Positions 1 to 64,000 of a stretch of 64,000 nucleotides of DNA are shown here, one piece after another. Numbering within the stretch: position 1 is the first letter of the stretch; the number at the start of each line of letters is the position of its first letter. The position numbers were made by a program, and so were the translations under genes. Origin of the DNA: Candidatus Epulonipiscium sp. (GTDB taxonomy: Bacteria; Bacillota; Clostridia; Lachnospirales; Defluviitaleaceae); the NCBI GenBank assembly GCA_012519205.1, contig JAAYQR010000023.1, positions 62,001-126,000 on the forward strand. The letters run 5' to 3'. The notes below the pieces were generated by a model. The model was not told the origin of the DNA and did not search any database. It saw only the letters and a program-made list of their open reading frames with translations.

Positions 1-385
1 TGTCAATATTTCCTTTTAATTTTATTACCTTAGCTACCTGAACAATAGGTTTTTCTTTTTGTGTTAATATTTGAATGCATTGTGCCATCGAATCGGCCCT
101 TTGATCGTATTGACCCGGAAGGTATTCCATGGCAAATACTCTTTCCCCTTCATTTACAGGAATTTCTTCATCATAAACATCATCTATAGTGGGCTCCGAA
201 AAAATTGTAGTTCTTGCCCTATTATAAGTTTCATCATCTATTCCTTCTATATAATATCGTTGAATAATTTGTACATTTTCTAATTCGTTTATAAGCAGGT
301 TTTCTTTTAGATCCTTATACAAGGCTTTAGCTTCTACATCAAAACCAGGTTTTTTCTGAACAAAAACGCTCTTAACACCACTCAT
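1..385 (-). CDS. purL: Phosphoribosylformylglycinamidine synthase, N-terminal part (cut by window edge)
   Basis: Reading the minus strand from the ATG at 385 gives an open frame to the window edge, about 128 residues. It begins MSGVKSVFVQKKPGFDVEAK and contains YLPGQYDQRADS. I recognise this as the start of the long, single-chain FGAM synthase typical of Clostridia (PurL-PurQ fused form), which converts FGAR, glutamine and ATP to FGAM in purine synthesis. A GGGGG ribosome binding site lies about eight bases upstream. It shares a 107-bp divergent intergenic region with the LysR gene. It runs in the same direction as purF-purM-purN-purD, but a terminator after purD and the intervening LysR, nitronate monooxygenase and Spo0E-like genes separate it from that operon. 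The catalytic domains lie outside the window, so their integrity cannot be judged. Confidence 0.88.
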   Translation of the reverse strand, partial: MSGVKSVFVQKKPGFDVEAKALYKDLKENLLINELENVQIIQRYYIEGIDDETYNRARTTIFSEPTIDDVYDEEIPVNEGERVFAMEYLPGQYDQRADSMAQCIQILTQKEKPIVQVAKVIKLKGNID

Positions 386-413
386 TTATCTAACCCCCAT
401 GTTTTTATTTTTG

Positions 414-442
414 TTTACAATCATATTTTAACATGATATTAT
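414..442 (+). promoter_or_regulatory. Sigma-A type promoter for the LysR gene
   Basis: TTTACA (414-419) and TATTAT (437-442) are separated by 17 bp. They sit about 50 bp upstream of the LysR start codon and inside the divergent region shared with purL. The match is by eye only. Confidence 0.5.
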
Positions 443-492
443 TAATAAATAAAATTAATAATTTTAATATGTTTTATTAGGAGGACTAATAA

Positions 493-1377
493 ATGGATGT
501 AAATTTTGAACTTTATAAGGTTTTTTATTATGTAGCCTCTACCCTCAGTTTTTCTGAGGCAGCAAATAATCTTTTTATATCCCAATCAGCAGTAAGTCAG
601 TCTATCAAAAACCTAGAAGAAAAACTAAATATACAATTGTTTTTTAGGAATACAAAACAGGTTAGGCTTACAAAAGATGGAGAAGTATTATTCCAACATA
701 TAGAACAAGCATATAATCTAATCAAAAACGCCGAGCGAACCATCGATGAAATACATTCTTTAAGCAAAGGAGAAGTTCGTATAGGAGCCAGTGATACTAT
801 TTGCAAATATTATCTTCTACCCTTTTTCAAAGAATTTCATAAGTTATATCCAGGGGTAAAAATCCATGTGACCAATGGTACTTCCCCTAAATGTGTGGAA
901 CTTTTACAACAAGGGAGTGTAGATTTTATAATATCTAATATTCCTAATCATTATGTAGATGTCTCGATGATTATAAAAAAGGTGCAACCCATTCAGGATG
1001 TATTTATAGCAGGAATGCAATTTAATGAGTTGAAAAATAGGCAAGTTTCTCTAAAAGATTTAGAAAAATACCCATTCCTTATGCTAGAAAGTAAGACTAC
1101 AACTAGAGAGTTTTTCGATGATATGATAAAAGAAAAAAACATTAACATAATTCCCGAAATCGAGCTGGGGAGTATTGATCTTTTAGTTGAAATGTCAAAA
1201 ATCGGCCTTGGTCTTACTTTTGTATGGAAAAATTGCATTAAAGAACAATTAAAATCGAAGGAGGTCTTTATGGTTCATGTAAAGGAAAAAATACCTGTAC
1301 GTTATTTAGGCGTTATAACTCATAAACATATTCCCCTTTCAATTGGAGCCAAAAAGTTCATTGAACTCCTTTATTAA
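493..1377 (+). CDS. LysR-family transcriptional regulator
   Basis: This 294-residue protein has the classic LysR layout: a winged helix-turn-helix at about residues 1-60 (FSEAANNLFISQSAVSQSIK is the recognition region) and a LysR substrate-binding domain from about residue 90 to the end. The start is secured by TAGGAGGA eight bases upstream. It is divergent from purL and 91 bp upstream of the nitronate monooxygenase on the same strand. LysR proteins often control a divergent or adjacent gene, so either neighbour could be a target. However, the nitronate monooxygenase has its own promoter with a palindrome of a different type. The effector is unknown. Confidence 0.9.
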   Translation: MDVNFELYKVFYYVASTLSFSEAANNLFISQSAVSQSIKNLEEKLNIQLFFRNTKQVRLTKDGEVLFQHIEQAYNLIKNAERTIDEIHSLSKGEVRIGASDTICKYYLLPFFKEFHKLYPGVKIHVTNGTSPKCVELLQQGSVDFIISNIPNHYVDVSMIIKKVQPIQDVFIAGMQFNELKNRQVSLKDLEKYPFLMLESKTTTREFFDDMIKEKNINIIPEIELGSIDLLVEMSKIGLGLTFVWKNCIKEQLKSKEVFMVHVKEKIPVRYLGVITHKHIPLSIGAKKFIELLY

Positions 1378-1391
1378 ATAACGCAATTTCA

Positions 1392-1420
1392 TTGACATAA
1401 TTTTATTTTTACTATATACT
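1392..1420 (+). promoter_or_regulatory. Strong sigma-A promoter of the nitronate monooxygenase gene
   Basis: TTGACA (1392-1397) and TATACT (1415-1420) have an exact 17-bp spacer, close to consensus. Transcription should start near 1427, about 40 bases before the ATG at 1469. The -10 box is covered by the palindrome listed next. Confidence 0.75.
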
Positions 1421-1436
1421 TTGACTGTCAAAGTAT
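1416..1436. promoter_or_regulatory. 21-bp palindromic operator over the -10 region
   Basis: Ten-base arms, ATACTTTGAC and GTCAAAGTAT, are perfect inverted repeats around a single central T. The site covers the -10 box and the expected start of transcription, the place for a repressor to block initiation. The core TTTGAC-N-GTCAAA resembles the sites of MarR-type fatty-acid regulators of the FabT kind, known in other Firmicutes. That identification is inference; no fabT is present in the window. Confidence 0.65.
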
Positions 1437-1468
1437 TTGACATGCAAATAAAATTAAGGAGTGATAAC

Positions 1469-2545
1469 ATGAAACTTCCTTCATTAAATATCGGCAATCT
1501 CATTGCAGAGATTCCTATTATCCAAGGTGGCATGGGAGTCGGGGTATCAAGATCCGGTTTAGCTTCCGCCGTTGCTAACGAGGGGTGCATCGGAATCATT
1601 TCCGGTGTTCAAATTGGTTTCAACGAGCCTGATTTTGAGACCAATAGCAATGCTGCTAATATAAGAGGTTTGCAAAAGGAGATAAAAAAGGCAAGGGAAC
1701 TAAGTCCAAAAGGAATTATAGGTGTAAATATATTAACAGCTATGAATAGTTATAAGGAATTAGTAATTACCGCAGTTAAAGAAAAAATAGACTTAATTAT
1801 ATGTGGTGCAGGCCTGCCTGTAGATCTTCCTGAACTAGTTAAAAATTCTGCTTCTAAAATTGTTCCTGTAGTTTCTTCCGGTAAGGCTGCATCTGTTATA
1901 ACTAAGCTTTGGGATAAAAGATATAAGTATCTTCCCGATGCCCTGATTGTAGAAGGGCCCGATGCTGGAGGGCATTTAGGGTTTTCCTTAGAGGAACTTA
2001 GTTTAAATCCCCTACCTAATTTAACTTCTATAATAAAGGATGTACTTTCTGCTATAAAACCTTTTGAAGAAAAATACAATAAAAAAATACCCCTTATTGC
2101 AGCAGGGGGGATTTTTGATGGCAATGATATATCGAAGTATCTTAGAGCAGGGGCTACGGGAGTCCAAATGGCAACCCGGTTTGTCACGACCCATGAATGC
2201 GATGCTCATGAAAACTTTAAAAAAGCTTACATAAATGCCTCCAAAAACGATGTACAGATTATAAAAAGCCCCGTAGGTATGCCCGGCAGAGCCATAAGAA
2301 ATGATTTAATTGAAGCCCTAGAAGAGGCAAATCAAAAGGTAACCAAATGCTATAAATGTTTAAAGCCTTGTAATCCTGCAACTACCCCTTATTGCATATC
2401 AAAAGCTTTAATTCAAGCAGTTAATGGGGACACAAAAAATGGTTTGATTTTTGCGGGAAGTAATGCCTATAAGCTAAATAAGATTATCTCAGTAAAAGAA
2501 TTAATAAATAACCTAGTTTTAGAAACCAAGGCTGCATTAATTTAA
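1469..2545 (+). CDS. FabK-like nitronate monooxygenase family flavoprotein
   Basis: The 358-residue protein is an FMN-dependent TIM barrel of the 2-nitropropane dioxygenase/nitronate monooxygenase/FabK family. Visible motifs are IIQGGMGVGVS near the N-terminus, the glycine-rich PDAGGHLG, and IAAGGIFDGNDI-RAGATGVQMATRF in the phosphate-binding region. A C-terminal cysteine group (CYKCLKPC followed by a further Cys) occurs in a clostridial subgroup and may bind metal. The longer frame opening at 1421 was rejected because it starts inside the operator; AAGGAG lies six bases before the ATG at 1469. The reaction could be nitronate oxidation or an enoyl-ACP-reductase-like role; sequence alone does not decide. 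Confidence 0.85.
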   Translation: MKLPSLNIGNLIAEIPIIQGGMGVGVSRSGLASAVANEGCIGIISGVQIGFNEPDFETNSNAANIRGLQKEIKKARELSPKGIIGVNILTAMNSYKELVITAVKEKIDLIICGAGLPVDLPELVKNSASKIVPVVSSGKAASVITKLWDKRYKYLPDALIVEGPDAGGHLGFSLEELSLNPLPNLTSIIKDVLSAIKPFEEKYNKKIPLIAAGGIFDGNDISKYLRAGATGVQMATRFVTTHECDAHENFKKAYINASKNDVQIIKSPVGMPGRAIRNDLIEALEEANQKVTKCYKCLKPCNPATTPYCISKALIQAVNGDTKNGLIFAGSNAYKLNKIISVKELINNLVLETKAALI

Positions 2546-2551
2546 AACATA

Positions 2552-2587
2552 AAATTAAAGAGGACATCATGATGTCCTCTTTAATTT
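2552..2587. terminator. Bidirectional terminator between the monooxygenase and Spo0E-like genes
   Basis: Two 18-base arms (2552-2569 and 2570-2587) are perfect inverted repeats and are flanked by A/T runs that give U-tracts on both strands. The hairpin contains the stop codon of the Spo0E-like gene. Confidence 0.85.
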
Positions 2588-2758
2588 TTTATCCTGCTCT
2601 TTTAGATATTCTACCAACAAATCATCCAGCATTTGGCTTACATCCATGATTTTCTTATTAGAAATAATACCTTCCTCTAAACCAATTAAATCATTAAGGT
2701 ACTGTCTAGTCTCTTCTATCTTTTCTTTGAGCATTTCTAGTCTTTTACTGTCTGACAT
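2567..2758 (-). CDS. Spo0E-like aspartyl-phosphate phosphatase
   Basis: A 63-residue all-helical protein with the Spo0E family signature: an amphipathic first helix (LKEKIEETRQYLNDLI), a loop, then VSQMLDDLLVEY, which matches the S-Q-x-L-D motif of the second helix. Family members dephosphorylate Spo0A~P and delay sporulation, which implies a spore-forming host. TGGGGA lies about eight bases before the ATG. The gene stands alone and is convergent with the monooxygenase gene, sharing its terminator. Length and motif agree with the family; the target response regulator is inferred. Confidence 0.8.
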   Translation of the reverse strand: MSDSKRLEMLKEKIEETRQYLNDLIGLEEGIISNKKIMDVSQMLDDLLVEYLKEQDKKLKRTS

Positions 2759-2945
2759 TTAGATTCCCCACTTTAAATAAATAGGCATGATAAAAGGTTA
2801 ACCTTTCTTTATTATTTACAAAAGACTATAAAATAAACAATATTTCATAGGGTTTTTTTGTTAATAAAGAATTCTTAATACATTTCCAACAACATACTAC
2901 TAAATATTAATAATAGCTTTTGATTGCAGATATTGCAATATTTTT

Positions 2946-2988
2946 CTAAAAAAATAGGGATATAGCATTATCATTTAGGCTATAGCCC
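2946..2988 (-). terminator. Terminator of the purF-purM-purN-purD operon
   Basis: On the minus strand GGGCTATAGC pairs with GCTATATCCC (one mismatch) around a 12-base loop, followed by TATTTTTTT. It lies 10 bases after the purD stop, so purL is not expected to be read from the purF promoter. Confidence 0.75.
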
Positions 2989-2998
2989 TACTTTAGTC

Positions 2999-4258
2999 CT
3001 ATTTAATTCCTATATCTTTTCTATAATGTTTTTTCTCAAAATAAATTTTATCTACTCCATTATAAGCTGTTTTAATTGCTTCGTCCAATGTCTTTGCGAT
3101 TCCCGTAACTCCTAAAACTCTTCCCCCGTTGGTTATAATTTTTCCTTCTTTTTTAGCGGTTCCTGCATGAAATACGATTGTATCCTTATCATTGTTAAGT
3201 CGTTCTAATCCCTCTATGGGGTATCCCTTTTCGTAAGAAAGAGGATATCCACCGGAAGCTAATACTACACATACCGCAGCCTTGTCTTCCCATTCTACTT
3301 TAACTTCATGAAGCCGTTTATCAACACAAGCTTCTAAAATTTCTAATAAATCACCCTTTAATCTTGGAATTACTACTTGAGCTTCAGGGTCTCCAAATCT
3401 TGCATTATACTCCAATACTTTAATACCTTCATCAGTAATCATAAGCCCAAAAAATAATATTCCAGTGAAGGATCTTCCTTCCTCTTTCATGGCATTTAAT
3501 GTTGGCTTGAAAATCTTTTCCATACAATACTCATCTATCTCTTTTGTATATACACGGCTTGGTGAAAATGTCCCCATACCACCTGTGTTTAGTCCCTCAT
3601 CATTGTCTAAAGCTCTTTTATGGTCTTGGGCACTAACCATCGGAATAATAGTATTGCCGTCACAAAAGGATAGGACTGATACTTCATGACCAATCATAAA
3701 TTCTTCTATAACTATCCTATTTCCTGCTTCTCCAAATTTTTTGTCTTTCATTATCTCATAAACTGCATCATAAGCCTCTTCATATGTATTACAAACAATA
3801 ACTCCTTTACCTAAAGCAAGCCCATCAGCCTTTACCACTAAGGGAAAGGATTGGGTTTTTATATATCCTATAGCGGCTTCAAAATCTCCAAAAACCTCAT
3901 AAGCTGCTGTAGGTATATTATATTTTTTCATTAAATCTTTTGAAAATGCTTTGCTTCCTTCTATTATAGCAGCCTTTTTATTAGGTCCGAAAATCCTTAA
4001 GCCTTTTTCCTGAAACTTATCCACAATCCCAAGCATTAAGGGGTCATCCATCCCCACAATAGTAAAATCTATCTGTGAATCCTGTGCAAACTTAACTAAT
4101 GCTTCTACATCTGTAGCTTTTATATCAATACAATGAGCTAGGGTCTCTATCCCCGCATTTCCAGGTGCGCAATATATTTCGCTTATGTTTTTGCTTTGGG
4201 CAAGTTTCCATATAATCGTATGTTCCCTACCCCCACCACCAATAACTAATATTTTCAT
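2999..4258 (-). CDS. purD: Phosphoribosylamine-glycine ligase (GAR synthetase)
   Basis: The 419-residue protein makes GAR from phosphoribosylamine, glycine and ATP. It opens with the nucleotide-fold motif MKILVIGGGGREHTI and carries the ATP-grasp features VVKADGLALGKGV, EEFMIGHEVSVL, NTGGMGTFSPS and LEYNARFGDPEAQ. Length is normal for PurD. GGAGGTAGAGGT precedes the ATG. It is the last gene of the operon, 18 bp after purN and just before a terminator. purH, which often lies between purN and purD in Firmicutes, is absent here. Confidence 0.97.
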   Translation of the reverse strand: MKILVIGGGGREHTIIWKLAQSKNISEIYCAPGNAGIETLAHCIDIKATDVEALVKFAQDSQIDFTIVGMDDPLMLGIVDKFQEKGLRIFGPNKKAAIIEGSKAFSKDLMKKYNIPTAAYEVFGDFEAAIGYIKTQSFPLVVKADGLALGKGVIVCNTYEEAYDAVYEIMKDKKFGEAGNRIVIEEFMIGHEVSVLSFCDGNTIIPMVSAQDHKRALDNDEGLNTGGMGTFSPSRVYTKEIDEYCMEKIFKPTLNAMKEEGRSFTGILFFGLMITDEGIKVLEYNARFGDPEAQVVIPRLKGDLLEILEACVDKRLHEVKVEWEDKAAVCVVLASGGYPLSYEKGYPIEGLERLNNDKDTIVFHAGTAKKEGKIITNGGRVLGVTGIAKTLDEAIKTAYNGVDKIYFEKKHYRKDIGIK

Positions 4259-4276
4259 ACCTCTACCTCCGCCTGT

Positions 4277-4906
4277 TTATTTATTACGGATTATTGTCTT
4301 ATTATCCTTTATTTCTATTCTGCCCCCACAATATAGGGAAATTGCTTTAGGATATATTTCCCACTCCGCTTCTTCCATAACCCTCTTTTGGAGTATCTCT
4401 GGAGTATCATCTTGCATTACATTAACCGCCTTTTGTAAAATAATCGGTCCCGTATCTGTCCCCTCATCTACAAAATGGACTGTTGCCCCTGTAATTTTAA
4501 CTCCCCTATCTAATACTGCTTCATGTACTTTTATTCCATAAAATCCATCCCCACAAAAGGAGGGAATTAGGGAAGGGTGGATATTCATTATCCTATTCTT
4601 GTAATGTTGTATAAAGCTTTCCCCCAATATCACAAGATATCCTGCTAATACTACCAGGTCCACTTTTTTCTCTTTAAAATGATTTATCAGATTTTGATTG
4701 AATTCTTCCCTATTATCAAATTGATTTGGGGCTATACATACCGCTTCTATTCTATTATTCTTTGCTCGCTCAAGTGCATATGCCTGTGGCTTATTACTTA
4801 CAACCGTCACTATTTCAGCATTTTTAATTGTTCCATCTTTCATTCTATCTATTATGGCTTGTAAATTCGTTCCTCCCCCAGAAACTAAGATGCCTATTTT
4901 TAGCAT
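4277..4906 (-). CDS. purN: Phosphoribosylglycinamide formyltransferase
   Basis: PurN transfers a formyl group from 10-formyl-THF to GAR. The 209-residue protein shows the N-terminal [18 protein letters not shown], the catalytic Asn and His in [10 protein letters not shown], and the catalytic Asp in [11 protein letters not shown]. The segment after the NIHPS motif reads [14 protein letters not shown], a variant of the commoner PG-x-HA motif. It overlaps purM by 7 bp, pointing to translational coupling. Confidence 0.96.
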
Positions 4907-5925
4907 AACTCCACCCCGGTTTTACTTTCAATAACTTCTCCTATTACATAGGCTTTTTCTCCTAAGCCCTTTAATATGGAAAGGGCTTTTTCTTTTTCAC
5001 TGTTATCAAGAGCTATAACCATTCCAATTCCCATATTAAAGGTGTTGTACATATCTTTTTCACTAACGCCCCCTAACTCCTGCATTAATTCAAAAATAGG
5101 AAGCACATCCCACGCTCCTTGATAAATCTTTGCTCCAAGAGCTTCAGGAATCATTCTAGGAATATTTTCTATGAATCCTCCTCCGGTAATGTGACATATG
5201 CCTTTCATTACCACTTCTTCCTTTAATCTTTGTATAGCCTTTACATATATTTTTGTTGGTTTTAAGAGTTCTTCACCTAGGGTGCATCCTAACTTTTCGA
5301 TATATTCATTCACATTTTTCCGATTGGGATTGAATATTTTTCTTACTAGAGAATAACCATTGCTATGGATTCCGCTAGAAGCTATCCCAATCAAGGTATC
5401 TCCCTTTTTAATTTTGTTACTATCTATTATTCTTTCTCTATCCACTATCCCTACACAAAAACCAGCAAGGTCATATTCATCTTCTTTATAGAATCCTGGC
5501 ATTTCTGCTGTTTCGCCCCCTATAAGAGCAGCCCCTGATTGCTTACAACCTTCTGCAACACCTTTTACAATTTCTGCAATTTTTTCTGGTATGTTTTTTC
5601 CACATGCGATGTAGTCTAAGAAAAAGAGGGGTTCTGCCCCTGAACAAATAACATCATTAACACACATGGCAACGCAATCTATTCCTATGGTATCATGTTT
5701 ATCCATTATGAAACTAAATTTAAGCTTTGTTCCAACACCATCTGTCCCCGATACAAGTATGGGCTCTTTCATTTTTTGGTTAGCTATGGAGAACAATCCC
5801 CCAAATCCACCGATATCTGTTAAAACCTCATCTCTAAATGTACCTTTTACATGTTCTTTCATTAATTTTACTGCCTTATAGCCCGCCTCTACATCTACGC
5901 CTGCTTTTTTGTAATCTAAACTCAT
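4900..5925 (-). CDS. purM: Phosphoribosylformylglycinamidine cyclo-ligase (AIR synthetase)
   Basis: PurM closes the imidazole ring of FGAM with ATP to give AIR. The 341-residue protein has [15 protein letters not shown] at its start, [10 protein letters not shown] and [10 protein letters not shown] for ATP binding, and [11 protein letters not shown] and [13 protein letters not shown] in the second half, all typical of the family at the usual length. Its ATG overlaps the purF stop codon in an ATGA junction. Confidence 0.97.
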
Positions 5926-7325
5926 TTTGTTTTCTCCTTCTCTATATCTATTGGGTATTTACCATCAAAGCATGCTGTACAAAATCCACATTCTGCTTTA
6001 GTAGGTGTTTTTTTCACGCCTTCTATTGATAGAAATCCTAAACTGTCTGCACCAATAATCCTTGCGATTTCCTCTACGGAATAGTGATTGGCAATTAAAT
6101 GTTTCCTGTGGGGGGTATCAATCCCAAAATAACAAGGATATAGTACTGGTGGGGAGCTTATCCTTAAGTGAACTTCCTTAGCCCCTGCATCTTTTAGCAT
6201 TTTAACAATTCTTTTACTGGTTGTACCTCTTACTATGGAATCATCTATTATAATGATTTTTTTACCTTCTATCTGACTTTTAATAGGATTTAATTTTAAT
6301 CTTACAGCCTGCTCTCTCATGGCTTGACTAGGCTGTATAAATGTTCTTCCTATATATCTATTCTTCATTAGTCCATCCCCATGGGGTATACCACTTTCCT
6401 TTGAATATCCTATTGCTGCTGCAAGTCCCGAATCAGGAATACCTATAACCAAATCTGCCTCTACAGGATGTTCTCTTGCAAGTAATTTTCCTGCTTCCAC
6501 CCTTGATTCATAAACCGAGGAACCCTCAATAACGCTATCTGGTCTGGCAAAATAAACAAATTCGAAAATACACATTTTAGACTCTTTAGGGGCCTCGGTT
6601 TGAATAGAAGAAAGTTCTCCTTCGTTTACAACCACAATTTCCCCCGGTCTTACTTCTCTTATAAAATCTGCACCGATTATATCTAAAGCCACCGTTTCCG
6701 ATGCAAAGACATATGAGTCTTGTTTTTTACCTATACATAAAGGGTGCATTCCCAAAGGATCCCTTGCTGCTATTAATTTATGGGGGGTCATTAATAAAAG
6801 AGAATACGCCCCTTTAATCGTTTTCATCACTGTCACTAGAGCATCTTCGATGCAATGACATTTTATTCTCTCCCTAGATAGGAGAGCCGCTATTACTTCC
6901 AAATCCGAGTTTGTTTGAAATATGCTCCCGCTTTCCTCCAACCCGCTTCTTATTTTACCTGCATTAACTATATTACCATTATGTGCTAATGCCATATGAC
7001 CCTTTGTATACTTAAGTATAAGAGGCTGTACATTTTCCCTTAAATTATCCCCAGTAGCAGAATACCTCACATGGCCTATAGCCGCCTTTCCATGTAAATG
7101 ACGTAAAATCACATCATCAAATACTTCCGATACCAATCCTTGCTCTTTGTGATAAATAATGGTCCCATTATCATTGACCGCGATGCCAGTACTTTCTTGT
7201 CCCCTATGCTGTAATCCAAACAAGCCGAAATATGTCATTTCAGCTGTGTCCCAGTCGTCTTTGTTGTAAATTCCAAATACTCCGCATTCATCATGAAACT
7301 TGTCATCAAAAATATCGTAATCCAT
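5922..7325 (-). CDS. purF: Amidophosphoribosyltransferase (first step of purine synthesis)
   Basis: PurF makes phosphoribosylamine from PRPP and glutamine. The 467-residue protein starts with a propeptide, [13 protein letters not shown], that must be removed to expose the nucleophile Cys14 of CGVFGIY, so this is the Bacillus-type processed form. The cysteines expected for a [4Fe-4S] cluster are present ([17 protein letters not shown] and [10 protein letters not shown]). The PRPP loop is [23 protein letters not shown] lies upstream of the ATG. It is the first gene after the purine riboswitch and leads purF-purM-purN-purD. Confidence 0.97.
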
Positions 7326-7467
7326 AGATGAACCCCTTCCTATTATGAACTGAATCTTCTCCTACACCTAAAATCACCATATATTAATTGTACCATGGTA
7401 AACAAAAGAAAAATCTATCATTCGATACGACAACAAATATCTTTAGATTAACTGCAATACACCAAAA

Positions 7468-7501
7468 GTAAAAAGACAGACTCCTATGCATGAAATCTGT
7501 C
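7468..7501 (-). terminator. Riboswitch-controlled terminator upstream of purF
   Basis: On the minus strand GACAGA (7501-7496) pairs with TCTGTC (7480-7475) around a loop containing ATGCAT, followed by TTTTT. An upstream segment GAAAATGTC, just 3' of the aptamer P1 strand, can pair with GACAGATTTC and would disrupt this hairpin. That gives the usual anti-terminator alternative of an OFF switch. Confidence 0.65.
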
Positions 7502-7552
7502 CAATTTATTTTAAGATGCCTTAAAACTCGAACATTACCCTTAGACATTTTC

Positions 7553-7621
7553 ACCCATAGCCGAGAAATTTATGATTCCCAAGCAGATGCACTCAAGTCA
7601 TATTGTTGAGTATATATGAGT
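7553..7621 (-). ncRNA. Purine (guanine-class) riboswitch aptamer upstream of purF
   Basis: By hand alignment to the Bacillus subtilis xpt aptamer, P1 is ACTCAT/ATGGGT. P2 is ACTCAA/TTGAGT with the seven-base loop AATATGA. P3 has a TCATAAA loop, and the 3' junction reads GGCTATGGG. The residue equivalent to xpt C74 is C, which predicts guanine rather than adenine. The loop-loop pairs are kept: G37-C61, and A38-T60 in place of G38-C60, a compensatory change. P3 is one pair longer than in xpt. The J2/3 strand (GCATCTGC) differs from xpt at positions 47, 48 and 52. The leader to purF is about 300 nt. Repression by guanine of purF-purM-purN-purD is the expected role. Confidence 0.82.
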
Positions 7622-7646
7622 ATTATAATATTATTAGACATCTATA

Positions 7647-7675
7647 TTTGTATCATAGGTAATAGATACTGTCAA
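7647..7675 (-). promoter_or_regulatory. Probable promoter of the purF leader
   Basis: TTGACA (minus strand, 7675-7670) is followed after 17 bases by TACAAA (7652-7647), a weak -10. Transcription would start about 20 bases before the aptamer. It lies between the purE stop and the riboswitch. Confidence 0.45.
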
Positions 7676-7722
7676 TATAATATTCGAATTTTATATTGTT
7701 TTATTGAATTAATGTTCGACTT

Positions 7723-8241
7723 TCATTCCTTCATTTTGGATAAATAAGATTCAAAGCCGATATCCTCCAAAACCTCTGCCTTTTCTTCTACCATGTTTTT
7801 AAGACCTTCTTTGTAACTTCTCACCTTTTTTTCTATCTCTTTATTAAAACTTCCAATAATCTGGGCTGCCAATATCCCTGCATTTTTTGCCCCGTTAATC
7901 GAAACGGTAGCAACGGGGATTCCAGGTGGCATTTGCACTATAGAATAAAGGGAGTCTATTCCGCTTAAGGTAGATGTTTTAACAGGAACTCCTATAACTG
8001 GTACCGTAGTAATTGACGCTACCATACCAGGAAGGTGAGCCGCCCCCCCAGCCCCTGCAATTATTACTTTTAACCCCTTATCCCTTGCCTTTTTTGCATA
8101 TTCATACAGTCTTTCTGGGGTTCTATGGGCTGATATTATAGTAAGTTCATAGTCAATTCCTAACTCCTTAAGAACCCTCGCAGCTTCGCTCATAATGGGT
8201 AAATCTGAATCACTTCCCATAATAATTCCTACAGTTTTCAT
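7723..8241 (-). CDS. purE: N5-carboxyaminoimidazole ribonucleotide mutase
   Basis: The 172-residue protein has the class I PurE signatures [27 protein letters not shown] and [27 protein letters not shown]. It converts N5-CAIR to CAIR and works with PurK, whose gene ends 15 bp upstream. A C-terminal helical tail follows the core. purC, its usual downstream partner, is not in the window; the next gene is purF, behind its own leader. Confidence 0.96.
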
Positions 8242-8256
8242 ATAGACCTCCGTTTC

Positions 8257-9414
8257 TTACTCTTTGGGATAAATATCAATATACTTTATAGCTTCTCTTG
8301 CTCTTTCTATAGCTTCTTCTAAAGTTTCGCCGGTAGCTATTAAATGTCCCATCTTCCTTTTTGGACTGGCCATTTCCTTTCCATATATATGAAGTCTTAC
8401 CCCGGGAATATTTAGGGCTTCGCATACACCATATATTACTGCACTTCCTTCTTCTTCACCTTTCGCTAATATGTTTCTCATAACCGTCGGATGGATAAGG
8501 GAAGTATCTCCTAGGGGAATCCCTGTAATTGCCCGGATATGTTGTTCAAATTGAGAAGTTATACAACCTTCTATGGAGTAGTGTCCTGAGTTATGAGGTC
8601 TTGGCGCCACCTCGTTAACTAAGACTTTCTTATCTTCTGTCACAAACATCTCAACACAAAACATCCCCACCCCCTCAAAAACCTTCATCACCCTATTGGC
8701 TATATTCATAGCCCTTTCCGTAAGACGTTTTGTAATTTGCGCTGGGACTATAGTCTCCTTTAATATATTATCAACATGTTCATTTTCTCCAACAGGATAT
8801 ACTACTATTTGTCCATCAATTCCTCTACAAGTAAGAACTGAAATTTCTTTAGTAAAATGTATGAGTTTTTCAGCCATAAGCTCCCTAGATTCTCCCCCAA
8901 GGATTTCGTATGCCTTTTTAATATCTTCTGCATCCTTTATAACGACATTGCCTTTTCCATCATAGCCCCCCCTACAGCTTTTTAACATAAATGGGTACCC
9001 AAACTTTTCACCAGCCTCTTTTATATCTTCTTCCTCAGATATATATATAAAGTCCGGTACGGGGATTCTTTTTTTCCTTAAAAGTTCTTTTTGTTCATAT
9101 TTGTTTTGAATAACTTCAAGGCTTTTGGGGGAGGGGTATATTTTATGCCCTTCCTGTTCTAAGACTTTTAATATTTCTACTCCTATATGCTCAAATTCAT
9201 AGGTTATTATGTCTACCCTATCTGCTAACTTTCTTATAGCGATATCGTCATCGAAGGCTGCCACTATATGTTCATCTGCTATGCTATGGGCAGGACAATT
9301 GAAGGTAGGGTCGAGGATAACAACATAGAAGCCCATTTTTTTAGCTTCTAAAATCATCATTTTACCTAATTGCCCACCACCAACGATTCCTATTTTTTGT
9401 TTTAGTAATTCCAA
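8257..9414 (-). CDS. purK: N5-carboxyaminoimidazole ribonucleotide synthase
   Basis: PurK is an ATP-grasp enzyme that carboxylates AIR with bicarbonate. The 385-residue protein shows the nucleotide fold IGIVGGGQLGKMM, the ATP-grasp segments PFMLKSCRGGYDGKGNVV and EMFVTEDKKVLVNEVAPRPHNSGHY, and FEQHIRAITGIPLG near the end. Length is typical. Here purK precedes purE, the reverse of the Bacillus order. It starts 56 bp after the HRDC-domain gene and may be read from the promoter near 10640. Confidence 0.96.
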   Translation of the reverse strand: MELLKQKIGIVGGGQLGKMMILEAKKMGFYVVILDPTFNCPAHSIADEHIVAAFDDDIAIRKLADRVDIITYEFEHIGVEILKVLEQEGHKIYPSPKSLEVIQNKYEQKELLRKKRIPVPDFIYISEEEDIKEAGEKFGYPFMLKSCRGGYDGKGNVVIKDAEDIKKAYEILGGESRELMAEKLIHFTKEISVLTCRGIDGQIVVYPVGENEHVDNILKETIVPAQITKRLTERAMNIANRVMKVFEGVGMFCVEMFVTEDKKVLVNEVAPRPHNSGHYSIEGCITSQFEQHIRAITGIPLGDTSLIHPTVMRNILAKGEEEGSAVIYGVCEALNIPGVRLHIYGKEMASPKRKMGHLIATGETLEEAIERAREAIKYIDIYPKE

Positions 9415-9470
9415 TGTCTATTCCACCTCTATTTATCATTTATATTGTTATTTCATTAATCACCAATTGT

Positions 9471-9923
9471 TTAACCTATCTTTTGATATACTTCCATGAT
9501 TTTAAGTATTTGATCGCCGTATTTTTTCACCCTTCTTTCTCCAAATCCCTTTATTTTATCTAAATCCTGTAGAGTTTTTACAGGTAGCATTACCATTTCT
9601 TTAATCCATTGATTATAGGATACTACATAGGATGGTAAGTTTTCATATTCTGCTTGGGTATCTCTCCACTTAATTAAAATATCGTATAGCTTTTTTTGAG
9701 CTGAAGTTAGAGTTATATCTTGGGTTAAAGTTGAATTAACAGGGTCTTTTATGGGTTCAACTTCATCATAATAAACAAGAATAGACCAATAGTTTTGCCC
9801 ATCACCTATAAAACTAGACTGGATTTGATTTACCCTAACCGATTCTAAAAATTGGTTTAAGTTATCTTCATCTTCTTCTTGAAATTCCCCTACAACCCTT
9901 AATCTAAATATTTTACATTTCAT
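9471..9923 (-). CDS. Small HRDC-domain protein
   Basis: A 150-residue protein with an N-terminal alpha/beta part (about residues 1-65) of unknown function and a C-terminal HRDC domain (about 73-148). The HRDC part carries the pattern LYDILIKWRDTQAEYENLP, then LQDLDKIKGFGERRVKKYG. HRDC domains are auxiliary nucleic-acid binding modules of RecQ helicases and RNase D, but no helicase or nuclease domain is present. It lies 14 bp after an anchored protein gene and 56 bp before purK. A link to purine synthesis is not evident. A free-standing HRDC module of this kind is uncommon enough to note. Confidence 0.75.
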   Translation of the reverse strand: MKCKIFRLRVVGEFQEEDEDNLNQFLESVRVNQIQSSFIGDGQNYWSILVYYDEVEPIKDPVNSTLTQDITLTSAQKKLYDILIKWRDTQAEYENLPSYVVSYNQWIKEMVMLPVKTLQDLDKIKGFGERRVKKYGDQILKIMEVYQKIG

Positions 9924-9937
9924 ATTTATCCCTCCTA

Positions 9938-10588
9938 TTATTCAAAAATAAATTTAAGTATCTCAATACAATAGGAAAGCCTTTTACTTGAAGCTGATAT
10001 TGCCATTATCATGCCTTCTGGATTATACCCAAGATCTTTAAATGCATCTAAATCTGTTACCTTGATTCCATATATATGTTCTTCGGTTTGCTCTTTTGGT
10101 ATTAGCTTTTTTATATTACCTTTATTGTTTTCTATTATTACAGACAATTCAGGTAGGGTATCTAAAGGCATAAAGGTTCCAAGTTCCGCCTGACTTATAA
10201 AGAAGTCCTCATCTACACATACCACATCCAATTCCCCTACTGCAGCCAAAGTAACATATTTTTGCATGTTTGCAGTAGAATATTCATCAAATCCATCTAA
10301 ACTTATGGAATAGAAGTCTACCCTGACCTTTTGCTGGGTATCGGCCTTTTTAATTTTTTGTGTAACCATGTCTTCCCAGGCTTCAATCTTTTCAAAGTCT
10401 GTGGCAACCCCTTGAAAAGAAAGGGTCCCTAAGGGAATATTCTTATCCTGTTCAATAAAACCTTTTATAAGAGAGCCACTAAATATCATAAGAAATATAG
10501 CTATTATAATATGCCATTTGTAATAGTAAATAATATGTTCAAGTTTTTCTTTAAACGATAGTTCTTTAAATTTCTGCAATTTTATCAC
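9938..10588 (-). CDS. Membrane-anchored protein of unknown function
   Basis: A 216-residue protein with a short positively charged N-terminus and one transmembrane segment at about residues 25-46 (WHIIIAIFLMIFSGSLI), which suggests a type II anchor with about 170 residues outside. The outer part has alternating hydrophobic strands and LAAVGELDVVCVDEDFFISQ, reminiscent of a periplasmic-binding-like fold; this is only an impression. No Cys lipobox is present. It starts the likely transcription unit with the HRDC gene and possibly purK-purE. I do not recognise a named family. Confidence 0.7.
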   Translation of the reverse strand: MIKLQKFKELSFKEKLEHIIYYYKWHIIIAIFLMIFSGSLIKGFIEQDKNIPLGTLSFQGVATDFEKIEAWEDMVTQKIKKADTQQKVRVDFYSISLDGFDEYSTANMQKYVTLAAVGELDVVCVDEDFFISQAELGTFMPLDTLPELSVIIENNKGNIKKLIPKEQTEEHIYGIKVTDLDAFKDLGYNPEGMIMAISASSKRLSYCIEILKFIFE

Positions 10589-10633
10589 TCCATTTATGTC
10601 TTAGATAAGATTGTCCTTTCTGTTTATCTTAAT

Positions 10634-10662
10634 ATTATATCAGATTTCTCCTAAATGATTAA
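10634..10662 (-). promoter_or_regulatory. Extended -10 promoter for the anchored protein-HRDC(-purK-purE) unit
   Basis: Minus strand: TTAATC (10662-10657), a 17-base spacer ending in TGA, then TATAAT (10639-10634). The TG one base upstream of a perfect -10 box makes an extended -10 promoter plausible. It lies about 45 bp before the start of the anchored-protein gene. Confidence 0.5.
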
Positions 10663-10708
10663 TACCTATATTTTTTTATCCATACATCTTGATAATATCT
10701 TTAATCAC

Positions 10709-12973
10709 TCATTCTATTATATAAGTTAAGCCTTTCTTTGTCTCGAAAGAAATAATTCTATCTCCACTTGGATATGCGTATACTTCATTTTGGCCATCTA
10801 ACACTTTTACTTTCCCGTCTATTTGCATATGACATGTGTTTCCCGCCTTAGAATGTATTTGTATTTTTACCGGCTTATTGTCTTTCCATTCGATATCTAC
10901 TGTAAAACCTCCCCTAGCACATAATCCTTTAACATACCCCTCCTTAAATACAGAGGGTATAGCAGGTAAAAATGCAAGTTTACCTCCATGACTTTGAAGG
11001 AGCATTTCTGCAATTCCTGCAGTTCCCCCAAAATTTCCATCTATTTGGAATGGTGGATGAGTATCGAATAAATTAGCCAAAGTAGATTTTATAAGAAGTT
11101 GCCTTAGATTTTTATAGGCTAATTCCCCGTCTTTTAGTCTCGCCCACATATTTATAATCCAAGCCCTACTCCAACCTGTATGGCCACCTCCATGTTCTAG
11201 CCGTCTTTCTAAGGTCCTTCTTGCTGCTTTAAAAAGGTCCCTATCTTTTTCTGTGATTTGATTTGAAGGATATAACCCGAATAAATGGGATATATGACGG
11301 TGCCCTGGTTCCGCTTCATCATAATCTATAGCCCATTCTTTTACTTGTCCGTATTTCCCAATTTCCGGTTTTGGCAATCTATCTCGTAAGATTAATATTT
11401 CATCTATGAAGTCATCTTCTAGATTTAGGATTTCATTGGTTTTAATGCAAGCAGTAAATAAATCATAAATTATCTGGCTATCCATAGAGGGACCTATACA
11501 TATATTCCCCTTTTGCCCATTGGGTAGTATATAAGTATTTTCCGGGGAAACTGATGGACATGTAACAAGGTAACCTTCTTCGTTTTCAATAAGATAATCC
11601 ACGAAAAACAGTGCTGCTTCCCTCATGGTGTCATAAGCCTTTGCTAAAAACACCTTATCACAGGTAAAACTATAATGTTCCCACAAATGAAGGGTAAGCC
11701 ATGCCGCTCCCATAGGCCATATAGTTGCTGGCATATAATGGTCCTGGGGGGCAGTATCTCCCCAAATATCCGTATTATGATGGCACATAAAACCCCTAGC
11801 CCCGTACATAAGCTCGGCACTTTTTCTCCCTGAGGGTCTCATCTTTTCAATTAACTCAAAAAGCGGACTATGACATTCTGATAAATTGCAACTTTCAGCT
11901 GGCCAATAGTTCATCTCTGTATTAATATTAATAGTATATTTCGAACCCCATGGGGGATCCATATCTTTATTCCAAATTCCTTGTAAATTACAGGGTAAAC
12001 TTCCTTTTCTACTCCCAGCTATCAAGAGATATCTTCCGTATTGAAAATAGGTCTCGATAAGCCCGAAATCATCCTGACTATCTTTAAATCTTAATAATCT
12101 TTTATCCGTAGGAATGTTCTTGTATTTATCTTCCCTATTTAGCTTTAAGTTAACCCTATCAAATAAAGAAGTATAATCTTTAATATGTTCTTCCTGAAGG
12201 TTTTTAAAACTTAGTCTGCCTGCAATCTCTAAAATTTCATCACACCAATCACTAGGTTTATCTCCCCAGTAATCAGTTCTTGCAGTTAAGAGTATTAGGG
12301 CAGAATTAGCATTATTAAGATAAATCCTATCTCCCATAGTCCTAAGAGTTCCCCCCTCAGGGATTACTTTAAGTTTAGCGCAAAACTTAATCCCTTTTTC
12401 TCCTTGGCTTTCTCCTCCCATCTCTAGCCCATTCGGTTTTATAGCTTTGTTATAATCAATATTGATACCCCTATCTAAGTTTGTAATAAAAGAAATACTC
12501 TCTTTTTTATCAGCAGATATATGTACAGCTATTATTTTATGTTTATATGAAGCAAAAAACTTTCTAGTATAGGTTATATCCCCAATCCTATAAGAAACTT
12601 TAGCAATTGCCTTTTCTATATCTAATTGACGTTCATACTCTTCTGCCTTTTCATGGTTTAAAAAGTCAATATACAAATCTCCTAAGGGCTGGTATACCCT
12701 TTCATTGGCAGGAGTAGAGAACATTGCCATTTTTTCTAACTCCTCTGCTTTTTCAATTTCACCTTTTATTATAAAACCTCTAATATCATCAAGATATCTC
12801 CTTGCATCTGGGTTATGCCTATCTACCCCTCCTCCCCCGCTCCATAAGGTATCTTCATTTAATTGTATAATTTCTCTTTGAACTTGTCCAAAAATCATTC
12901 CACCCAAGTTTCCGCAACCAATAGGCAGAGCCTCATTCCAATCCTCTGCAGGATTCTCATACCAAAGCTTCAT
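10709..12973 (-). CDS. Glycoside hydrolase family 95 (alpha-L-fucosidase/galactosidase type)
   Basis: The 754-residue protein starts MKLWYENPAEDWNEALPIGC and continues with GGMIFG and LNEDTLWSGG, the N-terminal beta-sandwich hallmark of GH95. The (alpha/alpha)6 barrel carries ININTEMNYWPAE (about residue 350, site of the conserved asparagines), PSVSPENTY (about 475, with the general acid Glu) and FQIDGNFGGTAGIAEMLLQS (about 645). GH95 enzymes release terminal alpha-1,2-L-fucose or related L-sugars. No signal peptide is present, so it probably acts in the cytoplasm on imported oligosaccharides. It is not beside a transporter. AAAGGGGGAA lies before the ATG. Confidence 0.9.
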   Translation of the reverse strand: MKLWYENPAEDWNEALPIGCGNLGGMIFGQVQREIIQLNEDTLWSGGGGVDRHNPDARRYLDDIRGFIIKGEIEKAEELEKMAMFSTPANERVYQPLGDLYIDFLNHEKAEEYERQLDIEKAIAKVSYRIGDITYTRKFFASYKHKIIAVHISADKKESISFITNLDRGINIDYNKAIKPNGLEMGGESQGEKGIKFCAKLKVIPEGGTLRTMGDRIYLNNANSALILLTARTDYWGDKPSDWCDEILEIAGRLSFKNLQEEHIKDYTSLFDRVNLKLNREDKYKNIPTDKRLLRFKDSQDDFGLIETYFQYGRYLLIAGSRKGSLPCNLQGIWNKDMDPPWGSKYTININTEMNYWPAESCNLSECHSPLFELIEKMRPSGRKSAELMYGARGFMCHHNTDIWGDTAPQDHYMPATIWPMGAAWLTLHLWEHYSFTCDKVFLAKAYDTMREAALFFVDYLIENEEGYLVTCPSVSPENTYILPNGQKGNICIGPSMDSQIIYDLFTACIKTNEILNLEDDFIDEILILRDRLPKPEIGKYGQVKEWAIDYDEAEPGHRHISHLFGLYPSNQITEKDRDLFKAARRTLERRLEHGGGHTGWSRAWIINMWARLKDGELAYKNLRQLLIKSTLANLFDTHPPFQIDGNFGGTAGIAEMLLQSHGGKLAFLPAIPSVFKEGYVKGLCARGGFTVDIEWKDNKPVKIQIHSKAGNTCHMQIDGKVKVLDGQNEVYAYPSGDRIISFETKKGLTYIIE

Positions 12974-13052
12974 TCTTATTCCCCCTTTATATTATTATAA
13001 CATCTCCTTAGGCTTATGTTAATGTATAGAATCCTATCATTAAATAAGAACT

Positions 13053-13802
13053 TTAAAGAGATAATAGATTTTTTAAAAAATGTATAACCTGTATGCCGAT
13101 ACTGCTAAAAGGCAGATAGAGCAGGGTAAACCCGATTAATGCTACTATCTCTAAAGAAATTATGTACAGAGGCCATGGTCCTAGATAATCCATAATCGAT
13201 GCTGACTGCGGTTTGCTGCAAATAAAAAGATAGTTTCCGCCAGTAATAATGTTTATAAATGCTACAAAAACCATATAACTATTTGTTATACCCATAACTT
13301 TTATGATCGAAATGGCTTTAGGTCTGTATTTATTTACAAATGTCATAAATAATACTGATATTATTACTAGACCATGGGTTATAAAAAAATGATAAAAAAT
13401 AAAATGGGTATGGTTATATCCATTTATATCTGGGGTTATAATTGCTGCTAATACTCCAGTCATACCCCAAAAATATAATATTTCATATAGTAAATATGAC
13501 TTAGTAATCAGTAGGAAAATAGAAAGAATAACTGCTGCTTCGCAAAGATTTAAGGGGAGGGATATTGAGGATGTCCATGAATTATTTATATGATACCATA
13601 GGTATAATAAGCTCTGTTCTAGAAGGAGAATAGTACCTATGGTATATCTAAAACAAGTATTTACCTTTTCTTTTCTTAATTTATTTTTAGATAAATATAT
13701 TATAATACAACTGATAAAAATAATACTTATAAGCAAAATATGATAGCTTGAGAATATTTCAAAGGGTTTTCCTATATAACTCTCTCCAAAAAAATTCCTC
13801 AT
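13053..13802 (-). CDS. YwaF-like (TIGR02206) integral membrane protein
   Basis: A 249-residue protein with about seven transmembrane helices. Conserved features include LPLNLCEAAVILSIFLLI, GMTGVLAAIITPDI and the histidine-rich HTHFIFYHFFITHG, which match the uncharacterised YwaF/TIGR02206 family. A GAGGAG site precedes the ATG. It lies downstream of pyrE but past a strong terminator, and 79 bp upstream of the GH95 gene on the same strand, so those two could be cotranscribed. Function unknown. Confidence 0.75.
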   Translation of the reverse strand: MRNFFGESYIGKPFEIFSSYHILLISIIFISCIIIYLSKNKLRKEKVNTCFRYTIGTILLLEQSLLYLWYHINNSWTSSISLPLNLCEAAVILSIFLLITKSYLLYEILYFWGMTGVLAAIITPDINGYNHTHFIFYHFFITHGLVIISVLFMTFVNKYRPKAISIIKVMGITNSYMVFVAFINIITGGNYLFICSKPQSASIMDYLGPWPLYIISLEIVALIGFTLLYLPFSSIGIQVIHFLKNLLSL

Positions 13803-13927
13803 ATAATTCTCCTCTATAGGTTTATTTTCGAAACAAAAACAAATTTTTATTAATACATTTATATGAGGACATCTATGGTTTATTGCTATGAATCTTATTA
13901 ATTACACCATGACTTTAAAATTTGTAA

Positions 13928-13959
13928 AAATTCGGGTTACTTTTTAGTAACCCGAATTT
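13928..13959. terminator. Terminator at the end of the pyr operon
   Basis: AAATTCGGGTTAC and GTAACCCGAATTT are perfect 13-base arms around a six-base loop, followed on the minus strand by further T residues. It lies 24 bp after the pyrE stop codon. Confidence 0.85.
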
Positions 13960-13983
13960 CTATAAAATCATTAGTTTATTTAA

Positions 13984-14568
13984 TTATTGTTTAATATTAC
14001 GGCTGCCTGGTTTAACTAGAGGGATTTTTCCATCTTTACACATTGGGCATTCCACTTCTTCATAGGCTAATACTTCAACTGTTAGGGCTGCCCTAAGTTT
14101 TGTATTAAAGTCTACTTTCCCATTGCTTCTATCTACTAACACGGCAACTCCTGCCACTTCTCCTCCCTGCTCTTTTACAACGTCAATTACTTCAAAAACG
14201 GATCCCCCTGTTGTTATAACATCTTCGGCTACTAATACTCTTGCTCCTTTGGGAATGGTAAAACCTCTTCTTAGGGTCATTTTCCCGTTATCTCTTTCTG
14301 CAAATAGGTTCTTTGTTTGTAATTGTTTTGCCAATTCGTAGGCTATGATTATTCCGCCTATGGCAGGTCCTATTACTATGTCTATTTTATCATTTTTGAA
14401 CTCCTCAGCTAGACCTTTTGCTATTTCTTCCGCATAATTTGGATATTGTAAAATTTTTGCACATTGCATATACTGGTTACTATGTTTACCTGAAGTTAGT
14501 AGGAAGTGTCCTTCTTGAAGAACTTCGGTTTTCTTTAGAATCTCTATTACACGATTTTTATTTAACAT
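13984..14568 (-). CDS. pyrE: Orotate phosphoribosyltransferase
   Basis: PyrE joins orotate to PRPP, giving OMP. The 194-residue protein has FLLTSGKHSNQYMQ near the start, the PRPP loop RVLVAEDVITTGGSVFEV, and a C-terminal cysteine pair (CPMCKDGKIPLVKPGS). The cysteine-bearing tail is common in the longer clostridial and archaeal-type PyrE subgroup. CAGGAGGA lies before the ATG. It is the last gene of the pyr operon. Confidence 0.95.
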   Translation of the reverse strand: MLNKNRVIEILKKTEVLQEGHFLLTSGKHSNQYMQCAKILQYPNYAEEIAKGLAEEFKNDKIDIVIGPAIGGIIIAYELAKQLQTKNLFAERDNGKMTLRRGFTIPKGARVLVAEDVITTGGSVFEVIDVVKEQGGEVAGVAVLVDRSNGKVDFNTKLRAALTVEVLAYEEVECPMCKDGKIPLVKPGSRNIKQ

Positions 14569-14663
14569 GGGATTCCTCCTGATTTATGAATTATTTTGAA
14601 ACAAGAATAATAGAATGACAATAAAAGTGCTCCACTTTTTAAATAGTGGGGGTATTTCGTGTT

Positions 14664-15575
14664 TTATAAAATACCTCGGATTTCTTCTAAGGATTTGATG
14701 CCATATTGATTCATATATTCTTTAATACCATCAAGTACATCCATTGTTGCCCTTGGATTTCTAAAATTAGCGGTTCCTACAGCAATACCGGTTGCTCCCG
14801 CCATAATAAATTCCATAGCATCTTCTCCGCTCTGTATGCCCCCCATCCCGATTATAGGAATAGATACAGCTTTAGCTACTTGGTATACCATCCTAAGTGC
14901 TACGGGTTTTATGGCAGGTCCCGAAAACCCTCCTACGGTATTAGCAAGTATTGGTTTTCTTTTATGGATATCTACTGCCATCCCAATAAGGGTATTAATT
15001 AGGGATAGAGCATCTGCTCCCCCTTTTATAGTTGCCTTTGCTATTTCTGTTATATCAGTTACATTGGGACTAAGTTTTACTATAACGGGATGCTTAGAAT
15101 GTTTTTTTACCTCCCTTGTAACTTCTTCTGCCATCATTGGATCTGTCCCGAAGGCTACGCCTCCTTCTTTTACATTAGGACAGGATATATTAAGCTCTAT
15201 TAAATCTATATCTTCAGAGGATAGTTTTTCTGCTACTTCGCAATATTCGGCTATGGTTCTTCCTGCTATATTCACTATAATTTTCGTATCGTACCTTCTA
15301 AGAAATGGAATATCTGTTTTTATAAACTCATCTACCCCGGGATTTTGTAATCCCACACTATTTAGCATGCCCCCATAAGTTTCTGCAATCCTTGGGGGAG
15401 CATTACCTTTCCATGGGATACTTGCCACCCCTTTTACTGTAACGGCCCCTAATTTATTTAAATCTATAAACTCTCCATACTCCCTACCAGAGGCGAAAGT
15501 TCCTGAAGCTGTAGTTATGGGGTTTTTTAGTTCTATCCCAGCAATATTAACTCTCAAATCTAGATTTTTATTCAT
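14664..15575 (-). CDS. pyrD: Dihydroorotate dehydrogenase, class 1B catalytic subunit
   Basis: The 303-residue FMN enzyme oxidises dihydroorotate to orotate and works with PyrK, passing electrons to NAD+. Motifs are NPITTASGTFASGREY, NSVGLQNPGVDEF, NISCPNVKEGG (with the active-site Cys of class 1), NTVGGFSGPAIKPVALRMVYQ and IIGMGGIQSGEDAMEFIMAGA. It overlaps pyrK by 8 bp and is 95 bp upstream of pyrE. Confidence 0.96.
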   Translation of the reverse strand: MNKNLDLRVNIAGIELKNPITTASGTFASGREYGEFIDLNKLGAVTVKGVASIPWKGNAPPRIAETYGGMLNSVGLQNPGVDEFIKTDIPFLRRYDTKIIVNIAGRTIAEYCEVAEKLSSEDIDLIELNISCPNVKEGGVAFGTDPMMAEEVTREVKKHSKHPVIVKLSPNVTDITEIAKATIKGGADALSLINTLIGMAVDIHKRKPILANTVGGFSGPAIKPVALRMVYQVAKAVSIPIIGMGGIQSGEDAMEFIMAGATGIAVGTANFRNPRATMDVLDGIKEYMNQYGIKSLEEIRGIL

Positions 15576-16341
15576 CCCATATCACCTCATTGCTCCAAAA
15601 TACGGGACCATCTTTACATACCCTTTTATGTTCCCAATCAGTATCATCTTTAGCCTTTGTTTTACATACGCAACCTACACAGGCTCCGATCCCACATGCC
15701 ATTCTTTCTTCTAGGGAAACTTGCATGGGAATATTTTTTTCTTTTGCCCAGTTAGATACTGCCCTTAGCATTGGTTTAGGACCACAACTGTAAATTATTT
15801 CACCTTCTGCATTGTTCTTTTTCATCAATTCTAAAACATTTCCCTTAAGACCTACTGAACCGTCCTCCGTTGCTACATGGACTTCTTTACTATATTTTTT
15901 AAATTCTTCTATTAATATAGGGTCTGTTCTATAACCCAAATAAATATCTATTTGCCCTTTTAGATTTTTTACTAATTCGAGGAGCGGGGGAGTCCCCACC
16001 CCTCCCCCTATTACAATATTTTTTGTCTTGTTATTATCAATCATAAAGCCATTTCCCAAGGGGCCTAAAACTTCTATTTTTTCCCCTGCTAAAATTTTAG
16101 AAAATTCTTCGGTTCCTTTTCCTGCCACTGCATATATTAGTTTTATTGTGCCTTCTTTTTTATTTATCTCACATATACTAATCGGCCTTGGAAGAAGTCT
16201 TGCCTCCCCCCTGGAGTATATATTGATAAATTGTCCCGGTTTAGCCTTGTCTGTAATTTCTTTAGCATCCAAAATCATACTATACATATTAGGCGCTATT
16301 TCTTTGTTTTGTATTATAACTAGTTTATTAATTTCTTTCAT
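15568..16341 (-). CDS. pyrK: Dihydroorotate dehydrogenase electron transfer subunit
   Basis: PyrK carries FAD and a [2Fe-2S] cluster and links PyrD to NAD+. The 257-residue protein has the ferredoxin-reductase-like FAD site [12 protein letters not shown], a nucleotide fold with [15 protein letters not shown], and the cluster ligands in [14 protein letters not shown] followed by RVCKDGPVF. It overlaps carB by 14 bp and pyrD by 8 bp, consistent with coupled translation. Confidence 0.95.
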
Positions 16342-19300
16342 GGTTCCCTCCTAAGTTATATACATCTACGTCTTCTATATTTAGGCTAGAGTCCATAACT
16401 TTTAACATTGCCTTTACCGTATCTAGGGAAGTAAATATATCTACTGAAGCCTCTATAGCTGCCCTTCTTATCCTAAATCCATCTCTTTTAGAATCATTTC
16501 CTTTAGTAGGTGTGTTAATGACCATATCAATCATACCACTTCTTGTAATGTCCAATATATTAGGTACCCCTTCACTAATTTTTTTAACTTCTGATACAGG
16601 GATATTTTCCTTTTCTAAAAGCCTTGCCGTTCCTTCCGTCGCCATAAACTTGCATCCTCTTTTCATGAAAGCTTTAGCAATAGGCACAAATTCCTCCTGG
16701 TCATAAGGTTTAATAGTTGCTAACATTGTACCCCCTTCTTTTGGTATCTTCATGCCAGCTGCCATAAATCCTTTGTATAAAGCCTCATTTAAAGTCTTTC
16801 CAACCCCTAGGACTTCTCCCGTAGAACGCATTTCAGGTCCTAGGCTCACTTCTACCATAGGTAGCTTTTCAGTGGAAAAGACAGGAACCTTTACTGCTAT
16901 AAGTTCCGCCTCTTTATATATATTAATCCCATATCCCAAGTCCCTTAAGTTCTCGCCTAACATTACCCTAGTGGCAATATCTATTACTGGCACCCCTGTT
17001 ACCTTGCTAATATAGGGAACCGTACGACTTGAACGGGGGTTTACCTCTATTATATAAAGTTCGTCTTCAAATTCTATAAATTGTATGTTTACCATTCCTA
17101 TAACGTCTAAAGCTAAGGAAATTCTTTTTGTGTAATCGAGAATCTTTTCTTTTATTTTACCTGAAATATTTTGGCTTGGGTACATGGTAATACTGTCTCC
17201 TGAGTGAACCCCAGCTCTTTCTAAATGCTCCATTATCCCTGGTATTAATATATCTTTCCCATCACAAATTGCATCAACTTCTATCTCTCTACCTATTAGG
17301 TATCTGTCTATAAGAACAGGATTTTTAGTATCCCGTTCAAAAGCATCCCCAAGATAGTATTTTAGTTCTTTTTCATGGTAGGTTATTTCCATGCCCTGTC
17401 CCCCAAGAACGTAAGATGGACGAACCAGTACCGGGTACCCTAATTCCTTGGCTTCTTTTAAGCCTTCTTCTAGGGACCATACTGCTCTTCCTTTTGGGCG
17501 CTTTATATCCAGCTTTTCTAAAAGCTCCTCAAATTTTTCTCTATCCTCTGCAGCATCGATTTGTTCGGGTTTTGTCCCATAGATTGGGATATTCATTTCC
17601 CTAAAGAAATTCGCAAGTTTTATGGCTGTCTGCCCTCCAAACTGCAAAATAACCCCATCGGGCCTTTCTTTTTCTACAATATTTAACACATCTTCCTCTG
17701 TCAACGGTTCAAAATAAAGTTTATCCGATATATTAAAATCTGTACTTACAGTTTCTGGATTATTGTTTACAATGATGGTCTCTATCCCTGCTTTTTTAAG
17801 GGCTAAAACACTGTGCACCGAGCAATAGTCGAATTCTATACCTTGGCCTATCCTAATCGGTCCTGAGCCTATAACCATAACCTTTTTATTTTTGGAAACT
17901 TCTACCTCATCTTCTTTATCATAAGTAGAATAATAATATGGAGATTTAGCATCAAATTCCCCTCCGCAGGTATCAACCATCTTATATACAGGCTGTATAT
18001 TCCATTTGTTTCTGAGGCCATAAATATCTTGAGGGCTTATTTTTAGTAAATCAGCAATCCCTTTATCTGAAAAACCTTTCTTTTTCAAAGTATAAAGGTA
18101 TTCTTTTGTTAAATCTTCTACCTTTGTTTGCTTTAATTTTTCTTCCTGCTCCACAATCCCTTTTATTTTTTCTACAAAAAATGAATCCATTCCTGTAATT
18201 TTACATACTTTTTCTACACGGTAATTTCTTCTTAGCATCTCAGCCAAATCAAAAATTCTCTCGTCATCAGGAACTTGGACTCTCTTTTTTAATTCATCTA
18301 AGGTTCTTCTTGCGGAAGATTTACGCAATAGGGAATATTGTCCTATTTCAAGGGAGCGAATGCCTTTGAGAAAAGCTGCTTCGAAGTTATTACCTATGGC
18401 CATAATCTCTCCTGTTGCCATCATCTTAGTTCCGAGAGAACGTTTTGCCCCATGAAATTTATCAAAAGGCCATTTGGGTATCTTGATAACTACATAGTCC
18501 AAAGTAGGTTCGGAACAAGCATAAGTTATTCCCGTTACTGCATTTTGTATCTCATCAAGTCCATATCCTAAAGCAATTTTGGTTGCTACCTTTGCTATGG
18601 GGTATCCTGTTGCCTTAGAGGCTAGGGCCGATGAACGGCTAACCCTTGGATTTATTTCTATTACCGCATATTCAAAACTATCGGGGTCTAGAGCAAATTG
18701 AACGTTACATCCCCCTTGTATTCCAACTGCATTAATAATATCCATGGCAGCATTTCTGAGCATTTTGTTTTCTCTATCAGAAAGAGTCTGACTAGGGGCA
18801 ACAACAATACTATCCCCAGTGTGGACCCCTACAGGGTCAATGTTTTCCATATTACATACAGTTATACAATTTCCATGTTTATCTCGTATTACCTCGTATT
18901 CTATTTCTTTCCAACCCTTTATGCTTTTTTCTAGAAGCACCTGCCCTACACGACTTAACTGTAATCCATGGGATAATATTTCTTTTAGTTCTTCTTCATC
19001 CTCTGCTATTCCTCCTCCAGTTCCTCCTAAAGTATAAGCAGGACGGATAATAAGAGGATAACCTATCTTCTTTGCAAAGTTTATTCCCTCTTCTAAACTG
19101 GTTACAATTTCACTTTCAACAAGGGGTTGTCCTATTCTTTCCATTAGGTTCTTAAAACCTTCCCTATCTTCCCCTTCTTTTATTCCTTCTATAGGTGTCC
19201 CGATAATATTTATACCATATTTTTTAAGTATTCCTTTATCAAAGAGTTCTACTGCCAAGTTAAGCCCTGTCTGTCCCCCCATCCCTGCAAGAAGACTATC

Positions 19301-19549
19301 TGGTTTTTCCTTTTGTATGATTTTTTCTATTACTTCTACTGTTAATGGCTCGATATAAATTTTATCTGCAATTTCTTTATCAGTCATAATAGTCGCAGGA
19401 TTGCTATTTATCAAAACAACTTCTATTGCTTCTTCTTTTAGGGCTTGACAAGCCTGAGTTCCTGAATAGTCAAATTCTGCCGCCTGACCTATTATAATGG
19501 GACCTGAGCCTATAACGAGTACTTTTCTTATACTGTTGTCTCTTGGCAT
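16328..19549 (-). CDS. carB: Carbamoyl-phosphate synthetase, large subunit
   Basis: The 1073-residue protein has the full CarB plan: two homologous ATP-grasp halves beginning [22 protein letters not shown] and [22 protein letters not shown], an oligomerisation segment between them, and a C-terminal MGS-like regulatory domain from about residue 930 ([18 protein letters not shown]). [20 protein letters not shown] and [18 protein letters not shown] mark the two ATP sites. It makes carbamoyl phosphate from bicarbonate, ATP and ammonia. It overlaps carA by 22 bp. Nothing visible is missing, so ammonia-driven synthesis should be possible, which matters because the partner CarA lacks its glutaminase triad. 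Confidence 0.96.
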
Positions 19550-20595
19550 GGTTTTCCTCCTTCTAATATCTCCATAAATCTATCGTATATTCCGCCTTCA
19601 TCTCTATCTCCAGGATAAAATTGCACACCAAATGCCAAAAGGTTCTTATGCCTTATCCCTTCAATAGATTTATCGTTTAAGTTAATATGGGTTTTTATTA
19701 TATCATCGGCTAATTGTGTTACTGTGTAGGAATGCGCTTGGGATGTAATAAGGATTTTCCCTTCCCCTATGTCTTTTACCGGATTACTTGTACCCCTGTG
19801 ACCGTATTTTAACTTTTCCACACTTCCTCCAAGACTTAGAGTTAAGAGTAGATATCCGAGGTTAATACCTAATATAGGCTTTTGACATATTAGCTCTTTA
19901 ATGTTTTCGATTATCTGTGGGAGGTCATAGGGGTTTCCAGGCCCATTGGATAAAAGTATACCATCCGGATTTATTTCCAATATCTCTTTAGCTGAGGTAT
20001 CCGCAGGAAAAACTGTTATTTGATAATCCCTTTCTTTAAAAAAGTTGATAATACTTTTCCTTACACCAAAATCTAAAATTGCAATATGTTTTTTATTTCC
20101 TTCTATTTTATAAACTTCTTTTGTTGTTACTTCTAACACAGCATTTTTATTATGGGTTACTTTTAATTTTTGCTCTATTTGGCTTTCTGTAAGCTCTCTT
20201 ACTGTAATAATCCCTTTCATTGTCCCATGATTTCTTATAACTTTTGTTAAAGCTCTTGTATCAATACCTTCTAGACCAATAACTCGATTTTGCTTTAGAT
20301 ATCCATCTAGTTCCATTTCACAGCGCCAGTTACTGGGGTAATCAGATTTTTCTTTTACAATAAGTCCTCTTACCTTGACACTGTTTGATTCCATATCATC
20401 TAGATTTATTCCATAGTTTCCTATTAGGGGATAGGTCATAACCATGATCTGCCCATAATTCGTCGAATCCGTCAAAACTTCTTGGTATCCTGTCATGGCC
20501 GTATTAAATACTACTTCTCCCGCACTTTCTTTAATGTGACCAAAGGCTTTTCCTTCAAAAACCATACCATTTTCCAGTATAAGCTGTGCTTTCAT
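19528..20595 (-). CDS. carA: Carbamoyl-phosphate synthetase small subunit, glutaminase triad lost
   Basis: The 355-residue protein is full length and collinear with CarA: the N-terminal domain ([35 protein letters not shown]) is ordinary, as are [14 protein letters not shown] and [12 protein letters not shown]. The class I amidotransferase triad is gone. The nucleophile motif GICLGHQ reads GINLGYL, with Asn245 (codon AAC at 19863-19861) in place of Cys. The HPE motif reads YPG (Tyr327-Pro-Gly329) in place of His and Glu. Several codons differ, so a single read error cannot explain it. Overlaps and spacing within the operon are intact. CarA probably keeps a structural or allosteric role while CarB uses free ammonia, by analogy with ammonia-dependent animal CPS I, which also lacks the Cys. 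Confidence 0.93.
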
Positions 20596-20597
20596 TA

Positions 20598-21518
20598 TTA
20601 AACCCCCTGTAAATCTTTTTTCATATCCAGTACTGCTTCTCTTGAAGCCTTTGCAAATTCTTTTTCACTGTATTTGTTCTTATATTTATCTAATTTATAA
20701 GCAGCAATAATTCCCCTTGAAGAATTAACTATTGCTCCTAACCCGTTTTTATCAAAGCATCCTCTTAAATCCTTTGCAGTAGCTCCTTGAGCTCCATAAC
20801 CTGGTACTAGGAAAAAAGTATGGGGCATTAATTGTCTAAGTCTTATCCCCTGTTCTGGATAAGTGGCTCCTACTACTGCACCTATATGACTATAGCCTCT
20901 TTTACCCATAACCTCTTCTCCCCATTTTGAAACCAATCTTCCGACCCTTTCATATATTTTTTCTCCTTCAACTTCTAGGTCTTGGATTTCACCACTGTTG
21001 GGGTTTGAGGTTTTAACTAAGACAAATAATCCTTTGTCATAGGTTTTGCAATGACTCATATAGGGCTCTATGGAATCATATCCAAGATAAGGATTAAGGG
21101 TAATGCTATCTTCATGATATACTTCATACTCCTCATCCTCTACTTTAACCCTCCCTATATGCCCATCGGCATAAGCTTCTGCCGTGGATGCTATATCACT
21201 TCTTTTAATATCTCCTATGATTATTAATCCTTTTTTCTTAGCATATGAAATAGTATCGATATAAGCTTTTATTCCCACGGGACCATACTGTTCATACATC
21301 GCTACCTGAGGCTTGACCGCTGGTACTAAGTCATATACCTCATCTATTATGGCCTTATTAAATTCATAAAAGGCTTGGGCACAAGCTTCCGGGGTTTTGC
21401 CATGCATTTCATAGGCTCTTTCTTTTATAAAACTTGGAATAAAATTAAGCCTTGGGTCTAGTCCTACCACTGTTGGGTTATTGGTTTCCTCTATTTTTTG
21501 TATTAGTCTATCAATCAT
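20598..21518 (-). CDS. pyrF: Orotidine-5'-phosphate decarboxylase, type 2
   Basis: The 306-residue length and the motifs NPTVVGLDPRLNFIP, AFYEFNKAIIDEV, IIGDIKRSDIASTAEAYADG and FLVPGYGAQGATAKD mark the longer PyrF subgroup rather than the 240-residue Bacillus form. It decarboxylates OMP to UMP. It overlaps pyrC by 4 bp and ends 2 bp before carA. Confidence 0.95.
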   Translation of the reverse strand: MIDRLIQKIEETNNPTVVGLDPRLNFIPSFIKERAYEMHGKTPEACAQAFYEFNKAIIDEVYDLVPAVKPQVAMYEQYGPVGIKAYIDTISYAKKKGLIIIGDIKRSDIASTAEAYADGHIGRVKVEDEEYEVYHEDSITLNPYLGYDSIEPYMSHCKTYDKGLFVLVKTSNPNSGEIQDLEVEGEKIYERVGRLVSKWGEEVMGKRGYSHIGAVVGATYPEQGIRLRQLMPHTFFLVPGYGAQGATAKDLRGCFDKNGLGAIVNSSRGIIAAYKLDKYKNKYSEKEFAKASREAVLDMKKDLQGV

Positions 21519-22801
21519 AATAATCCTCCTTCATTTAGTACGAGATTTCCTCTAACCATTGTATATTTAACTTTCCCTTTAACCTTATAACCGTTAAAGG
21601 GGCTATTTTTACTTTTTGATTCAAATTTGTCAACATTAATTTCATATTCTTCTTTAGGGTCTATTATTGTTATATCTGCTACTTTCCCTACTGCAAGTAT
21701 TCCTCTATCAATCCCTAAAAGTTTTGCCGGATTAGTGCTCATTTTTTCTATAAGTTGAAGAGGAGTCAATATATCTTCTTCAACCAAGTGGGTAACCCCT
21801 AAGGGCAAGGCTGTTTCTAGGCCTACTATACCAAAGGCTGCCTTATCATATTCACAATTTTTCTCATCTTTATGATGGGGGGCATGATCTGTTGCTATTA
21901 TCTCTATTGTATTATCTCTTAACCCTTCTTTTAAACTTTCAACATCTTTGGTACTCCTAAGGGGTGGATTCATTTTAGTATTGGCGTCATATCCTTCTAC
22001 CACCTCATCTGTAAGTGCAAAGTGATGGGGGCAAACTTCGGCACTTACATTTTCCCCCCTTAATTTTGCTTCTCTAAGTAGCTGTACACTTCCTTTTGTA
22101 CTTATATGGCAGATATGAAGTCTTACCCCTGTATTTCTCCCTAGGATAATGTCTCTTGCAACTATAACTTCTTCTGAATCAGCACTAATGCCTTTCATCC
22201 CAACCCTTTCCGATACTTCTCCTGCATTCATTACTCCACCACCCACAAGGGTATTGTCTTCACAGTGAGAGAATATCGGGATATCAAACATACCGGCGTA
22301 TTTCATAGCCTTCTTAAGAAGTCCTGCATTTATAACACTTTTTCCATCTTCGCTGATGGCGCAGATTCCCGCCTTAGCCATTTTCCCTATATTAGAAAGT
22401 TCTTCTCCTTTTTGCCCCTTGGTAATGCTTCCAATGGGTAAAACATTTACGATGGCTTCCTTTTCTGCTTTCATTTTTATATATTCCACAAGAATTTCAT
22501 TATCTATTACAGGATTAGTGTTTGGCATACAGCATATAGTTGTAAATCCACCTTTTGCCGCCGCCCTACTTCCTGTTTTTATTGTTTCCTTATATTCATA
22601 TCCCGGCTCCCTTAAATGAACATGAACATCAATAAGCCCTGGAGTAACCCAAAAACCCTCTGCATCTATTACTTTATCTGCAAAGATTTCAATCTTATCT
22701 TCTATAGCCCTAATAAGGCCATCTTCAACCAGTATATCTTTCACTCCATCTGTTCTCGATAATGGGTCCAGAACCCGACCATTTTGTATTAATATTTTCA
22801 T
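21515..22801 (-). CDS. pyrC: Dihydroorotase
   Basis: A 428-residue class I dihydroorotase of the amidohydrolase superfamily. It has the zinc motif GLIDVHVHLREPGYEYKETI, CMPNTNPVIDN for substrate binding, the metal histidines in HICHISTKGS, and IATDHAPHHKDEK with the catalytic Asp. It cyclises carbamoyl aspartate. AGGGGAG lies nine bases before the ATG at 22801, so the start is well supported even though it lies 77 bp inside pyrB. Confidence 0.95.
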   Translation of the reverse strand: MKILIQNGRVLDPLSRTDGVKDILVEDGLIRAIEDKIEIFADKVIDAEGFWVTPGLIDVHVHLREPGYEYKETIKTGSRAAAKGGFTTICCMPNTNPVIDNEILVEYIKMKAEKEAIVNVLPIGSITKGQKGEELSNIGKMAKAGICAISEDGKSVINAGLLKKAMKYAGMFDIPIFSHCEDNTLVGGGVMNAGEVSERVGMKGISADSEEVIVARDIILGRNTGVRLHICHISTKGSVQLLREAKLRGENVSAEVCPHHFALTDEVVEGYDANTKMNPPLRSTKDVESLKEGLRDNTIEIIATDHAPHHKDEKNCEYDKAAFGIVGLETALPLGVTHLVEEDILTPLQLIEKMSTNPAKLLGIDRGILAVGKVADITIIDPKEEYEINVDKFESKSKNSPFNGYKVKGKVKYTMVRGNLVLNEGGLL

Positions 22802-23723
22802 TTTGTTTTCTCCCCTCTGCTAGTAAATGTAGTAAAGACATTCTAATTGCCACTCCGTTTTTCACCTGTTCATTTATTACCGATTGATTTCCATCAATAA
22901 TTTCTGTGCTTAACTCAATACCTCTATTTACAGGTCCTGGGTGCATGAGCAAGGCATCTTCTTTTGCATATTTCATCATTTCTTCATTTATACCAAAAAC
23001 TTGCCTATATTCTCTAAGGTCGGGAAATAGCCCTCCCCTTTGCCTTTCTAATTGAATCCTAAGTCCCATTACTACATCTGCTCCATCTAAAGCTTCCCTT
23101 ATATCGGTTGTAACTTTTGCTCCTAAGCATTCCATATTCTTATTTACTAATGTGGCAGGTCCTGCTACAACCACATTAGCACCTAGCTTTTTAAGTCCGA
23201 ATATATTACTCCTTGCCACTCTACTATGGCTTATATCTCCTACAATAACTACTTTTAAATCTTTAAATCTTTTCTTTTTCTCATATATAGTATATAAATC
23301 TAAGAGAGCTTGGGTAGGATGCTCATTGACTCCATCCCCTGCATTGATTACAGAAGCATTAACATTTCTTGCTAAAACATTGGCTGCCCCTGACATGCTA
23401 TGACGTATTACCATAATATCGATTCCCATCTGATCTAAGGTTACCCCGGTATCTACTAGGCTTTCTCCTTTATTGATACTACTATTTGCAACCCCTAAGT
23501 CAGATACATTAGCCCCCAAATATTGCCCTGCTAGTGAAAAAGACATTTTGGTTCTTGTACTATTCTCATAAAAAAGAGTAACCATACTAAAATCCTTTAG
23601 ATTTTGCTCCCTTTGAGTTTTATTTTCTATCCTTGTTTTCATTTCTTCTGCAGTTTGTAAAATATATAAGATTTCTCCGTAACTCAAATCTCTAATTCCT
23701 AAAATATCCTTACCTTTCAGCAT
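22725..23723 (-). CDS. pyrB: Aspartate carbamoyltransferase, catalytic subunit
   Basis: PyrB condenses carbamoyl phosphate with aspartate. The 332-residue protein has the carbamoyl-phosphate loop FYENSTRTKMSF, GDGVNEHPTQALLDLYTI, GDISHSRVARSN and LLMHPGPVNRGIEL. It is about 25 residues longer than usual. The extra tail, after HLLAEGRKQNE, is encoded in the part that overlaps pyrC by 77 bp. No pyrI regulatory subunit is present. It is the first gene after the pyr attenuator. Confidence 0.94.
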   Translation of the reverse strand: MLKGKDILGIRDLSYGEILYILQTAEEMKTRIENKTQREQNLKDFSMVTLFYENSTRTKMSFSLAGQYLGANVSDLGVANSSINKGESLVDTGVTLDQMGIDIMVIRHSMSGAANVLARNVNASVINAGDGVNEHPTQALLDLYTIYEKKKRFKDLKVVIVGDISHSRVARSNIFGLKKLGANVVVAGPATLVNKNMECLGAKVTTDIREALDGADVVMGLRIQLERQRGGLFPDLREYRQVFGINEEMMKYAKEDALLMHPGPVNRGIELSTEIIDGNQSVINEQVKNGVAIRMSLLHLLAEGRKQNENINTKWSGSGPIIENRWSERYTG

Positions 23724-23751
23724 GACCCATTACCTCCTTTTTTTCCAATAC

Positions 23752-23804
23752 ATAAAAATAAAAAGGCAATAAAGAAATTCAAATGAATTTCTTTATTGCC
23801 TTTT
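23752..23804 (-). terminator. Attenuator terminator of the pyr leader
   Basis: Arms of 20 bases (23761-23780 and 23785-23804) are perfectly complementary around an AAAT loop and are followed on the minus strand by TTTTTATTTTTA. The hairpin stands about 37 bp before the pyrB start and 150 bases after the PyrR-binding hairpin, so it must be bypassed to express the operon. Confidence 0.88.
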
Positions 23805-23955
23805 GGTTGTATTCTAAAAACGAAAATATAAAACCGAGTAGACAATAGAGGACTGACATCTTTTCTACCATGGTTTTTATGTTCCTATATTTAATTAAAC
23901 CTAAGTTGTTTCCATAATAAAAAAACGCACCGATGTCTCGCATCCTAAATATCTT

Positions 23956-23986
23956 CCTTTCCGGCCTCACAGGACCAATTTAAAGG
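23956..23986 (-). promoter_or_regulatory. PyrR-binding RNA hairpin in the pyr leader
   Basis: The minus strand shows lower stem CCTTT/AAAGG, a purine-rich internal bulge, upper stem GGTC/GGCC and hexaloop CTGTGA, giving the TCCTGTGAGGC core that PyrR recognises in Bacillus. PyrR with UMP bound here would favour the downstream terminator. A GTG-initiated 63-codon frame overlaps this element but looks like chance. No pyrR gene lies in the window. Confidence 0.85.
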
Positions 23987-24028
23987 TCAAAATGCGCTAT
24001 CCATTTCAACTGTTTTTGATTTTTATTT

Positions 24029-24057
24029 ATGATACCATGGGTTACACTCCTTGTCAA
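24029..24057 (-). promoter_or_regulatory. Promoter of the pyr operon
   Basis: Minus strand TTGACA (24057-24052), a 17-base spacer, then TATCAT (24034-24029). Transcription would start near 24022, giving a leader of about 300 nt that contains the PyrR site and attenuator. Confidence 0.8.
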
Positions 24058-24103
24058 GGTTAAATCTAACTTTAGAACTGTTTTTTTGATATATAAAACA
24101 AAT

Positions 24104-24131
24104 TTTACAACATATCCAAATATGATATAAT
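24104..24131 (+). promoter_or_regulatory. Promoter of the AraC-family gene
   Basis: TTTACA (24104-24109), a 16-base spacer and TATAAT (24126-24131), about 40 bp before the start codon. It is divergent from the pyr promoter. Confidence 0.6.
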
Positions 24132-24170
24132 AATTTTACTAGAAATAATTAATTGTTAGAAGGTGGCTTT

Positions 24171-25037
24171 ATGAATGATTTAATTCTATATTCTTCTGAA
24201 GGAAAATTCATGTTGGAACTTTATAATTATCATCTTAAGCCCCCTTATGATGGAGCAAAAGGACATAGTCATCATTATCTGGAACTTTCCTGTATAAAAT
24301 CGGGAGGAGGTTTGTATTATGTAGAGGATAAAGTTTATAAAATAGAAAAGGGCGATGTCTTTATCTTTAATAATACTGAACGCCACGGAATACATATTGA
24401 TGATAATGATGAATTGGTAAATATGGTTATTCACTTTGAGCCCCAATTCATATGGAATGAAGGAGGTAATATGTTTGATTATCGATATCTTTCCATATTT
24501 TTTAATAGGGATGATTCCTTTGAAAATAGGCTTATTAGAGATTGTCCATCTACAAAGCATATATTCCACTTAATGCTAGAAATCGAAAAAGAGTTCAATA
24601 ACAAATCCCCAGGTTATGAATTAATGGTAAAGGTTAAGCTCCTTGAAATACTTGTTAATATTATTAGAAGTCTTGAACATGAAACAAAGACTAATAATAT
24701 ATATAATTTAAATAATCCGCAATTAGCTGCCATTAATAAACTCCTAAGGCATATAGATTTTAATATTCAAGATGAAATAAGGCTTAAGGATTTATCACAA
24801 ATCGTACATATGAATCCTTCTTATTTATCTACCATATTTAAGAAGTACAATGGCATAGGTCCTATAGAATATATATCCAGAAAAAGGATTCATAATGCAG
24901 TACAGCTACTTAAAACCACCGATAAAAGTATTATGGAAATATCGGGATTATGTGGTTTTAATAATATGGCTAATTTTAATAAGACCTTTAAAAAGTTTAC
25001 AGGTATAACTCCTACCGAATCTAGAAGAAATAAATAA
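24171..25037 (+). CDS. AraC-family transcriptional regulator
   Basis: The 288-residue protein has an N-terminal cupin-like sensor domain (HSHHYLELSCIKSGGGLYYVEDK and KGDVFIFNNTERHGIHID) and two C-terminal helix-turn-helix motifs (LKDLSQIVHMNPSYLSTIFKK and IMEISGLCGFNNMANFNKTFKKFTGITPTE). An upstream TTG at 24153 keeps the frame open, but AGAAGGTGG fits the ATG at 24171. Regulators of this plan often sense sugars and activate carbohydrate genes. The convergent GH31 gene is a possible target; the pyr operon behind it is controlled differently. Confidence 0.9.
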   Translation: MNDLILYSSEGKFMLELYNYHLKPPYDGAKGHSHHYLELSCIKSGGGLYYVEDKVYKIEKGDVFIFNNTERHGIHIDDNDELVNMVIHFEPQFIWNEGGNMFDYRYLSIFFNRDDSFENRLIRDCPSTKHIFHLMLEIEKEFNNKSPGYELMVKVKLLEILVNIIRSLEHETKTNNIYNLNNPQLAAINKLLRHIDFNIQDEIRLKDLSQIVHMNPSYLSTIFKKYNGIGPIEYISRKRIHNAVQLLKTTDKSIMEISGLCGFNNMANFNKTFKKFTGITPTESRRNK

Positions 25038-25066
25038 AAGACGCCAATTTTTTTATGGCGTCTTTT
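25036..25066. terminator. Bidirectional terminator between araC-type and GH31 genes
   Basis: AAAAGACGCCA and TGGCGTCTTTT are perfect 11-base arms around a T-rich loop. It serves the two convergent genes, which end at 25037 and 25069. Confidence 0.8.
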
Positions 25067-25068
25067 AC

Positions 25069-27375
25069 TTATTTGAACCTTTCTCCATTTAATAATACTT
25101 CCTTAGATTCCATAGAGTTTATATTCACTTTAAAGCTTTCATATTTTTTATTATATTTCATGTGTTTATTTTTTATATTTATATTAATTTGTTCCCCATT
25201 TTCAACGGTTATTTCATAAAGGTTGTAAATGCCATTTTGATAATCAAAGGTTTCTCCATCGTCTTGATAATGGGTGTAGTAAGTTTTGGTATTATCTTTA
25301 GATAAATATATATCTAAGGTTAATTCTTTTATATCCTTTTCCCCAATATAATTTTGCTCTGGGTATATTGGTATTATAGAACCAGCCCTTATATATATAG
25401 GACAGACGTCTAAGGGAGCCTCTTTTATAATATATTGACCCCCTTCAAAACTCTCATTAGTCCAATAATCTACCCAATTATCACCCTTAGGAAGATAAAC
25501 TAATCTTTGAGTTTTTCCTTGCTCAACCATGGGGGCTATTAATATATTTTCCCCACATAAAAATTCATCGTTTATTTCATAGGTTTCTTCATCGGATTGA
25601 TATTGTAAAAGTAGAGGCCTTATAATTGGGGTACCCGTTTTTTCTGCATTCCACATAGCATCATATAAATATGGAATTAGCTTGTATCTAAGCTTTATAT
25701 ATTTTCTATTGATTGATTCTGTTCTTTCATCAAAAGCCCAAGGTTCCTGATCCCTAGTATTAGCAGCAGCATGATTTCTAAATAAAGGGGTAAATGCTCC
25801 AACCTGTACCCATCTGCTTAAAAGCTCAGCACTACAATCAAAACCAAAACCACCGACATCACACCCTGCAAAGCTCATGCCACTAAGTCCCAAATTCATA
25901 AGCATCGGTATAGACATTCTAAGATGCTCCCAAAAGCTTTGATTATCTCCTGTCCATACGGTAGAATACTTTTGTGTCCCTGCATAACATGCTCTTGTTA
26001 TTACAAATGGTCTTTTATTAGTGGATTCTTTAATTCCCTCATAGGTTGCTTTGGACATATAATGTCCATACACATTATGAATTTCCCTATGTTCTGCTAA
26101 AATCCCATCTTCATTAAACATCACATCATCCGGTAGGGGCCCATTAAAGCTAGCTGGCTCATTCATATCATTCCATATACCCGCTGCCCCTATGTCCATC
26201 ATGATTTTTTGATTTTTTGCCCACCATTTTCTTACTCCTTCATTGGCAAAGTCCGGATAAACTGAATCTCCCGGCCATACCCTATTTACATAAGTAATGC
26301 CATCTTTATCCGTGGCATAATAGTTATACTTAAGCCCCTTTTCATATATATCATATCCCCTGTCTTTTTTAACTCCAGGGTCTATTATAGTAACTATTTT
26401 GAAACCCTTTTCCTTAAGTTTAGATATCATTTCTTTTGGATTAGGAAATCTCTTATTATCCCAAGTAAATACCCTATACCCATCCATATAATCTATATCT
26501 AGATATATGGTATCACAGGGTATGTCTTTATTCCTAAAATTATCTGCGATTTCCCATACTCTTTTTTCAGTATCATAGGACCATCTGCATTGCTGATATC
26601 CTAAGGTCCATAGTTGCTGCATGGGAGCTCTTCCTGTTAGGGATGTATAACCACCCAATACTTCCTTTATGGAAGGACCATATATAAAATAATAATCCAA
26701 GTCCCCATCTACAGCAGCAAAATAATAATAATCTTTATTTTCCTTCCCCATATCAAAATGGGCCTCAAAAGTATTATCAAAGAATATTCCAAAAGCCTTT
26801 TTATCTTTTAAACCTATTAAAAATGGTATGGATTTATACAAAGATTCAAAAGACTCCACATGGGGGCTTGCATCATCTGTATTCCACATCTTGTAGTGAT
26901 AGCCTTTTTTATTAAGATGACCGGTATTTTCCCCTAGGCCATAAAAATATAAATTTTCTTCCATTTTCTTTATAACTTCAACCTTATATCTATATTCTTC
27001 TGCTACATTATGGCCTTCCTCGGATATTATTTCATAATCGGCACTTCTTCTTATAAAAGGATTTCTATTTTCGCGATAATCTTGACACAAGATATTATAA
27101 TCACTATCATATATATCCACTTTAAAATTATCGAAAATCTTTATATTAAGCATATCTGTTGAAATTAATATGTTTTGCTCTTCTTTGACAACATCAAAAT
27201 GGCATTCTATTGGTTTTAGATTTTCTATCGCCTTAGATGCCCTCTTTTCCCTTAGTAATGCCGAAAAAAAGTTCACTATACTAGGACTTATGATTTCTAT
27301 ACTCACTTCTTTGTTTTCAAAATTAATGTATACTTTATTTTTTTTCCTAGTAAAACTTTCGAGTTTTCCAAACAC
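25069..27375 (-). CDS. Glycoside hydrolase family 31 alpha-glucosidase
   Basis: The 768-residue protein has an N-terminal beta-sandwich and a (beta/alpha)8 catalytic domain. GIWNDMNEPASFN (about residue 400) holds the nucleophile Asp, and WTGDNQSFWEHLR (about 475) the acid/base Asp. YGLGENTG and LGYQQCRWSY are also typical of family alpha-glucosidases. It lacks a signal peptide, so action on imported alpha-glucosides or related oligosaccharides is likely. The start is GTG, with AGGAGG about seven bases upstream. It is convergent with the AraC gene and does not sit inside a transporter operon. Confidence 0.93.
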   Translation of the reverse strand: MFGKLESFTRKKNKVYINFENKEVSIEIISPSIVNFFSALLREKRASKAIENLKPIECHFDVVKEEQNILISTDMLNIKIFDNFKVDIYDSDYNILCQDYRENRNPFIRRSADYEIISEEGHNVAEEYRYKVEVIKKMEENLYFYGLGENTGHLNKKGYHYKMWNTDDASPHVESFESLYKSIPFLIGLKDKKAFGIFFDNTFEAHFDMGKENKDYYYFAAVDGDLDYYFIYGPSIKEVLGGYTSLTGRAPMQQLWTLGYQQCRWSYDTEKRVWEIADNFRNKDIPCDTIYLDIDYMDGYRVFTWDNKRFPNPKEMISKLKEKGFKIVTIIDPGVKKDRGYDIYEKGLKYNYYATDKDGITYVNRVWPGDSVYPDFANEGVRKWWAKNQKIMMDIGAAGIWNDMNEPASFNGPLPDDVMFNEDGILAEHREIHNVYGHYMSKATYEGIKESTNKRPFVITRACYAGTQKYSTVWTGDNQSFWEHLRMSIPMLMNLGLSGMSFAGCDVGGFGFDCSAELLSRWVQVGAFTPLFRNHAAANTRDQEPWAFDERTESINRKYIKLRYKLIPYLYDAMWNAEKTGTPIIRPLLLQYQSDEETYEINDEFLCGENILIAPMVEQGKTQRLVYLPKGDNWVDYWTNESFEGGQYIIKEAPLDVCPIYIRAGSIIPIYPEQNYIGEKDIKELTLDIYLSKDNTKTYYTHYQDDGETFDYQNGIYNLYEITVENGEQININIKNKHMKYNKKYESFKVNINSMESKEVLLNGERFK

Positions 27376-27481
27376 AATATCCCTCCTAAAAAATCCATAG
27401 TCTTAAGTATAAGTTTACCCAAAAACGCATTTGAAAACTACAACTTTCTTTAGGACTCTTTAAACTATCTTTAGATGGATA

Positions 27482-27835
27482 CTATAAAACCCCCATTGAA
27501 ACATATATGGGGATTGAAAACATAATTCCTTTTCCCAAATCGTTGATATTTAAATCAAGGATATTTTCAAGTTCATCCATAGCTTTTATCAAGGTATCTT
27601 CATCTTTTATGACAGAAAACACAGTTTTACCATAACTCCTTACAGAATCCACACTTTTCATGGAACTAGCAATCATAGGCACATAGATATCATCAAAATT
27701 ATATAAATTAGCGGAGCCTATGGAATCCATAACTGTAGCCCCCGATATACCTAATTCTTTCAGACATTTTAAAACGAGCTTCAAACTTTTTATATTGCTT
27801 AAAGTAGTAAAAAGAATATATCCCTTTGGCTTCAT
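27482..27835 (-). CDS. PII-like signalling protein (second of a tandem pair)
   Basis: A 117-residue protein whose pattern follows the PII/GlnB ferredoxin-like fold. An opening strand GYILFTTL is followed by a helix, then LKELGISGATVMDSIGS (the position of GxxGxTVxExxG in PII). A variable middle comes next, in the place of the T-loop, then KTVFSVIKDED and a closing GKGIMFSIPI that resembles the GDGKIF end of PII. It lies 27 bp after a similar gene and downstream of a cation/proton antiporter. AAAAGGAG precedes the ATG. The family call rests on fold pattern rather than strong identity. No uridylylation Tyr is evident. Confidence 0.55.
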   Translation of the reverse strand: MKPKGYILFTTLSNIKSLKLVLKCLKELGISGATVMDSIGSANLYNFDDIYVPMIASSMKSVDSVRSYGKTVFSVIKDEDTLIKAMDELENILDLNINDLGKGIMFSIPIYVSMGVL

Positions 27836-27862
27836 TTTATTGCTCCTTTTGGTTTTTATTAC

Positions 27863-28273
27863 TTAATAATATTCACTTTTTAGCACTTTATTTATCATCT
27901 TTTTGTCTTCTCTTTTTTCAATATGCCTTTCAAGTTCCCCTCCACGCATATGAGTAACGGGAAGAACAAACATAATACCCTTATTAGGCCTATCAATATC
28001 TCCCCCTAGAATTTTTTCTATTTGATTCATAGAAGATTTTACCTGTTCCTCTTTTTCAATAACAGAAAAAATAGTTTTATTGCTCATAGTACCCCCGTCT
28101 AATGACTTCATAAATCCCCCTATTAGTGGAATATTGTACATTCCCTTATCCTGGATAGTTCTTGCTCCCATTGTCTCTATAACTGTTGCTCCCCGAATTC
28201 CCAATTGTCTTAACTTAATCAAGATATCTGATAGATATTCGACTTCATTTAATACAATAAATAATACATACAT
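27863..28273 (-). CDS. PII-like signalling protein (first of a tandem pair)
   Basis: A 136-residue protein of the same type as its downstream neighbour: MYVLFIVLNEVEYLSDILIK, LRQLGIRGATVIETMGAR, a middle segment, then KTIFSVIEKEEQVKSSMNQIEKIL and NKGIMFVLPV. A charged C-terminal tail is added. The frame stays open upstream to 28333, inside the antiporter gene. AAGGGGATATAGGT fits the ATG at 28273, which gives a 19-bp gap. The tandem follows the antiporter gene directly, so the likely role is to bind a nucleotide or metabolite and control ion transport. That is inference. Confidence 0.6.
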   Translation of the reverse strand: MYVLFIVLNEVEYLSDILIKLRQLGIRGATVIETMGARTIQDKGMYNIPLIGGFMKSLDGGTMSNKTIFSVIEKEEQVKSSMNQIEKILGGDIDRPNKGIMFVLPVTHMRGGELERHIEKREDKKMINKVLKSEYY

Positions 28274-28292
28274 ACCTATATCCCCTTTCATA

Positions 28293-29531
28293 TTATTTTT
28301 TAATATTGCTAACCATAGTAGATGGGTCTTCATTGAACAAGTATTTTAAAAGAGGTGGAGCCACTAATGTTGAAACTGCTACTAAAAGGACAATACTTGT
28401 AAATGTTGCATCGGTAATAATATTTCTCGTTACTCCCTGATTGGCAATAATCAAGGTTACCTCTGCCCTTGCAATCATGCCCACACCTATTTGCAATGCT
28501 TCTTTTAGTTTAAATCCTGATATTAAAGCTCCAATACCACATCCTACAATTTTCCCTAATATCGCAATTATTACAATAACCAAGGCATATCCCCAGTATT
28601 TTAATATTTCTTCTGTAATATGGACTCTTAGTCCTATGCTTACAAAAAATATAGGAGTAAAAAGTGAATATGCCAACACCTGGATTCTTTTTGATACTTT
28701 TTGGTGATAAGGGGTTGTAGAAAAAATAACCCCGGCAATATAGGCCCCTGTAATGGCTGCGACTTTAAACACTTCGGAAAGGAAGGATAGAGTAAAACAC
28801 AAAATAATCGCAAATACAATTACCCTTTCACTCCAAATTGAACCATGAGCAAAACGGGTTATAAGTTTAGATACTATAACCCCAAAGAAAAAGGAAAACA
28901 CGAAAAAGATTGCCATTTTAACTATTAATCCTATAATACTACCACTTTCAGTAGGGTTAATCATCCCTGTAACTGCCGCAAGTAAAATAATACCTATCAC
29001 ATCATCTATAATTGCCGCCCCTAAGATAGATATTCCCTGTCTACTTCCCAATTGATTAATATCCCTTAACACAGATACAGAAATACTAACAGAAGTGGCA
29101 GTTAATATCGTTCCTATATAAAAGGCAAATAAAAATTGGTGTTGTTTTATACCCCCGGGTATATATTGATTAAATAAAAAGTATGGAACAACCGTTCCTA
29201 AAATTAATGGAACCATAACTCCCCCTAAAGCAATCAAAGAGTTTGCCTTACCAGAGGATTTTAATTCATTTATATCGGTTTCAAGTCCTGCAAGGAACAT
29301 CAAAAATATCACTCCTATTTCAGACATAATACCAATTAATTCATTTTGGCCATTGAGCCATCCTAGTATTGTCGGCCCTAAAACGACACCTATAAGAATC
29401 TGACCTAAAACCTTAGGCATTTTTAATAAATTAACTATCCATCCCCCTATCGAGGCTGCACCCAAAATAAGTGCCAAATCTAGAAGAAACCTTTTTTCTT
29501 CCAGACCCTGAAACATTTCAAAAATATCCAT
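28293..29531 (-). CDS. CPA2-family cation/proton antiporter (KefB/NapA type)
   Basis: The 412-residue protein has about twelve membrane helices and no C-terminal TrkA-N or TrkA-C domain. Typical features are LGQILIGVVLGPTILGWL, FLMFLAGLETDINEL, TSVSISVSVLRD and IIDDVIGIILL, which contains the paired acidic residues of CPA2 transporters, plus GMIARAEVTLIIANQG. It should exchange Na+ or K+ for protons. GGGAGGACGAAG precedes the ATG. In place of an attached nucleotide-binding regulatory domain, it is followed by two small PII-like genes. Confidence 0.9.
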   Translation of the reverse strand: MDIFEMFQGLEEKRFLLDLALILGAASIGGWIVNLLKMPKVLGQILIGVVLGPTILGWLNGQNELIGIMSEIGVIFLMFLAGLETDINELKSSGKANSLIALGGVMVPLILGTVVPYFLFNQYIPGGIKQHQFLFAFYIGTILTATSVSISVSVLRDINQLGSRQGISILGAAIIDDVIGIILLAAVTGMINPTESGSIIGLIVKMAIFFVFSFFFGVIVSKLITRFAHGSIWSERVIVFAIILCFTLSFLSEVFKVAAITGAYIAGVIFSTTPYHQKVSKRIQVLAYSLFTPIFFVSIGLRVHITEEILKYWGYALVIVIIAILGKIVGCGIGALISGFKLKEALQIGVGMIARAEVTLIIANQGVTRNIITDATFTSIVLLVAVSTLVAPPLLKYLFNEDPSTMVSNIKK

Positions 29532-29620
29532 CTTCGTCCTCCCATATGTATTTTAATTATTTATATTATACTCCTGTCATTTAACAAGTACAAATATCCC
29601 CTGAACCTTTTTAGAAAAAA

Positions 29621-29677
29621 TTAAAAGATTACACACTTATCCTGCTTTTATAGCAAAACAAATGTGTAATCTTTTAA
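29621..29677 (-). terminator. Terminator downstream of the LacI-family gene
   Basis: Fifteen-base arms (29621-29635 and 29663-29677) are perfectly complementary. The 27-base loop holds a smaller hairpin (TGCT/AGCA), and a T-rich tract follows on the minus strand. Confidence 0.7.
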
Positions 29678-29704
29678 TAATGTTTGAACTTATTGATAAT
29701 AGCC

Positions 29705-30745
29705 TTATTTTTTCATTTCGGGAAAAGACCTACTATATCTTATATTGCCTTCAACAATTATAGTTTCATAAGGCATATTCTTATTATTTAGCCTCCATAG
29801 AAGTTCTTGAACAAGCCTACCCCCGAGGTTATTTCTATCAATCTCCACTGTTGTTAGGTAAGGTTCAATGGCAGCTGCTTCCCTCTTATTGTCAAAACCA
29901 CAAACCGCTATATCTTCTGGGATTTTATATCCCTGTGACCTATAGTATTTGATTACCCACATAGCCACATCATCATTGCAGCATACAAATGCCTCAGGGA
30001 CCAATTTAATATTTTCCAGATGACTGCGTACCTCTTCATATATATAATATTTTTCAGGAGTATGCTTAATTAAACAAATTTCATCAATGATAGGTATACC
30101 ATTTGACTGCATTGCTTTTGCATATCCTTGATACCTATCATAGACTGTTCTGCAATAAGTAATGTCTCCTATAAATCCTATCTTTTTTCTACCTGTTTTT
30201 ATGAGGGTATTGGTAAATTCATAAACATTTTTCACACCCTCTACCAAAATTACATCTCCTAAGGGTTTATCGTCATACGGATTTACAGGGGCATCCAAAA
30301 AGACCATAGGAAGTTTTAAATTTGATAGTTTTAAAACAAAATCCTTCTTAAATACATCTAATAAAATAATTCCAACTACATTATCATACTTTACGGAAGC
30401 GGGTATTATTCCCTTTTCTTCATCTTCACGACTTACAAAACTATAAAGTACATTATATTCATTTTTATCTATTTTATCGAAAATTCCTAGGGCAATTTCG
30501 TCCCAGAAGCTGGAGATATCCCTATGAACGAAAACTATAATATTCTTGATTTCTTTTTTTGTATAACTTAAAAATTCTTCTTTAATCTTGGGATCTAACT
30601 TTTTATATCCCATTTCTGCTGCCTTAACAATAACCCTATATCTTGTTTCATAGGCTACGGTATCACTATTATTCAAAGCTTTAGATACAGTGTTTCTTGA
30701 TAAATTTAATTCTTCTGCTATAGTTTTTATAGATACTTTCTTCAT
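29705..30745 (-). CDS. LacI-family transcriptional regulator
   Basis: The 346-residue protein begins with the LacI headpiece (VSIKTIAEELNLSRNTVSKALNNS) followed by a periplasmic-binding-like sensor domain; CGFDNKREAAAIEPYLTTVEI is a typical late motif. GGAGGTATGAC precedes the ATG. It is the next gene, same strand, after the last gene of the 13-kb sugar-transport operon, separated by a hairpin. It is the natural candidate for the regulator of that operon, but this is inferred from position. Confidence 0.9.
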   Translation of the reverse strand: MKKVSIKTIAEELNLSRNTVSKALNNSDTVAYETRYRVIVKAAEMGYKKLDPKIKEEFLSYTKKEIKNIIVFVHRDISSFWDEIALGIFDKIDKNEYNVLYSFVSREDEEKGIIPASVKYDNVVGIILLDVFKKDFVLKLSNLKLPMVFLDAPVNPYDDKPLGDVILVEGVKNVYEFTNTLIKTGRKKIGFIGDITYCRTVYDRYQGYAKAMQSNGIPIIDEICLIKHTPEKYYIYEEVRSHLENIKLVPEAFVCCNDDVAMWVIKYYRSQGYKIPEDIAVCGFDNKREAAAIEPYLTTVEIDRNNLGGRLVQELLWRLNNKNMPYETIIVEGNIRYSRSFPEMKK

Positions 30746-30783
30746 GTCATACCTCCACTACCACTGCATCTTGTAGTCTATTT

Positions 30784-30822
30784 ATGAACCTCTTAGCAGA
30801 ATTATTCTGCTAAGAAGTTCAT
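30784..30822 (-). other. Intercistronic hairpin without a U-tract
   Basis: TCTTAGCAGA pairs with TCTGCTAAGA and, after one mismatch, ATGAAC pairs with GTTCAT, making a 16-pair stem with a five-base loop. The bases after it on the minus strand (AAATAG) are not a U-run. It may stop 3' exonucleases or tune lacI expression rather than terminate. Confidence 0.6.
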
Positions 30823-30839
30823 GTTAAAATTAAGCATGG

Positions 30840-32294
30840 TTATTTAGCTTTACTAAGAAGTTCATCAACTGCATCTTGTGCTACCTGTTTGTAAGCTTCC
30901 ACTGCTTGTGAAACCGTCATTTCTCCAGAAGTTACATTACCAATAATATCTCCCATAGGGAAGTTTGGAACGTATTCGTACAATTCAATTTTACCATTAT
31001 TTGCGGAAACATCAATAGAAAAGTCAACATCTTCTTGGGTTAAATAAAGGGTCTGTAACCATTCCATAGTACTATCATCTCTTATTGCTGGGTCATCCCC
31101 GAAAAACCATAACAATTCTTCCATTACTTGATATATCTTTTCAGGATCTTTGGTCCCTTTAGGAAGCGCAAATCCATCATAAGCAGCAGCATAGCATATA
31201 TCCGGAGAACCACTTGGTCCTACTGGGAATGGAACTATACTGTACTCAAATGGGAGGGAGGCTTTTGCCTCTGCTAACATCCAGCTTAAAACTGGGAAGA
31301 ATAAGATATTTCCTTCTTTATATGCATTAAAGTTGGCATCATAATTCCAGATATCATTTTCTGCATTGTATATAACCTTATCCACATTATACATCTTATT
31401 AATGAACTCTATAGTTTCCATGGTTCTAGGGTCATCTAAGTTTTGTTTTCCCGCGGCATCGTCGAAAATAGAGCCTCCATTTGCTACAACAAGACTAGCT
31501 AATCCAGTATTTATAAATCCTGAATAGCCATATGTATCCATAACTCCGTCTCCATCCTTATCTTGGGTTGCTGCCTTAGCAAGTTCTATGAATTTATCCC
31601 AATTCCAATCAGTTTTATTTCCATTGTATACTTCTCTTGGATCTTGTAATCCTAAATCCTGAATTATATTCTTATTGTATCCTAAGAATATGCCATTATT
31701 AGGTAAACCTATTGCATTAAATAGATATTCATCTCCAAGAATCTTTCCCAAAGATTGAACTGCTATTTGTTCTGTCTTAGCATCCGAATTACTTGATAGA
31801 TATTCACTCATAGGCATTAATAAATCATTTGCCATTGCAGGTAAAGAAAAACTAGATGGTAAGAAAACCACATCTGCATATGGTTCCCCTGACATAACAG
31901 AAGTTGTTAACTTTGGCTGTATTTCATCCCAAGAAATAATCATCATTTCGATTTTACAATTGTACTTTTCCTCAACCCTTTTTAGGTTTTCATACTTAGC
32001 AATCTCTTCAGGCAATGCTGTTGCCGGATCGGGTTCTTCCATATCACTATGGGCTACCACATCCCACCATCCGGAAACTGTAATAGTTTTTCCGCCTAAA
32101 TCAAAAGCCTCATATTTATCCCTGGGATCTTTAGGCTCTTCCACCTTTTCCGGTTCTTCCTTTTTTTCTGTCTCTGTTATATCTGCCTTGTCAATGTCTG
32201 TTGTCTCAACATCGTCCTTCTTCCCACATCCTGTAAAAGATAGGGTAAGAATAACCATCATTAATACTGAAACTAACCTAAAATACTTCTTCAT
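30840..32294 (-). CDS. Carbohydrate ABC transporter substrate-binding lipoprotein
   Basis: The 484-residue protein has a lipoprotein signal peptide with lipobox SFTGC (Cys23), then a threonine- and glutamate-rich linker to about residue 60, then a family 1 solute-binding domain (WDVVAHSDMEEPDPATALP, PYADVVFLPSS, DLGLQDPREVY-DWNWDKFIELAKAATQDKDGDGVMDTYGY). It should be anchored outside the membrane and deliver a sugar to the permease pair encoded just upstream. It is the last structural gene of the operon. The substrate is unknown. Confidence 0.88.
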   Translation of the reverse strand: MKKYFRLVSVLMMVILTLSFTGCGKKDDVETTDIDKADITETEKKEEPEKVEEPKDPRDKYEAFDLGGKTITVSGWWDVVAHSDMEEPDPATALPEEIAKYENLKRVEEKYNCKIEMMIISWDEIQPKLTTSVMSGEPYADVVFLPSSFSLPAMANDLLMPMSEYLSSNSDAKTEQIAVQSLGKILGDEYLFNAIGLPNNGIFLGYNKNIIQDLGLQDPREVYNGNKTDWNWDKFIELAKAATQDKDGDGVMDTYGYSGFINTGLASLVVANGGSIFDDAAGKQNLDDPRTMETIEFINKMYNVDKVIYNAENDIWNYDANFNAYKEGNILFFPVLSWMLAEAKASLPFEYSIVPFPVGPSGSPDICYAAAYDGFALPKGTKDPEKIYQVMEELLWFFGDDPAIRDDSTMEWLQTLYLTQEDVDFSIDVSANNGKIELYEYVPNFPMGDIIGNVTSGEMTVSQAVEAYKQVAQDAVDELLSKAK

Positions 32295-32362
32295 TTTAAA
32301 ACCCTCCTTGAAATTTGAATTTATTTTAAAAATAATAGAAATTATTTTTAAAACCTTATAAA

Positions 32363-33331
32363 TTAACCTACAATACCACTTCTTTCGATGCCCTCCATAA
32401 AATATCTTTGTAAAAATACATAAACAATAATAATCGGAGTGATAGCTAAGAGCACTGCTGCATTCATTATTAAATCTACATGCAATGGGTCATATATCCT
32501 ATCCACTGTACTAAGGGAACCAGCCATAGTCGTAAGTTTTAAGGCAAGCAAGTTAGAATTAGGCATAAACAAAGATGCATAAAAAGTATCATTATACTGC
32601 CATACTAGGGAAAACAATAATACAGTAACAATAGATGGAATCGCATTAGGAAGCATAATTCTAAAATATGTATAAAAACTCCCTGCCCCATCTATAAAAG
32701 CTGCTTCTTCTATTTCTTTAGGTAATCCCCTAAAAAACTGCCTAAAAATATAAATATAAAGACCAGATCTAAGCCCCATTCCCATTAACGTCATAAGGGT
32801 TATGGGAATCTTCGTATTTAATATACTTATTCCTTCTTTTCCTGTTACTAACTTGATAATCCCAAATAAATCAAAATATCTAAACTGTGTATAAAGAGGA
32901 ACCATGATTGTATATATGGGAACTACAATGGTCAATATTACACAGCCAAATAATATATTCCTCCCCGGAAACCTAAACCTAGCAAATCCATATCCGACTA
33001 AAGAACATATAAAAGCCTGAATTATCATTAACAAGAACACAAAGCTAACCGTAGAAAATAGAGTCTTTAGATAATTCATCTTAGTGTAAGCCTTTTTTAT
33101 ATGCTCCAGGGTTGGAGTTATTGGTATTAGATAAACCAAAGGGTTGTATGCATCTTCTATACTTGTAAAGGAATTACTAATAATGGTTATTATGGGTCCT
33201 AGCACTATGTAGGATATCCCAATAATAATAATCCATTTAAACACATCTAATAAAATACTTTTAATTTTACTTTGTACCTTATGTTTATCGTTTTCAGTTA
33301 TTTTAAACTCCATACCATAAGCTAATTTCAT
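32363..33331 (-). CDS. Carbohydrate ABC transporter permease (MalG type)
   Basis: A 322-residue membrane protein with six predicted helices and the EAA loop IEEAAFIDGAGSFYTYFRIMLPNAIPSI, which contacts the ATPase. A 30-residue charged N-terminal extension precedes the first helix. GGGAGGAGGGGG precedes the ATG. It pairs with the permease 15 bp upstream. No ATPase gene is in the operon, so a shared MsmX-like ATPase must serve it. Confidence 0.92.
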   Translation of the reverse strand: MKLAYGMEFKITENDKHKVQSKIKSILLDVFKWIIIIGISYIVLGPIITIISNSFTSIEDAYNPLVYLIPITPTLEHIKKAYTKMNYLKTLFSTVSFVFLLMIIQAFICSLVGYGFARFRFPGRNILFGCVILTIVVPIYTIMVPLYTQFRYFDLFGIIKLVTGKEGISILNTKIPITLMTLMGMGLRSGLYIYIFRQFFRGLPKEIEEAAFIDGAGSFYTYFRIMLPNAIPSIVTVLLFSLVWQYNDTFYASLFMPNSNLLALKLTTMAGSLSTVDRIYDPLHVDLIMNAAVLLAITPIIIVYVFLQRYFMEGIERSGIVG

Positions 33332-33346
33332 CTGCCCCCTCCTCCC

Positions 33347-34252
33347 TTAATTTTGATAGAATGTCTTTTTAGATATTAGATAACCTACAGTAATTAAAAT
33401 AATACATACACTGGCAGAGCTAAGTATGGACATAGCAGAACTCAGACCAAAATTCATAGAAGTAAATGCCGTAGTATAAATCGTATTTACCACATCGCTA
33501 ACTGTAAAAGAGTCTATAATTGTATATATGACATTAGTAAGGATAAGAGGACTTACCATAGGAAATGTTATTTTCCAAAAAGATTCATAGGTAGTTGCTC
33601 CTTCTATTTTTGCTACTTCATAGAGGGCTCCAGGTATTGCTTGAAGGGCCGCCAAAAATATTAATATCTGAACACTAGAGGCCTTAACTATATCGTATAT
33701 TCTATTAACTGCACCCTCTATATAATCTAATAAAATCGTGGGAAACCCAAGTTCCATAAAAACTCTTAGTAGATATCTTGCACTAAAGCCTGATGCTTCC
33801 CTCATTTCAGGAGGAACAGAAGATACCCCTCCTATAATCATATTCATAGCCGCTTGCAAAGCATCACTAATAGCACTAGAAAGCAGTATCACAGGAAGAA
33901 AAAAGATTGCCCTTACTACGGTTCTCCCTTTAAACTTTTGATTTAATATCATTGCCATAAGCAAACTAAAAAACACTATAAGGGGAACATCAATTAACAT
34001 ATCAGTAATAGATGTTGTAAGAATCCTATTAAATTCCCCATGCTTTGTTAAAGCATATATATAATTGGATATTCCCGCGAATTCCAATCTATAGCCCCCT
34101 GCAGGATTAACAATAACATTACATAGGCTATAATAGACGGCATGAAGTAAATTAATGGCAAAAAAACAGATAAATCCAATCAGCCAGGGGGATATAAAAG
34201 TAAAGCCCAATACCATTTCTCTTTGTCGTAAGGTCAATCCTTTTTTCTTCAC
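33347..34252 (-). CDS. Carbohydrate ABC transporter permease (MalF type)
   Basis: A 301-residue protein with six predicted helices: FISPWLIGFICFFAINLLHAVYYSL at the start and the EAA loop LYEVAKIEGATTYESFWKITFPMVSP. A GTG start codon overlaps the stop of the DUF5696 gene (GTGA), with GGAAGGGAA upstream. A large outside loop between helices two and four (about residues 130-190) is longer than in MalF-like minimal permeases. It is the partner of the next permease. Confidence 0.88.
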   Translation of the reverse strand: MKKKGLTLRQREMVLGFTFISPWLIGFICFFAINLLHAVYYSLCNVIVNPAGGYRLEFAGISNYIYALTKHGEFNRILTTSITDMLIDVPLIVFFSLLMAMILNQKFKGRTVVRAIFFLPVILLSSAISDALQAAMNMIIGGVSSVPPEMREASGFSARYLLRVFMELGFPTILLDYIEGAVNRIYDIVKASSVQILIFLAALQAIPGALYEVAKIEGATTYESFWKITFPMVSPLILTNVIYTIIDSFTVSDVVNTIYTTAFTSMNFGLSSAMSILSSASVCIILITVGYLISKKTFYQN

Positions 34253-36831
34253 TTCCCTTCCCCCCCTATCATCACATAATCTTTTGCTTCAACAGTAATG
34301 CCAGATATATTTTCAGGCATATCATTATAGTTAATATAAATTTTTGCTCCATTCTCATAAACTATCTCTACCACGCCATTTTCGTGCCTAATATGTTCTG
34401 TGATGCTTACATTAGTTAGATGGTCTAAGGCCCTGGATACTTCTTCATATATTACCTTAGCATCGTTTACCCAATCTAAATACTGTGTAGAGTACATAAA
34501 GTTCAAGGAAGTATCCTTAAGCCTTGATGTTTCTTCGTAAGTCCATGTAAAATAAGGGGCACTACCACATTCAATCATTTTTAAAATATCTCTATCTCTT
34601 TCATAATCACTTTCTAAGTTAATTGAATTTCCTGCATAATCTATAAAACCATGAATTACCATTGGATAAAAAGGGACTTCTTCATCTACAATATAAAATT
34701 TATTATCTGTGATTGGTAAATTGACTATATCGGTAGCGTAGGGCAATGAATACGCATTCCCTCCCTTAATCATAAGCTTATGGGTATTATTTTCTAGTCT
34801 GCTTAATTGCCCTGTTACAATGTTTTTCGCAAATTCCCTATGTATTGGGCGTTTTCTTTTTTTATCAGATGCAATAACATCCCCCAAATCTCTTAATGAT
34901 AATCCATCTATCCCTAACTTTGTATAATCTTTGATAAATGAACTAACATGCTTTGGCAAAACAGCAGGGGATAAAATATAGTATGCTGCTTCATCAAATC
35001 TTGTACCCATTCTCATAGTTGCTCTTAAATATGGAGATAGTTGAACGGTTATCCCTGAAATATAACGTGTTGCTTCAAAGGCTGGCATATAAGAATCACT
35101 TGTATAACTAACCCTTTGAAATGCAACATCGGGGTAGAGTTCCCCTCCTGTTTCTTTAATCTTTTTAGAAACATTTATAAGTTCTTTTTTACTTCCCAGT
35201 TTATTAATTATATCTACAGACTTTGCCACATCATGGTAATACCCGTCGTTAAACCATCCTGAATACCTTAAGTTAATATTACTTACTCCCATTTTTGAGA
35301 GCTCATCAATTATAATTCCAGCTTCATCAAAGGTAGTCATGGGATAACTTGCTTTATAAGGGATTCCTGCAATGGTCTTTCTTTTTTCTATTCCTCCTAT
35401 TAACTCTAAATAAAAAGGTAACTTTCTATATCCTGATTTCTTTAATATTCCTTTATTTATAAGACAGTTTTGATAATACTTTGCCATTCCCGAGTAATTC
35501 GCCATATCTTTCGCAAGAAACCCATAACGAATGGTTATATTCCCGTCATACATCTTTTCTTCTACTACAGGCAAGTCTGATTCTCTTCCTGTTGCCCCGA
35601 ACATTGATAAAAATTCATAATCCCTTACAGTGAAATAACTATAGGCATAATTGTAAGAATTAACTTTACCACTAATATCCGCACAAATAGTAGCTATTGT
35701 ATCCCCTTCCTCAATCATAGCAAGTACTGCTCCATTATCTTTTTTTATTCCGAAAACGGGCAACCTTGCAGGCTCAATAGTCTGTGTCTGTGTATAACTA
35801 ATAACTACAGGATCTAGAGAATATACTTGCTGCAAATATGCATCATTATTTATTTTCCCATTGTTAAAATAAATAAGTGAACCAGAACCATTGGGAACAA
35901 ACATATATCCATCTTCACTGACATCCCCAGCACCAAAATACCTTAAGAGCTCTATGCTAGATAATTTTCCCACTGAGCTTTCTTTTATATGATTTGCTGC
36001 AATGCTAACCACCAATTCTTCTCCCTCTAATTTATAATCTAAAGGAATAGTAAAGTAAGCGGTTTCTCCCTTTTGTTTACCCCCGCTTGCTTCATTTTCA
36101 TATGCTAAATCCTCTTTCGTGTATCCTGCCTCCTCAAAGGCTTCTAGAAGTTGTTTTAGAAGAATCTTAGATTTTACTGCATTTTCCCTTAATTCAAGGA
36201 AACCTTTGTTTGTTTTAGATTCTATATATTGTTTTTTAACTGTTTTTACTGACTCTTCGCCTAATTTACTTAACACCTTATCTTCTAATCTTTCAACCGT
36301 TATAAATTTTGGGAGACTGTCTTCTTCGGATTCTATCTTCCCTAAAGTGTATTTAATCCTAACACCATTTTCTATACTTTCCATAATAAATTGCCCCAGG
36401 GCTATACTATCCCTATAGTTTGTCATTGTGGCTTCTACTCTATTGACATCATAGTATTTTATAGCTAATTGTGATGAGAGCATATCCTTATTTGCTTGGT
36501 TTGCTATGGAATCATTTTCTCTATTAATAGGGTTTGAATAAAAGATTTCTTTTGTTCTCTTGTCATACACTGCTACTTCTGTGGTTTCTTCATTTATATA
36601 CAGTTTCAAACTATCATTTTCAGCCGCCAATAGCATTTTATCAATACTTTTCAAGTTATCTTTAAGAGCATTGAACTCTTTACCTTCATCAAATTCATAA
36701 ACCCCTTTAAAGCACATATAATCCTCTATTTTTACATATTTGAAATAAACATAGACGAAAGAAATAGCAGATACTATTAAGATGGTGCAAACTAATAAAA
36801 GTATAATTTGTTTAACGTTGATTTTTTTCAC
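34249..36831 (-). CDS. DUF5696 membrane-anchored protein, possible glycoside-hydrolase-like fold
   Basis: An 860-residue protein with one N-terminal transmembrane anchor (about residues 8-28) and a large extracellular part. Residues about 60-420 look beta-rich (MFVPNGSGSLIYFNNGK). About 470-720 resembles a TIM barrel (YLELIGGIEKRKTIAGIPYK, MGVSNINLRYSGWFNDGYYHD, GIDGLSLRDLGDVIASD). The C-terminus has VEIVYENGAKIYINYNDMP, a strand pattern seen after the barrel in several glycosidase families. I recognise it as a DUF5696 type that accompanies sugar ABC genes. A catalytic role is inference. The start is GTG with GGGGGG upstream. It overlaps the downstream permease by 4 bp. Confidence 0.75.
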   Translation of the reverse strand: MKKINVKQIILLLVCTILIVSAISFVYVYFKYVKIEDYMCFKGVYEFDEGKEFNALKDNLKSIDKMLLAAENDSLKLYINEETTEVAVYDKRTKEIFYSNPINRENDSIANQANKDMLSSQLAIKYYDVNRVEATMTNYRDSIALGQFIMESIENGVRIKYTLGKIESEEDSLPKFITVERLEDKVLSKLGEESVKTVKKQYIESKTNKGFLELRENAVKSKILLKQLLEAFEEAGYTKEDLAYENEASGGKQKGETAYFTIPLDYKLEGEELVVSIAANHIKESSVGKLSSIELLRYFGAGDVSEDGYMFVPNGSGSLIYFNNGKINNDAYLQQVYSLDPVVISYTQTQTIEPARLPVFGIKKDNGAVLAMIEEGDTIATICADISGKVNSYNYAYSYFTVRDYEFLSMFGATGRESDLPVVEEKMYDGNITIRYGFLAKDMANYSGMAKYYQNCLINKGILKKSGYRKLPFYLELIGGIEKRKTIAGIPYKASYPMTTFDEAGIIIDELSKMGVSNINLRYSGWFNDGYYHDVAKSVDIINKLGSKKELINVSKKIKETGGELYPDVAFQRVSYTSDSYMPAFEATRYISGITVQLSPYLRATMRMGTRFDEAAYYILSPAVLPKHVSSFIKDYTKLGIDGLSLRDLGDVIASDKKRKRPIHREFAKNIVTGQLSRLENNTHKLMIKGGNAYSLPYATDIVNLPITDNKFYIVDEEVPFYPMVIHGFIDYAGNSINLESDYERDRDILKMIECGSAPYFTWTYEETSRLKDTSLNFMYSTQYLDWVNDAKVIYEEVSRALDHLTNVSITEHIRHENGVVEIVYENGAKIYINYNDMPENISGITVEAKDYVMIGGEGK

Positions 36832-36843
36832 TGGTTTGCCCCC

Positions 36844-37461
36844 CTAAGCTCTAAAAATTAATTCTGTATAGATACTATATATAAACATATATACTTGTTG
36901 AAGCAGCAAGATTATAAGCAGAGATAAAAAGATGATTATTAAAATAGCTACAAAGGTCAAAAATATAGTAGCAAAGGTTTTAGAAACCGTATAATTATGA
37001 ATCGACATAATCCCCATAAATAGCAGAAATATAAACCACACAACAGCAATCCAAATTACCATATAATAAAAAGCTTCTTCATTTCTTGCCACATAATTTC
37101 CTATAATTGTTGCCAGGGGAAATGCCAATATTAAAGGCGTTAAAGAGTAAGATGTAGCCATAGCTATTTCTTTAAACTTTCCTTCTCCCTCCATCAAGGT
37201 AGTAATAGACCAATTCCCTACGCACCACAAAAAGTACATAAGCAAAATTCCTGTCAAATCAACTAAACTATTAAGAGTTAATGGATATACCTTATTAACT
37301 ACAAATCCAGCATACTGCCTATTTATGGAATAAACTACCCAAAATAAAATGAGATTTATAATGGTTACTTTCATACTTCCTTCTTTTTCATGTTTCATAT
37401 CATAGAACCCACTTGCTGGATGAGTTATCACATAAAGAGGAAATTTAAACTTCTTAAGCAT
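36844..37461 (-). CDS. YIP1-family integral membrane protein
   Basis: A 205-residue protein with about five hydrophobic helices and the N-terminal cytoplasmic segment YVITHPASGFYDMKHEKEGS, which marks bacterial YIP1 proteins. MYFLWCVGNWSITTLMEGEGKFKEI and SYSLTPLILAFPLATI fit the family. YIP1 proteins of this kind recur in clostridial and paenibacilli sugar-transport clusters, but their function is not known to me. It overlaps the propeller gene by 8 bp and ends 12 bp before the DUF5696 gene. Confidence 0.8.
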   Translation of the reverse strand: MLKKFKFPLYVITHPASGFYDMKHEKEGSMKVTIINLILFWVVYSINRQYAGFVVNKVYPLTLNSLVDLTGILLMYFLWCVGNWSITTLMEGEGKFKEIAMATSYSLTPLILAFPLATIIGNYVARNEEAFYYMVIWIAVVWFIFLLFMGIMSIHNYTVSKTFATIFLTFVAILIIIFLSLLIILLLQQVYMFIYSIYTELIFRA

Positions 37462-38905
37462 TGATTTTCTTCCCCCTTCTCTTAAACTTTCTATAAATCT
37501 TATAACCCATATATAAAATAACTAAAATAAAAATCCCATTCATAATGTAGACAAGATTAGATTTAAGGACTTCATTTCTATATCTTTTATATGCAATAGA
37601 ATAATATTTTTGATCCATCCCTAATTTTAAGTACTTTAAAGCTTCTTTGTTCTTATTTTTTGCAAGAAGTGATTTACCAATTCCTACATAAGCTAATTCA
37701 AAATTCGCATCTAGCTTCAATACCTTCTCCCAATATTCTACCGCCTTTTCCTCTTCACCGTCATAACGAAGTCCGATTGCCTTATTAATCAAGTCTCCGT
37801 ATTGAGTCGGCTTAAATATAATTAGTTCTCCCCTTTCTTTATCAACAACTATAATCTTATCCCCAATAGCTTCTATGGCACTAGGATTTTTAAAGGTCCC
37901 AACTTGACTTCCTATACTTCCAAAAATATAAAGTAAATTTCCCTCATGATCGTAGGTAAATATTCTTCCTCTCTGGGAATCAATAGCAGAATATAAACCT
38001 TTATCCCTGACGACAATATCTATAAATTGAGAGGGTCCCGTATAACGCCTTCCTGCCGGCCTAAAAAACAAATCCCCTTTTACAAATTTATCTTCTGGTC
38101 TTTTTAATACATCATCACCGCTAGGGTTTAACCTTTTAATAGTTTCATCGGATTTAATGTCAACATTAGTGGTGTAAACAAATCCACTTTCATCTAGATC
38201 AAGTCCAGTAAACTCTGTAGGAATATATAACTGTTGCCTTTGCCTTTGAGCTTTTGTCGATATGCTCCTCCATATAATATCCGTAATTCCGATGGTTACC
38301 TTAATGGTACCTAAATACCCATGGAATTCTCCCTTATCAGTAAAACTCATAATCCCCTCGAATACACCTTTCCCTACTACATATACTCTATCTGCATAAT
38401 CTACCCCTACTTTTAAGGGGGTAAAGGAAAAATTCTCATCGAAGGTTTCTGATTTTGGATTATCAATACACAAAATCAAATCCAAATCTGGAGATAAAAC
38501 AACTACTCTCTTGTTTTCCGTATCTGCTACATATATATTTCCTCTATCATTAACAAAGATTCCCTGTGGTTTATTAAATGTATCGCTTTTACCATCATTG
38601 CTAAATCTATCAATAATTCTTTCTACATTCCATTTATCATTAAAAACTATTATCCTATTATTGCCCGTATCTACTAGATAAATCTCCCCACCCTTTGTAA
38701 TATAAATATCAGAGGGTTGATTGAGTCTTTCAACCCCTAAATCCGAACCGGATAAACTATCTTCGGGAACATATGGGGCAGGGGATGGTACAACTACCTC
38801 CCAATAATCATAGTTATAGCTTTCATAGGGTACCCCCGCAACTGCAACTGAATTTGAAAAAATTAAACTTAACATTATTAAGAAATATAAATATTTACGT
38901 TTCAA
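37454..38905 (-). CDS. Secreted NHL-type beta-propeller with TPR and C-terminal anchor
   Basis: A 483-residue protein: signal peptide (about 1-23), NHL-like propeller repeats (about 60-370, with LNQPSDIYITKGGEIYLVDTGNNRIIVF and FNKPQGIFVNDRGNIYVADTENKRVVVL), two TPR-like repeats (about 375-440, RYDGEEEKAVEYWEKVLKLDANFELAYVGIGKSLL), then one transmembrane helix and a basic tail. It should therefore display propeller and TPR outside the membrane. Both modules bind proteins or glycans. The start is TTG behind GGGGGG. Its place between permease pairs suggests a scaffold for the transport complex; that is inference. Confidence 0.82.
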   Translation of the reverse strand: MKRKYLYFLIMLSLIFSNSVAVAGVPYESYNYDYWEVVVPSPAPYVPEDSLSGSDLGVERLNQPSDIYITKGGEIYLVDTGNNRIIVFNDKWNVERIIDRFSNDGKSDTFNKPQGIFVNDRGNIYVADTENKRVVVLSPDLDLILCIDNPKSETFDENFSFTPLKVGVDYADRVYVVGKGVFEGIMSFTDKGEFHGYLGTIKVTIGITDIIWRSISTKAQRQRQQLYIPTEFTGLDLDESGFVYTTNVDIKSDETIKRLNPSGDDVLKRPEDKFVKGDLFFRPAGRRYTGPSQFIDIVVRDKGLYSAIDSQRGRIFTYDHEGNLLYIFGSIGSQVGTFKNPSAIEAIGDKIIVVDKERGELIIFKPTQYGDLINKAIGLRYDGEEEKAVEYWEKVLKLDANFELAYVGIGKSLLAKNKNKEALKYLKLGMDQKYYSIAYKRYRNEVLKSNLVYIMNGIFILVILYMGYKIYRKFKRRGKKINA

Positions 38906-38917
38906 GGCCTACCCCCC

Positions 38918-39793
38918 TTACTCTTTCATGCCTGAGGTTGACATGGTTTCTATAATATTACTTTGAGCTACAACAAAGAAAATAATAGGTACGCTCATTA
39001 ATATTAGTCCCACAGCGCTTCCTGCTCCCGCCCTTGCAACTCCTCCTTGCACTATCTGATTTAGGGCATAGTTTAGTGGTTTTAACTGCTCGCTTCTTAG
39101 AAAATTACTACCTGTTGTTCCCCATAACTGTTGAAACATAAGTATCGTAAGAGTGAGCCATGCAGGCTTTACATTTGGCATAATAATTGACCAAAATATC
39201 TTATATTCGCTGGCACCATCAAGCCTAGCAGATTCGATTAATGAATCGGGTATCTGTTCCATGAATTGCTTCATAAGATATAATCCCAAGGAACTGGCCC
39301 ATGCCGGAAATATAACCGCTAAGTATGTATTATTTATTCCCATCCATGAAATAATCATATAGTTGGGAATTGCTGTTACGTTATAGGAAAACATAAGCGA
39401 AAGAACAACAATAGAAAATAATAAGTTTTTCCCAGGAATATCATGTTTTGCTAAGGGATAGGCAGCTGCTGATGCAATAATCACATGTCCCAATGTTCCG
39501 AAAAACGTAAGTATTACCGTATTAAGTATGTATCTGCTAAAGGGCACCCAAGAGCTAGACATTAAAATAAATAAATCTGAGAAATTATCCATAGTAGGAT
39601 TTTGAACAAAAATCCTTGGGGGAAATATAAACAATTCATGCAATGGTTTAAACGCATTATTAATAATGTATATAAGGGGTAGGGCCATAAAAGAGCCCAC
39701 CAAAGCTATAAATATAAATAATGCTAAGGTTCCACCAAAGGATCTATTCACTCTTTTCGGCCCCATAATTGGATTGCGCACACTACTCACCAA
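38918..39793 (-). CDS. Carbohydrate ABC transporter permease (MalG type), second set
   Basis: A 291-residue membrane protein with six predicted helices and the EAA loop LIESARLDGASEYKIFWSIIMPNVKPAW. Its first hydrophobic segment follows MVSSVRNPIMGPKRVNRSFGG. The start is ambiguous: TTG at 39793, GTG at 39790 and GTG at 39781 all lie near AAAGG. It overlaps the upstream permease by 11 bp and pairs with it. Confidence 0.88.
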   Translation of the reverse strand: MVSSVRNPIMGPKRVNRSFGGTLALFIFIALVGSFMALPLIYIINNAFKPLHELFIFPPRIFVQNPTMDNFSDLFILMSSSWVPFSRYILNTVILTFFGTLGHVIIASAAAYPLAKHDIPGKNLLFSIVVLSLMFSYNVTAIPNYMIISWMGINNTYLAVIFPAWASSLGLYLMKQFMEQIPDSLIESARLDGASEYKIFWSIIMPNVKPAWLTLTILMFQQLWGTTGSNFLRSEQLKPLNYALNQIVQGGVARAGAGSAVGLILMSVPIIFFVVAQSNIIETMSTSGMKE

Positions 39794-40757
39794 CCTTTCT
39801 TAGAAGCCTTTGTACACCCTTGTTTACCCCTATCATTAGTAAAAATAATATGGTTGCGATAGCAGAGGCATAACCCATTTCAAAACGAATTGTACCAAAA
39901 TCAATTAGATGAGTTACAACGGTTTCCCCTGCATAATTAACACTGGGGAATCCTGCCAAATTAATTGAAATGTCTGCAACAGCAAAGGCTTGAGTTAATT
40001 GAACAACTGCTCCAAACATGAGTTGTGGTTTCATAGAAGGAAGGGTAATGTACCATAATTCCTGCCATCTATTTGTAATACCGTCTACAGCTCCAGCCTC
40101 ATAAAGGCTTCTATCCACAGTCTGAAGCCCCGCAATAAAGGCAAGAAAGCCTGTTCCTAAACTAAGCCAAAGCTGGACAATTATTAAAATAGGCAAGATA
40201 TACTTTGCATCTTTTAGCCATTGGATAGGATCTATAACTAGACCTAAATTAATCAAAAAACCATTGGCTAATCCATATCTATCCCCAGAAAATATAATTC
40301 TCCAAATGAAATATACATTACCAGATATGGATGGAGCATAAAATATTAGGGTTAAAACTGCCCTTATCTTACTAGGAAATTCATTAATAATCCAAGCAAA
40401 AACAAAACACATAATATAGCTTAAAGGGCCTGTAATAACCGCAAATAGCAAAGTATTTTTTATGGATGTTATAAATATATCATCTTCTAGAAACAATCTT
40501 GTATAATTATCCCACCCTATAAAATCAGGCAGTTCAAGTATATTAAAGTTTGTGAAACTTAGGGCTATAGATGCAATAACTGGTAATATGGTAAATGCAA
40601 AAAATAGTATGAAATAAGGTATCATTAATATATAGGAATCCCTGTTTTTTCTCATTAAATTAAATTGGTTCTTAAAGTTAGTAGAAGGTTCATGTTTATT
40701 ATTAAGATTTAACGCTTTATTCTTTTTGGCTTTTTCCATTACAACAGATTTCTGCAT
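39783..40757 (-). CDS. Carbohydrate ABC transporter permease (MalF type), second set
   Basis: A 324-residue protein with a hydrophilic N-terminal extension of about 40 residues, then six predicted helices (SYILMIPYFILFFAFTILPVIASIALSF first) and the EAA loop LYEAGAVDGITNRWQELWYITLPSMKPQL. AAAGGAGG precedes the ATG. It directly follows the large binding protein gene (11 bp), which probably supplies its substrate. Confidence 0.92.
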   Translation of the reverse strand: MQKSVVMEKAKKNKALNLNNKHEPSTNFKNQFNLMRKNRDSYILMIPYFILFFAFTILPVIASIALSFTNFNILELPDFIGWDNYTRLFLEDDIFITSIKNTLLFAVITGPLSYIMCFVFAWIINEFPSKIRAVLTLIFYAPSISGNVYFIWRIIFSGDRYGLANGFLINLGLVIDPIQWLKDAKYILPILIIVQLWLSLGTGFLAFIAGLQTVDRSLYEAGAVDGITNRWQELWYITLPSMKPQLMFGAVVQLTQAFAVADISINLAGFPSVNYAGETVVTHLIDFGTIRFEMGYASAIATILFLLMIGVNKGVQRLLRKVGE

Positions 40758-40768
40758 ATGAACCTCCT

Positions 40769-43684
40769 TTATTGGGTTAGACCAAATTCTTTTCTCTTAT
40801 ATTCTATTTCATCGTTAATGTATCTTACATAGTCCATCAAAGCCTCTCTTGGGGCATTGTTCTCGTTAACAACAACCTCATAGAAGGCGTTATTTATATG
40901 TCTCGTAGTAAAATATCCCCCGGGAACCTGTGGAACTCCCCTAACATTTTTAAATTGCTCGTCTAATGCCTTATAATGCTCTACAGGCCATGGCAGACTT
41001 GAAAAAGCCTCTATATTTGCAGTAGGATATCTAGCCGCCGACCCCATCAATCCTTCCATTTCTCTTCCAAATCCAATCTGAACCTTGGCATCAGTCCACC
41101 ATTTCATAAACTCCCAGGATGCTTCTTTGTTTTTTGAGTTTTCCATCATAATACATGCTGTCCCCGTGCTAGGAACATCATATTTTATGGTCCCATCCTT
41201 TAAAACCGTTCCAGGAACCGATGTGAATCCCCATAATCCCTTAATTTCAGGGGCAGACACCTGTAATGTGTTATAGGTTGTATAATCTGAAACCATAAGG
41301 GGCATTTCCCCAGTCCTAAATCGACTTACAGGATCAAACTCTCTTTCTAATTTAAAATCTGTATAGTATTCGGTAAAATCTTTAAAGGCTTGAATAGAAG
41401 AATCAGAGCTTAAACCTGAGGCTGTGGCATTTTCATTATAAAACTCTCCTCCGTTTTGGTATAGGAATATCCCAAATACGGCCTCTGAAACTGGTATCAT
41501 ACCTATTTGATCCTTATTAAAATATCCTGTAGGAAGTAATCCAAAAGCCATTTGGTTTTTACTAAGCACACTGAGGGCTACTTTAACTTCATCCCAGGTT
41601 TTAGGTGTTTCTAATCCCAGTTCCTTTAGAATATCCTTCCTGTAAAATAACATATTAAAGGTCTGCTGTTCCGGAAGGGCAAAACACCTATCTTCAAACA
41701 TATAAGGTATCATTGCGCTTCCATAAAACCTTTCAGCGACTTCATCAAAACCCTCAAATTTTGATAAATCCGTTACGGCATTTCTCATGCCATAATTCAT
41801 GGGAATGTCATTCCATACCTGCATAGCTACATCAGGTCCCTGTCCTGACAATGTTGCAGGTAGGAGGGTATTTATATCTACAAGCATTAAGTTTACATTA
41901 ATTCCTGTGTTTTTAGTAAAATCTTCATCAATCAAAGATTTAATAGTATTTGCTTGGTCACGGCCTGTTCCAATCCATACAGTAATTGCTTTTTGTTCTT
42001 TTTCTTTTGCGACATTACCGATGGCATTATAATCAATTACAAAAGAATAATACAATGTCTTTAATTCGTGAAGAAGTTTATTCCAAAATGAGTCTTTTAA
42101 CTTTGGCGGTTTTTCCGAAGGTGATATGATATAAATCTGATCTAGCTGCAGGGGCTGCTCGATTGCTTGGGTCATCCATGTCCCCATAGAACCAATGTTT
42201 TGTTTGAACTGGTTTAATCTTCTAGTTATGGTTTCAACATCTTTTGAAAGAGCATTAAGTTCATCCCTCATTGTGATAAGACCTACTTCTCTATCACTTA
42301 TTTTCCCTGCCATCCTTTCCAAATCATTTATAACTTTATCCACCCTATCCCTTTCAGTATTAATGGCATCAACAATTCCAGGAAGATTTTTTTCTATCTG
42401 GTAATCCCTGTATCTATCAGGGGTGGTTCCGGTTATACTTAAAAACTGTCTATAGATTTCATTTAGATTTCTAACACCAATTTCAACTTCCCTAATGACA
42501 GAAGATAATTCCCCTAGGACAACTTCCATCCGGATGGTATGTTTTCCCTCTTCTAAATAAAACAAATAGGGCTCATCTCCCCCGAGAACTTCTACTCTCC
42601 AATCCTTTTTATATCTAAAAGGTATTTCCTCCATCTCTTTAAATGGAACTTTTCCATCTATATATAATTTCCTAGATGAATAAATTCCTCTTATAAAGTT
42701 TTGTTTTGCATTGAAGGCTACTTTATATAATCCACTTTCGGGTACATCCACTTCCCATTGTACCCATTGTCCGGCGTCTCTCCAATTACTTCCTCCCATG
42801 GTGTTGTTTAGGTATACCTTAGGGCTATAAGGGGTAACCGCAGGACTTGAATGTTCCATGGTTGGATATAACATTTGTGAAGACTTCGAAGATGGTTTTT
42901 CTGCTTCTATTGTAATAAACTGATTATGTGTTTCTTTATATCCATTATTTTTATACTCTTCAAGTTTTTCCTCATAGGTAAGTACTTCCTTCTCCTGATA
43001 AATCTTAATGTTTCTAAGAACCATCGGCTCTCTTCTTGAAACTATACTTAAGCTGTGCATTCCTTTTGATAAATAAAATTTGAAAGGTGTTGTATGGTAC
43101 CCTTGATAATCCTGAACTACTTTTTCTAACCAAATAGGGCTTTCTACCTGACTAGGTCTTAAATCATTACCCTGATTATCTTTTAATGCCTCTCCTTGTT
43201 TATCAATCCATATTCTATCAAATTCAATGTTGTTTGCTTCTGAGAATGGAAGTTTACCATCTATGAAAATTGCTCTTTGTATAGCAGAACTCTTACCTTC
43301 TACAGGATAATATAAAAAAGATATATTGTAGAAGCCTTCTTCCTCAATATATAGCTCATATTTAACAAATCCTTCTTCCCCTGTAAATACAGATTTCCCC
43401 TTCATCCCCTGGTAATCTTCTAAGATTTCTATATCCATATTACTGTAATCTTTAAATTTATCCGCATCTATTATATATTCCTTATTTGGGAGATTATCTT
43501 TATCATAATTTTTGTTGTACTCATCATATTTTATAATGTCCATATAAGAGTTCAGTACCTCATTGTATTCATCCATTGTATTTTGGGCATATGTATCTTG
43601 AATAGGCAACAATCCCATGGTAATAAAAACTATATTCACTATAGTTATTGCAATAATTCTTTTAAGCTCTCTAATCCTCCTCAA
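40769..43684 (-). CDS. Large substrate-binding protein fused to two carbohydrate-binding-like domains
   Basis: A 971-residue protein, about twice the usual size. After an N-terminal signal or anchor (about 1-33, no lipobox Cys) come two beta-sandwich modules. The first (about 95-225) contains YELYIEEEGFYNISFLYYP. The second (about 255-400) has GQWVQWEVDVPESGLYKVAF, like CBM6/35-type domains. A helical, probably coiled-coil region (about 425-505) follows, then a family 1 solute-binding domain from about 565 (AITVWIGTGRDQANTIKSLI). The start is TTG at 43684 with GAGGGG upstream; an AGGAGG just after it leaves some doubt. It leads the operon. Retention by a non-cleaved N-terminal helix or by glycan binding is possible. 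Confidence 0.85.
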   Translation of the reverse strand: MRRIRELKRIIAITIVNIVFITMGLLPIQDTYAQNTMDEYNEVLNSYMDIIKYDEYNKNYDKDNLPNKEYIIDADKFKDYSNMDIEILEDYQGMKGKSVFTGEEGFVKYELYIEEEGFYNISFLYYPVEGKSSAIQRAIFIDGKLPFSEANNIEFDRIWIDKQGEALKDNQGNDLRPSQVESPIWLEKVVQDYQGYHTTPFKFYLSKGMHSLSIVSRREPMVLRNIKIYQEKEVLTYEEKLEEYKNNGYKETHNQFITIEAEKPSSKSSQMLYPTMEHSSPAVTPYSPKVYLNNTMGGSNWRDAGQWVQWEVDVPESGLYKVAFNAKQNFIRGIYSSRKLYIDGKVPFKEMEEIPFRYKKDWRVEVLGGDEPYLFYLEEGKHTIRMEVVLGELSSVIREVEIGVRNLNEIYRQFLSITGTTPDRYRDYQIEKNLPGIVDAINTERDRVDKVINDLERMAGKISDREVGLITMRDELNALSKDVETITRRLNQFKQNIGSMGTWMTQAIEQPLQLDQIYIISPSEKPPKLKDSFWNKLLHELKTLYYSFVIDYNAIGNVAKEKEQKAITVWIGTGRDQANTIKSLIDEDFTKNTGINVNLMLVDINTLLPATLSGQGPDVAMQVWNDIPMNYGMRNAVTDLSKFEGFDEVAERFYGSAMIPYMFEDRCFALPEQQTFNMLFYRKDILKELGLETPKTWDEVKVALSVLSKNQMAFGLLPTGYFNKDQIGMIPVSEAVFGIFLYQNGGEFYNENATASGLSSDSSIQAFKDFTEYYTDFKLEREFDPVSRFRTGEMPLMVSDYTTYNTLQVSAPEIKGLWGFTSVPGTVLKDGTIKYDVPSTGTACIMMENSKNKEASWEFMKWWTDAKVQIGFGREMEGLMGSAARYPTANIEAFSSLPWPVEHYKALDEQFKNVRGVPQVPGGYFTTRHINNAFYEVVVNENNAPREALMDYVRYINDEIEYKRKEFGLTQ

Positions 43685-43775
43685 GGTTTTAGTCCCCTCT
43701 TTAATAATTATCTTTCATTTAATGGTGCAATACTGCGATATATTGTGCAACAATTTGTCTTATGTCATAAATTTA

Positions 43776-43804
43776 TTATCACATATTTAAGTTTGACTTG
43801 TCAA
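43776..43804 (-). promoter_or_regulatory. Promoter of the 13-kb carbohydrate operon
   Basis: Minus strand TTGACA (43804-43799), 17-base spacer, TGATAA (43781-43776). The -35 lies in an imperfect palindrome (TTGAC-TT-GTCAA on the plus strand), and two direct TTGCAC repeats occur downstream near 43730-43750. Either could be a regulator site. Confidence 0.55.
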
Positions 43805-43865
43805 GTGTATTTATAATATTCAACAAATTTTCAATAGTAATTATCTAATTTAATATATCATTTTT

Positions 43866-43995
43866 TTGATATAAAGACTGACTAATTATATATGTTATTG
43901 ATTAACAACTATTTATTTCAATAATCAACCGTATTTTTTAGTAATTTATATCAAAACGCACAAATTAGATAGTAATTTGTGCGTTTTGCATTTTT
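43866..43995 (+). ncRNA. Possible small RNA ending at an orphan terminator
   Basis: In the 578-bp gap 43685-44262 a strong hairpin (16-base arms 43952-43967 and 43973-43988, containing AAAACGCACAAATTA) is followed on the plus strand by CATTTTTATAG. No gene ends before it. A possible promoter, TTGATA-17-TATATG (43866-43894), and a TTGATTA/TAATCAA stem lie upstream, so a transcript of about 90 nt is possible. The rest of the gap, apart from the operon promoter and the prfA terminator, shows nothing recognisable. Confidence 0.3.
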
Positions 43996-44211
43996 ATAGT
44001 AGATTCCTATTCTATTTAATTTATAATTACCTATGGCATATTAAAATTAAGCTTATATTCTGTATGGATGAACATACAAAATGACCTTGGCATAAATGAA
44101 TAGTAAGTATTTTTTATCCTCAATTATTGTTTACTCATAATTTATATTAATATAATTCGGTAAAATATTATACCCCAAAAAATATATAATAATTGCTATA
44201 AAAATTAGTGA

Positions 44212-44258
44212 CAATATAAAATGCTGTAAATCTAATAGATTTACAGCATTTTATATTG
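44212..44258 (-). terminator. Terminator after prfA
   Basis: Twenty-two-base perfect arms (44212-44233 and 44237-44258) with a three-base minimal loop lie 4 bp after the prfA stop, followed by ACTAATTTTTATA on the minus strand. Confidence 0.75.
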
Positions 44259-44262
44259 CCTT

Positions 44263-45333
44263 TTATTGGTTTTCACTTTTGAGTTTTTCTGTCTGATCTA
44301 CGGTAATTAGGTTATCTATAATTTCATCGATATCTCCATCTAAAATAGATTCTAATCTGTGAAGGGTTAAGCCTATCCTGTGATCTGTTACCCTTCCTTG
44401 TGGGAAATTGTAGGTACGGATTCTCTCATTTCTGTTTCCTGTACCTACTTGGCTTTTCCTTTCCGCCGCTAGTTCTTTTTGCTGCCTTTCTTGTTCTATT
44501 TCATATAGCTTTGCTCGAAGAACCTTTAATGCCTTATCTTTATTTTTAAGCTGAGATTTTTCATCTTGACAACTGACAACTAATCCTGTAGGCAAATGGG
44601 TAATCCTTACGGCTGAATCTGTTGTATTAACACTTTGCCCCCCATTCCCTGAGGAACGAAATACATCTACCCTAAGGTCATTGGCATTAATTTCTACATC
44701 TACATCTTCAGCCTCAGGAAGTACCGCAACCGTAACAGTGGAAGTATGGATTCTTCCGCCGGATTCCGTAATGGGGATTCTTTGAACACGGTGAACACCG
44801 CTATCGTATTTAAGTCTTGAATAAGCACCATTTCCTTGAATCATAAATATTACTTCTTTAAATCCACCGACACCTATTTCATTGCTATCCATGATTTCTA
44901 CTTCCCAGCGTTTTCTTTCTGCATACCTTGAATACATCCTAAACAAATCTCCTGCAAATAAGGCAGCCTCATCTCCTCCTGCCCCTCCACGGATTTCAAC
45001 AATAACGTTTTTTTCATCATTAGGGTCTTTGGGAAGAAGGAGTACCTTTAATTCCTCTTGTATATCTAGTAGTTTTTGCTTATTGTCTGCCAGTTCTTCT
45101 TTCACTAACTGACGAAACTCCTCTTCTAAATTGTCTTCTAGAAGCATATCAGCTTCCTCTATATCATCCTTGGCCTTCTTATATTCCTTATATTTTTCAA
45201 CTAAGGGTTTAAGGTCGCTATATTCTTTCATTAATTTCTGCCATTCACTTTGATGATTTATGACCTCTGGGTCACTGACCTTTCCTGAAAGTAATTCATA
45301 TCTATTAAGAATTTCTTCTAATTTATCAAACAT
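44263..45333 (-). CDS. prfA: Peptide chain release factor 1
   Basis: RF1 reads UAA and UAG and releases the finished chain. The 356-residue protein has the catalytic GGQ in [19 protein letters not shown] and a codon-recognition region starting [23 protein letters not shown]. The frame opens further upstream at 45381, inside prmC. AGAGGTGATAGA fits the ATG at 45333 and gives the usual N-terminus [14 protein letters not shown]. It lies 10 bp after prmC, whose product methylates this GGQ. Confidence 0.97.
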
Positions 45334-45343
45334 TCTATCACCT

Positions 45344-46210
45344 CTATTTAAGTTCATTGATTCCAAAAATAACCCTATCAAACCCTGCTAAATCTTTTTT
45401 TATCTCTATATTTGAAAAACCATAATCCTTTAGTAAGTTTTCTACTGGTTCTGCTTGGTTATAACCTATTTCAAAAGCAAGCACGCCTCCAGGTCTAAGA
45501 TATTCCATGCAATCATTTATAATCGGATGATAAAATCTCAAACCATCCTCTCCCCCATCTAATGCCTGATTTGGCTCATAATCTCTTACTTCCCTCATAA
45601 GATCTTCCATATCCTTCGTGGGGATATATGGGGGATTGGACACGATAATATCTATCTTCTCTTTAAGCGTTTTGGGAAGTCTTTCAAATAAATTGCTTTT
45701 AATAAAGAAGATTTGTCCATCCACATTATTTAACCTTGCATTATGCTTTGCTACCTTTAAAGCAGAATCTGAAATATCTACAGCAGTAATTTTACTATTA
45801 GGAAGGTAGTAAGCCAAACTCACGGCAATACACCCCGAGCCTGTACACATATCTAATATATGAACATCTTTCTCTTTATCTATTAGACCTAGGACTGTTT
45901 CCACCAAATTTTCCGTATCTGGTCTTGGAATAAGAACATTTTCGTCAACAAAAAAAGGGAGGGCCATAAACTCCTGTTTGTTTATAAGGTATTGGGTCGG
46001 AACATTTTTGCTCCTTTTGTATATAAGTTCCTTGTATTTTCTTTCATCTTCTTTTAATATTTCGTTTTTAGGATGAGTAAAAAGCTGAACTCTAGAAATG
46101 GAAAGAATATGACAAAGAAGAAGTTCCCCATCCAATGACCAACTTTGAATTCCCTTATCTTTTAAAAAGCTTTTCCCCTCAATCAAGGCTGTCTCAATCG
46201 ACTTTCTCAT
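45344..46210 (-). CDS. prmC: Release factor glutamine methyltransferase
   Basis: The 288-residue SAM-dependent enzyme methylates the Gln of the GGQ motif of release factors. It has the N-terminal helical domain ([31 protein letters not shown]), the SAM motif [16 protein letters not shown] and the catalytic NPPY in [11 protein letters not shown]. It sits immediately before its substrate gene prfA, the common bacterial arrangement, and its start overlaps the DUF1385 gene by 17 bp. Confidence 0.96.
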
Positions 46211-47111
46211 CCTCTAGAACTCCCTCCAGTGCAGCAATTGCCACCTCAATTTGGGCATCATCTGGTTCTTTTGTTGTAAATGATTTTTGGAGCCACATTC
46301 CTGGAACACTAACTAATGAAGCAAGCCTAGAATCCGATCTTCTTGCCCATCTAATAATTTCATAAGATATGCCTGCAATCAAAGGTACCAATACAATTCT
46401 GCTTAATAATCGCAACCATATGCTTTCTACATTAAAAATAACAAATACTATAACACTAGTTAGCATAACTATGAGAAGAAAGCTGGTACCACAACTCTTA
46501 TGAAGACGGCTGTATTTTTTTACATTTTTCACGGTCAATTCTTCTTCATGTTCTAAACAATTAATAGTCTTATGCTCTGCTCCATGATATTCAAATACTC
46601 TTTGAATATCTTTCATTTTGGAAATCAAAATAATATATATCATAAATATACTGATTCTAATAGCCCCTTCAAGGAGATTTTGTACCCATATATTTGTAAT
46701 AATATTCCTAAATAACCTAGATACCAAAAGGGGGGTTACCATAAATAAGGCAATACCTAAAATAATAGATAAAAAAATAGAAAACCCTATAATATAATCC
46801 TCTAATTTACTGCCAAATTTATCTTTAAGATATTTTTCAAATTTGGAGGATTCAACTTCTTCTTCAACGTCAAAAAATTGTGCAGAATAGGTTAACGTCC
46901 TAATACCTAAAACCATTGAATCGATAAACATAGCCACACCTCTAAAAATAGGAAGTTTAAACAGGAAATATTGTGTCGTTACCGCTGTAACTGGCTTTTT
47001 ATCCATTACTATTTCCTTATCTGGTTTTCTTACTGCTACTGTGTATGTTTTTGTTCCCCGCATCATAACTCCCTCTATAACGGCCTGCCCACCGATACTT
47101 GTACGTTTCAT
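46194..47111 (-). CDS. DUF1385 (YqhQ-like) membrane protein
   Basis: The 305-residue protein starts MKRTSIGGQAVIEGVMMRG, the DUF1385 signature, and carries YHGAEHKTINCLEHEEELTV and the LHKSCGTSFLLIVML segment. About four transmembrane helices are visible. The frame opens at 47162, but GGGGGTGGAGAA fits the ATG at 47111. The family is frequently found between rpmE and prmC-prfA in Clostridia, as here. Function unknown. Confidence 0.9.
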   Translation of the reverse strand: MKRTSIGGQAVIEGVMMRGTKTYTVAVRKPDKEIVMDKKPVTAVTTQYFLFKLPIFRGVAMFIDSMVLGIRTLTYSAQFFDVEEEVESSKFEKYLKDKFGSKLEDYIIGFSIFLSIILGIALFMVTPLLVSRLFRNIITNIWVQNLLEGAIRISIFMIYIILISKMKDIQRVFEYHGAEHKTINCLEHEEELTVKNVKKYSRLHKSCGTSFLLIVMLTSVIVFVIFNVESIWLRLLSRIVLVPLIAGISYEIIRWARRSDSRLASLVSVPGMWLQKSFTTKEPDDAQIEVAIAALEGVLEDEKVD

Positions 47112-47174
47112 TTCTCCACCCCCATAATCACTAAAATTTATGAACAAAAAAGGTTGAGACACCGCCTCAACCCC

Positions 47175-47384
47175 TTACTGTTCTTGCTCAATCCCATATC
47201 TTTTGTTAAATTTGTCAATACGTCCCTTAGCTGCTGCTAATTTTTGCTTTCCTGTGTAAAAAGGATGACATTTAGAACATACTTCTACGCGTATTTCTTT
47301 CTTTACAGAACCCGTTGTGAAAGTATTTCCACAGTTGCAGGTTACTGTAGCCTCTTCATAATTAGGATGAATAGCTTCTCTCAT
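47175..47384 (-). CDS. rpmE: 50S ribosomal protein L31
   Basis: A 69-residue protein beginning [22 protein letters not shown] and containing [16 protein letters not shown]. The cysteine pairs CNC and CSKC make it the zinc-binding (C+) form of L31. GAGGTG lies nine bases before the ATG; an upstream start at 47414 would add ten untypical residues. It is the first gene after the promoter near 47500. Confidence 0.96.
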
Positions 47385-47485
47385 TGTTAATTTCACCTCT
47401 TTCAAAATAGTCAATTACAGACCTTTATCCATAAGCTTCATCTATTTTTCAACCATTTACGCTTATCTCTAGCGACAACGTTCAT

Positions 47486-47514
47486 ATTATAACATAACCC
47501 GATAATTGATGCAA
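47486..47514 (-). promoter_or_regulatory. Promoter of the rpmE-DUF1385-prmC-prfA operon
   Basis: Minus strand TTGCAT (47514-47509), 17-base spacer, perfect TATAAT (47491-47486), with a leader of about 95 bases to rpmE. Confidence 0.75.
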
Positions 47515-47543
47515 GGGTAGTTATTTATTTCTAAATAATTTAT

Positions 47544-48845
47544 CTAAAGTTTCTTTTCTATTATACTTATGAATTCTTGGTTGCTTTTTGTATGCATTAG
47601 AGTATCTATAATATTCTCTGTCACATCGGTAGGTGTCATCTTACTCATTGCCCTTCGAATTCCATATACTACTTCTAATTCATTTTGAGCTAGAAGCAAT
47701 TCTTCCTTTCTTGTTCCCGATTTATATATGTCTATGGCAGGAAAAATTCTTTTTTCTGAAAGCCTTCTATCTAATACAAGTTCCATATTACCAGTTCCTT
47801 TAAATTCTTCAAAAATCACTTCATCCATTTTACTTCCTGTTTCTATTAGGGCAGTTCCTAGAATTGTAAGACTACCTCCTTCTTGTATATTTCTTGCAGC
47901 ACCAAAAAACTTTTTAGGCATATGTAATGCAGCAGGGTCAAGCCCCCCCGATAAAGTTCTTCCACTAGGAGGAATAGTTAGATTATATGCTCTTGCTAGG
48001 CGGGTGATACTGTCTAATAAAATAATTAAATCCTTTTTTTGTTCCACCAATCTTTTTGCTCTTTCCAAAACCATTTCAGCAACCCTTTTATGATGCTCTG
48101 GCTGTTCATCAAAAGTAGAATATACCACTTCCACATTGTCCCCACTGATAGAATCTTTCATATCTGTTACTTCCTCGGGTCTTTCATCTATCAGAAGCAC
48201 AATAAGCCTTGCTTCGGGATGATTTTTTGTTATTGCATTGGCAATTTTTTTGAGAAGTACCGTTTTCCCAGCCTTAGGAGGCGCGACTATCATCCCCCTT
48301 TGTCCTTTTCCAATAGGAGCTATAAAATCTATAAGCCTAGTTGATAACTCTAACTTATCATATTCTAGGTGTAGTTTTTCCTTAGGATATATGGGGGTTA
48401 ATTCTTCAAAACTAGGACGTTTTGCAGCGATTTCTGGATGATCTCCATTTACTTCCTTAACATACAATAGGGCACTGAATTTTTCACCTTCCTTAGGAAT
48501 ACGGATATTTCCTTTGACTAGGTCTCCAGTTTTTAAATTAAATCTCCTTATTTGAGAAGGAGATACATAAATATCCTTGTTCCCCGGAAGATAATTTTCC
48601 GAACGTAGGAATCCATATCCATCTAGTAATACTTCTAGGACTCCCTCTTCTATAATTCCGCTATCTAGCTGCCCGATTGCAGTTGGAACCTTTGTATCTG
48701 CCTGAGGTATGCTGGTTTTACCATCTAATTCTTTTATTAATTCTATTAACTCAGGCTTTCTATATTTCGTAATATTTTTAATACCTGATTTCTTTGCAAT
48801 ATCTCTTAATTCTGCAAGGGTTTTATTGCTCCAATCATTATCCAT
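47544..48845 (-). CDS. rho: Transcription termination factor Rho
   Basis: The 433-residue RNA-dependent ATPase has the Rho N-terminal helical domain (about 6-45, [21 protein letters not shown]), the RNA-binding OB fold (about 60-130, [22 protein letters not shown]) and the ATPase with Walker [15 protein letters not shown] and the [13 protein letters not shown] segment. The length matches Rho proteins without insertions. AAAGGTGG precedes the ATG. It is 19 bp downstream of the LysM gene. Confidence 0.97.
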
Positions 48846-48864
48846 TGTTAACCACCTTTATGCT

Positions 48865-49563
48865 TTACAATTTTGGTATTGCCAATCTCATTCCTCTATA
48901 TATATCATTTTCATCTTTTAAATTGTTATATTCTATAATATTCTTATAGTATTTTCCTGAACCGTATAGTTTCTTACTTATATTCCACAAAGTATCCCCA
49001 GTTTTAACAATATAATACTCTGGCTCAGAGGCCGAGGAATCGTTATCATTATTATCTTCGGGTTCTTCTATGGGCTGGTTTAGTTCTGTTTCAGGGGTAT
49101 CAATTTCTAATGGAAACTTTAATTGTTCCAATTCTGCCCGAAGTTCGATATTTTCTTGGTATAAGGCTTCATTTTCTTGTTTTAAGCGATTAATTTCATT
49201 GTTAAGTAATTCTATAGTTGAATTGTCTGATTGTAATGTTTCATGGTCTTTGTTTTTAAATAATAATTTCCCTAAACCCAAAAACATCCATATAATCGAT
49301 ACAATAAGTATTATACCTATAACTAAGATAGATGCACTAACTATCTTATCTTTTAATTTATCCCTTTTTTTGCTTCTTCTTTTTGCTGAAATAGAATAAA
49401 AACTTTCTAATTCTTCTTTTGTAACTTCTGAAGCCTTATTAAGGGGATTTGTGTTTTTTAACAAACTATCTAGTTCTTCTCTCATTCTTTTCTCTTCTTC
49501 TTTTTCGAAAAAGTCTTTTTCCTCTAATACATCATCTTCTTCAATCCAATTTTTTTTATCCAC
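48865..49563 (-). CDS. LysM-domain membrane protein
   Basis: A 232-residue protein: an acidic, lysine-rich cytoplasmic part (about 1-75), one transmembrane helix (IVSASILVIGIILIVSIIWMFL, about 85-110), a coiled coil (NEINRLKQENEALYQENIEL), an acidic linker and a C-terminal LysM (YYIVKTGDTLWNISKKLYGSG ending MRLAIPKL). It should sit in the cytoplasmic membrane and bind peptidoglycan. A longer frame opens at 49665, but AAGGAG is nine bases before the GTG at 49563, which I take as the start. It precedes rho in an apparent operon. Confidence 0.85.
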   Translation of the reverse strand: MDKKNWIEEDDVLEEKDFFEKEEEKRMREELDSLLKNTNPLNKASEVTKEELESFYSISAKRRSKKRDKLKDKIVSASILVIGIILIVSIIWMFLGLGKLLFKNKDHETLQSDNSTIELLNNEINRLKQENEALYQENIELRAELEQLKFPLEIDTPETELNQPIEEPEDNNDNDSSASEPEYYIVKTGDTLWNISKKLYGSGKYYKNIIEYNNLKDENDIYRGMRLAIPKL

Positions 49564-49661
49564 AGAATGCATCTCCTTAATTTTCTTCAGCATATGGCAA
49601 AAATATACCATCATTTGTGATATCTGTCCACCAAAGATGGCTTTACCCACATAAGTGTCAA

Positions 49662-50285
49662 TCATAATACATTTTCGTTTTTTTGTAAGAGAATAACAGA
49701 TTGGGCATGTATATATCTTAGGTCCTCATTGTTTCTAGTTGGTAGATTTATTTCATTACCACAATCATAACATTTCAATTTTATTTTATTTGTCAAAACG
49801 TCCATTTCTAATTTGTTATTTCCACATTCACAACGTATTTTCCCTTCCTCTGCTAAATCGTGTATATAGTTAATGCTTTCTATTACAACCTCAATATTTT
49901 TACATAACCTAGGCATTCCCATTTCTTTTAGAATATCATTTAAAGCATTTTCATGACAATCTAAGGCATCGCTAACACTACTTTCATTTCCGATAAATCC
50001 TATTTTCATGTTTTTTTTGGGACATTTAAGAACTTTTAAATCATCGGAGAACATTTGATTTATAGAAAAGATATAGGTATGTGTTTCATTACATAAGAAA
50101 CATGGAATTGACAATATCATTTGTTTTCTTCTTTTAATGGCAATTTTAAGTGAATTTTTATTGCATTTGCAGCTTATGGATATTTCTTTTTTACCAGAGA
50201 ATTCAAAAGGTGAAATATCATCAAAATAAAAGACCCCACAGGTTGCACATTGAAAAACTATAGTCTGTATGTTTCCAATCGTCAT
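49662..50285 (-). CDS. Cysteine-rich zinc-ribbon protein of unknown function
   Basis: A 207-residue soluble protein with four or more zinc-knuckle-like pairs: CATCG, CKC, CFLC, then CEC and CYDC near the C-terminus, each next to short strands. It opens MTIGNIQTIVFQCATCGVFYF. AGGTGATAGGT fits the ATG at 50285 better than the GTG nine bases upstream. I do not recognise a named family. The gene is cotranscribed with the LysM and rho genes by position, so a nucleic-acid or regulatory role is possible but unproven. Confidence 0.75.
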   Translation of the reverse strand: MTIGNIQTIVFQCATCGVFYFDDISPFEFSGKKEISISCKCNKNSLKIAIKRRKQMILSIPCFLCNETHTYIFSINQMFSDDLKVLKCPKKNMKIGFIGNESSVSDALDCHENALNDILKEMGMPRLCKNIEVVIESINYIHDLAEEGKIRCECGNNKLEMDVLTNKIKLKCYDCGNEINLPTRNNEDLRYIHAQSVILLQKNENVL

Positions 50286-50370
50286 ACCTATCACCTGCCT
50301 TTATTAATTAATTCTTCAAAGGGATTAAAAATCCTTTTTAGGGGTAATAGAAAGACGAAAATTATATATA

Positions 50371-50394
50371 TTTTAGGGCGAACTATGTCCGCCC
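50371..50394 (-). terminator. Terminator after degV
   Basis: Minus strand GGGCGGAC pairs with GTTCGCCC around a three-base loop, followed by TAAAAT. The U-tract is weak. It lies 14 bp after the degV stop codon. Confidence 0.55.
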
Positions 50395-50407
50395 CAAAGT
50401 ATATTAA

Positions 50408-51244
50408 TTAGAATGCAATAACGAGTCCTCCATCATCGGCATAGGTAGAACTAAGTCCCTGCATTTCCACAATAACAATATCTTTAAAGTTATATTTTTT
50501 AAGTACTTCTTCTTTAAACTTTAAAGCCCTATCTAGACAATTGCAATGGGCTATTCCCAAAATCTTTTCCTCAAGATTTTTGCCTTCTTCACCAATGGTA
50601 TCGACGAATTTATCAAAGGCCCTTTTATATCCCCTTACTTTTTGAACTAACCTAATGGTGCCTTCTTCTGTCGCTCCCATAATAGGTTTAATTGATAATA
50701 CCGAAGCTATCTTTGCAATTATTGGATTCAATCTCCCGGCTTTTGCTAGGTGTTCTAAGCTTTCTAATAGAAAAAAGGTTTTCATCTCTTTGATATATTT
50801 ATTAACTCTTTTTACAATTTCGGCATCTTCAATATTTAATTTTGATAGTTCATGAATCTTTAAGCTAATTAATGTTTCCCCAGCGGAAGCACTTAAAGAA
50901 TCAAACACATGAATAAATTTATTTCCTATTTCCTCTAAAAACATGTTTTTAGCTATCATCGCACTATTATAAGTGCCACTTAAGGCAGAGGATAATGTCA
51001 CTACAAAGATACTTTCTTCCCCTTTATAGGCTTCCATAAACTGCTCCGGTGAAGGACATGCTGTTTTAGGCGAAGTCTTGCATGCATTCATATCCTTTAC
51101 ATATCCGGATACATCTAAATTCTCATCGTCAATATATCTTTTATCTTCTAATATAAGGGTTAGCGGAACAATTTCAATCTTCATTGTTTCTTTTATTTTA
51201 TTATTTAAATCACAACTACTATCCGCTACAATTTTAATACTCAT
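50408..51244 (-). CDS. DegV-family fatty-acid-binding protein
   Basis: The 278-residue protein has the DegV signatures KIVADSSCDLNN, TACPSPEQFMEAY and LSSALSGTYNSAMIAK. DegV proteins (FakB in Staphylococcus) hold a fatty acid for phosphorylation by the kinase FakA. No fakA gene is in the window. GGGAGGTATATGT fits the ATG at 51244; the frame opens five codons earlier. It appears monocistronic. Confidence 0.93.
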   Translation of the reverse strand: MSIKIVADSSCDLNNKIKETMKIEIVPLTLILEDKRYIDDENLDVSGYVKDMNACKTSPKTACPSPEQFMEAYKGEESIFVVTLSSALSGTYNSAMIAKNMFLEEIGNKFIHVFDSLSASAGETLISLKIHELSKLNIEDAEIVKRVNKYIKEMKTFFLLESLEHLAKAGRLNPIIAKIASVLSIKPIMGATEEGTIRLVQKVRGYKRAFDKFVDTIGEEGKNLEEKILGIAHCNCLDRALKFKEEVLKKYNFKDIVIVEMQGLSSTYADDGGLVIAF

Positions 51245-51397
51245 ACATATACCTCCCATAACCTAGCATTTATTATATGTTATTCATATTATATACCATT
51301 ATATTAATAGATTCTTATTAATAATGCAAGTATATGTATATTAAATATAATAATAGCCATTCGTAGTACTCAATACTACATGTTCTATATATTATAT

Positions 51398-53509
51398 CTA
51401 GTTGTTTTCTTTGTATAAATTAATATTTTCTGTTGTTACACTTAGAAAAGATTCCACCATTTCTGGAGGGACTGGTTTACTCCAATAATAGCCCTGCCCA
51501 ATGTCACATTTAAGATGAAACAATTCCCTTAGCTGCTCTTCCTCTTCTATACCCTCTGCTATGGTTTTAAGGTTTAAATGATGTGCCATGGATATAATCG
51601 CATTTACAATAGCTTTATCATCTATATCCTTGGTAATATCCCTAATAAAGGATAAATCAATCTTAAGGTGATCTACGGGAAATTTTTTGAGGTAGCTTAA
51701 AGATGAGTATCCTGTGCCAAAATCATCTATAGAAATGGTAAATCCATATTTTTTCATGGTTTTTAATAGTTCATAGGTTATTGCGATATCCTGCATAAAG
51801 GTGGATTCTGTAATCTCAAATACTATTAAACTTGGATCTAAATCAAATTCTTCAATAGAATCCATGATTCCTTTTAATAGGTTGTTGTCTCTAAACTGCA
51901 CCGGCGAAAGGTTAATAGCAATCGGTACAATTGGAAAACCCCTATCAAGCCATTCCCTAAGCTGCTTGCAGACCATCCAAACTATTTGGCGCCCTACTTC
52001 TTTAATCAAACCAGTTTCCTCCAAGATAGGTATAAAAACTCCTGGGGAAATGATTCCCTTTTCTTTGTCATTCCATCTTACTAATGCCTCAAGTCCCTCC
52101 AACTCATGGGTTCTTAGGTCATAATAAGGCTGATAAAAGACCACAAATTCATTATTTTTTAATGCCTTTAAAAGTTTGTTCTCCATAAGTAAAAAGTTTT
52201 TGGCATCTTCATTCATGTGATTTCCATAGAACATATATTTGATAGATTCACTTCGTCTTGCTTGAGAAAGAGCAATTTCTGCCCTGGATAATATTTGTTT
52301 TGTATTTTCACCGTCATTGGGATACATAGCAATTCCCATTGACATGGCGAGTACAATTTCTTGTTCCTTTATATTTATTGGCTTTTCTATTACCTTTAAA
52401 ATTTTATCGATATGAATAAATACATCTCCAGGATTTTTAACGCCTTTTAGTATAACCCCAAATTCATCGCCGCCAATACGGGCAACAAGGTTTTCCCTTC
52501 CTACTGTTTCAGTTAGTCTATTAGCTATTATCTTTAGGACCATATCTCCGCTTTCTATACCGAAAGTTTCGTTAATAAAGATAAACTTATTAATGTCCAT
52601 AATAATAATGGCTAATGCCTTTTCCTCTAACTCTGCATTATTAATTTCTTGGGTAATTCCTCTAAAAAAAGCTGACCTATTAGGGATTCCTGTTATTATA
52701 TCATACTGCGAGACATAATTAAGCTTATCTTCTAATCTCTTGTTTTCTGTAATATCCTTACCCGTTGATACAAAATATGATATTTCTCCATTTTCGTTTT
52801 TTAACGGCGATATGCTTTGATCTAAATAAAACAATTGTTTATTCTTTTTTCTGTTTATAATTATATTCCTATATGGTTTTCCACTTAAAATTGTATCCCA
52901 CATTTTTTTATAGAATTCTGAAGGATATTTGTCAGATTTCCAGATGGAAGGATCCTTGCCTATAACTTCTTCTACCTTATAACCCGTTATCCTTTCTACA
53001 GAATCATTAGCATATTCTATTATGCCATTTTTATTAGTTATCACAATCCAGTCGACAGTTTGACCAACTGCCATCATAAATTTTTTCATTTCTAGTTCTA
53101 GCTTTTTATTCTTTGTAACATCTTTAATGCTAACAACCTTGTAATAGTTATTGTCTAAATCCTTAATTTTTTTCATAATAATGGATACGTTAATATTTTT
53201 TCCATCCTTACATCTTATTATGCTTTCTTCACTTACTATTTCCTTATACTTCATAAAATCATAATGATTTTGAAGAACTTTTTCGTGATTGTTAGGATGA
53301 ATAACAGCTAAAAACAACTTGCCTGTCAATTCTTCCTTTTGATATCCATTTATCTTACAATATTCATCATTAACATAAACAAACTTTCCCGCTTCATCTA
53401 TAACACATATTCCCATCTCTATTGTATCAAGTATTTTTAATAAAACTTCAAGGCTATTGCTATAAAGATTGGTGTGGTTCTCGTCTTTGTTTCGTTGCAA
53501 TCCACCCAT
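51398..53509 (-). CDS. PAS-PAS-GGDEF-EAL cyclic-di-GMP enzyme
   Basis: The 703-residue soluble protein has two PAS domains (about 25-140 and 148-265), a GGDEF domain (about 270-430) and an EAL domain (about 445-700). The cyclase motif RIGGDEFGV is intact; I see no RxxD inhibitory site at the usual place before it. The EAL side keeps LEALVRW, FEITESTF, IDDFGTGYSSL, LKIDLSFI and AEGIEEEEQL. Both activities are therefore possible. The PAS domains presumably sense a small ligand or redox state. GGGGGGATATT precedes the ATG. It is divergent from a PilZ gene, a likely receptor for the same messenger. Confidence 0.95.
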   Translation of the reverse strand: MGGLQRNKDENHTNLYSNSLEVLLKILDTIEMGICVIDEAGKFVYVNDEYCKINGYQKEELTGKLFLAVIHPNNHEKVLQNHYDFMKYKEIVSEESIIRCKDGKNINVSIIMKKIKDLDNNYYKVVSIKDVTKNKKLELEMKKFMMAVGQTVDWIVITNKNGIIEYANDSVERITGYKVEEVIGKDPSIWKSDKYPSEFYKKMWDTILSGKPYRNIIINRKKNKQLFYLDQSISPLKNENGEISYFVSTGKDITENKRLEDKLNYVSQYDIITGIPNRSAFFRGITQEINNAELEEKALAIIIMDINKFIFINETFGIESGDMVLKIIANRLTETVGRENLVARIGGDEFGVILKGVKNPGDVFIHIDKILKVIEKPINIKEQEIVLAMSMGIAMYPNDGENTKQILSRAEIALSQARRSESIKYMFYGNHMNEDAKNFLLMENKLLKALKNNEFVVFYQPYYDLRTHELEGLEALVRWNDKEKGIISPGVFIPILEETGLIKEVGRQIVWMVCKQLREWLDRGFPIVPIAINLSPVQFRDNNLLKGIMDSIEEFDLDPSLIVFEITESTFMQDIAITYELLKTMKKYGFTISIDDFGTGYSSLSYLKKFPVDHLKIDLSFIRDITKDIDDKAIVNAIISMAHHLNLKTIAEGIEEEEQLRELFHLKCDIGQGYYWSKPVPPEMVESFLSVTTENINLYKENN

Positions 53510-53697
53510 AATATCCCCCCATCACTCTTAATTCACTTAAGCCCCTATTTTAATTTTACCATTACTTTATCAAAATACAATCTTTTTTTATCCCCATACT
53601 TTAATATAGATGACAATTTTCACAATTTGCTCTTTAGTGTTCCTTACCTATATGATAAAATGGATTAAGATAACAAAATGTCAAAAGGATGATAAAA

Positions 53698-54429
53698 ATG
53701 AATTCAATTCCGCTATATAAAATCAAAAAGTATATTCTTGATATTCGTGTAGAAATCTCAGATTTTGATGATGATACTTTAAGGTTAGGTGGAATAATCA
53801 AATCCGTTTATGAGGATGGTCTTTTCATTTTACTTGATAATAACTTTCTTGATTCGGAAATCTATCTAAATAAAACTTACCTCATAAAAATATTACGGGA
53901 TAATTCTCTTTTTTGTTTTGAGGGGAGTATTTTTTCCATACAAAACAAGATTACCCATATTAAAATATTATCCCCCATTAAAAAAATCCAAAAGCGAAAA
54001 TACTGTAGGCTTAAAATACTGTGCCAATGCTTGTTATATTTTCCTATGTTCAACATGGTAAAGGAATCTATCATTTACAATATAAGCGAGGGGGGAGTTG
54101 CAATCATCACCCCTCAAATTCTTCTAAAAAATGATAATGTTTTAATTGATATCCCCTTCCTTAACTTTAAAAAAATAAAAGGAACAGTTCTAAATGAAAT
54201 AAACTCCCCATTGTTTGAGATTATATCTATGGACTATATTACAAACTTTATTAACCTCATGAATAACCCAAATATAAAGTCGGTAGGAGAATTTAGTAAA
54301 CTTTACAACAAGACATATGCTATCGAATTTAATCATGAAAACCAAAAACACCCTGATGCCATCCGTAAATTTATATTTGATATGCAATTAAAACGAATTG
54401 AAGATTCGAATCAGTTTATTACATATTAA
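53698..54429 (+). CDS. PilZ-domain cyclic-di-GMP receptor (YcgR-like)
   Basis: A 243-residue protein with an N-terminal YcgR-N-like beta domain (about 1-95) and a PilZ domain (about 98-215). The PilZ signature is present: KRKYCRL supplies the RxxxR and YNISEGGVAI the N/DxSxxG motif. It should bind cyclic di-GMP and control motility, the envelope or secretion. The ATG at 53689 lies inside the AAAGGATG ribosome binding site, so 53698 is preferred. It is divergent from the GGDEF-EAL gene across about 190 bp. Confidence 0.88.
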   Translation: MNSIPLYKIKKYILDIRVEISDFDDDTLRLGGIIKSVYEDGLFILLDNNFLDSEIYLNKTYLIKILRDNSLFCFEGSIFSIQNKITHIKILSPIKKIQKRKYCRLKILCQCLLYFPMFNMVKESIIYNISEGGVAIITPQILLKNDNVLIDIPFLNFKKIKGTVLNEINSPLFEIISMDYITNFINLMNNPNIKSVGEFSKLYNKTYAIEFNHENQKHPDAIRKFIFDMQLKRIEDSNQFITY

Positions 54430-54459
54430 AAGCCCCAATGAATAATCATTGGGGCTTTT
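54428..54459 (+). terminator. Terminator after the PilZ gene
   Basis: AAAAGCCCCAATGA and TCATTGGGGCTTTT are perfect arms with an ATAA loop and a T-run. Confidence 0.9.
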
Positions 54460-54599
54460 TTGAATTTCTCAAAGTAATATGACATATAACTAACAAACAA
54501 CGAAATCTATAAAAGACTATGAAAAATTAAATTTTTGTGATATAATTTATCAAGTCTTTTTAATGTACGATAGATAATCCTTTAGGAGTGTGATTTATT

Positions 54600-55844
54600 T
54601 TGGAGCCTGGTGAGATGTGGCAGGTTTTTGCTTTAGTAGTTCTTTTGCTTTTATCTGGTTTTTTCTCTGCTTCGGAGAGTGCCCTAATGTCTTTAAGTAA
54701 AATAAGATTAAGACATATGATAGATGAAAATGTCAAAGGAGCAGATATTATAGCTAAACTGATAGATAATCCCAGCAAATTATTAGGGGCAATTTTAGTG
54801 GGCAATAATATTGTCAATATCGGAGCTTCTGCCTTAGCTACTTCTATTGCCATAGATATTTGGGGGAATGCCGGAGTAGGTATTGCAACGGGTACTATGA
54901 CACTTCTAGTGTTAATCTTTGGTGAAATAACGCCGAAATCCTTGGCTGTTCAAAATACTGAAAAAATAGCATTAAAAGTATCAAAATCTATATATTTTAT
55001 CACTATTATCTTAAATCCTGTAGTTACAATCATTATGTACGTTACCAATTTTTTTGTTAAATTATCTGGTGGCAAACTAGATAAAAAGGACACATTTATA
55101 ACCGAGGAAGAATTAAAAACCATAGTAGATGTAAGCCACGAAGAAGGGGTCTTAGAGGGCGAAGAAAAAAAAATGATTTACAATGTTTTTGAATTTGGAG
55201 ATTCTAAAGCCAAAGATGTTATGACTCCAAGAACTGATATGGTTGCCATTGATATAAATTCTACCTATGATGAAATCATATCCCTTTTCAAGGGTGAACA
55301 ATTTTCAAGAATGCCTGTATATGAGGATAACACCGATAATATAATTGGTATCTTATATATAAAAGATTTGTTTTTCTTTGAGGGAAATAAAGACAAATTC
55401 GATTTAAACCAATTGATTCGCCCACCTTATTTTACTTATGAATTTAAAAGTATTTCTAAACTTTTTGCAGAAATGCGTGCTAAACGTACCCCCATGGCAA
55501 TAGTCCTAGACGAATACGGTGGTACGGAAGGCATCGTAACCATGGAAGACTTAGTTGAAGAGATAGTTGGAGATATAGAAGACGAATACGATGATATAAA
55601 TAAAGAAATAGAAGTAATTAAGGAAGATGAATATATCGTTGATGGAAGTACAAAAATAGATCTGTTAAACGAAATGATAGGAACCCATATTGAATCAGAA
55701 AACTTTGATTCTGTAGGAGGCTTTGTAATAGGTATACTTGGGCGGATTCCCGAAGAAGGGGAGGCCGTGGAACATAGTAGTATCAAATTTGTTGTGGAAA
55801 GTACAGATAAGAATCGTATTGAAAAGTTAAGGATATTAACATAA
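54600..55844 (+). CDS. CNNM/CorC-type membrane protein (DUF21-CBS-CorC)
   Basis: The 414-residue protein has an N-terminal DUF21/CNNM membrane domain (about 1-190; LLLLSGFFSASESALMSLSKIRLRHM), a pair of CBS domains (about 200-325; MTPRTDMVAIDINSTYDEI and VLDEYGGTEGIVTMEDLVEEIVGDIEDEYD) and a C-terminal CorC/HlyC domain. Homologues are linked to Mg2+ or Co2+ efflux and homeostasis. A TTG start at 54600 gives MEPGEMWQ, similar to related N-termini, with AGGAG 11 bases before; an ATG at 54615 is an alternative. A TATAAT box lies near 54541. Confidence 0.9.
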   Translation: MEPGEMWQVFALVVLLLLSGFFSASESALMSLSKIRLRHMIDENVKGADIIAKLIDNPSKLLGAILVGNNIVNIGASALATSIAIDIWGNAGVGIATGTMTLLVLIFGEITPKSLAVQNTEKIALKVSKSIYFITIILNPVVTIIMYVTNFFVKLSGGKLDKKDTFITEEELKTIVDVSHEEGVLEGEEKKMIYNVFEFGDSKAKDVMTPRTDMVAIDINSTYDEIISLFKGEQFSRMPVYEDNTDNIIGILYIKDLFFFEGNKDKFDLNQLIRPPYFTYEFKSISKLFAEMRAKRTPMAIVLDEYGGTEGIVTMEDLVEEIVGDIEDEYDDINKEIEVIKEDEYIVDGSTKIDLLNEMIGTHIESENFDSVGGFVIGILGRIPEEGEAVEHSSIKFVVESTDKNRIEKLRILT

Positions 55845-55872
55845 AAAAGGCAGCTTTAGCTGCCCTTTTTTT
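55843..55872. terminator. Shared terminator between CNNM and MATE genes
   Basis: AAAAAAGGCAGC and GCTGCCCTTTTTT form a hairpin with a TTTA loop. A- and T-runs on either side make it usable from both strands. Confidence 0.85.
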
Positions 55873-55873
55873 A

Positions 55874-57205
55874 TCAATGTTTTACCCATTTCTTGATCCA
55901 TTTCTTATTTTTCCACCTAAAGAACATACTTATTCCCCTGATCCATTCATCTATAATCATTCCAATCCATATTCCCGGAAGTCCAAGACCCAGCACTACA
56001 CTAAAAAAGTATCCCCCGCCTACCCCAAAAATCCACATTGAAATAATGGCCATCACTACCGGAAATATAACATCTCCAGCCCCTCTAAGTCCACTAATAA
56101 GCACAACATTAAATGCCCTTCCAGGTTCTAGGAATGCATCTATCATAAGGGTAAATGCACCTAACATAATTATTTCTGGATTACTTGAAAATATCCTTGT
56201 AAAGTTTTCTCCAAAGAAAAATATTATGACGGAACCTACTAAGGAAAATGCCATAGCCAGTTTAAAATTACTAAGACCTGCCTTATAGGCTTCATCCAGC
56301 TCTCCAGCCCCCACTAAATGTCCAATCATAATTTGGTTTGCCTGACCAATGGCATTAACAAATATCATAGCAAACCATCCTACCTGCCATATATACGTTC
56401 TTGTGATATAAGCCGTATCCCCAAGATTGATAAGTATAATACTCATCAAAGCAGTTTGGGATAAGCTATATGACATATTTTCCATAGCTGCAGGAAAGCC
56501 AATATAGAGTAATTTCTTTAAAATATATATAGGCTTTTCTTTTAAACGACAAAAAAAGCCAATGGGTAAAACGGTTTTCACCAAAAATATAAAAGCGAGA
56601 ATTGTAGCAATAAACCTACTAAAGGTTGTTGCAATAGCTACCCCCTTCACCCCTAATACAGGGGCACCAAAAAGCCCAAAAATAAAGATAGCATCTCCAA
56701 TTATATTTATAATATTCATTGTTACTGTTATAAACATAATCTGTTTTGTATATCCATGGCTTCTAATAATTGCAGATAAGGTATTCAATATAGCTTGAAA
56801 GAATAAAGCCCCCCCAACGATAGAAGTATAATCTAGGGCATATTTCATTAAATCAGAAGTAATTCCCATGGATGCCAAGATATTTTTACCAAATACAAGC
56901 AATACAATACTGATTATAATCCCCATAATCAAATTCATAACTATTGCTACAGCACTAACCTTTTCTATCTCTTCCTTATTCTTTGCCCCAACATTTTGTG
57001 CTACTAAAACCGCAGTCCCGGCAGAAGTTATAGCAAAAATTAAATTCAAATTACCGATGATTTGATTTGCTGCTCCTACAGCCCCCGCTGCCCTATCATC
57101 GTATTGACTTAACATAAAAATATCTACTATACCAAGAAGCATAAATAATAAAAGCTCCACCAAAATTGGAGCTGCCAATCTTATTAGCTTTTTATGCCTT
57201 TCCAT
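55874..57205 (-). CDS. MATE-family multidrug/sodium antiporter
   Basis: The 443-residue protein has about twelve transmembrane helices in two related halves and the MATE features LAAPILVELLLFMLLGIVDIFML, GAANQIIGNLN, FPAAMENMSYSLSQTALMS and NAIGQANQIMIGHLVGAGELDEA. It should export organic cations using a Na+ or H+ gradient. It is monocistronic and convergent with the CNNM gene. The substrate is unknown. Confidence 0.92.
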   Translation of the reverse strand: MERHKKLIRLAAPILVELLLFMLLGIVDIFMLSQYDDRAAGAVGAANQIIGNLNLIFAITSAGTAVLVAQNVGAKNKEEIEKVSAVAIVMNLIMGIIISIVLLVFGKNILASMGITSDLMKYALDYTSIVGGALFFQAILNTLSAIIRSHGYTKQIMFITVTMNIINIIGDAIFIFGLFGAPVLGVKGVAIATTFSRFIATILAFIFLVKTVLPIGFFCRLKEKPIYILKKLLYIGFPAAMENMSYSLSQTALMSIILINLGDTAYITRTYIWQVGWFAMIFVNAIGQANQIMIGHLVGAGELDEAYKAGLSNFKLAMAFSLVGSVIIFFFGENFTRIFSSNPEIIMLGAFTLMIDAFLEPGRAFNVVLISGLRGAGDVIFPVVMAIISMWIFGVGGGYFFSVVLGLGLPGIWIGMIIDEWIRGISMFFRWKNKKWIKKWVKH

Positions 57206-57434
57206 TTTATCCCCCTCTTTACCCTTATAAAATTAATCAAATGCTATAATAACATAAAAAAAATTACTGTCAATATACTGAATCAATGGCAGAATTGCAT
57301 CAATATTATTCTAAAGGATAGTATCTCAATAAATGATGCAATATGTCAATCGGAAAATTAATGTATTTTGCATAGACCTATATATCTTTGGATAGAATTA
57401 AAAGAAGTATTACATTATATTAAGGAGTGAAAAA

Positions 57435-57626
57435 ATGATTGCAAAAATTGATAGAGACGGCTGTATTGCCTGTGGGACCTGTCCTGCTGTATGTCCCGAG
57501 GTATTTCGTATGGCTGATGATGGTTTAGCTGAAGTTTATGTAGATGAGGTCCCTAAAGAAGCTGAGGAATCTGCCATAGAGGCCCAAGAGGAATGCCCTG
57601 TTTCAGTAATCACTGTTGAAGAATAA
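57435..57626 (+). CDS. Single-cluster [4Fe-4S] ferredoxin
   Basis: A 63-residue acidic protein. The cluster ligands are Cys10, Cys13 and Cys16 in CIACGTCPAVCPEVF, plus the distant Cys54 in ECPVSVI; Cys20 is an extra, possibly structural Cys. The length and CxxCxxC...CP plan match one-cluster clostridial and Thermotoga-type ferredoxins that carry electrons between anaerobic redox enzymes. AAGGAGTG precedes the ATG. It is monocistronic with its own terminator. Confidence 0.95.
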   Translation: MIAKIDRDGCIACGTCPAVCPEVFRMADDGLAEVYVDEVPKEAEESAIEAQEECPVSVITVEE

Positions 57627-57656
57627 AACTCTCCAGATTTTTTCTGGAGAGTTTTT
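57625..57656 (+). terminator. Terminator after the ferredoxin gene
   Basis: AAAACTCTCCAGA and TCTGGAGAGTTTT around a TTTTT loop, followed by more T residues. Confidence 0.9.
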
Positions 57657-57833
57657 ATTATTAATTCAAAATTACCATAAGCATCCTTTGACTAAATAAT
57701 GGTTCTATAAATTTAACCTTCAAAATAATATATATAAAGATACAGCCATTTATATTTTCTTGTATATTCGATATCCTTTATTTTGTCCTCATTTATTATT
57801 TATTTTAAAATAATAGTAATGGGTGGTGAAAAA

Positions 57834-58691
57834 TTGAAAAAGCTACTCCATAGTACTCTTTTTATAATATTGCTTTTATTTATTAGTATTCCTATCAATC
57901 CGAGCATCGCTAGAAATGAAACCTTTGAAGATATCCCGTTAATTATTATTAATTTCAATGAAATAGTAGATGTAAGCAAAGAAAATCCCGTTTCTTTAAG
58001 CACAGATAGTGGGATAAAATTAAAGCGAGCCTTACATCTTTGGCAAGTTGGTGAGGATGTTCTACAAATTAGAAAAGCCTTAAAGAAAATTGGATACACT
58101 ATAGGCACCACTTCTTATATATTTGATGAAAATATGAAGAATGTTATTTCTAAGTTTCAATTAGATCATGAGCTAAAAGCTGATGGAATAGTCGGCAAAG
58201 AAACCGTTAATGTTATTAATAAAATATTGTTGGAAAATAATATGACTCCTCCTTCTACTCACACGGTTGTAACTAATGCTCCCACCGTTGGATATTGGAT
58301 TATTATTAATAAATCCTCTAACACCCTCATATTATTAAAAGGTAAAAGCGTGGTGAAAAAATTCCCCGTAGCAACAGGAAAAGACCCTGATTTTACTCCA
58401 GAGGGTAAGTGGAAAGTTCAAAATAAGGTTGTTAATCCCGCGTGGAAAAATATTAGGGGTGGGGTTGCTGAAAATCCCTTAGGTTATCGCTGGATAGGGC
58501 TTAACATAGATGATGGATATCTGTACGGTATTCACGGCACTAATAACGAAGGAAGTATAGGATATTTTATTTCTAAAGGATGTATACGCATGCAGAACGA
58601 AGATGTTGAGAGTCTATTTCCTATTATAAAAAGCGGAACTCCCGTCTGGGTTGGAACAAATAAGAAACTTAAAAGCTGGGGTATAAACTAA
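57834..58691 (+). CDS. L,D-transpeptidase with peptidoglycan-binding domain
   Basis: The 285-residue protein has a signal peptide (about 1-27), a PG_binding_1 domain (about 70-130; FDENMKNVISKFQLDHELKADGIVGKETV after DVLQIRKALKKIGY) and a YkuD catalytic domain (about 150-280). The catalytic signature HGTNNEGSIGYFISKGCIRM gives the nucleophile as Cys250. It should make or edit 3-3 peptidoglycan crosslinks or anchor proteins, outside the membrane. The frame opens at 57783, but GGGTGGTG fits the TTG at 57834, which begins a proper signal peptide. Confidence 0.92.
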   Translation: MKKLLHSTLFIILLLFISIPINPSIARNETFEDIPLIIINFNEIVDVSKENPVSLSTDSGIKLKRALHLWQVGEDVLQIRKALKKIGYTIGTTSYIFDENMKNVISKFQLDHELKADGIVGKETVNVINKILLENNMTPPSTHTVVTNAPTVGYWIIINKSSNTLILLKGKSVVKKFPVATGKDPDFTPEGKWKVQNKVVNPAWKNIRGGVAENPLGYRWIGLNIDDGYLYGIHGTNNEGSIGYFISKGCIRMQNEDVESLFPIIKSGTPVWVGTNKKLKSWGIN

Positions 58692-58695
58692 AAGT

Positions 58696-58725
58696 AAAAA
58701 TAAGAGAGCAAGCTCTCTTATTTTT
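58696..58725. terminator. Bidirectional terminator between the transpeptidase and TraB/GumN genes
   Basis: AAAAATAAGAGAGC and GCTCTCTTATTTTT are perfect arms with a two-base gap, and overlap the last bases of the convergent TraB/GumN gene. Confidence 0.88.
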
Positions 58726-60118
58726 ATTTTACTAATTCAACTTCATAACCTTTTTCTTCTAATTGATCAATAACCATACCCTCTACAACAAAATGTCCAA
58801 ATCCTACTACTACAAAATAGGTCCCTTCCTCGTCCTTTTCTAAAAGTTCGATAATCTTTTCTGTCATATTTTCATCCCGTTTCCCAAAAAGGGCCTTAGT
58901 AAATTCATCCTCAGATGCATTAAGGGAAGCTGCATATGACCCCCTAAGATCCTCTATTTCTCCATTTACCCATTGTTTCTGCCATAATTCTACAACTGAT
59001 TCTGTATCAGCAATTTCCGTAGAAACTGGATTTAGAATTTCATTTAAAATGCCGTTTAAATGACTTTCTTGAAGTTCTTGCGGTATACTATTAAATAAAT
59101 CCGCTTGGAACCTAATGCCTTCTAATTCCATAATAGGTTTCCCTTGTAGCAACGCACTGCTTAAGAAATACATATCGATTCCTGCATTAGCAACTTCTGC
59201 TGCACCTTCTAAGGTTTCTGTGGCGCTGCTTGTGATTACAGCTAAGTCATTAGCAATAGACCAAGGCTTAAAGTTTTCATACACATCCATAGGTAAGCTA
59301 AACTTTTCAAATACCTGAAGGCATTTTTCATAGGTCGCTTCTGACACATTATCTTTTAGGGTCGTGCCATCCTGATACATTGCTTGTTGTATGAAATAGT
59401 CCATGCCCTCTTGCATACTAAGTAAATTTGCTTCTACAACAAGGGCATCCGCTTCTTCAAAAGCAGCCCTAATTTTCTTATTTAATGGGTACATATCTGT
59501 TCTACCTACATGAATAGAACCTAATAAATAAACAGTATTTTTTCCCTTGGCTGTTTTCCAAAAAAGTCCCTTGGAACCACCATCAAGGGCATCACATGTA
59601 TCCATTATTAATCTGCTAACCATAACTACTGCTTGTTCTACTGTAGCTGGACTATCAAGTTCAAGCCCTTTATCACTTCCATTAATTATTCCCTTCTTAA
59701 TCATAAAATCTATCGGGGAATCCGCTTTAATTGTTAACTCTTCTGATAATACATACCCATCAAAAAGATAATATATGGACTCTGCTACAGCTTTTCTCGA
59801 ACCATCAAATGCATTTTGATTAAATTCATAGGATTGTTTCTCTTGAAGTCCTAAAGCCTTTAATTTCTCATCTGTACCCTTTAGCAGCATCTGCATCTTG
59901 TCTTCGGTAATAGTTTCATTGAACCCATAGTTGTACCAATGTAAGGGGTATATTCCATACCTTTCTGCCTCATTTAAAGTTTGTATTGCCCAGAAACTTA
60001 TATCTGGTTGCGGAACCTCTTCAGCCAAGACAGGTAATACATTCGAAAAAATCATAATAAGGGTTAATAATCCTGCCATAATCCCCTTTTTAATTTTTTT
60101 CAACCACTTTCTTTCCAT
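58724..60118 (-). CDS. Secreted TraB/GumN-family protein with SLH-like N-terminal region
   Basis: The 464-residue protein has a signal peptide (about 1-33, ending PVLAEE), an N-terminal region (about 40-190) with two SLH-like stretches (SFWAIQTLNEAERYGIYP and the IKKGIINGSD-TVEQAVVMVSRLI pattern), and a TraB/GumN domain (about 200-464). The latter has KGKNTVYLLGSIHVGRTDMYP and the closing FVVVGFGHFVVEGMVIDQL, the two Gly-x-x-His-type motifs of this TIKI-like metalloprotease superfamily. AAAGGAGG fits the ATG at 60118; the frame opens 14 codons earlier. It probably acts at the cell surface; substrate unknown. Confidence 0.85.
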   Translation of the reverse strand: MERKWLKKIKKGIMAGLLTLIMIFSNVLPVLAEEVPQPDISFWAIQTLNEAERYGIYPLHWYNYGFNETITEDKMQMLLKGTDEKLKALGLQEKQSYEFNQNAFDGSRKAVAESIYYLFDGYVLSEELTIKADSPIDFMIKKGIINGSDKGLELDSPATVEQAVVMVSRLIMDTCDALDGGSKGLFWKTAKGKNTVYLLGSIHVGRTDMYPLNKKIRAAFEEADALVVEANLLSMQEGMDYFIQQAMYQDGTTLKDNVSEATYEKCLQVFEKFSLPMDVYENFKPWSIANDLAVITSSATETLEGAAEVANAGIDMYFLSSALLQGKPIMELEGIRFQADLFNSIPQELQESHLNGILNEILNPVSTEIADTESVVELWQKQWVNGEIEDLRGSYAASLNASEDEFTKALFGKRDENMTEKIIELLEKDEEGTYFVVVGFGHFVVEGMVIDQLEEKGYEVELVK

Positions 60119-60244
60119 TTGTTTTCCTCCTTTTAATGTATTCAATTTATTTGTAAACAAATCTAATAATAGATTTATTTTTCAGAAACTTTTATATCTA
60201 GGCAATACAATATCACAATTAAATTTTATATTCAAGTAATGCTT

Positions 60245-60275
60245 AAAAAAAATGGTGCCTAGGCACCATTTTTTT
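60245..60275 (-). terminator. Terminator of the Lpl/Ytc-type ABC operon
   Basis: AAAATGGTGCCT and AGGCACCATTTT form a perfect inverted repeat flanked by long A and T runs. It lies 3 bp after the end of the binding-protein gene. Confidence 0.85.
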
Positions 60276-60278
60276 AGA

Positions 60279-62003
60279 TTACTTCCAAAACTCAATTTGC
60301 TTATTAACTAAATTAGTAAAGTCCTTGTTCATTTCTTCTACTCCACTGCTCTTAAGTTCATCCATTGCCTTCTGCCATACATCGTCAAATTCTCCAGGCT
60401 TAGCAATAATGGATTGGACGATTGACTGGCGCATAATAGAGTCACATCTTTCTAAGATTACAGGAATTTCTGATTCTGCCGGAATATTAACTAGGAACGC
60501 TGCACCCCAATCGGATTTAGGAATTTCATCCCTAGATGGGTATAAATCTTTCCACATTTCTACTCCATAAGCTTTTAAAACTTCTTTTTCTGGTTCTGTA
60601 TATCTTTGTTTAATTAAATCAACGGAATCAACAACATAAGGATTTCCAGTGGAATCTAGTTTTCCTCTTCCCCAACGTGGGAATGGGTGGGTATAAACTT
60701 CTATACCAGTTTCTTTCTTATAATTCGTTCCATCTGTTGTTCTCTTTTTATATTCCTCATCAGAGACAACTCTCTTACCATCTTCTACCGTATAATGGAT
60801 ACCCTCAATACCCCAGTTATTAAGGATTTGAGCCTCATCAGTACACATCCAATCTAAAAATTGCATTGCACGAACTTGATTTGGGGAATCCTTTGTAATA
60901 CAAATTCCATTACCTCCAGAGTAACCAACATCTCTAAAATCTTGGTGCTTACTATCTTTCGTTAATTGAAGCGGATACATTCCATAAGTTCTTTCTGCTT
61001 TTCCGTCAGCTCTAAGGGCATCTTCAGCACTTCCAAATTCCCAGTTTGCATCGGCTATAGCAAGTACTCTACCTGTAGAAATTTTTGCTATATACTGGTC
61101 CCAAGTTTGTACAAAGCTGTCTGGATCAATTAGACCTTCATTATACATATGGTTTAACCATCTATAATATTCTTTTTCTTCTTCTCTTGTGAAGCGATAT
61201 TTTGCTTCATAGGTTTTAGGATTGATAAACCAGTTACCATCATCCGGTGCTCCCGTTGCAAAACCTGCAGGATTTCCTACGCTGATAAGCCATCTCCAGT
61301 CATCAGCTAATAATGACAATCCTATAGTGGGCTGACCATCTATGGTTGGATATTTTTTCATATATTCTCTTATAGCATTCTCATAATCTTCTAGGGTCTC
61401 TAATTTAGGAAATCCTAAGTCTTTTACAACCGCATGTTGTAGTTGGAATCCATTAACAGGCGCCCATGTCTCTTCATCAACAGGGGATGCACCAAGGGCA
61501 TAAATTGATGGATCCTCTTGACTAAAACGAAGTCTATTTAAATATTCCCCGTATAAATTTTCAACATTTGGTCCGTGTTGTTCTATTAGAGATGTTAAAT
61601 CTACTATAGCATCTGCTTGAACCAACTGAGTCAATTCTTGAGTTTTTGCAAAAATCATATCTGGGTATTCCTTACTGGCAATCATAATACCCATCTTCTG
61701 AGCAACATCACCCACAGGATATTCGAATTCAATCGTAACACCTGTTGCTTCTGTAATTTTTTTAGCTACTGGACTTTGGAAGCCTGTTTCCACAGGGTTA
61801 ACATCCACTGAAAACATTGTAAGGGTTATAGGTGATGTATCTATATCTGTCCCTTTTTTGTCGTCTTCTTTCTTTTCAACATTCGATTTTGTATTGTCGT
61901 CTTTAGAAGTCTGCTTGTTCTTTCCTGCACCACAGCCTGTAATTACAGAGACGCATAACACAAGGCATAAAACTAGACTTAATAAGCTTTTTGTTTTTGA
62001 CAT
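60279..62003 (-). CDS. Substrate-binding lipoprotein (LplA/YtcQ type)
   Basis: The 574-residue protein has a lipoprotein signal with lipobox VITGC (Cys24), a charged linker and a long family 1 solute-binding domain of the LplA/YtcQ subgroup (ATGVTIEFEYPVGDVAQKMGIMIASKEYPDMIF, RAMQFLDWMCTDEAQILNNWGIEGIHY). Members bind complex oligosaccharides. GAGGGGGACAAGAA fits the ATG at 62003; the frame opens seven codons earlier. It is the last gene of the operon, after the two permeases. Confidence 0.92.
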   Translation of the reverse strand: MSKTKSLLSLVLCLVLCVSVITGCGAGKNKQTSKDDNTKSNVEKKEDDKKGTDIDTSPITLTMFSVDVNPVETGFQSPVAKKITEATGVTIEFEYPVGDVAQKMGIMIASKEYPDMIFAKTQELTQLVQADAIVDLTSLIEQHGPNVENLYGEYLNRLRFSQEDPSIYALGASPVDEETWAPVNGFQLQHAVVKDLGFPKLETLEDYENAIREYMKKYPTIDGQPTIGLSLLADDWRWLISVGNPAGFATGAPDDGNWFINPKTYEAKYRFTREEEKEYYRWLNHMYNEGLIDPDSFVQTWDQYIAKISTGRVLAIADANWEFGSAEDALRADGKAERTYGMYPLQLTKDSKHQDFRDVGYSGGNGICITKDSPNQVRAMQFLDWMCTDEAQILNNWGIEGIHYTVEDGKRVVSDEEYKKRTTDGTNYKKETGIEVYTHPFPRWGRGKLDSTGNPYVVDSVDLIKQRYTEPEKEVLKAYGVEMWKDLYPSRDEIPKSDWGAAFLVNIPAESEIPVILERCDSIMRQSIVQSIIAKPGEFDDVWQKAMDELKSSGVEEMNKDFTNLVNKQIEFWK

Positions 62004-62068
62004 TTCTTGTCCCCCTCGTTTCATATTTTTACTATATAAAAATTTTTTGCAAACTTTTGCAAAAATTT

Positions 62069-62962
62069 TTAACTTTTGACTGCTCCTATGGTCATCCCTG
62101 AAACAAAATATTTCTGAATAAAAGGATAAATCATAATAATAGGAGCTGTGGCAACAACTGTGATTGCCATTCTAACCGATTCTGGTGATATTCTATTTCT
62201 TTCTGCTACCATCCCCGCCATGGCAGCCCTTTGCGCCATGTTTTGAGAAGCTGATAGATTGCTTAATATTTTCATCATTTCAAACTGAAGGGTGGTAAGG
62301 TTAGCTTTATTGCTTGCATATAAATAAGTGTCAAACCAAGAATTCCACTGACCTACAGCTATAAAAAGTGCTACTACGGCTATTGCTGGTTTGCATAAAG
62401 GCATTACTATCTTAAAAAATATCTGTAAATCATTTGCCCCATCTATTTTAGCCGATTCTTGAATCTCATAAGGTAAGGATTCCATAAATGAACGAAGCAC
62501 TATTACATTAAATGCCCATACTAGTCCAGGTAGAATATACACCCAGAACTTCCCTACTAAATTCAATTGTCGGATAAGCATATATTCTGGAATCATCCCT
62601 CCTGATACATACATAGTAATAACCAATAATGCACCAATAGGTCTTCTAAGAAAATAGTCCTTTCTACTTAAGGTATAAGCTATCATACAAGAACATATAA
62701 GCCCCGATAAAGTTCCTATAACCGTCCTTGATATTGATATAAAAAGTGCCTGACCTATATTGGCATATTTAAAGATTTCCGTATAATTCTCGAAGGTAAA
62801 TTTCCTAGGCCAAAGGTATATGCCCCCCTTTATGCTATCTAGGGACTCGTTAAAAGAAATTGCTAAAATATTTATAAAAGGATAAATTGTAATAGCTATT
62901 ACAAAAATCATAATTATATAAAGAATAGAATCGAATAATTTTTCCAAAAAGCTCCTTTTCAT
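62069..62962 (-). CDS. ABC transporter permease (LplC/YtcP type)
   Basis: A 297-residue protein with six predicted helices, the LplC-type start YIIMIFVIAITIYPFINILAISFN, the EAA loop IQESAKIDGANDLQIFFKIVMPLCKPA and the closing YPFIQKYFVSGMTIGAVKS, which is very typical of this subgroup. It lies 18 bp after its partner and 65 bp before the binding-protein gene. No ATPase is encoded. Confidence 0.94.
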   Translation of the reverse strand: MKRSFLEKLFDSILYIIMIFVIAITIYPFINILAISFNESLDSIKGGIYLWPRKFTFENYTEIFKYANIGQALFISISRTVIGTLSGLICSCMIAYTLSRKDYFLRRPIGALLVITMYVSGGMIPEYMLIRQLNLVGKFWVYILPGLVWAFNVIVLRSFMESLPYEIQESAKIDGANDLQIFFKIVMPLCKPAIAVVALFIAVGQWNSWFDTYLYASNKANLTTLQFEMMKILSNLSASQNMAQRAAMAGMVAERNRISPESVRMAITVVATAPIIMIYPFIQKYFVSGMTIGAVKS

Positions 62963-62980
62963 TGCTACCCCCCCTGTTAT

Positions 62981-63949
62981 TTATATTACCTGGTTTTCGC
63001 CAAATCTCTTTGCAATAGCATTGGCTGAGAGTAAAAGAGTAATGCTCACTAGGGATTTAAATATACCTATGGCGGTACCATAAGATATTCTACCTAGATT
63101 AATCCCGTAAGTTAGGGCATATAGATCCAAAACTTCCGAGTATTTTTCCACTGCTGGATTCCCTAACAAAAACTGTTGTTCAAATCCAATGTTAATCATA
63201 CCTCCTATGGTTAAAATCAGAAGTACTATAACTGTAGGTCTAATGCCCGGCAGGGTAATATGCCATATCTGCTTAAACCTTCCTGCTCCGTCTACCTTAG
63301 CTGCTTCATATAATTCCTGATCTATCCCTGTTATTGCAGCTAGATATATAATGGAGTCCCAACCTGTATCCTTCCATATACCAGAAGCCAATACAATCCA
63401 CCAAAATAATTTAGGCTTCATCATAAATTGGATAGGTTCTTTAGTAATATTAAAAAACATTAATATATTATTTATTAATCCATCATCTACAGATAACATC
63501 TTTATAATGATTCCTGCTGCAATCACCCATGAAACAAAGTGAGGTAAATATGAAATGGTCTGAACCGCCTTTTTAAACTTTTTTACCCTTAGCTCATTTA
63601 ATAAAATTGCAAATATAATGGGAATGATAAATCCAAAAGCAATTTTTAAAAAGCTCATTGCTAAGGTATTTCTAAGGACTAAATAAAATCTATTATCATT
63701 AAACAATGCTGTAAAATGTTTAATCCCCACCCACTTCTGACTCCAAAAAGGTTTATCTACACTGGCATATGTGTAATCCTGGAATGCCATAGTCCACCCC
63801 CATAATGGGATATACTTGAAAATGACAATCCAAACTGCAAAGGGAAGAGATAAAAGCATAAGATATCTTTGATCTTTAATCTTCCTCCAGCTCATTTTTT
63901 TCTTTTTTTCTAATAAGCCCTGTTTTTTTATTTCAACAACTCTCTCCAT
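62981..63949 (-). CDS. ABC transporter permease (LplB/YteP type)
   Basis: A 322-residue protein with six predicted helices. Typical LplB features are RYLMLLSLPFAVWIVIFKYIPLWGWTMAFQDY, the EAA loop LYEAAKVDGAGRFKQIWHITLPGIRP and the end LLLSANAIAKRFGENQVI. GGGGTGGGAAA fits the ATG. It is the most upstream gene of the operon visible; another gene could precede it beyond the right edge, since only 51 bases remain. Confidence 0.94.
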   Translation of the reverse strand: MERVVEIKKQGLLEKKKKMSWRKIKDQRYLMLLSLPFAVWIVIFKYIPLWGWTMAFQDYTYASVDKPFWSQKWVGIKHFTALFNDNRFYLVLRNTLAMSFLKIAFGFIIPIIFAILLNELRVKKFKKAVQTISYLPHFVSWVIAAGIIIKMLSVDDGLINNILMFFNITKEPIQFMMKPKLFWWIVLASGIWKDTGWDSIIYLAAITGIDQELYEAAKVDGAGRFKQIWHITLPGIRPTVIVLLILTIGGMINIGFEQQFLLGNPAVEKYSEVLDLYALTYGINLGRISYGTAIGIFKSLVSITLLLSANAIAKRFGENQVI

Positions 63950-64000
63950 TTTCCCACCCCTTAAGTAGTTTGATTTTCGTTTGTCTACTGGATTTGTTAG

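Follow-up and report, generated by a model that had tools for sequence, protein, structure and literature searches.

A conserved nine-gene block of a clostridial genome, probably serving the uptake of hemicellulose sugar chains

The question addressed here is why two sets of sugar importer components should enclose three envelope proteins in a single block of genes, and what such a block does. The block lies in a window of 64,000 nucleotides (positions 62,001 to 126,000 of contig JAAYQR010000023.1, Candidatus Epulonipiscium sp.), in which nine co-directional and tightly packed genes run on the minus strand from 43684 to 30840.

Layout of the block and its regulatory signals

In the direction of transcription, the genes are SBP2, P2a, P2b, NHL/TPR, YIP1, DUF5696, P1a, P1b, and SBP1. 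The unbroken run and the gene order described in the first-pass annotation were reproduced by the ORF calls, with all nine ORFs recovered in place on the minus strand. The successive junctions are spaced by +11, -11, +12, -8, +12, -4, +15, and +68 bp, and the several overlaps of 4-11 bp claimed previously correspond to three of them. A Shine-Dalgarno-like purine run is present 5' of every gene. The Pfam survey assigned SBP_bac_1 to both SBPs and BPD_transp_1 to the permeases, in addition to DUF5696, Yip1, and NHL, and found no ATPase and no hydrolase in the block, in agreement with the earlier reading.

A single strong promoter-like site was found for the block, upstream of SBP2 (43775..43804, minus strand; TTGACA-18-GATAAT with TG before the -10 element), which is putative and a consensus match only. 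A repeat search at this promoter found no operator-like inverted repeats. The gene of a LacI-family regulator (Pfam LacI; 29705..30745, minus strand) starts 94 bp downstream of the block and is probably the regulator of the operon; many of the related blocks are likewise flanked by LacI genes. A 19-nt inverted repeat (30784..30822, no strand assigned) was detected by the repeat search between SBP1 and LacI, and the sequence 3' of LacI contains a terminator-like hairpin with a 20-bp stem (29626..29672, minus strand).

Conservation of the block and its association with hemicellulose enzymes

We gathered 561 relatives with the narrower of two alignments, as the wide one was too diverse as a query; a single window protein searched against the genome contigs gave no matches. 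The conserved-neighbourhood check centered on DUF5696, YIP1, and NHL found the eight core genes complete in all of the 126 loci with sufficient flank, and their order was the same in 123. Completeness was judged by six-frame profile search, and we thus rejected an apparent absence of NHL or YIP1 from some loci, which turned out to be gaps left by the ORF caller. The two permease pairs bracket the envelope genes in a fixed order, and one pair was never found without the other in the 126 loci, multi-copy genomes included. Among 391 genomes, 81 were positive for the N-terminus of SBP2 (the first gene), DUF5696, or both, and the two occurred together in 78 of them; the SBP2 N-terminus was alone in one genome, where the DUF5696 match was a small fragment, and DUF5696 was alone in two draft genomes. 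This co-occurrence test rejects a neighbourhood shared by chance, and independent occurrence of the block's genes in most genomes, set beforehand as the refuting observation, was not seen. In 18 related loci a single polypeptide combines NHL/TPR with YIP1, and this fusion requires at least five state changes on the tree. Because all 126 loci are complete, the co-occurrence with DUF5696 is nearly perfect, and NHL::YIP1 fusions exist, we regard the genes as one obligate unit; the obligate partnership is well supported. The block was detected in about a fifth of the genomes sampled from the class of the window (79/391) and in a tenth of the phylum sample (33/299), and a single genome may carry as many as five copies.

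In the phylogeny, the window copy fell within a clade of 43 rows with a support value of 100, and the typed flanks of this clade were nearly all of GH26, GH130, GH113, or GH2. On the basis of the phylogeny and the neighbours in relatives, we assign the window copy to a beta-mannan branch, and its substrate, read from these relatives, is most likely beta-mannan (manno-oligosaccharides). No mannan-degrading enzyme adjoins the window copy, whereas such enzymes are present beside most relatives of its branch. The genome itself encodes a GH130 gene accompanied by esterases about 25 kb off the block, a mannobiose 2-epimerase::GH130 fusion, and a GH2 mannosidase. Only a weak GH26-like match (29 bits) turned up in it, which counts against mannan. 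A second whole copy of the block in the same genome is followed by GH10-CBM4_9 and GH3 genes, and is of the xylan type. The proposed tie to surface polysaccharide use is supported. A missing hydrolase is not a special trait, as hydrolase genes adjoin the block in relatives.

The DUF5696 protein and its putative catalytic residues

DUF5696 (34249..36831, minus strand; PF18952, 685 bits) is predicted to be a membrane-anchored protein with a fold of the GH129/GH101 type (model pLDDT of 89). The fold search matched the model to PDB 5OPQ with a Z score of 29.7 (586 residues, 3.9 A), to NagBb with 28-29, and to GH101 with about 20; the profile match had an E value of 3.6e-13, and the three-domain GH129 fold with its TIM barrel was recognized. 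A GH31/GH36-like assignment was rejected, since GH36 reached a Z score of only 17-18 against 28-30 for GH129.

The equivalence of residues between DUF5696 and GH129 was derived from the sequence alignment and strand order. Asp648 aligns with the nucleophile Asp of GH129 (YLDVF/YIDVL at the end of strand 4), with the GH129-like group one column off in the MAFFT alignment. This residue is kept in 90 of 90 proteins of the window's branch and in 19 of 51 module proteins elsewhere; the invariance in the former would be unexpected if the enzyme were fully dead. D656, R665, D716, and E754 are invariant or nearly so. The acid/base Glu of the NagBb type, expected at the end of strand 5, was not found, the window sequence being IKGGN against SSEE in the GH129-like proteins. 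Glu occupies this position in 10/10 GH129-like and 9/9 stand-alone DUF5696-like proteins, whereas E occurs within alignment columns 687-691 in only five of the 141 module DUF5696 proteins, which mostly have N, S, T, K, or Q instead. The strand-2 HxD motif of GH129 is also absent from module DUF5696. As hardly any module member retains the acid/base Glu, their sequences make a glycan-handling pseudo-enzyme more likely than a hydrolase.

Alternatively, DUF5696 might be an active glycosidase of a new GH129-related family, anchored in the membrane and trimming side groups or ends prior to import through Asp648 and another acid. The fold and the conserved residues of the window's branch are consistent with this idea, as are the difference in the second catalytic residue between DagB and NagBb (PMC5698469) and the full D...SSE motif of the stand-alone relatives, which themselves look like uncharacterised active enzymes. 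Nevertheless, we consider it unlikely: besides the replaced acid/base Glu and the missing HxD motif, Asp648 is lost in 32 of the 51 proteins outside the branch, including the xylan-type paralog of the same genome (G at this position), while all partner genes are kept. The glycan processing by DUF5696 that had been proposed at first is therefore doubtful, because the acid/base Glu is gone and the nucleophile Asp is invariant only in the window's branch.

Importer components, the putative envelope scaffold, and known systems

SBP2 (40769..43684, minus strand; 971 aa) was delineated from the ORF, Pfam SBP_bac_1, CBM35-type matches, and an AlphaFold model (pLDDT of 83). It begins with a membrane segment at the N-terminus, followed by two CBM35-like beta-sandwiches (about 70-390), a helical stalk (about 393-508), and a sugar-binding protein part (about 560-970), of which residues 566-968 matched the beta-1,2-glucooligosaccharide-binding protein 5YSB with a Z score of 35.5. 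Because the SBP domain filled the fold search, the CBM-like part is known from sequence profiles; the CBM35/CBM6-type matches in relatives and a profile match to the CBM35 of 5X7G uphold the CBM fusion noted at first. SBP1 (30840..32294, minus strand) is a sugar-binding lipoprotein (Pfam SBP_bac_1, lipobox-like FTGC), best matched in the PDB by the arabino-oligosaccharide-binding protein 6RJY (E value of 2.3e-28). We rejected reading the sugar from these matches, as SBP matches in the PDB do not fix the substrate; their arabino- and beta-1,2-gluco- types nevertheless count against mannan.

With the two SBPs, four permeases make up the parts of CUT1 (MalFG-type) importers, identified by ORF, Pfam, and NCBIfam on the minus strand: P2a (MalF/UgpA type; 39783..40757), P2b (MalG/UgpE type; 38918..39793), P1a (UgpA type; 33347..34252), and P1b (UgpE/MalG type; 32363..33331). 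The BPD_transp_1 score of P2a, 23.3 bits, is just below the cut-off of 26.4, but its NCBIfam similarity to UgpA/GlcT is clear. The EAA loops, at which the ATPase docks, are kept in all four and read by eye in the translations as EEAAFIDGAGSF..LP, YEVAKIEGATTY..FP, IESARLDGASEY..MP, and YEAGAVDGITNR..LP. The genome encodes exactly one MalK-OB-type (MsmX/MalK-type) ATPase, unlinked and on another contig. MsmX of B. subtilis energises several importers (PMC5730181). As CUT1 importers share one MsmX-type ATPase, the lack of an ATPase in the block is ordinary.

It is quite unlikely that the operon merely holds two ABC importers that work separately, each on oligosaccharides differing in length or decoration from those of the other, with the envelope proteins serving one of them or acting as loose helpers and no joint complex. 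Two full permease pairs with docking loops, two binding proteins, and the mobility of SBP1 (upstream in Paenibacillus, downstream in Clostridia, and not found in some loci) would suit such an arrangement, but not the fixed, never-separated bracketing of the envelope genes.

NHL/TPR (37454..38905, minus strand) is composed of a signal sequence, an extracytoplasmic NHL beta-propeller, TPR, and a C-terminal membrane helix, according to Pfam NHL, profile similarity to known NHL and TPR structures, and hydropathy, and YIP1 (36844..37461, minus strand; Pfam Yip1) has about five membrane segments by hydropathy. That the three envelope proteins form a sensor reporting glycan binding is highly improbable: a propeller and a pseudo-enzyme could well bind glycans and a LacI gene is close by, but none of the domains that Pfam detected in the block is a kinase, an anti-sigma factor, or any other kind of output domain, and LacI regulators are cytoplasmic and would respond to imported sugar.

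We lean slightly towards reading the whole block as one machine that takes up oligosaccharides of hemicellulose, here most likely of the mannan type, with DUF5696 as a pseudo-enzyme and NHL/TPR-YIP1 as a scaffold. SBP2 would reach outward with its CBM-like domains on the helical stalk and capture chains, SBP1 being a second binding lipoprotein of a more ordinary type. The membrane-tethered DUF5696, its acid/base residue largely lost, would bind or hand over chains rather than cut them, and NHL/TPR and YIP1 may form one membrane scaffold keeping the parts together. Two complete permease heterodimers, both driven by the single MsmX/MalK-type ATPase, would import the oligosaccharides, and the GH130, mannobiose 2-epimerase::GH130, and GH2 enzymes encoded elsewhere would break them down in the cytoplasm. 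We infer the physical supercomplex, the substrate of the window copy, and the role of DUF5696; only tentatively do we suggest that the scaffold and a dead GH129-fold hub join two ABC importers in one membrane supercomplex, reused in many copies for different hemicelluloses and SusCD-like in role. Of the coupled surface machine originally envisaged, the obligate unit and the polysaccharide link are supported, processing by DUF5696 is doubtful, and the absent ATPase and hydrolase are nothing special.

Clostridia and paenibacilli probably use a widely conserved membrane system of eight to nine genes for the uptake of hemicellulose sugar chains. For three of its proteins no function was found, though the block is widespread in the class and phylum samples, and their roles are directly testable by deletion because the proteins are co-conserved. 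If the envelope proteins are importer parts, the annotation of many seemingly 'ordinary' transporters for hemicellulose, in clostridia from gut and biomass, is incomplete. The split between dead (module) and active (stand-alone) DUF5696 would offer a clean case of a glycosidase changing into a binding protein. In the open-licence literature, we found no paper naming DUF5696, nothing relevant linking YIP1 or NHL to transporters, and no description of the system, in line with the first-pass annotation, which knew of no described function.

Mannan utilisation loci of Firmicutes couple an importer to an enzyme route for manno-oligosaccharides. Examples come from Roseburia and Faecalibacterium (PMC9784577, PMC8262883); the window copy differs in lying apart from its enzymes and in its DUF5696/NHL/YIP1 part, not found described in the open-licence literature. 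The GH129 and GH129-like enzymes (NagBb, 5WZN; DagB/ZGAL_3152, 5OPQ, PMC5698469) share with DUF5696 the N-terminal beta-sandwich, the TIM barrel, and the C-terminal beta domain over ~586 aligned residues, whereas DUF5696 lacks the acid/base Glu and strand-2 HxD, has an N-terminal membrane anchor and, in its module form, is always in the transporter block. The MsmX-dependent CUT1 importers of Bacillus subtilis (AraNPQ and pectin-oligosaccharide importers; PMC5730181, PMC7658222) likewise consist of an SBP and two MalF/MalG-type permeases without their own ATPase, and rely on one common ATPase encoded elsewhere, a part that the single unlinked gene may play here. Unlike them, the block has two permease pairs, three conserved and obligate envelope proteins, and an SBP2 bearing CBM-like domains and a stalk; it is probably a conserved, undescribed variant of these importers. 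The supercomplex, if real, would fill a role comparable to that of SusCD in Bacteroidetes, although its components are different.

Conservation and layout of the operon

The nine ORFs of the operon (30840-43684) lie on the minus strand at the positions read in the first-pass annotation, and every gene name proposed there was backed by Pfam. The transcription order is SBP2 (a sugar-binding protein of 971 aa), the CUT1 permeases P2a and P2b, NHL/TPR, YIP1, DUF5696, the second permease pair P1a and P1b, and the second sugar-binding protein SBP1, with junctions of +11, -11, +12, -8, +12, -4, +15, and +68 bp. A Shine-Dalgarno-like run precedes all nine genes, and a LacI gene is located 94 bp downstream. 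One strong promoter-like site, 91-120 bp ahead of SBP2, and the terminator-like hairpins at the bounds of the unit were recognized by consensus match only.

We fetched 60 DUF5696 neighborhoods from genomes of the window's order and class, and a further 80 from a named genome collection, in which 561 relatives were confirmed and those retained were of Clostridia and Paenibacillaceae. The conserved-neighborhood analysis proposed in the first-pass annotation found the block complete: in a six-frame profile search, none of the 126 loci with enough flank lacked any of the eight core genes, and 123 shared an identical core gene order. As these loci had been picked by DUF5696 and high similarity, co-occurrence was tested independently by searching 391 genomes of the class for the N-terminal half of SBP2. 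SBP2 was detected in 79 genomes, full DUF5696 in 80, and both in 78 (Fisher p about 7e-79, a value ignoring the relatedness of the genomes). Of the three exceptions, two were fragmented drafts and one was a genome in which DUF5696 matched only as a small fragment. At the level of the phylum, 33 of the 299 sampled genomes contained SBP2, a few of them judged solely by short N-terminal matches, and a single genome held up to five copies. The block is an obligate unit.

Several variants were observed. In L079 (5332-10729), two opposite-strand ORFs of 263 and 498 aa split the DUF5696 gene in an insertion-like manner, the block being otherwise complete. L088 is a decaying copy with broken SBP2, DUF5696, and P1a frames, and intact copies reside in the same genome. 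In Lachnospiraceae loci such as L158, L175, and L181, an additional SBP-like protein of roughly 620 aa lies between P1b and SBP1, the one member tested carrying a CBM65 domain; ahead of SBP2, these loci encode a membrane protein of the DUF624 (YesL) type. Five genomes (G673, G719, G757, G791, and G820) encode short proteins of 396-561 aa whose match to SBP2 is confined to its CBM-like N-terminal half; they seem to lack the sugar-binding part.

DUF5696 and the NHL/TPR-YIP1 pair

A profile of 33 DUF5696 members matched GH129-like DagB (5OPQ, E 3.6e-13) and the GH129 protein NagBb (5WZN, E 2.5e-6). The structure prediction suggested in the first-pass annotation yielded an AlphaFold model (pLDDT 89) with a GH129-type fold, aligning to 5OPQ with a Z of 29.7 over 586 residues at 3.9 A, followed by NagBb (Z 28-29), GH101 (about 20), and GH36 (about 18).

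Residues were compared with ten GH129-like and nine shorter, stand-alone DUF5696-like proteins from the same genomes, equivalence being assigned by MAFFT and strand order, not by residue-level superposition. The motif reads YLDVF...SSEE in the former and HYIDVL-type...SSE-type in the latter. Within columns 687-691, the acid/base region, E occurs in only 5 of 141 module DUF5696 proteins, and the GH129 strand-2 HxD motif is absent. The lack of the NagBb-type Glu is strong evidence against catalysis, albeit not final, because the second catalytic residue differs between DagB and NagBb themselves (PMC5698469). The main rival explanation is that the window's branch, in which Asp648 is found in 90 of 90 proteins (19 of 51 outside the branch), retains some catalysis or catalyses in an altered way. 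A non-catalytic, chain-binding role is the most likely one for the family.

Stand-alone DUF5696-like proteins of 561-599 aa occur outside the transporter block (L214-L222; e.g., L214:5788-7503 and L215:4826-6517). With the D...SSE catalytic pair intact, they are probably uncharacterised active GH129-related enzymes.

The NHL/TPR protein bears a signal sequence and a single C-terminal membrane helix, and YIP1 about five membrane helices. The two are fused in one polypeptide in 18 loci, requiring at least five changes of state on the tree, and thus very likely act together.

Substrate

In relatives, the genes neighboring the block encode hemicellulases. The largest neighbor clusters, judged by their representatives, were GH26+CBM35, GH130, GH113, GH2 mannosidase, GH5, GH9, and esterases, and in others GH10, GH43, and GH3; locus types were labeled from the same representatives. 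In the FastTree phylogeny of DUF5696, the window copy fell in a 43-row clade with a support of 100, of which nearly all typed members were of the mannan type; the second block copy in the same genome (L056) was placed in the GH10/GH43 part. Substrate type changed only twice on this tree. For mannan, the genome itself encodes, some 25 kb away from the operon, a GH130 protein that is accompanied by two esterases and has its own LacI. It also holds a mannobiose-2-epimerase-like (GlcNAc_2-epim)::GH130 fusion of 802 aa followed by a GH2 mannosidase (L205:8117-10525), a gene for a GH5 lipoprotein-like product, and one weak match to GH26. No mannan enzyme adjoins the window's operon. From the mannan-type clade and these non-adjacent enzymes, our best guess for the substrate is beta-mannan oligosaccharides.

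A second, classical CUT1 transporter, accompanied by a two-component system, GH130, CE2 and GDSL esterases, and LacI, lies about 25 kb from the operon (window 58724-64000 into L200:1-8000). In a divergent branch of the block, a large transglutaminase-like protein follows in place of glycosidases (L099:3492-5975; same cluster in L091, L092, and L107), hinting at a different substrate.

Proposed mechanism and relation to known importers

SBP2 is a composite protein, in which a membrane segment and two CBM35-like beta-sandwiches are joined to a helical stalk and a sugar-binding protein. The EAA loop for ATPase docking, as read from the sequence, is kept in all four permeases, and the genome encodes exactly one MalK/MsmX-type ATPase, on a different contig. 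The absence of an ATPase from the block is therefore the normal situation, as it is beside importers served by B. subtilis MsmX (PMC5730181).

From these gene-level and fold-level observations, we infer a physical complex and a hand-over of chains. SBP2 and SBP1 would capture chains at the cell surface, DUF5696 would bind and position them at the membrane, and NHL/TPR and YIP1 would keep the set of proteins together. Chains would then be imported via the two permease pairs, powered by the shared ATPase, and undergo cytoplasmic phosphorolysis.

In the open-licence literature, we found no published description of a pseudo-GH129 protein combined with NHL/TPR-YIP1 and two permease pairs. The transport core is of a known kind, namely CUT1 and probably MsmX-dependent. 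Compared with such importers, the block adds an obligate, probable pseudo-GH129 protein, a putative NHL/TPR-YIP1 scaffold, and two permease pairs.
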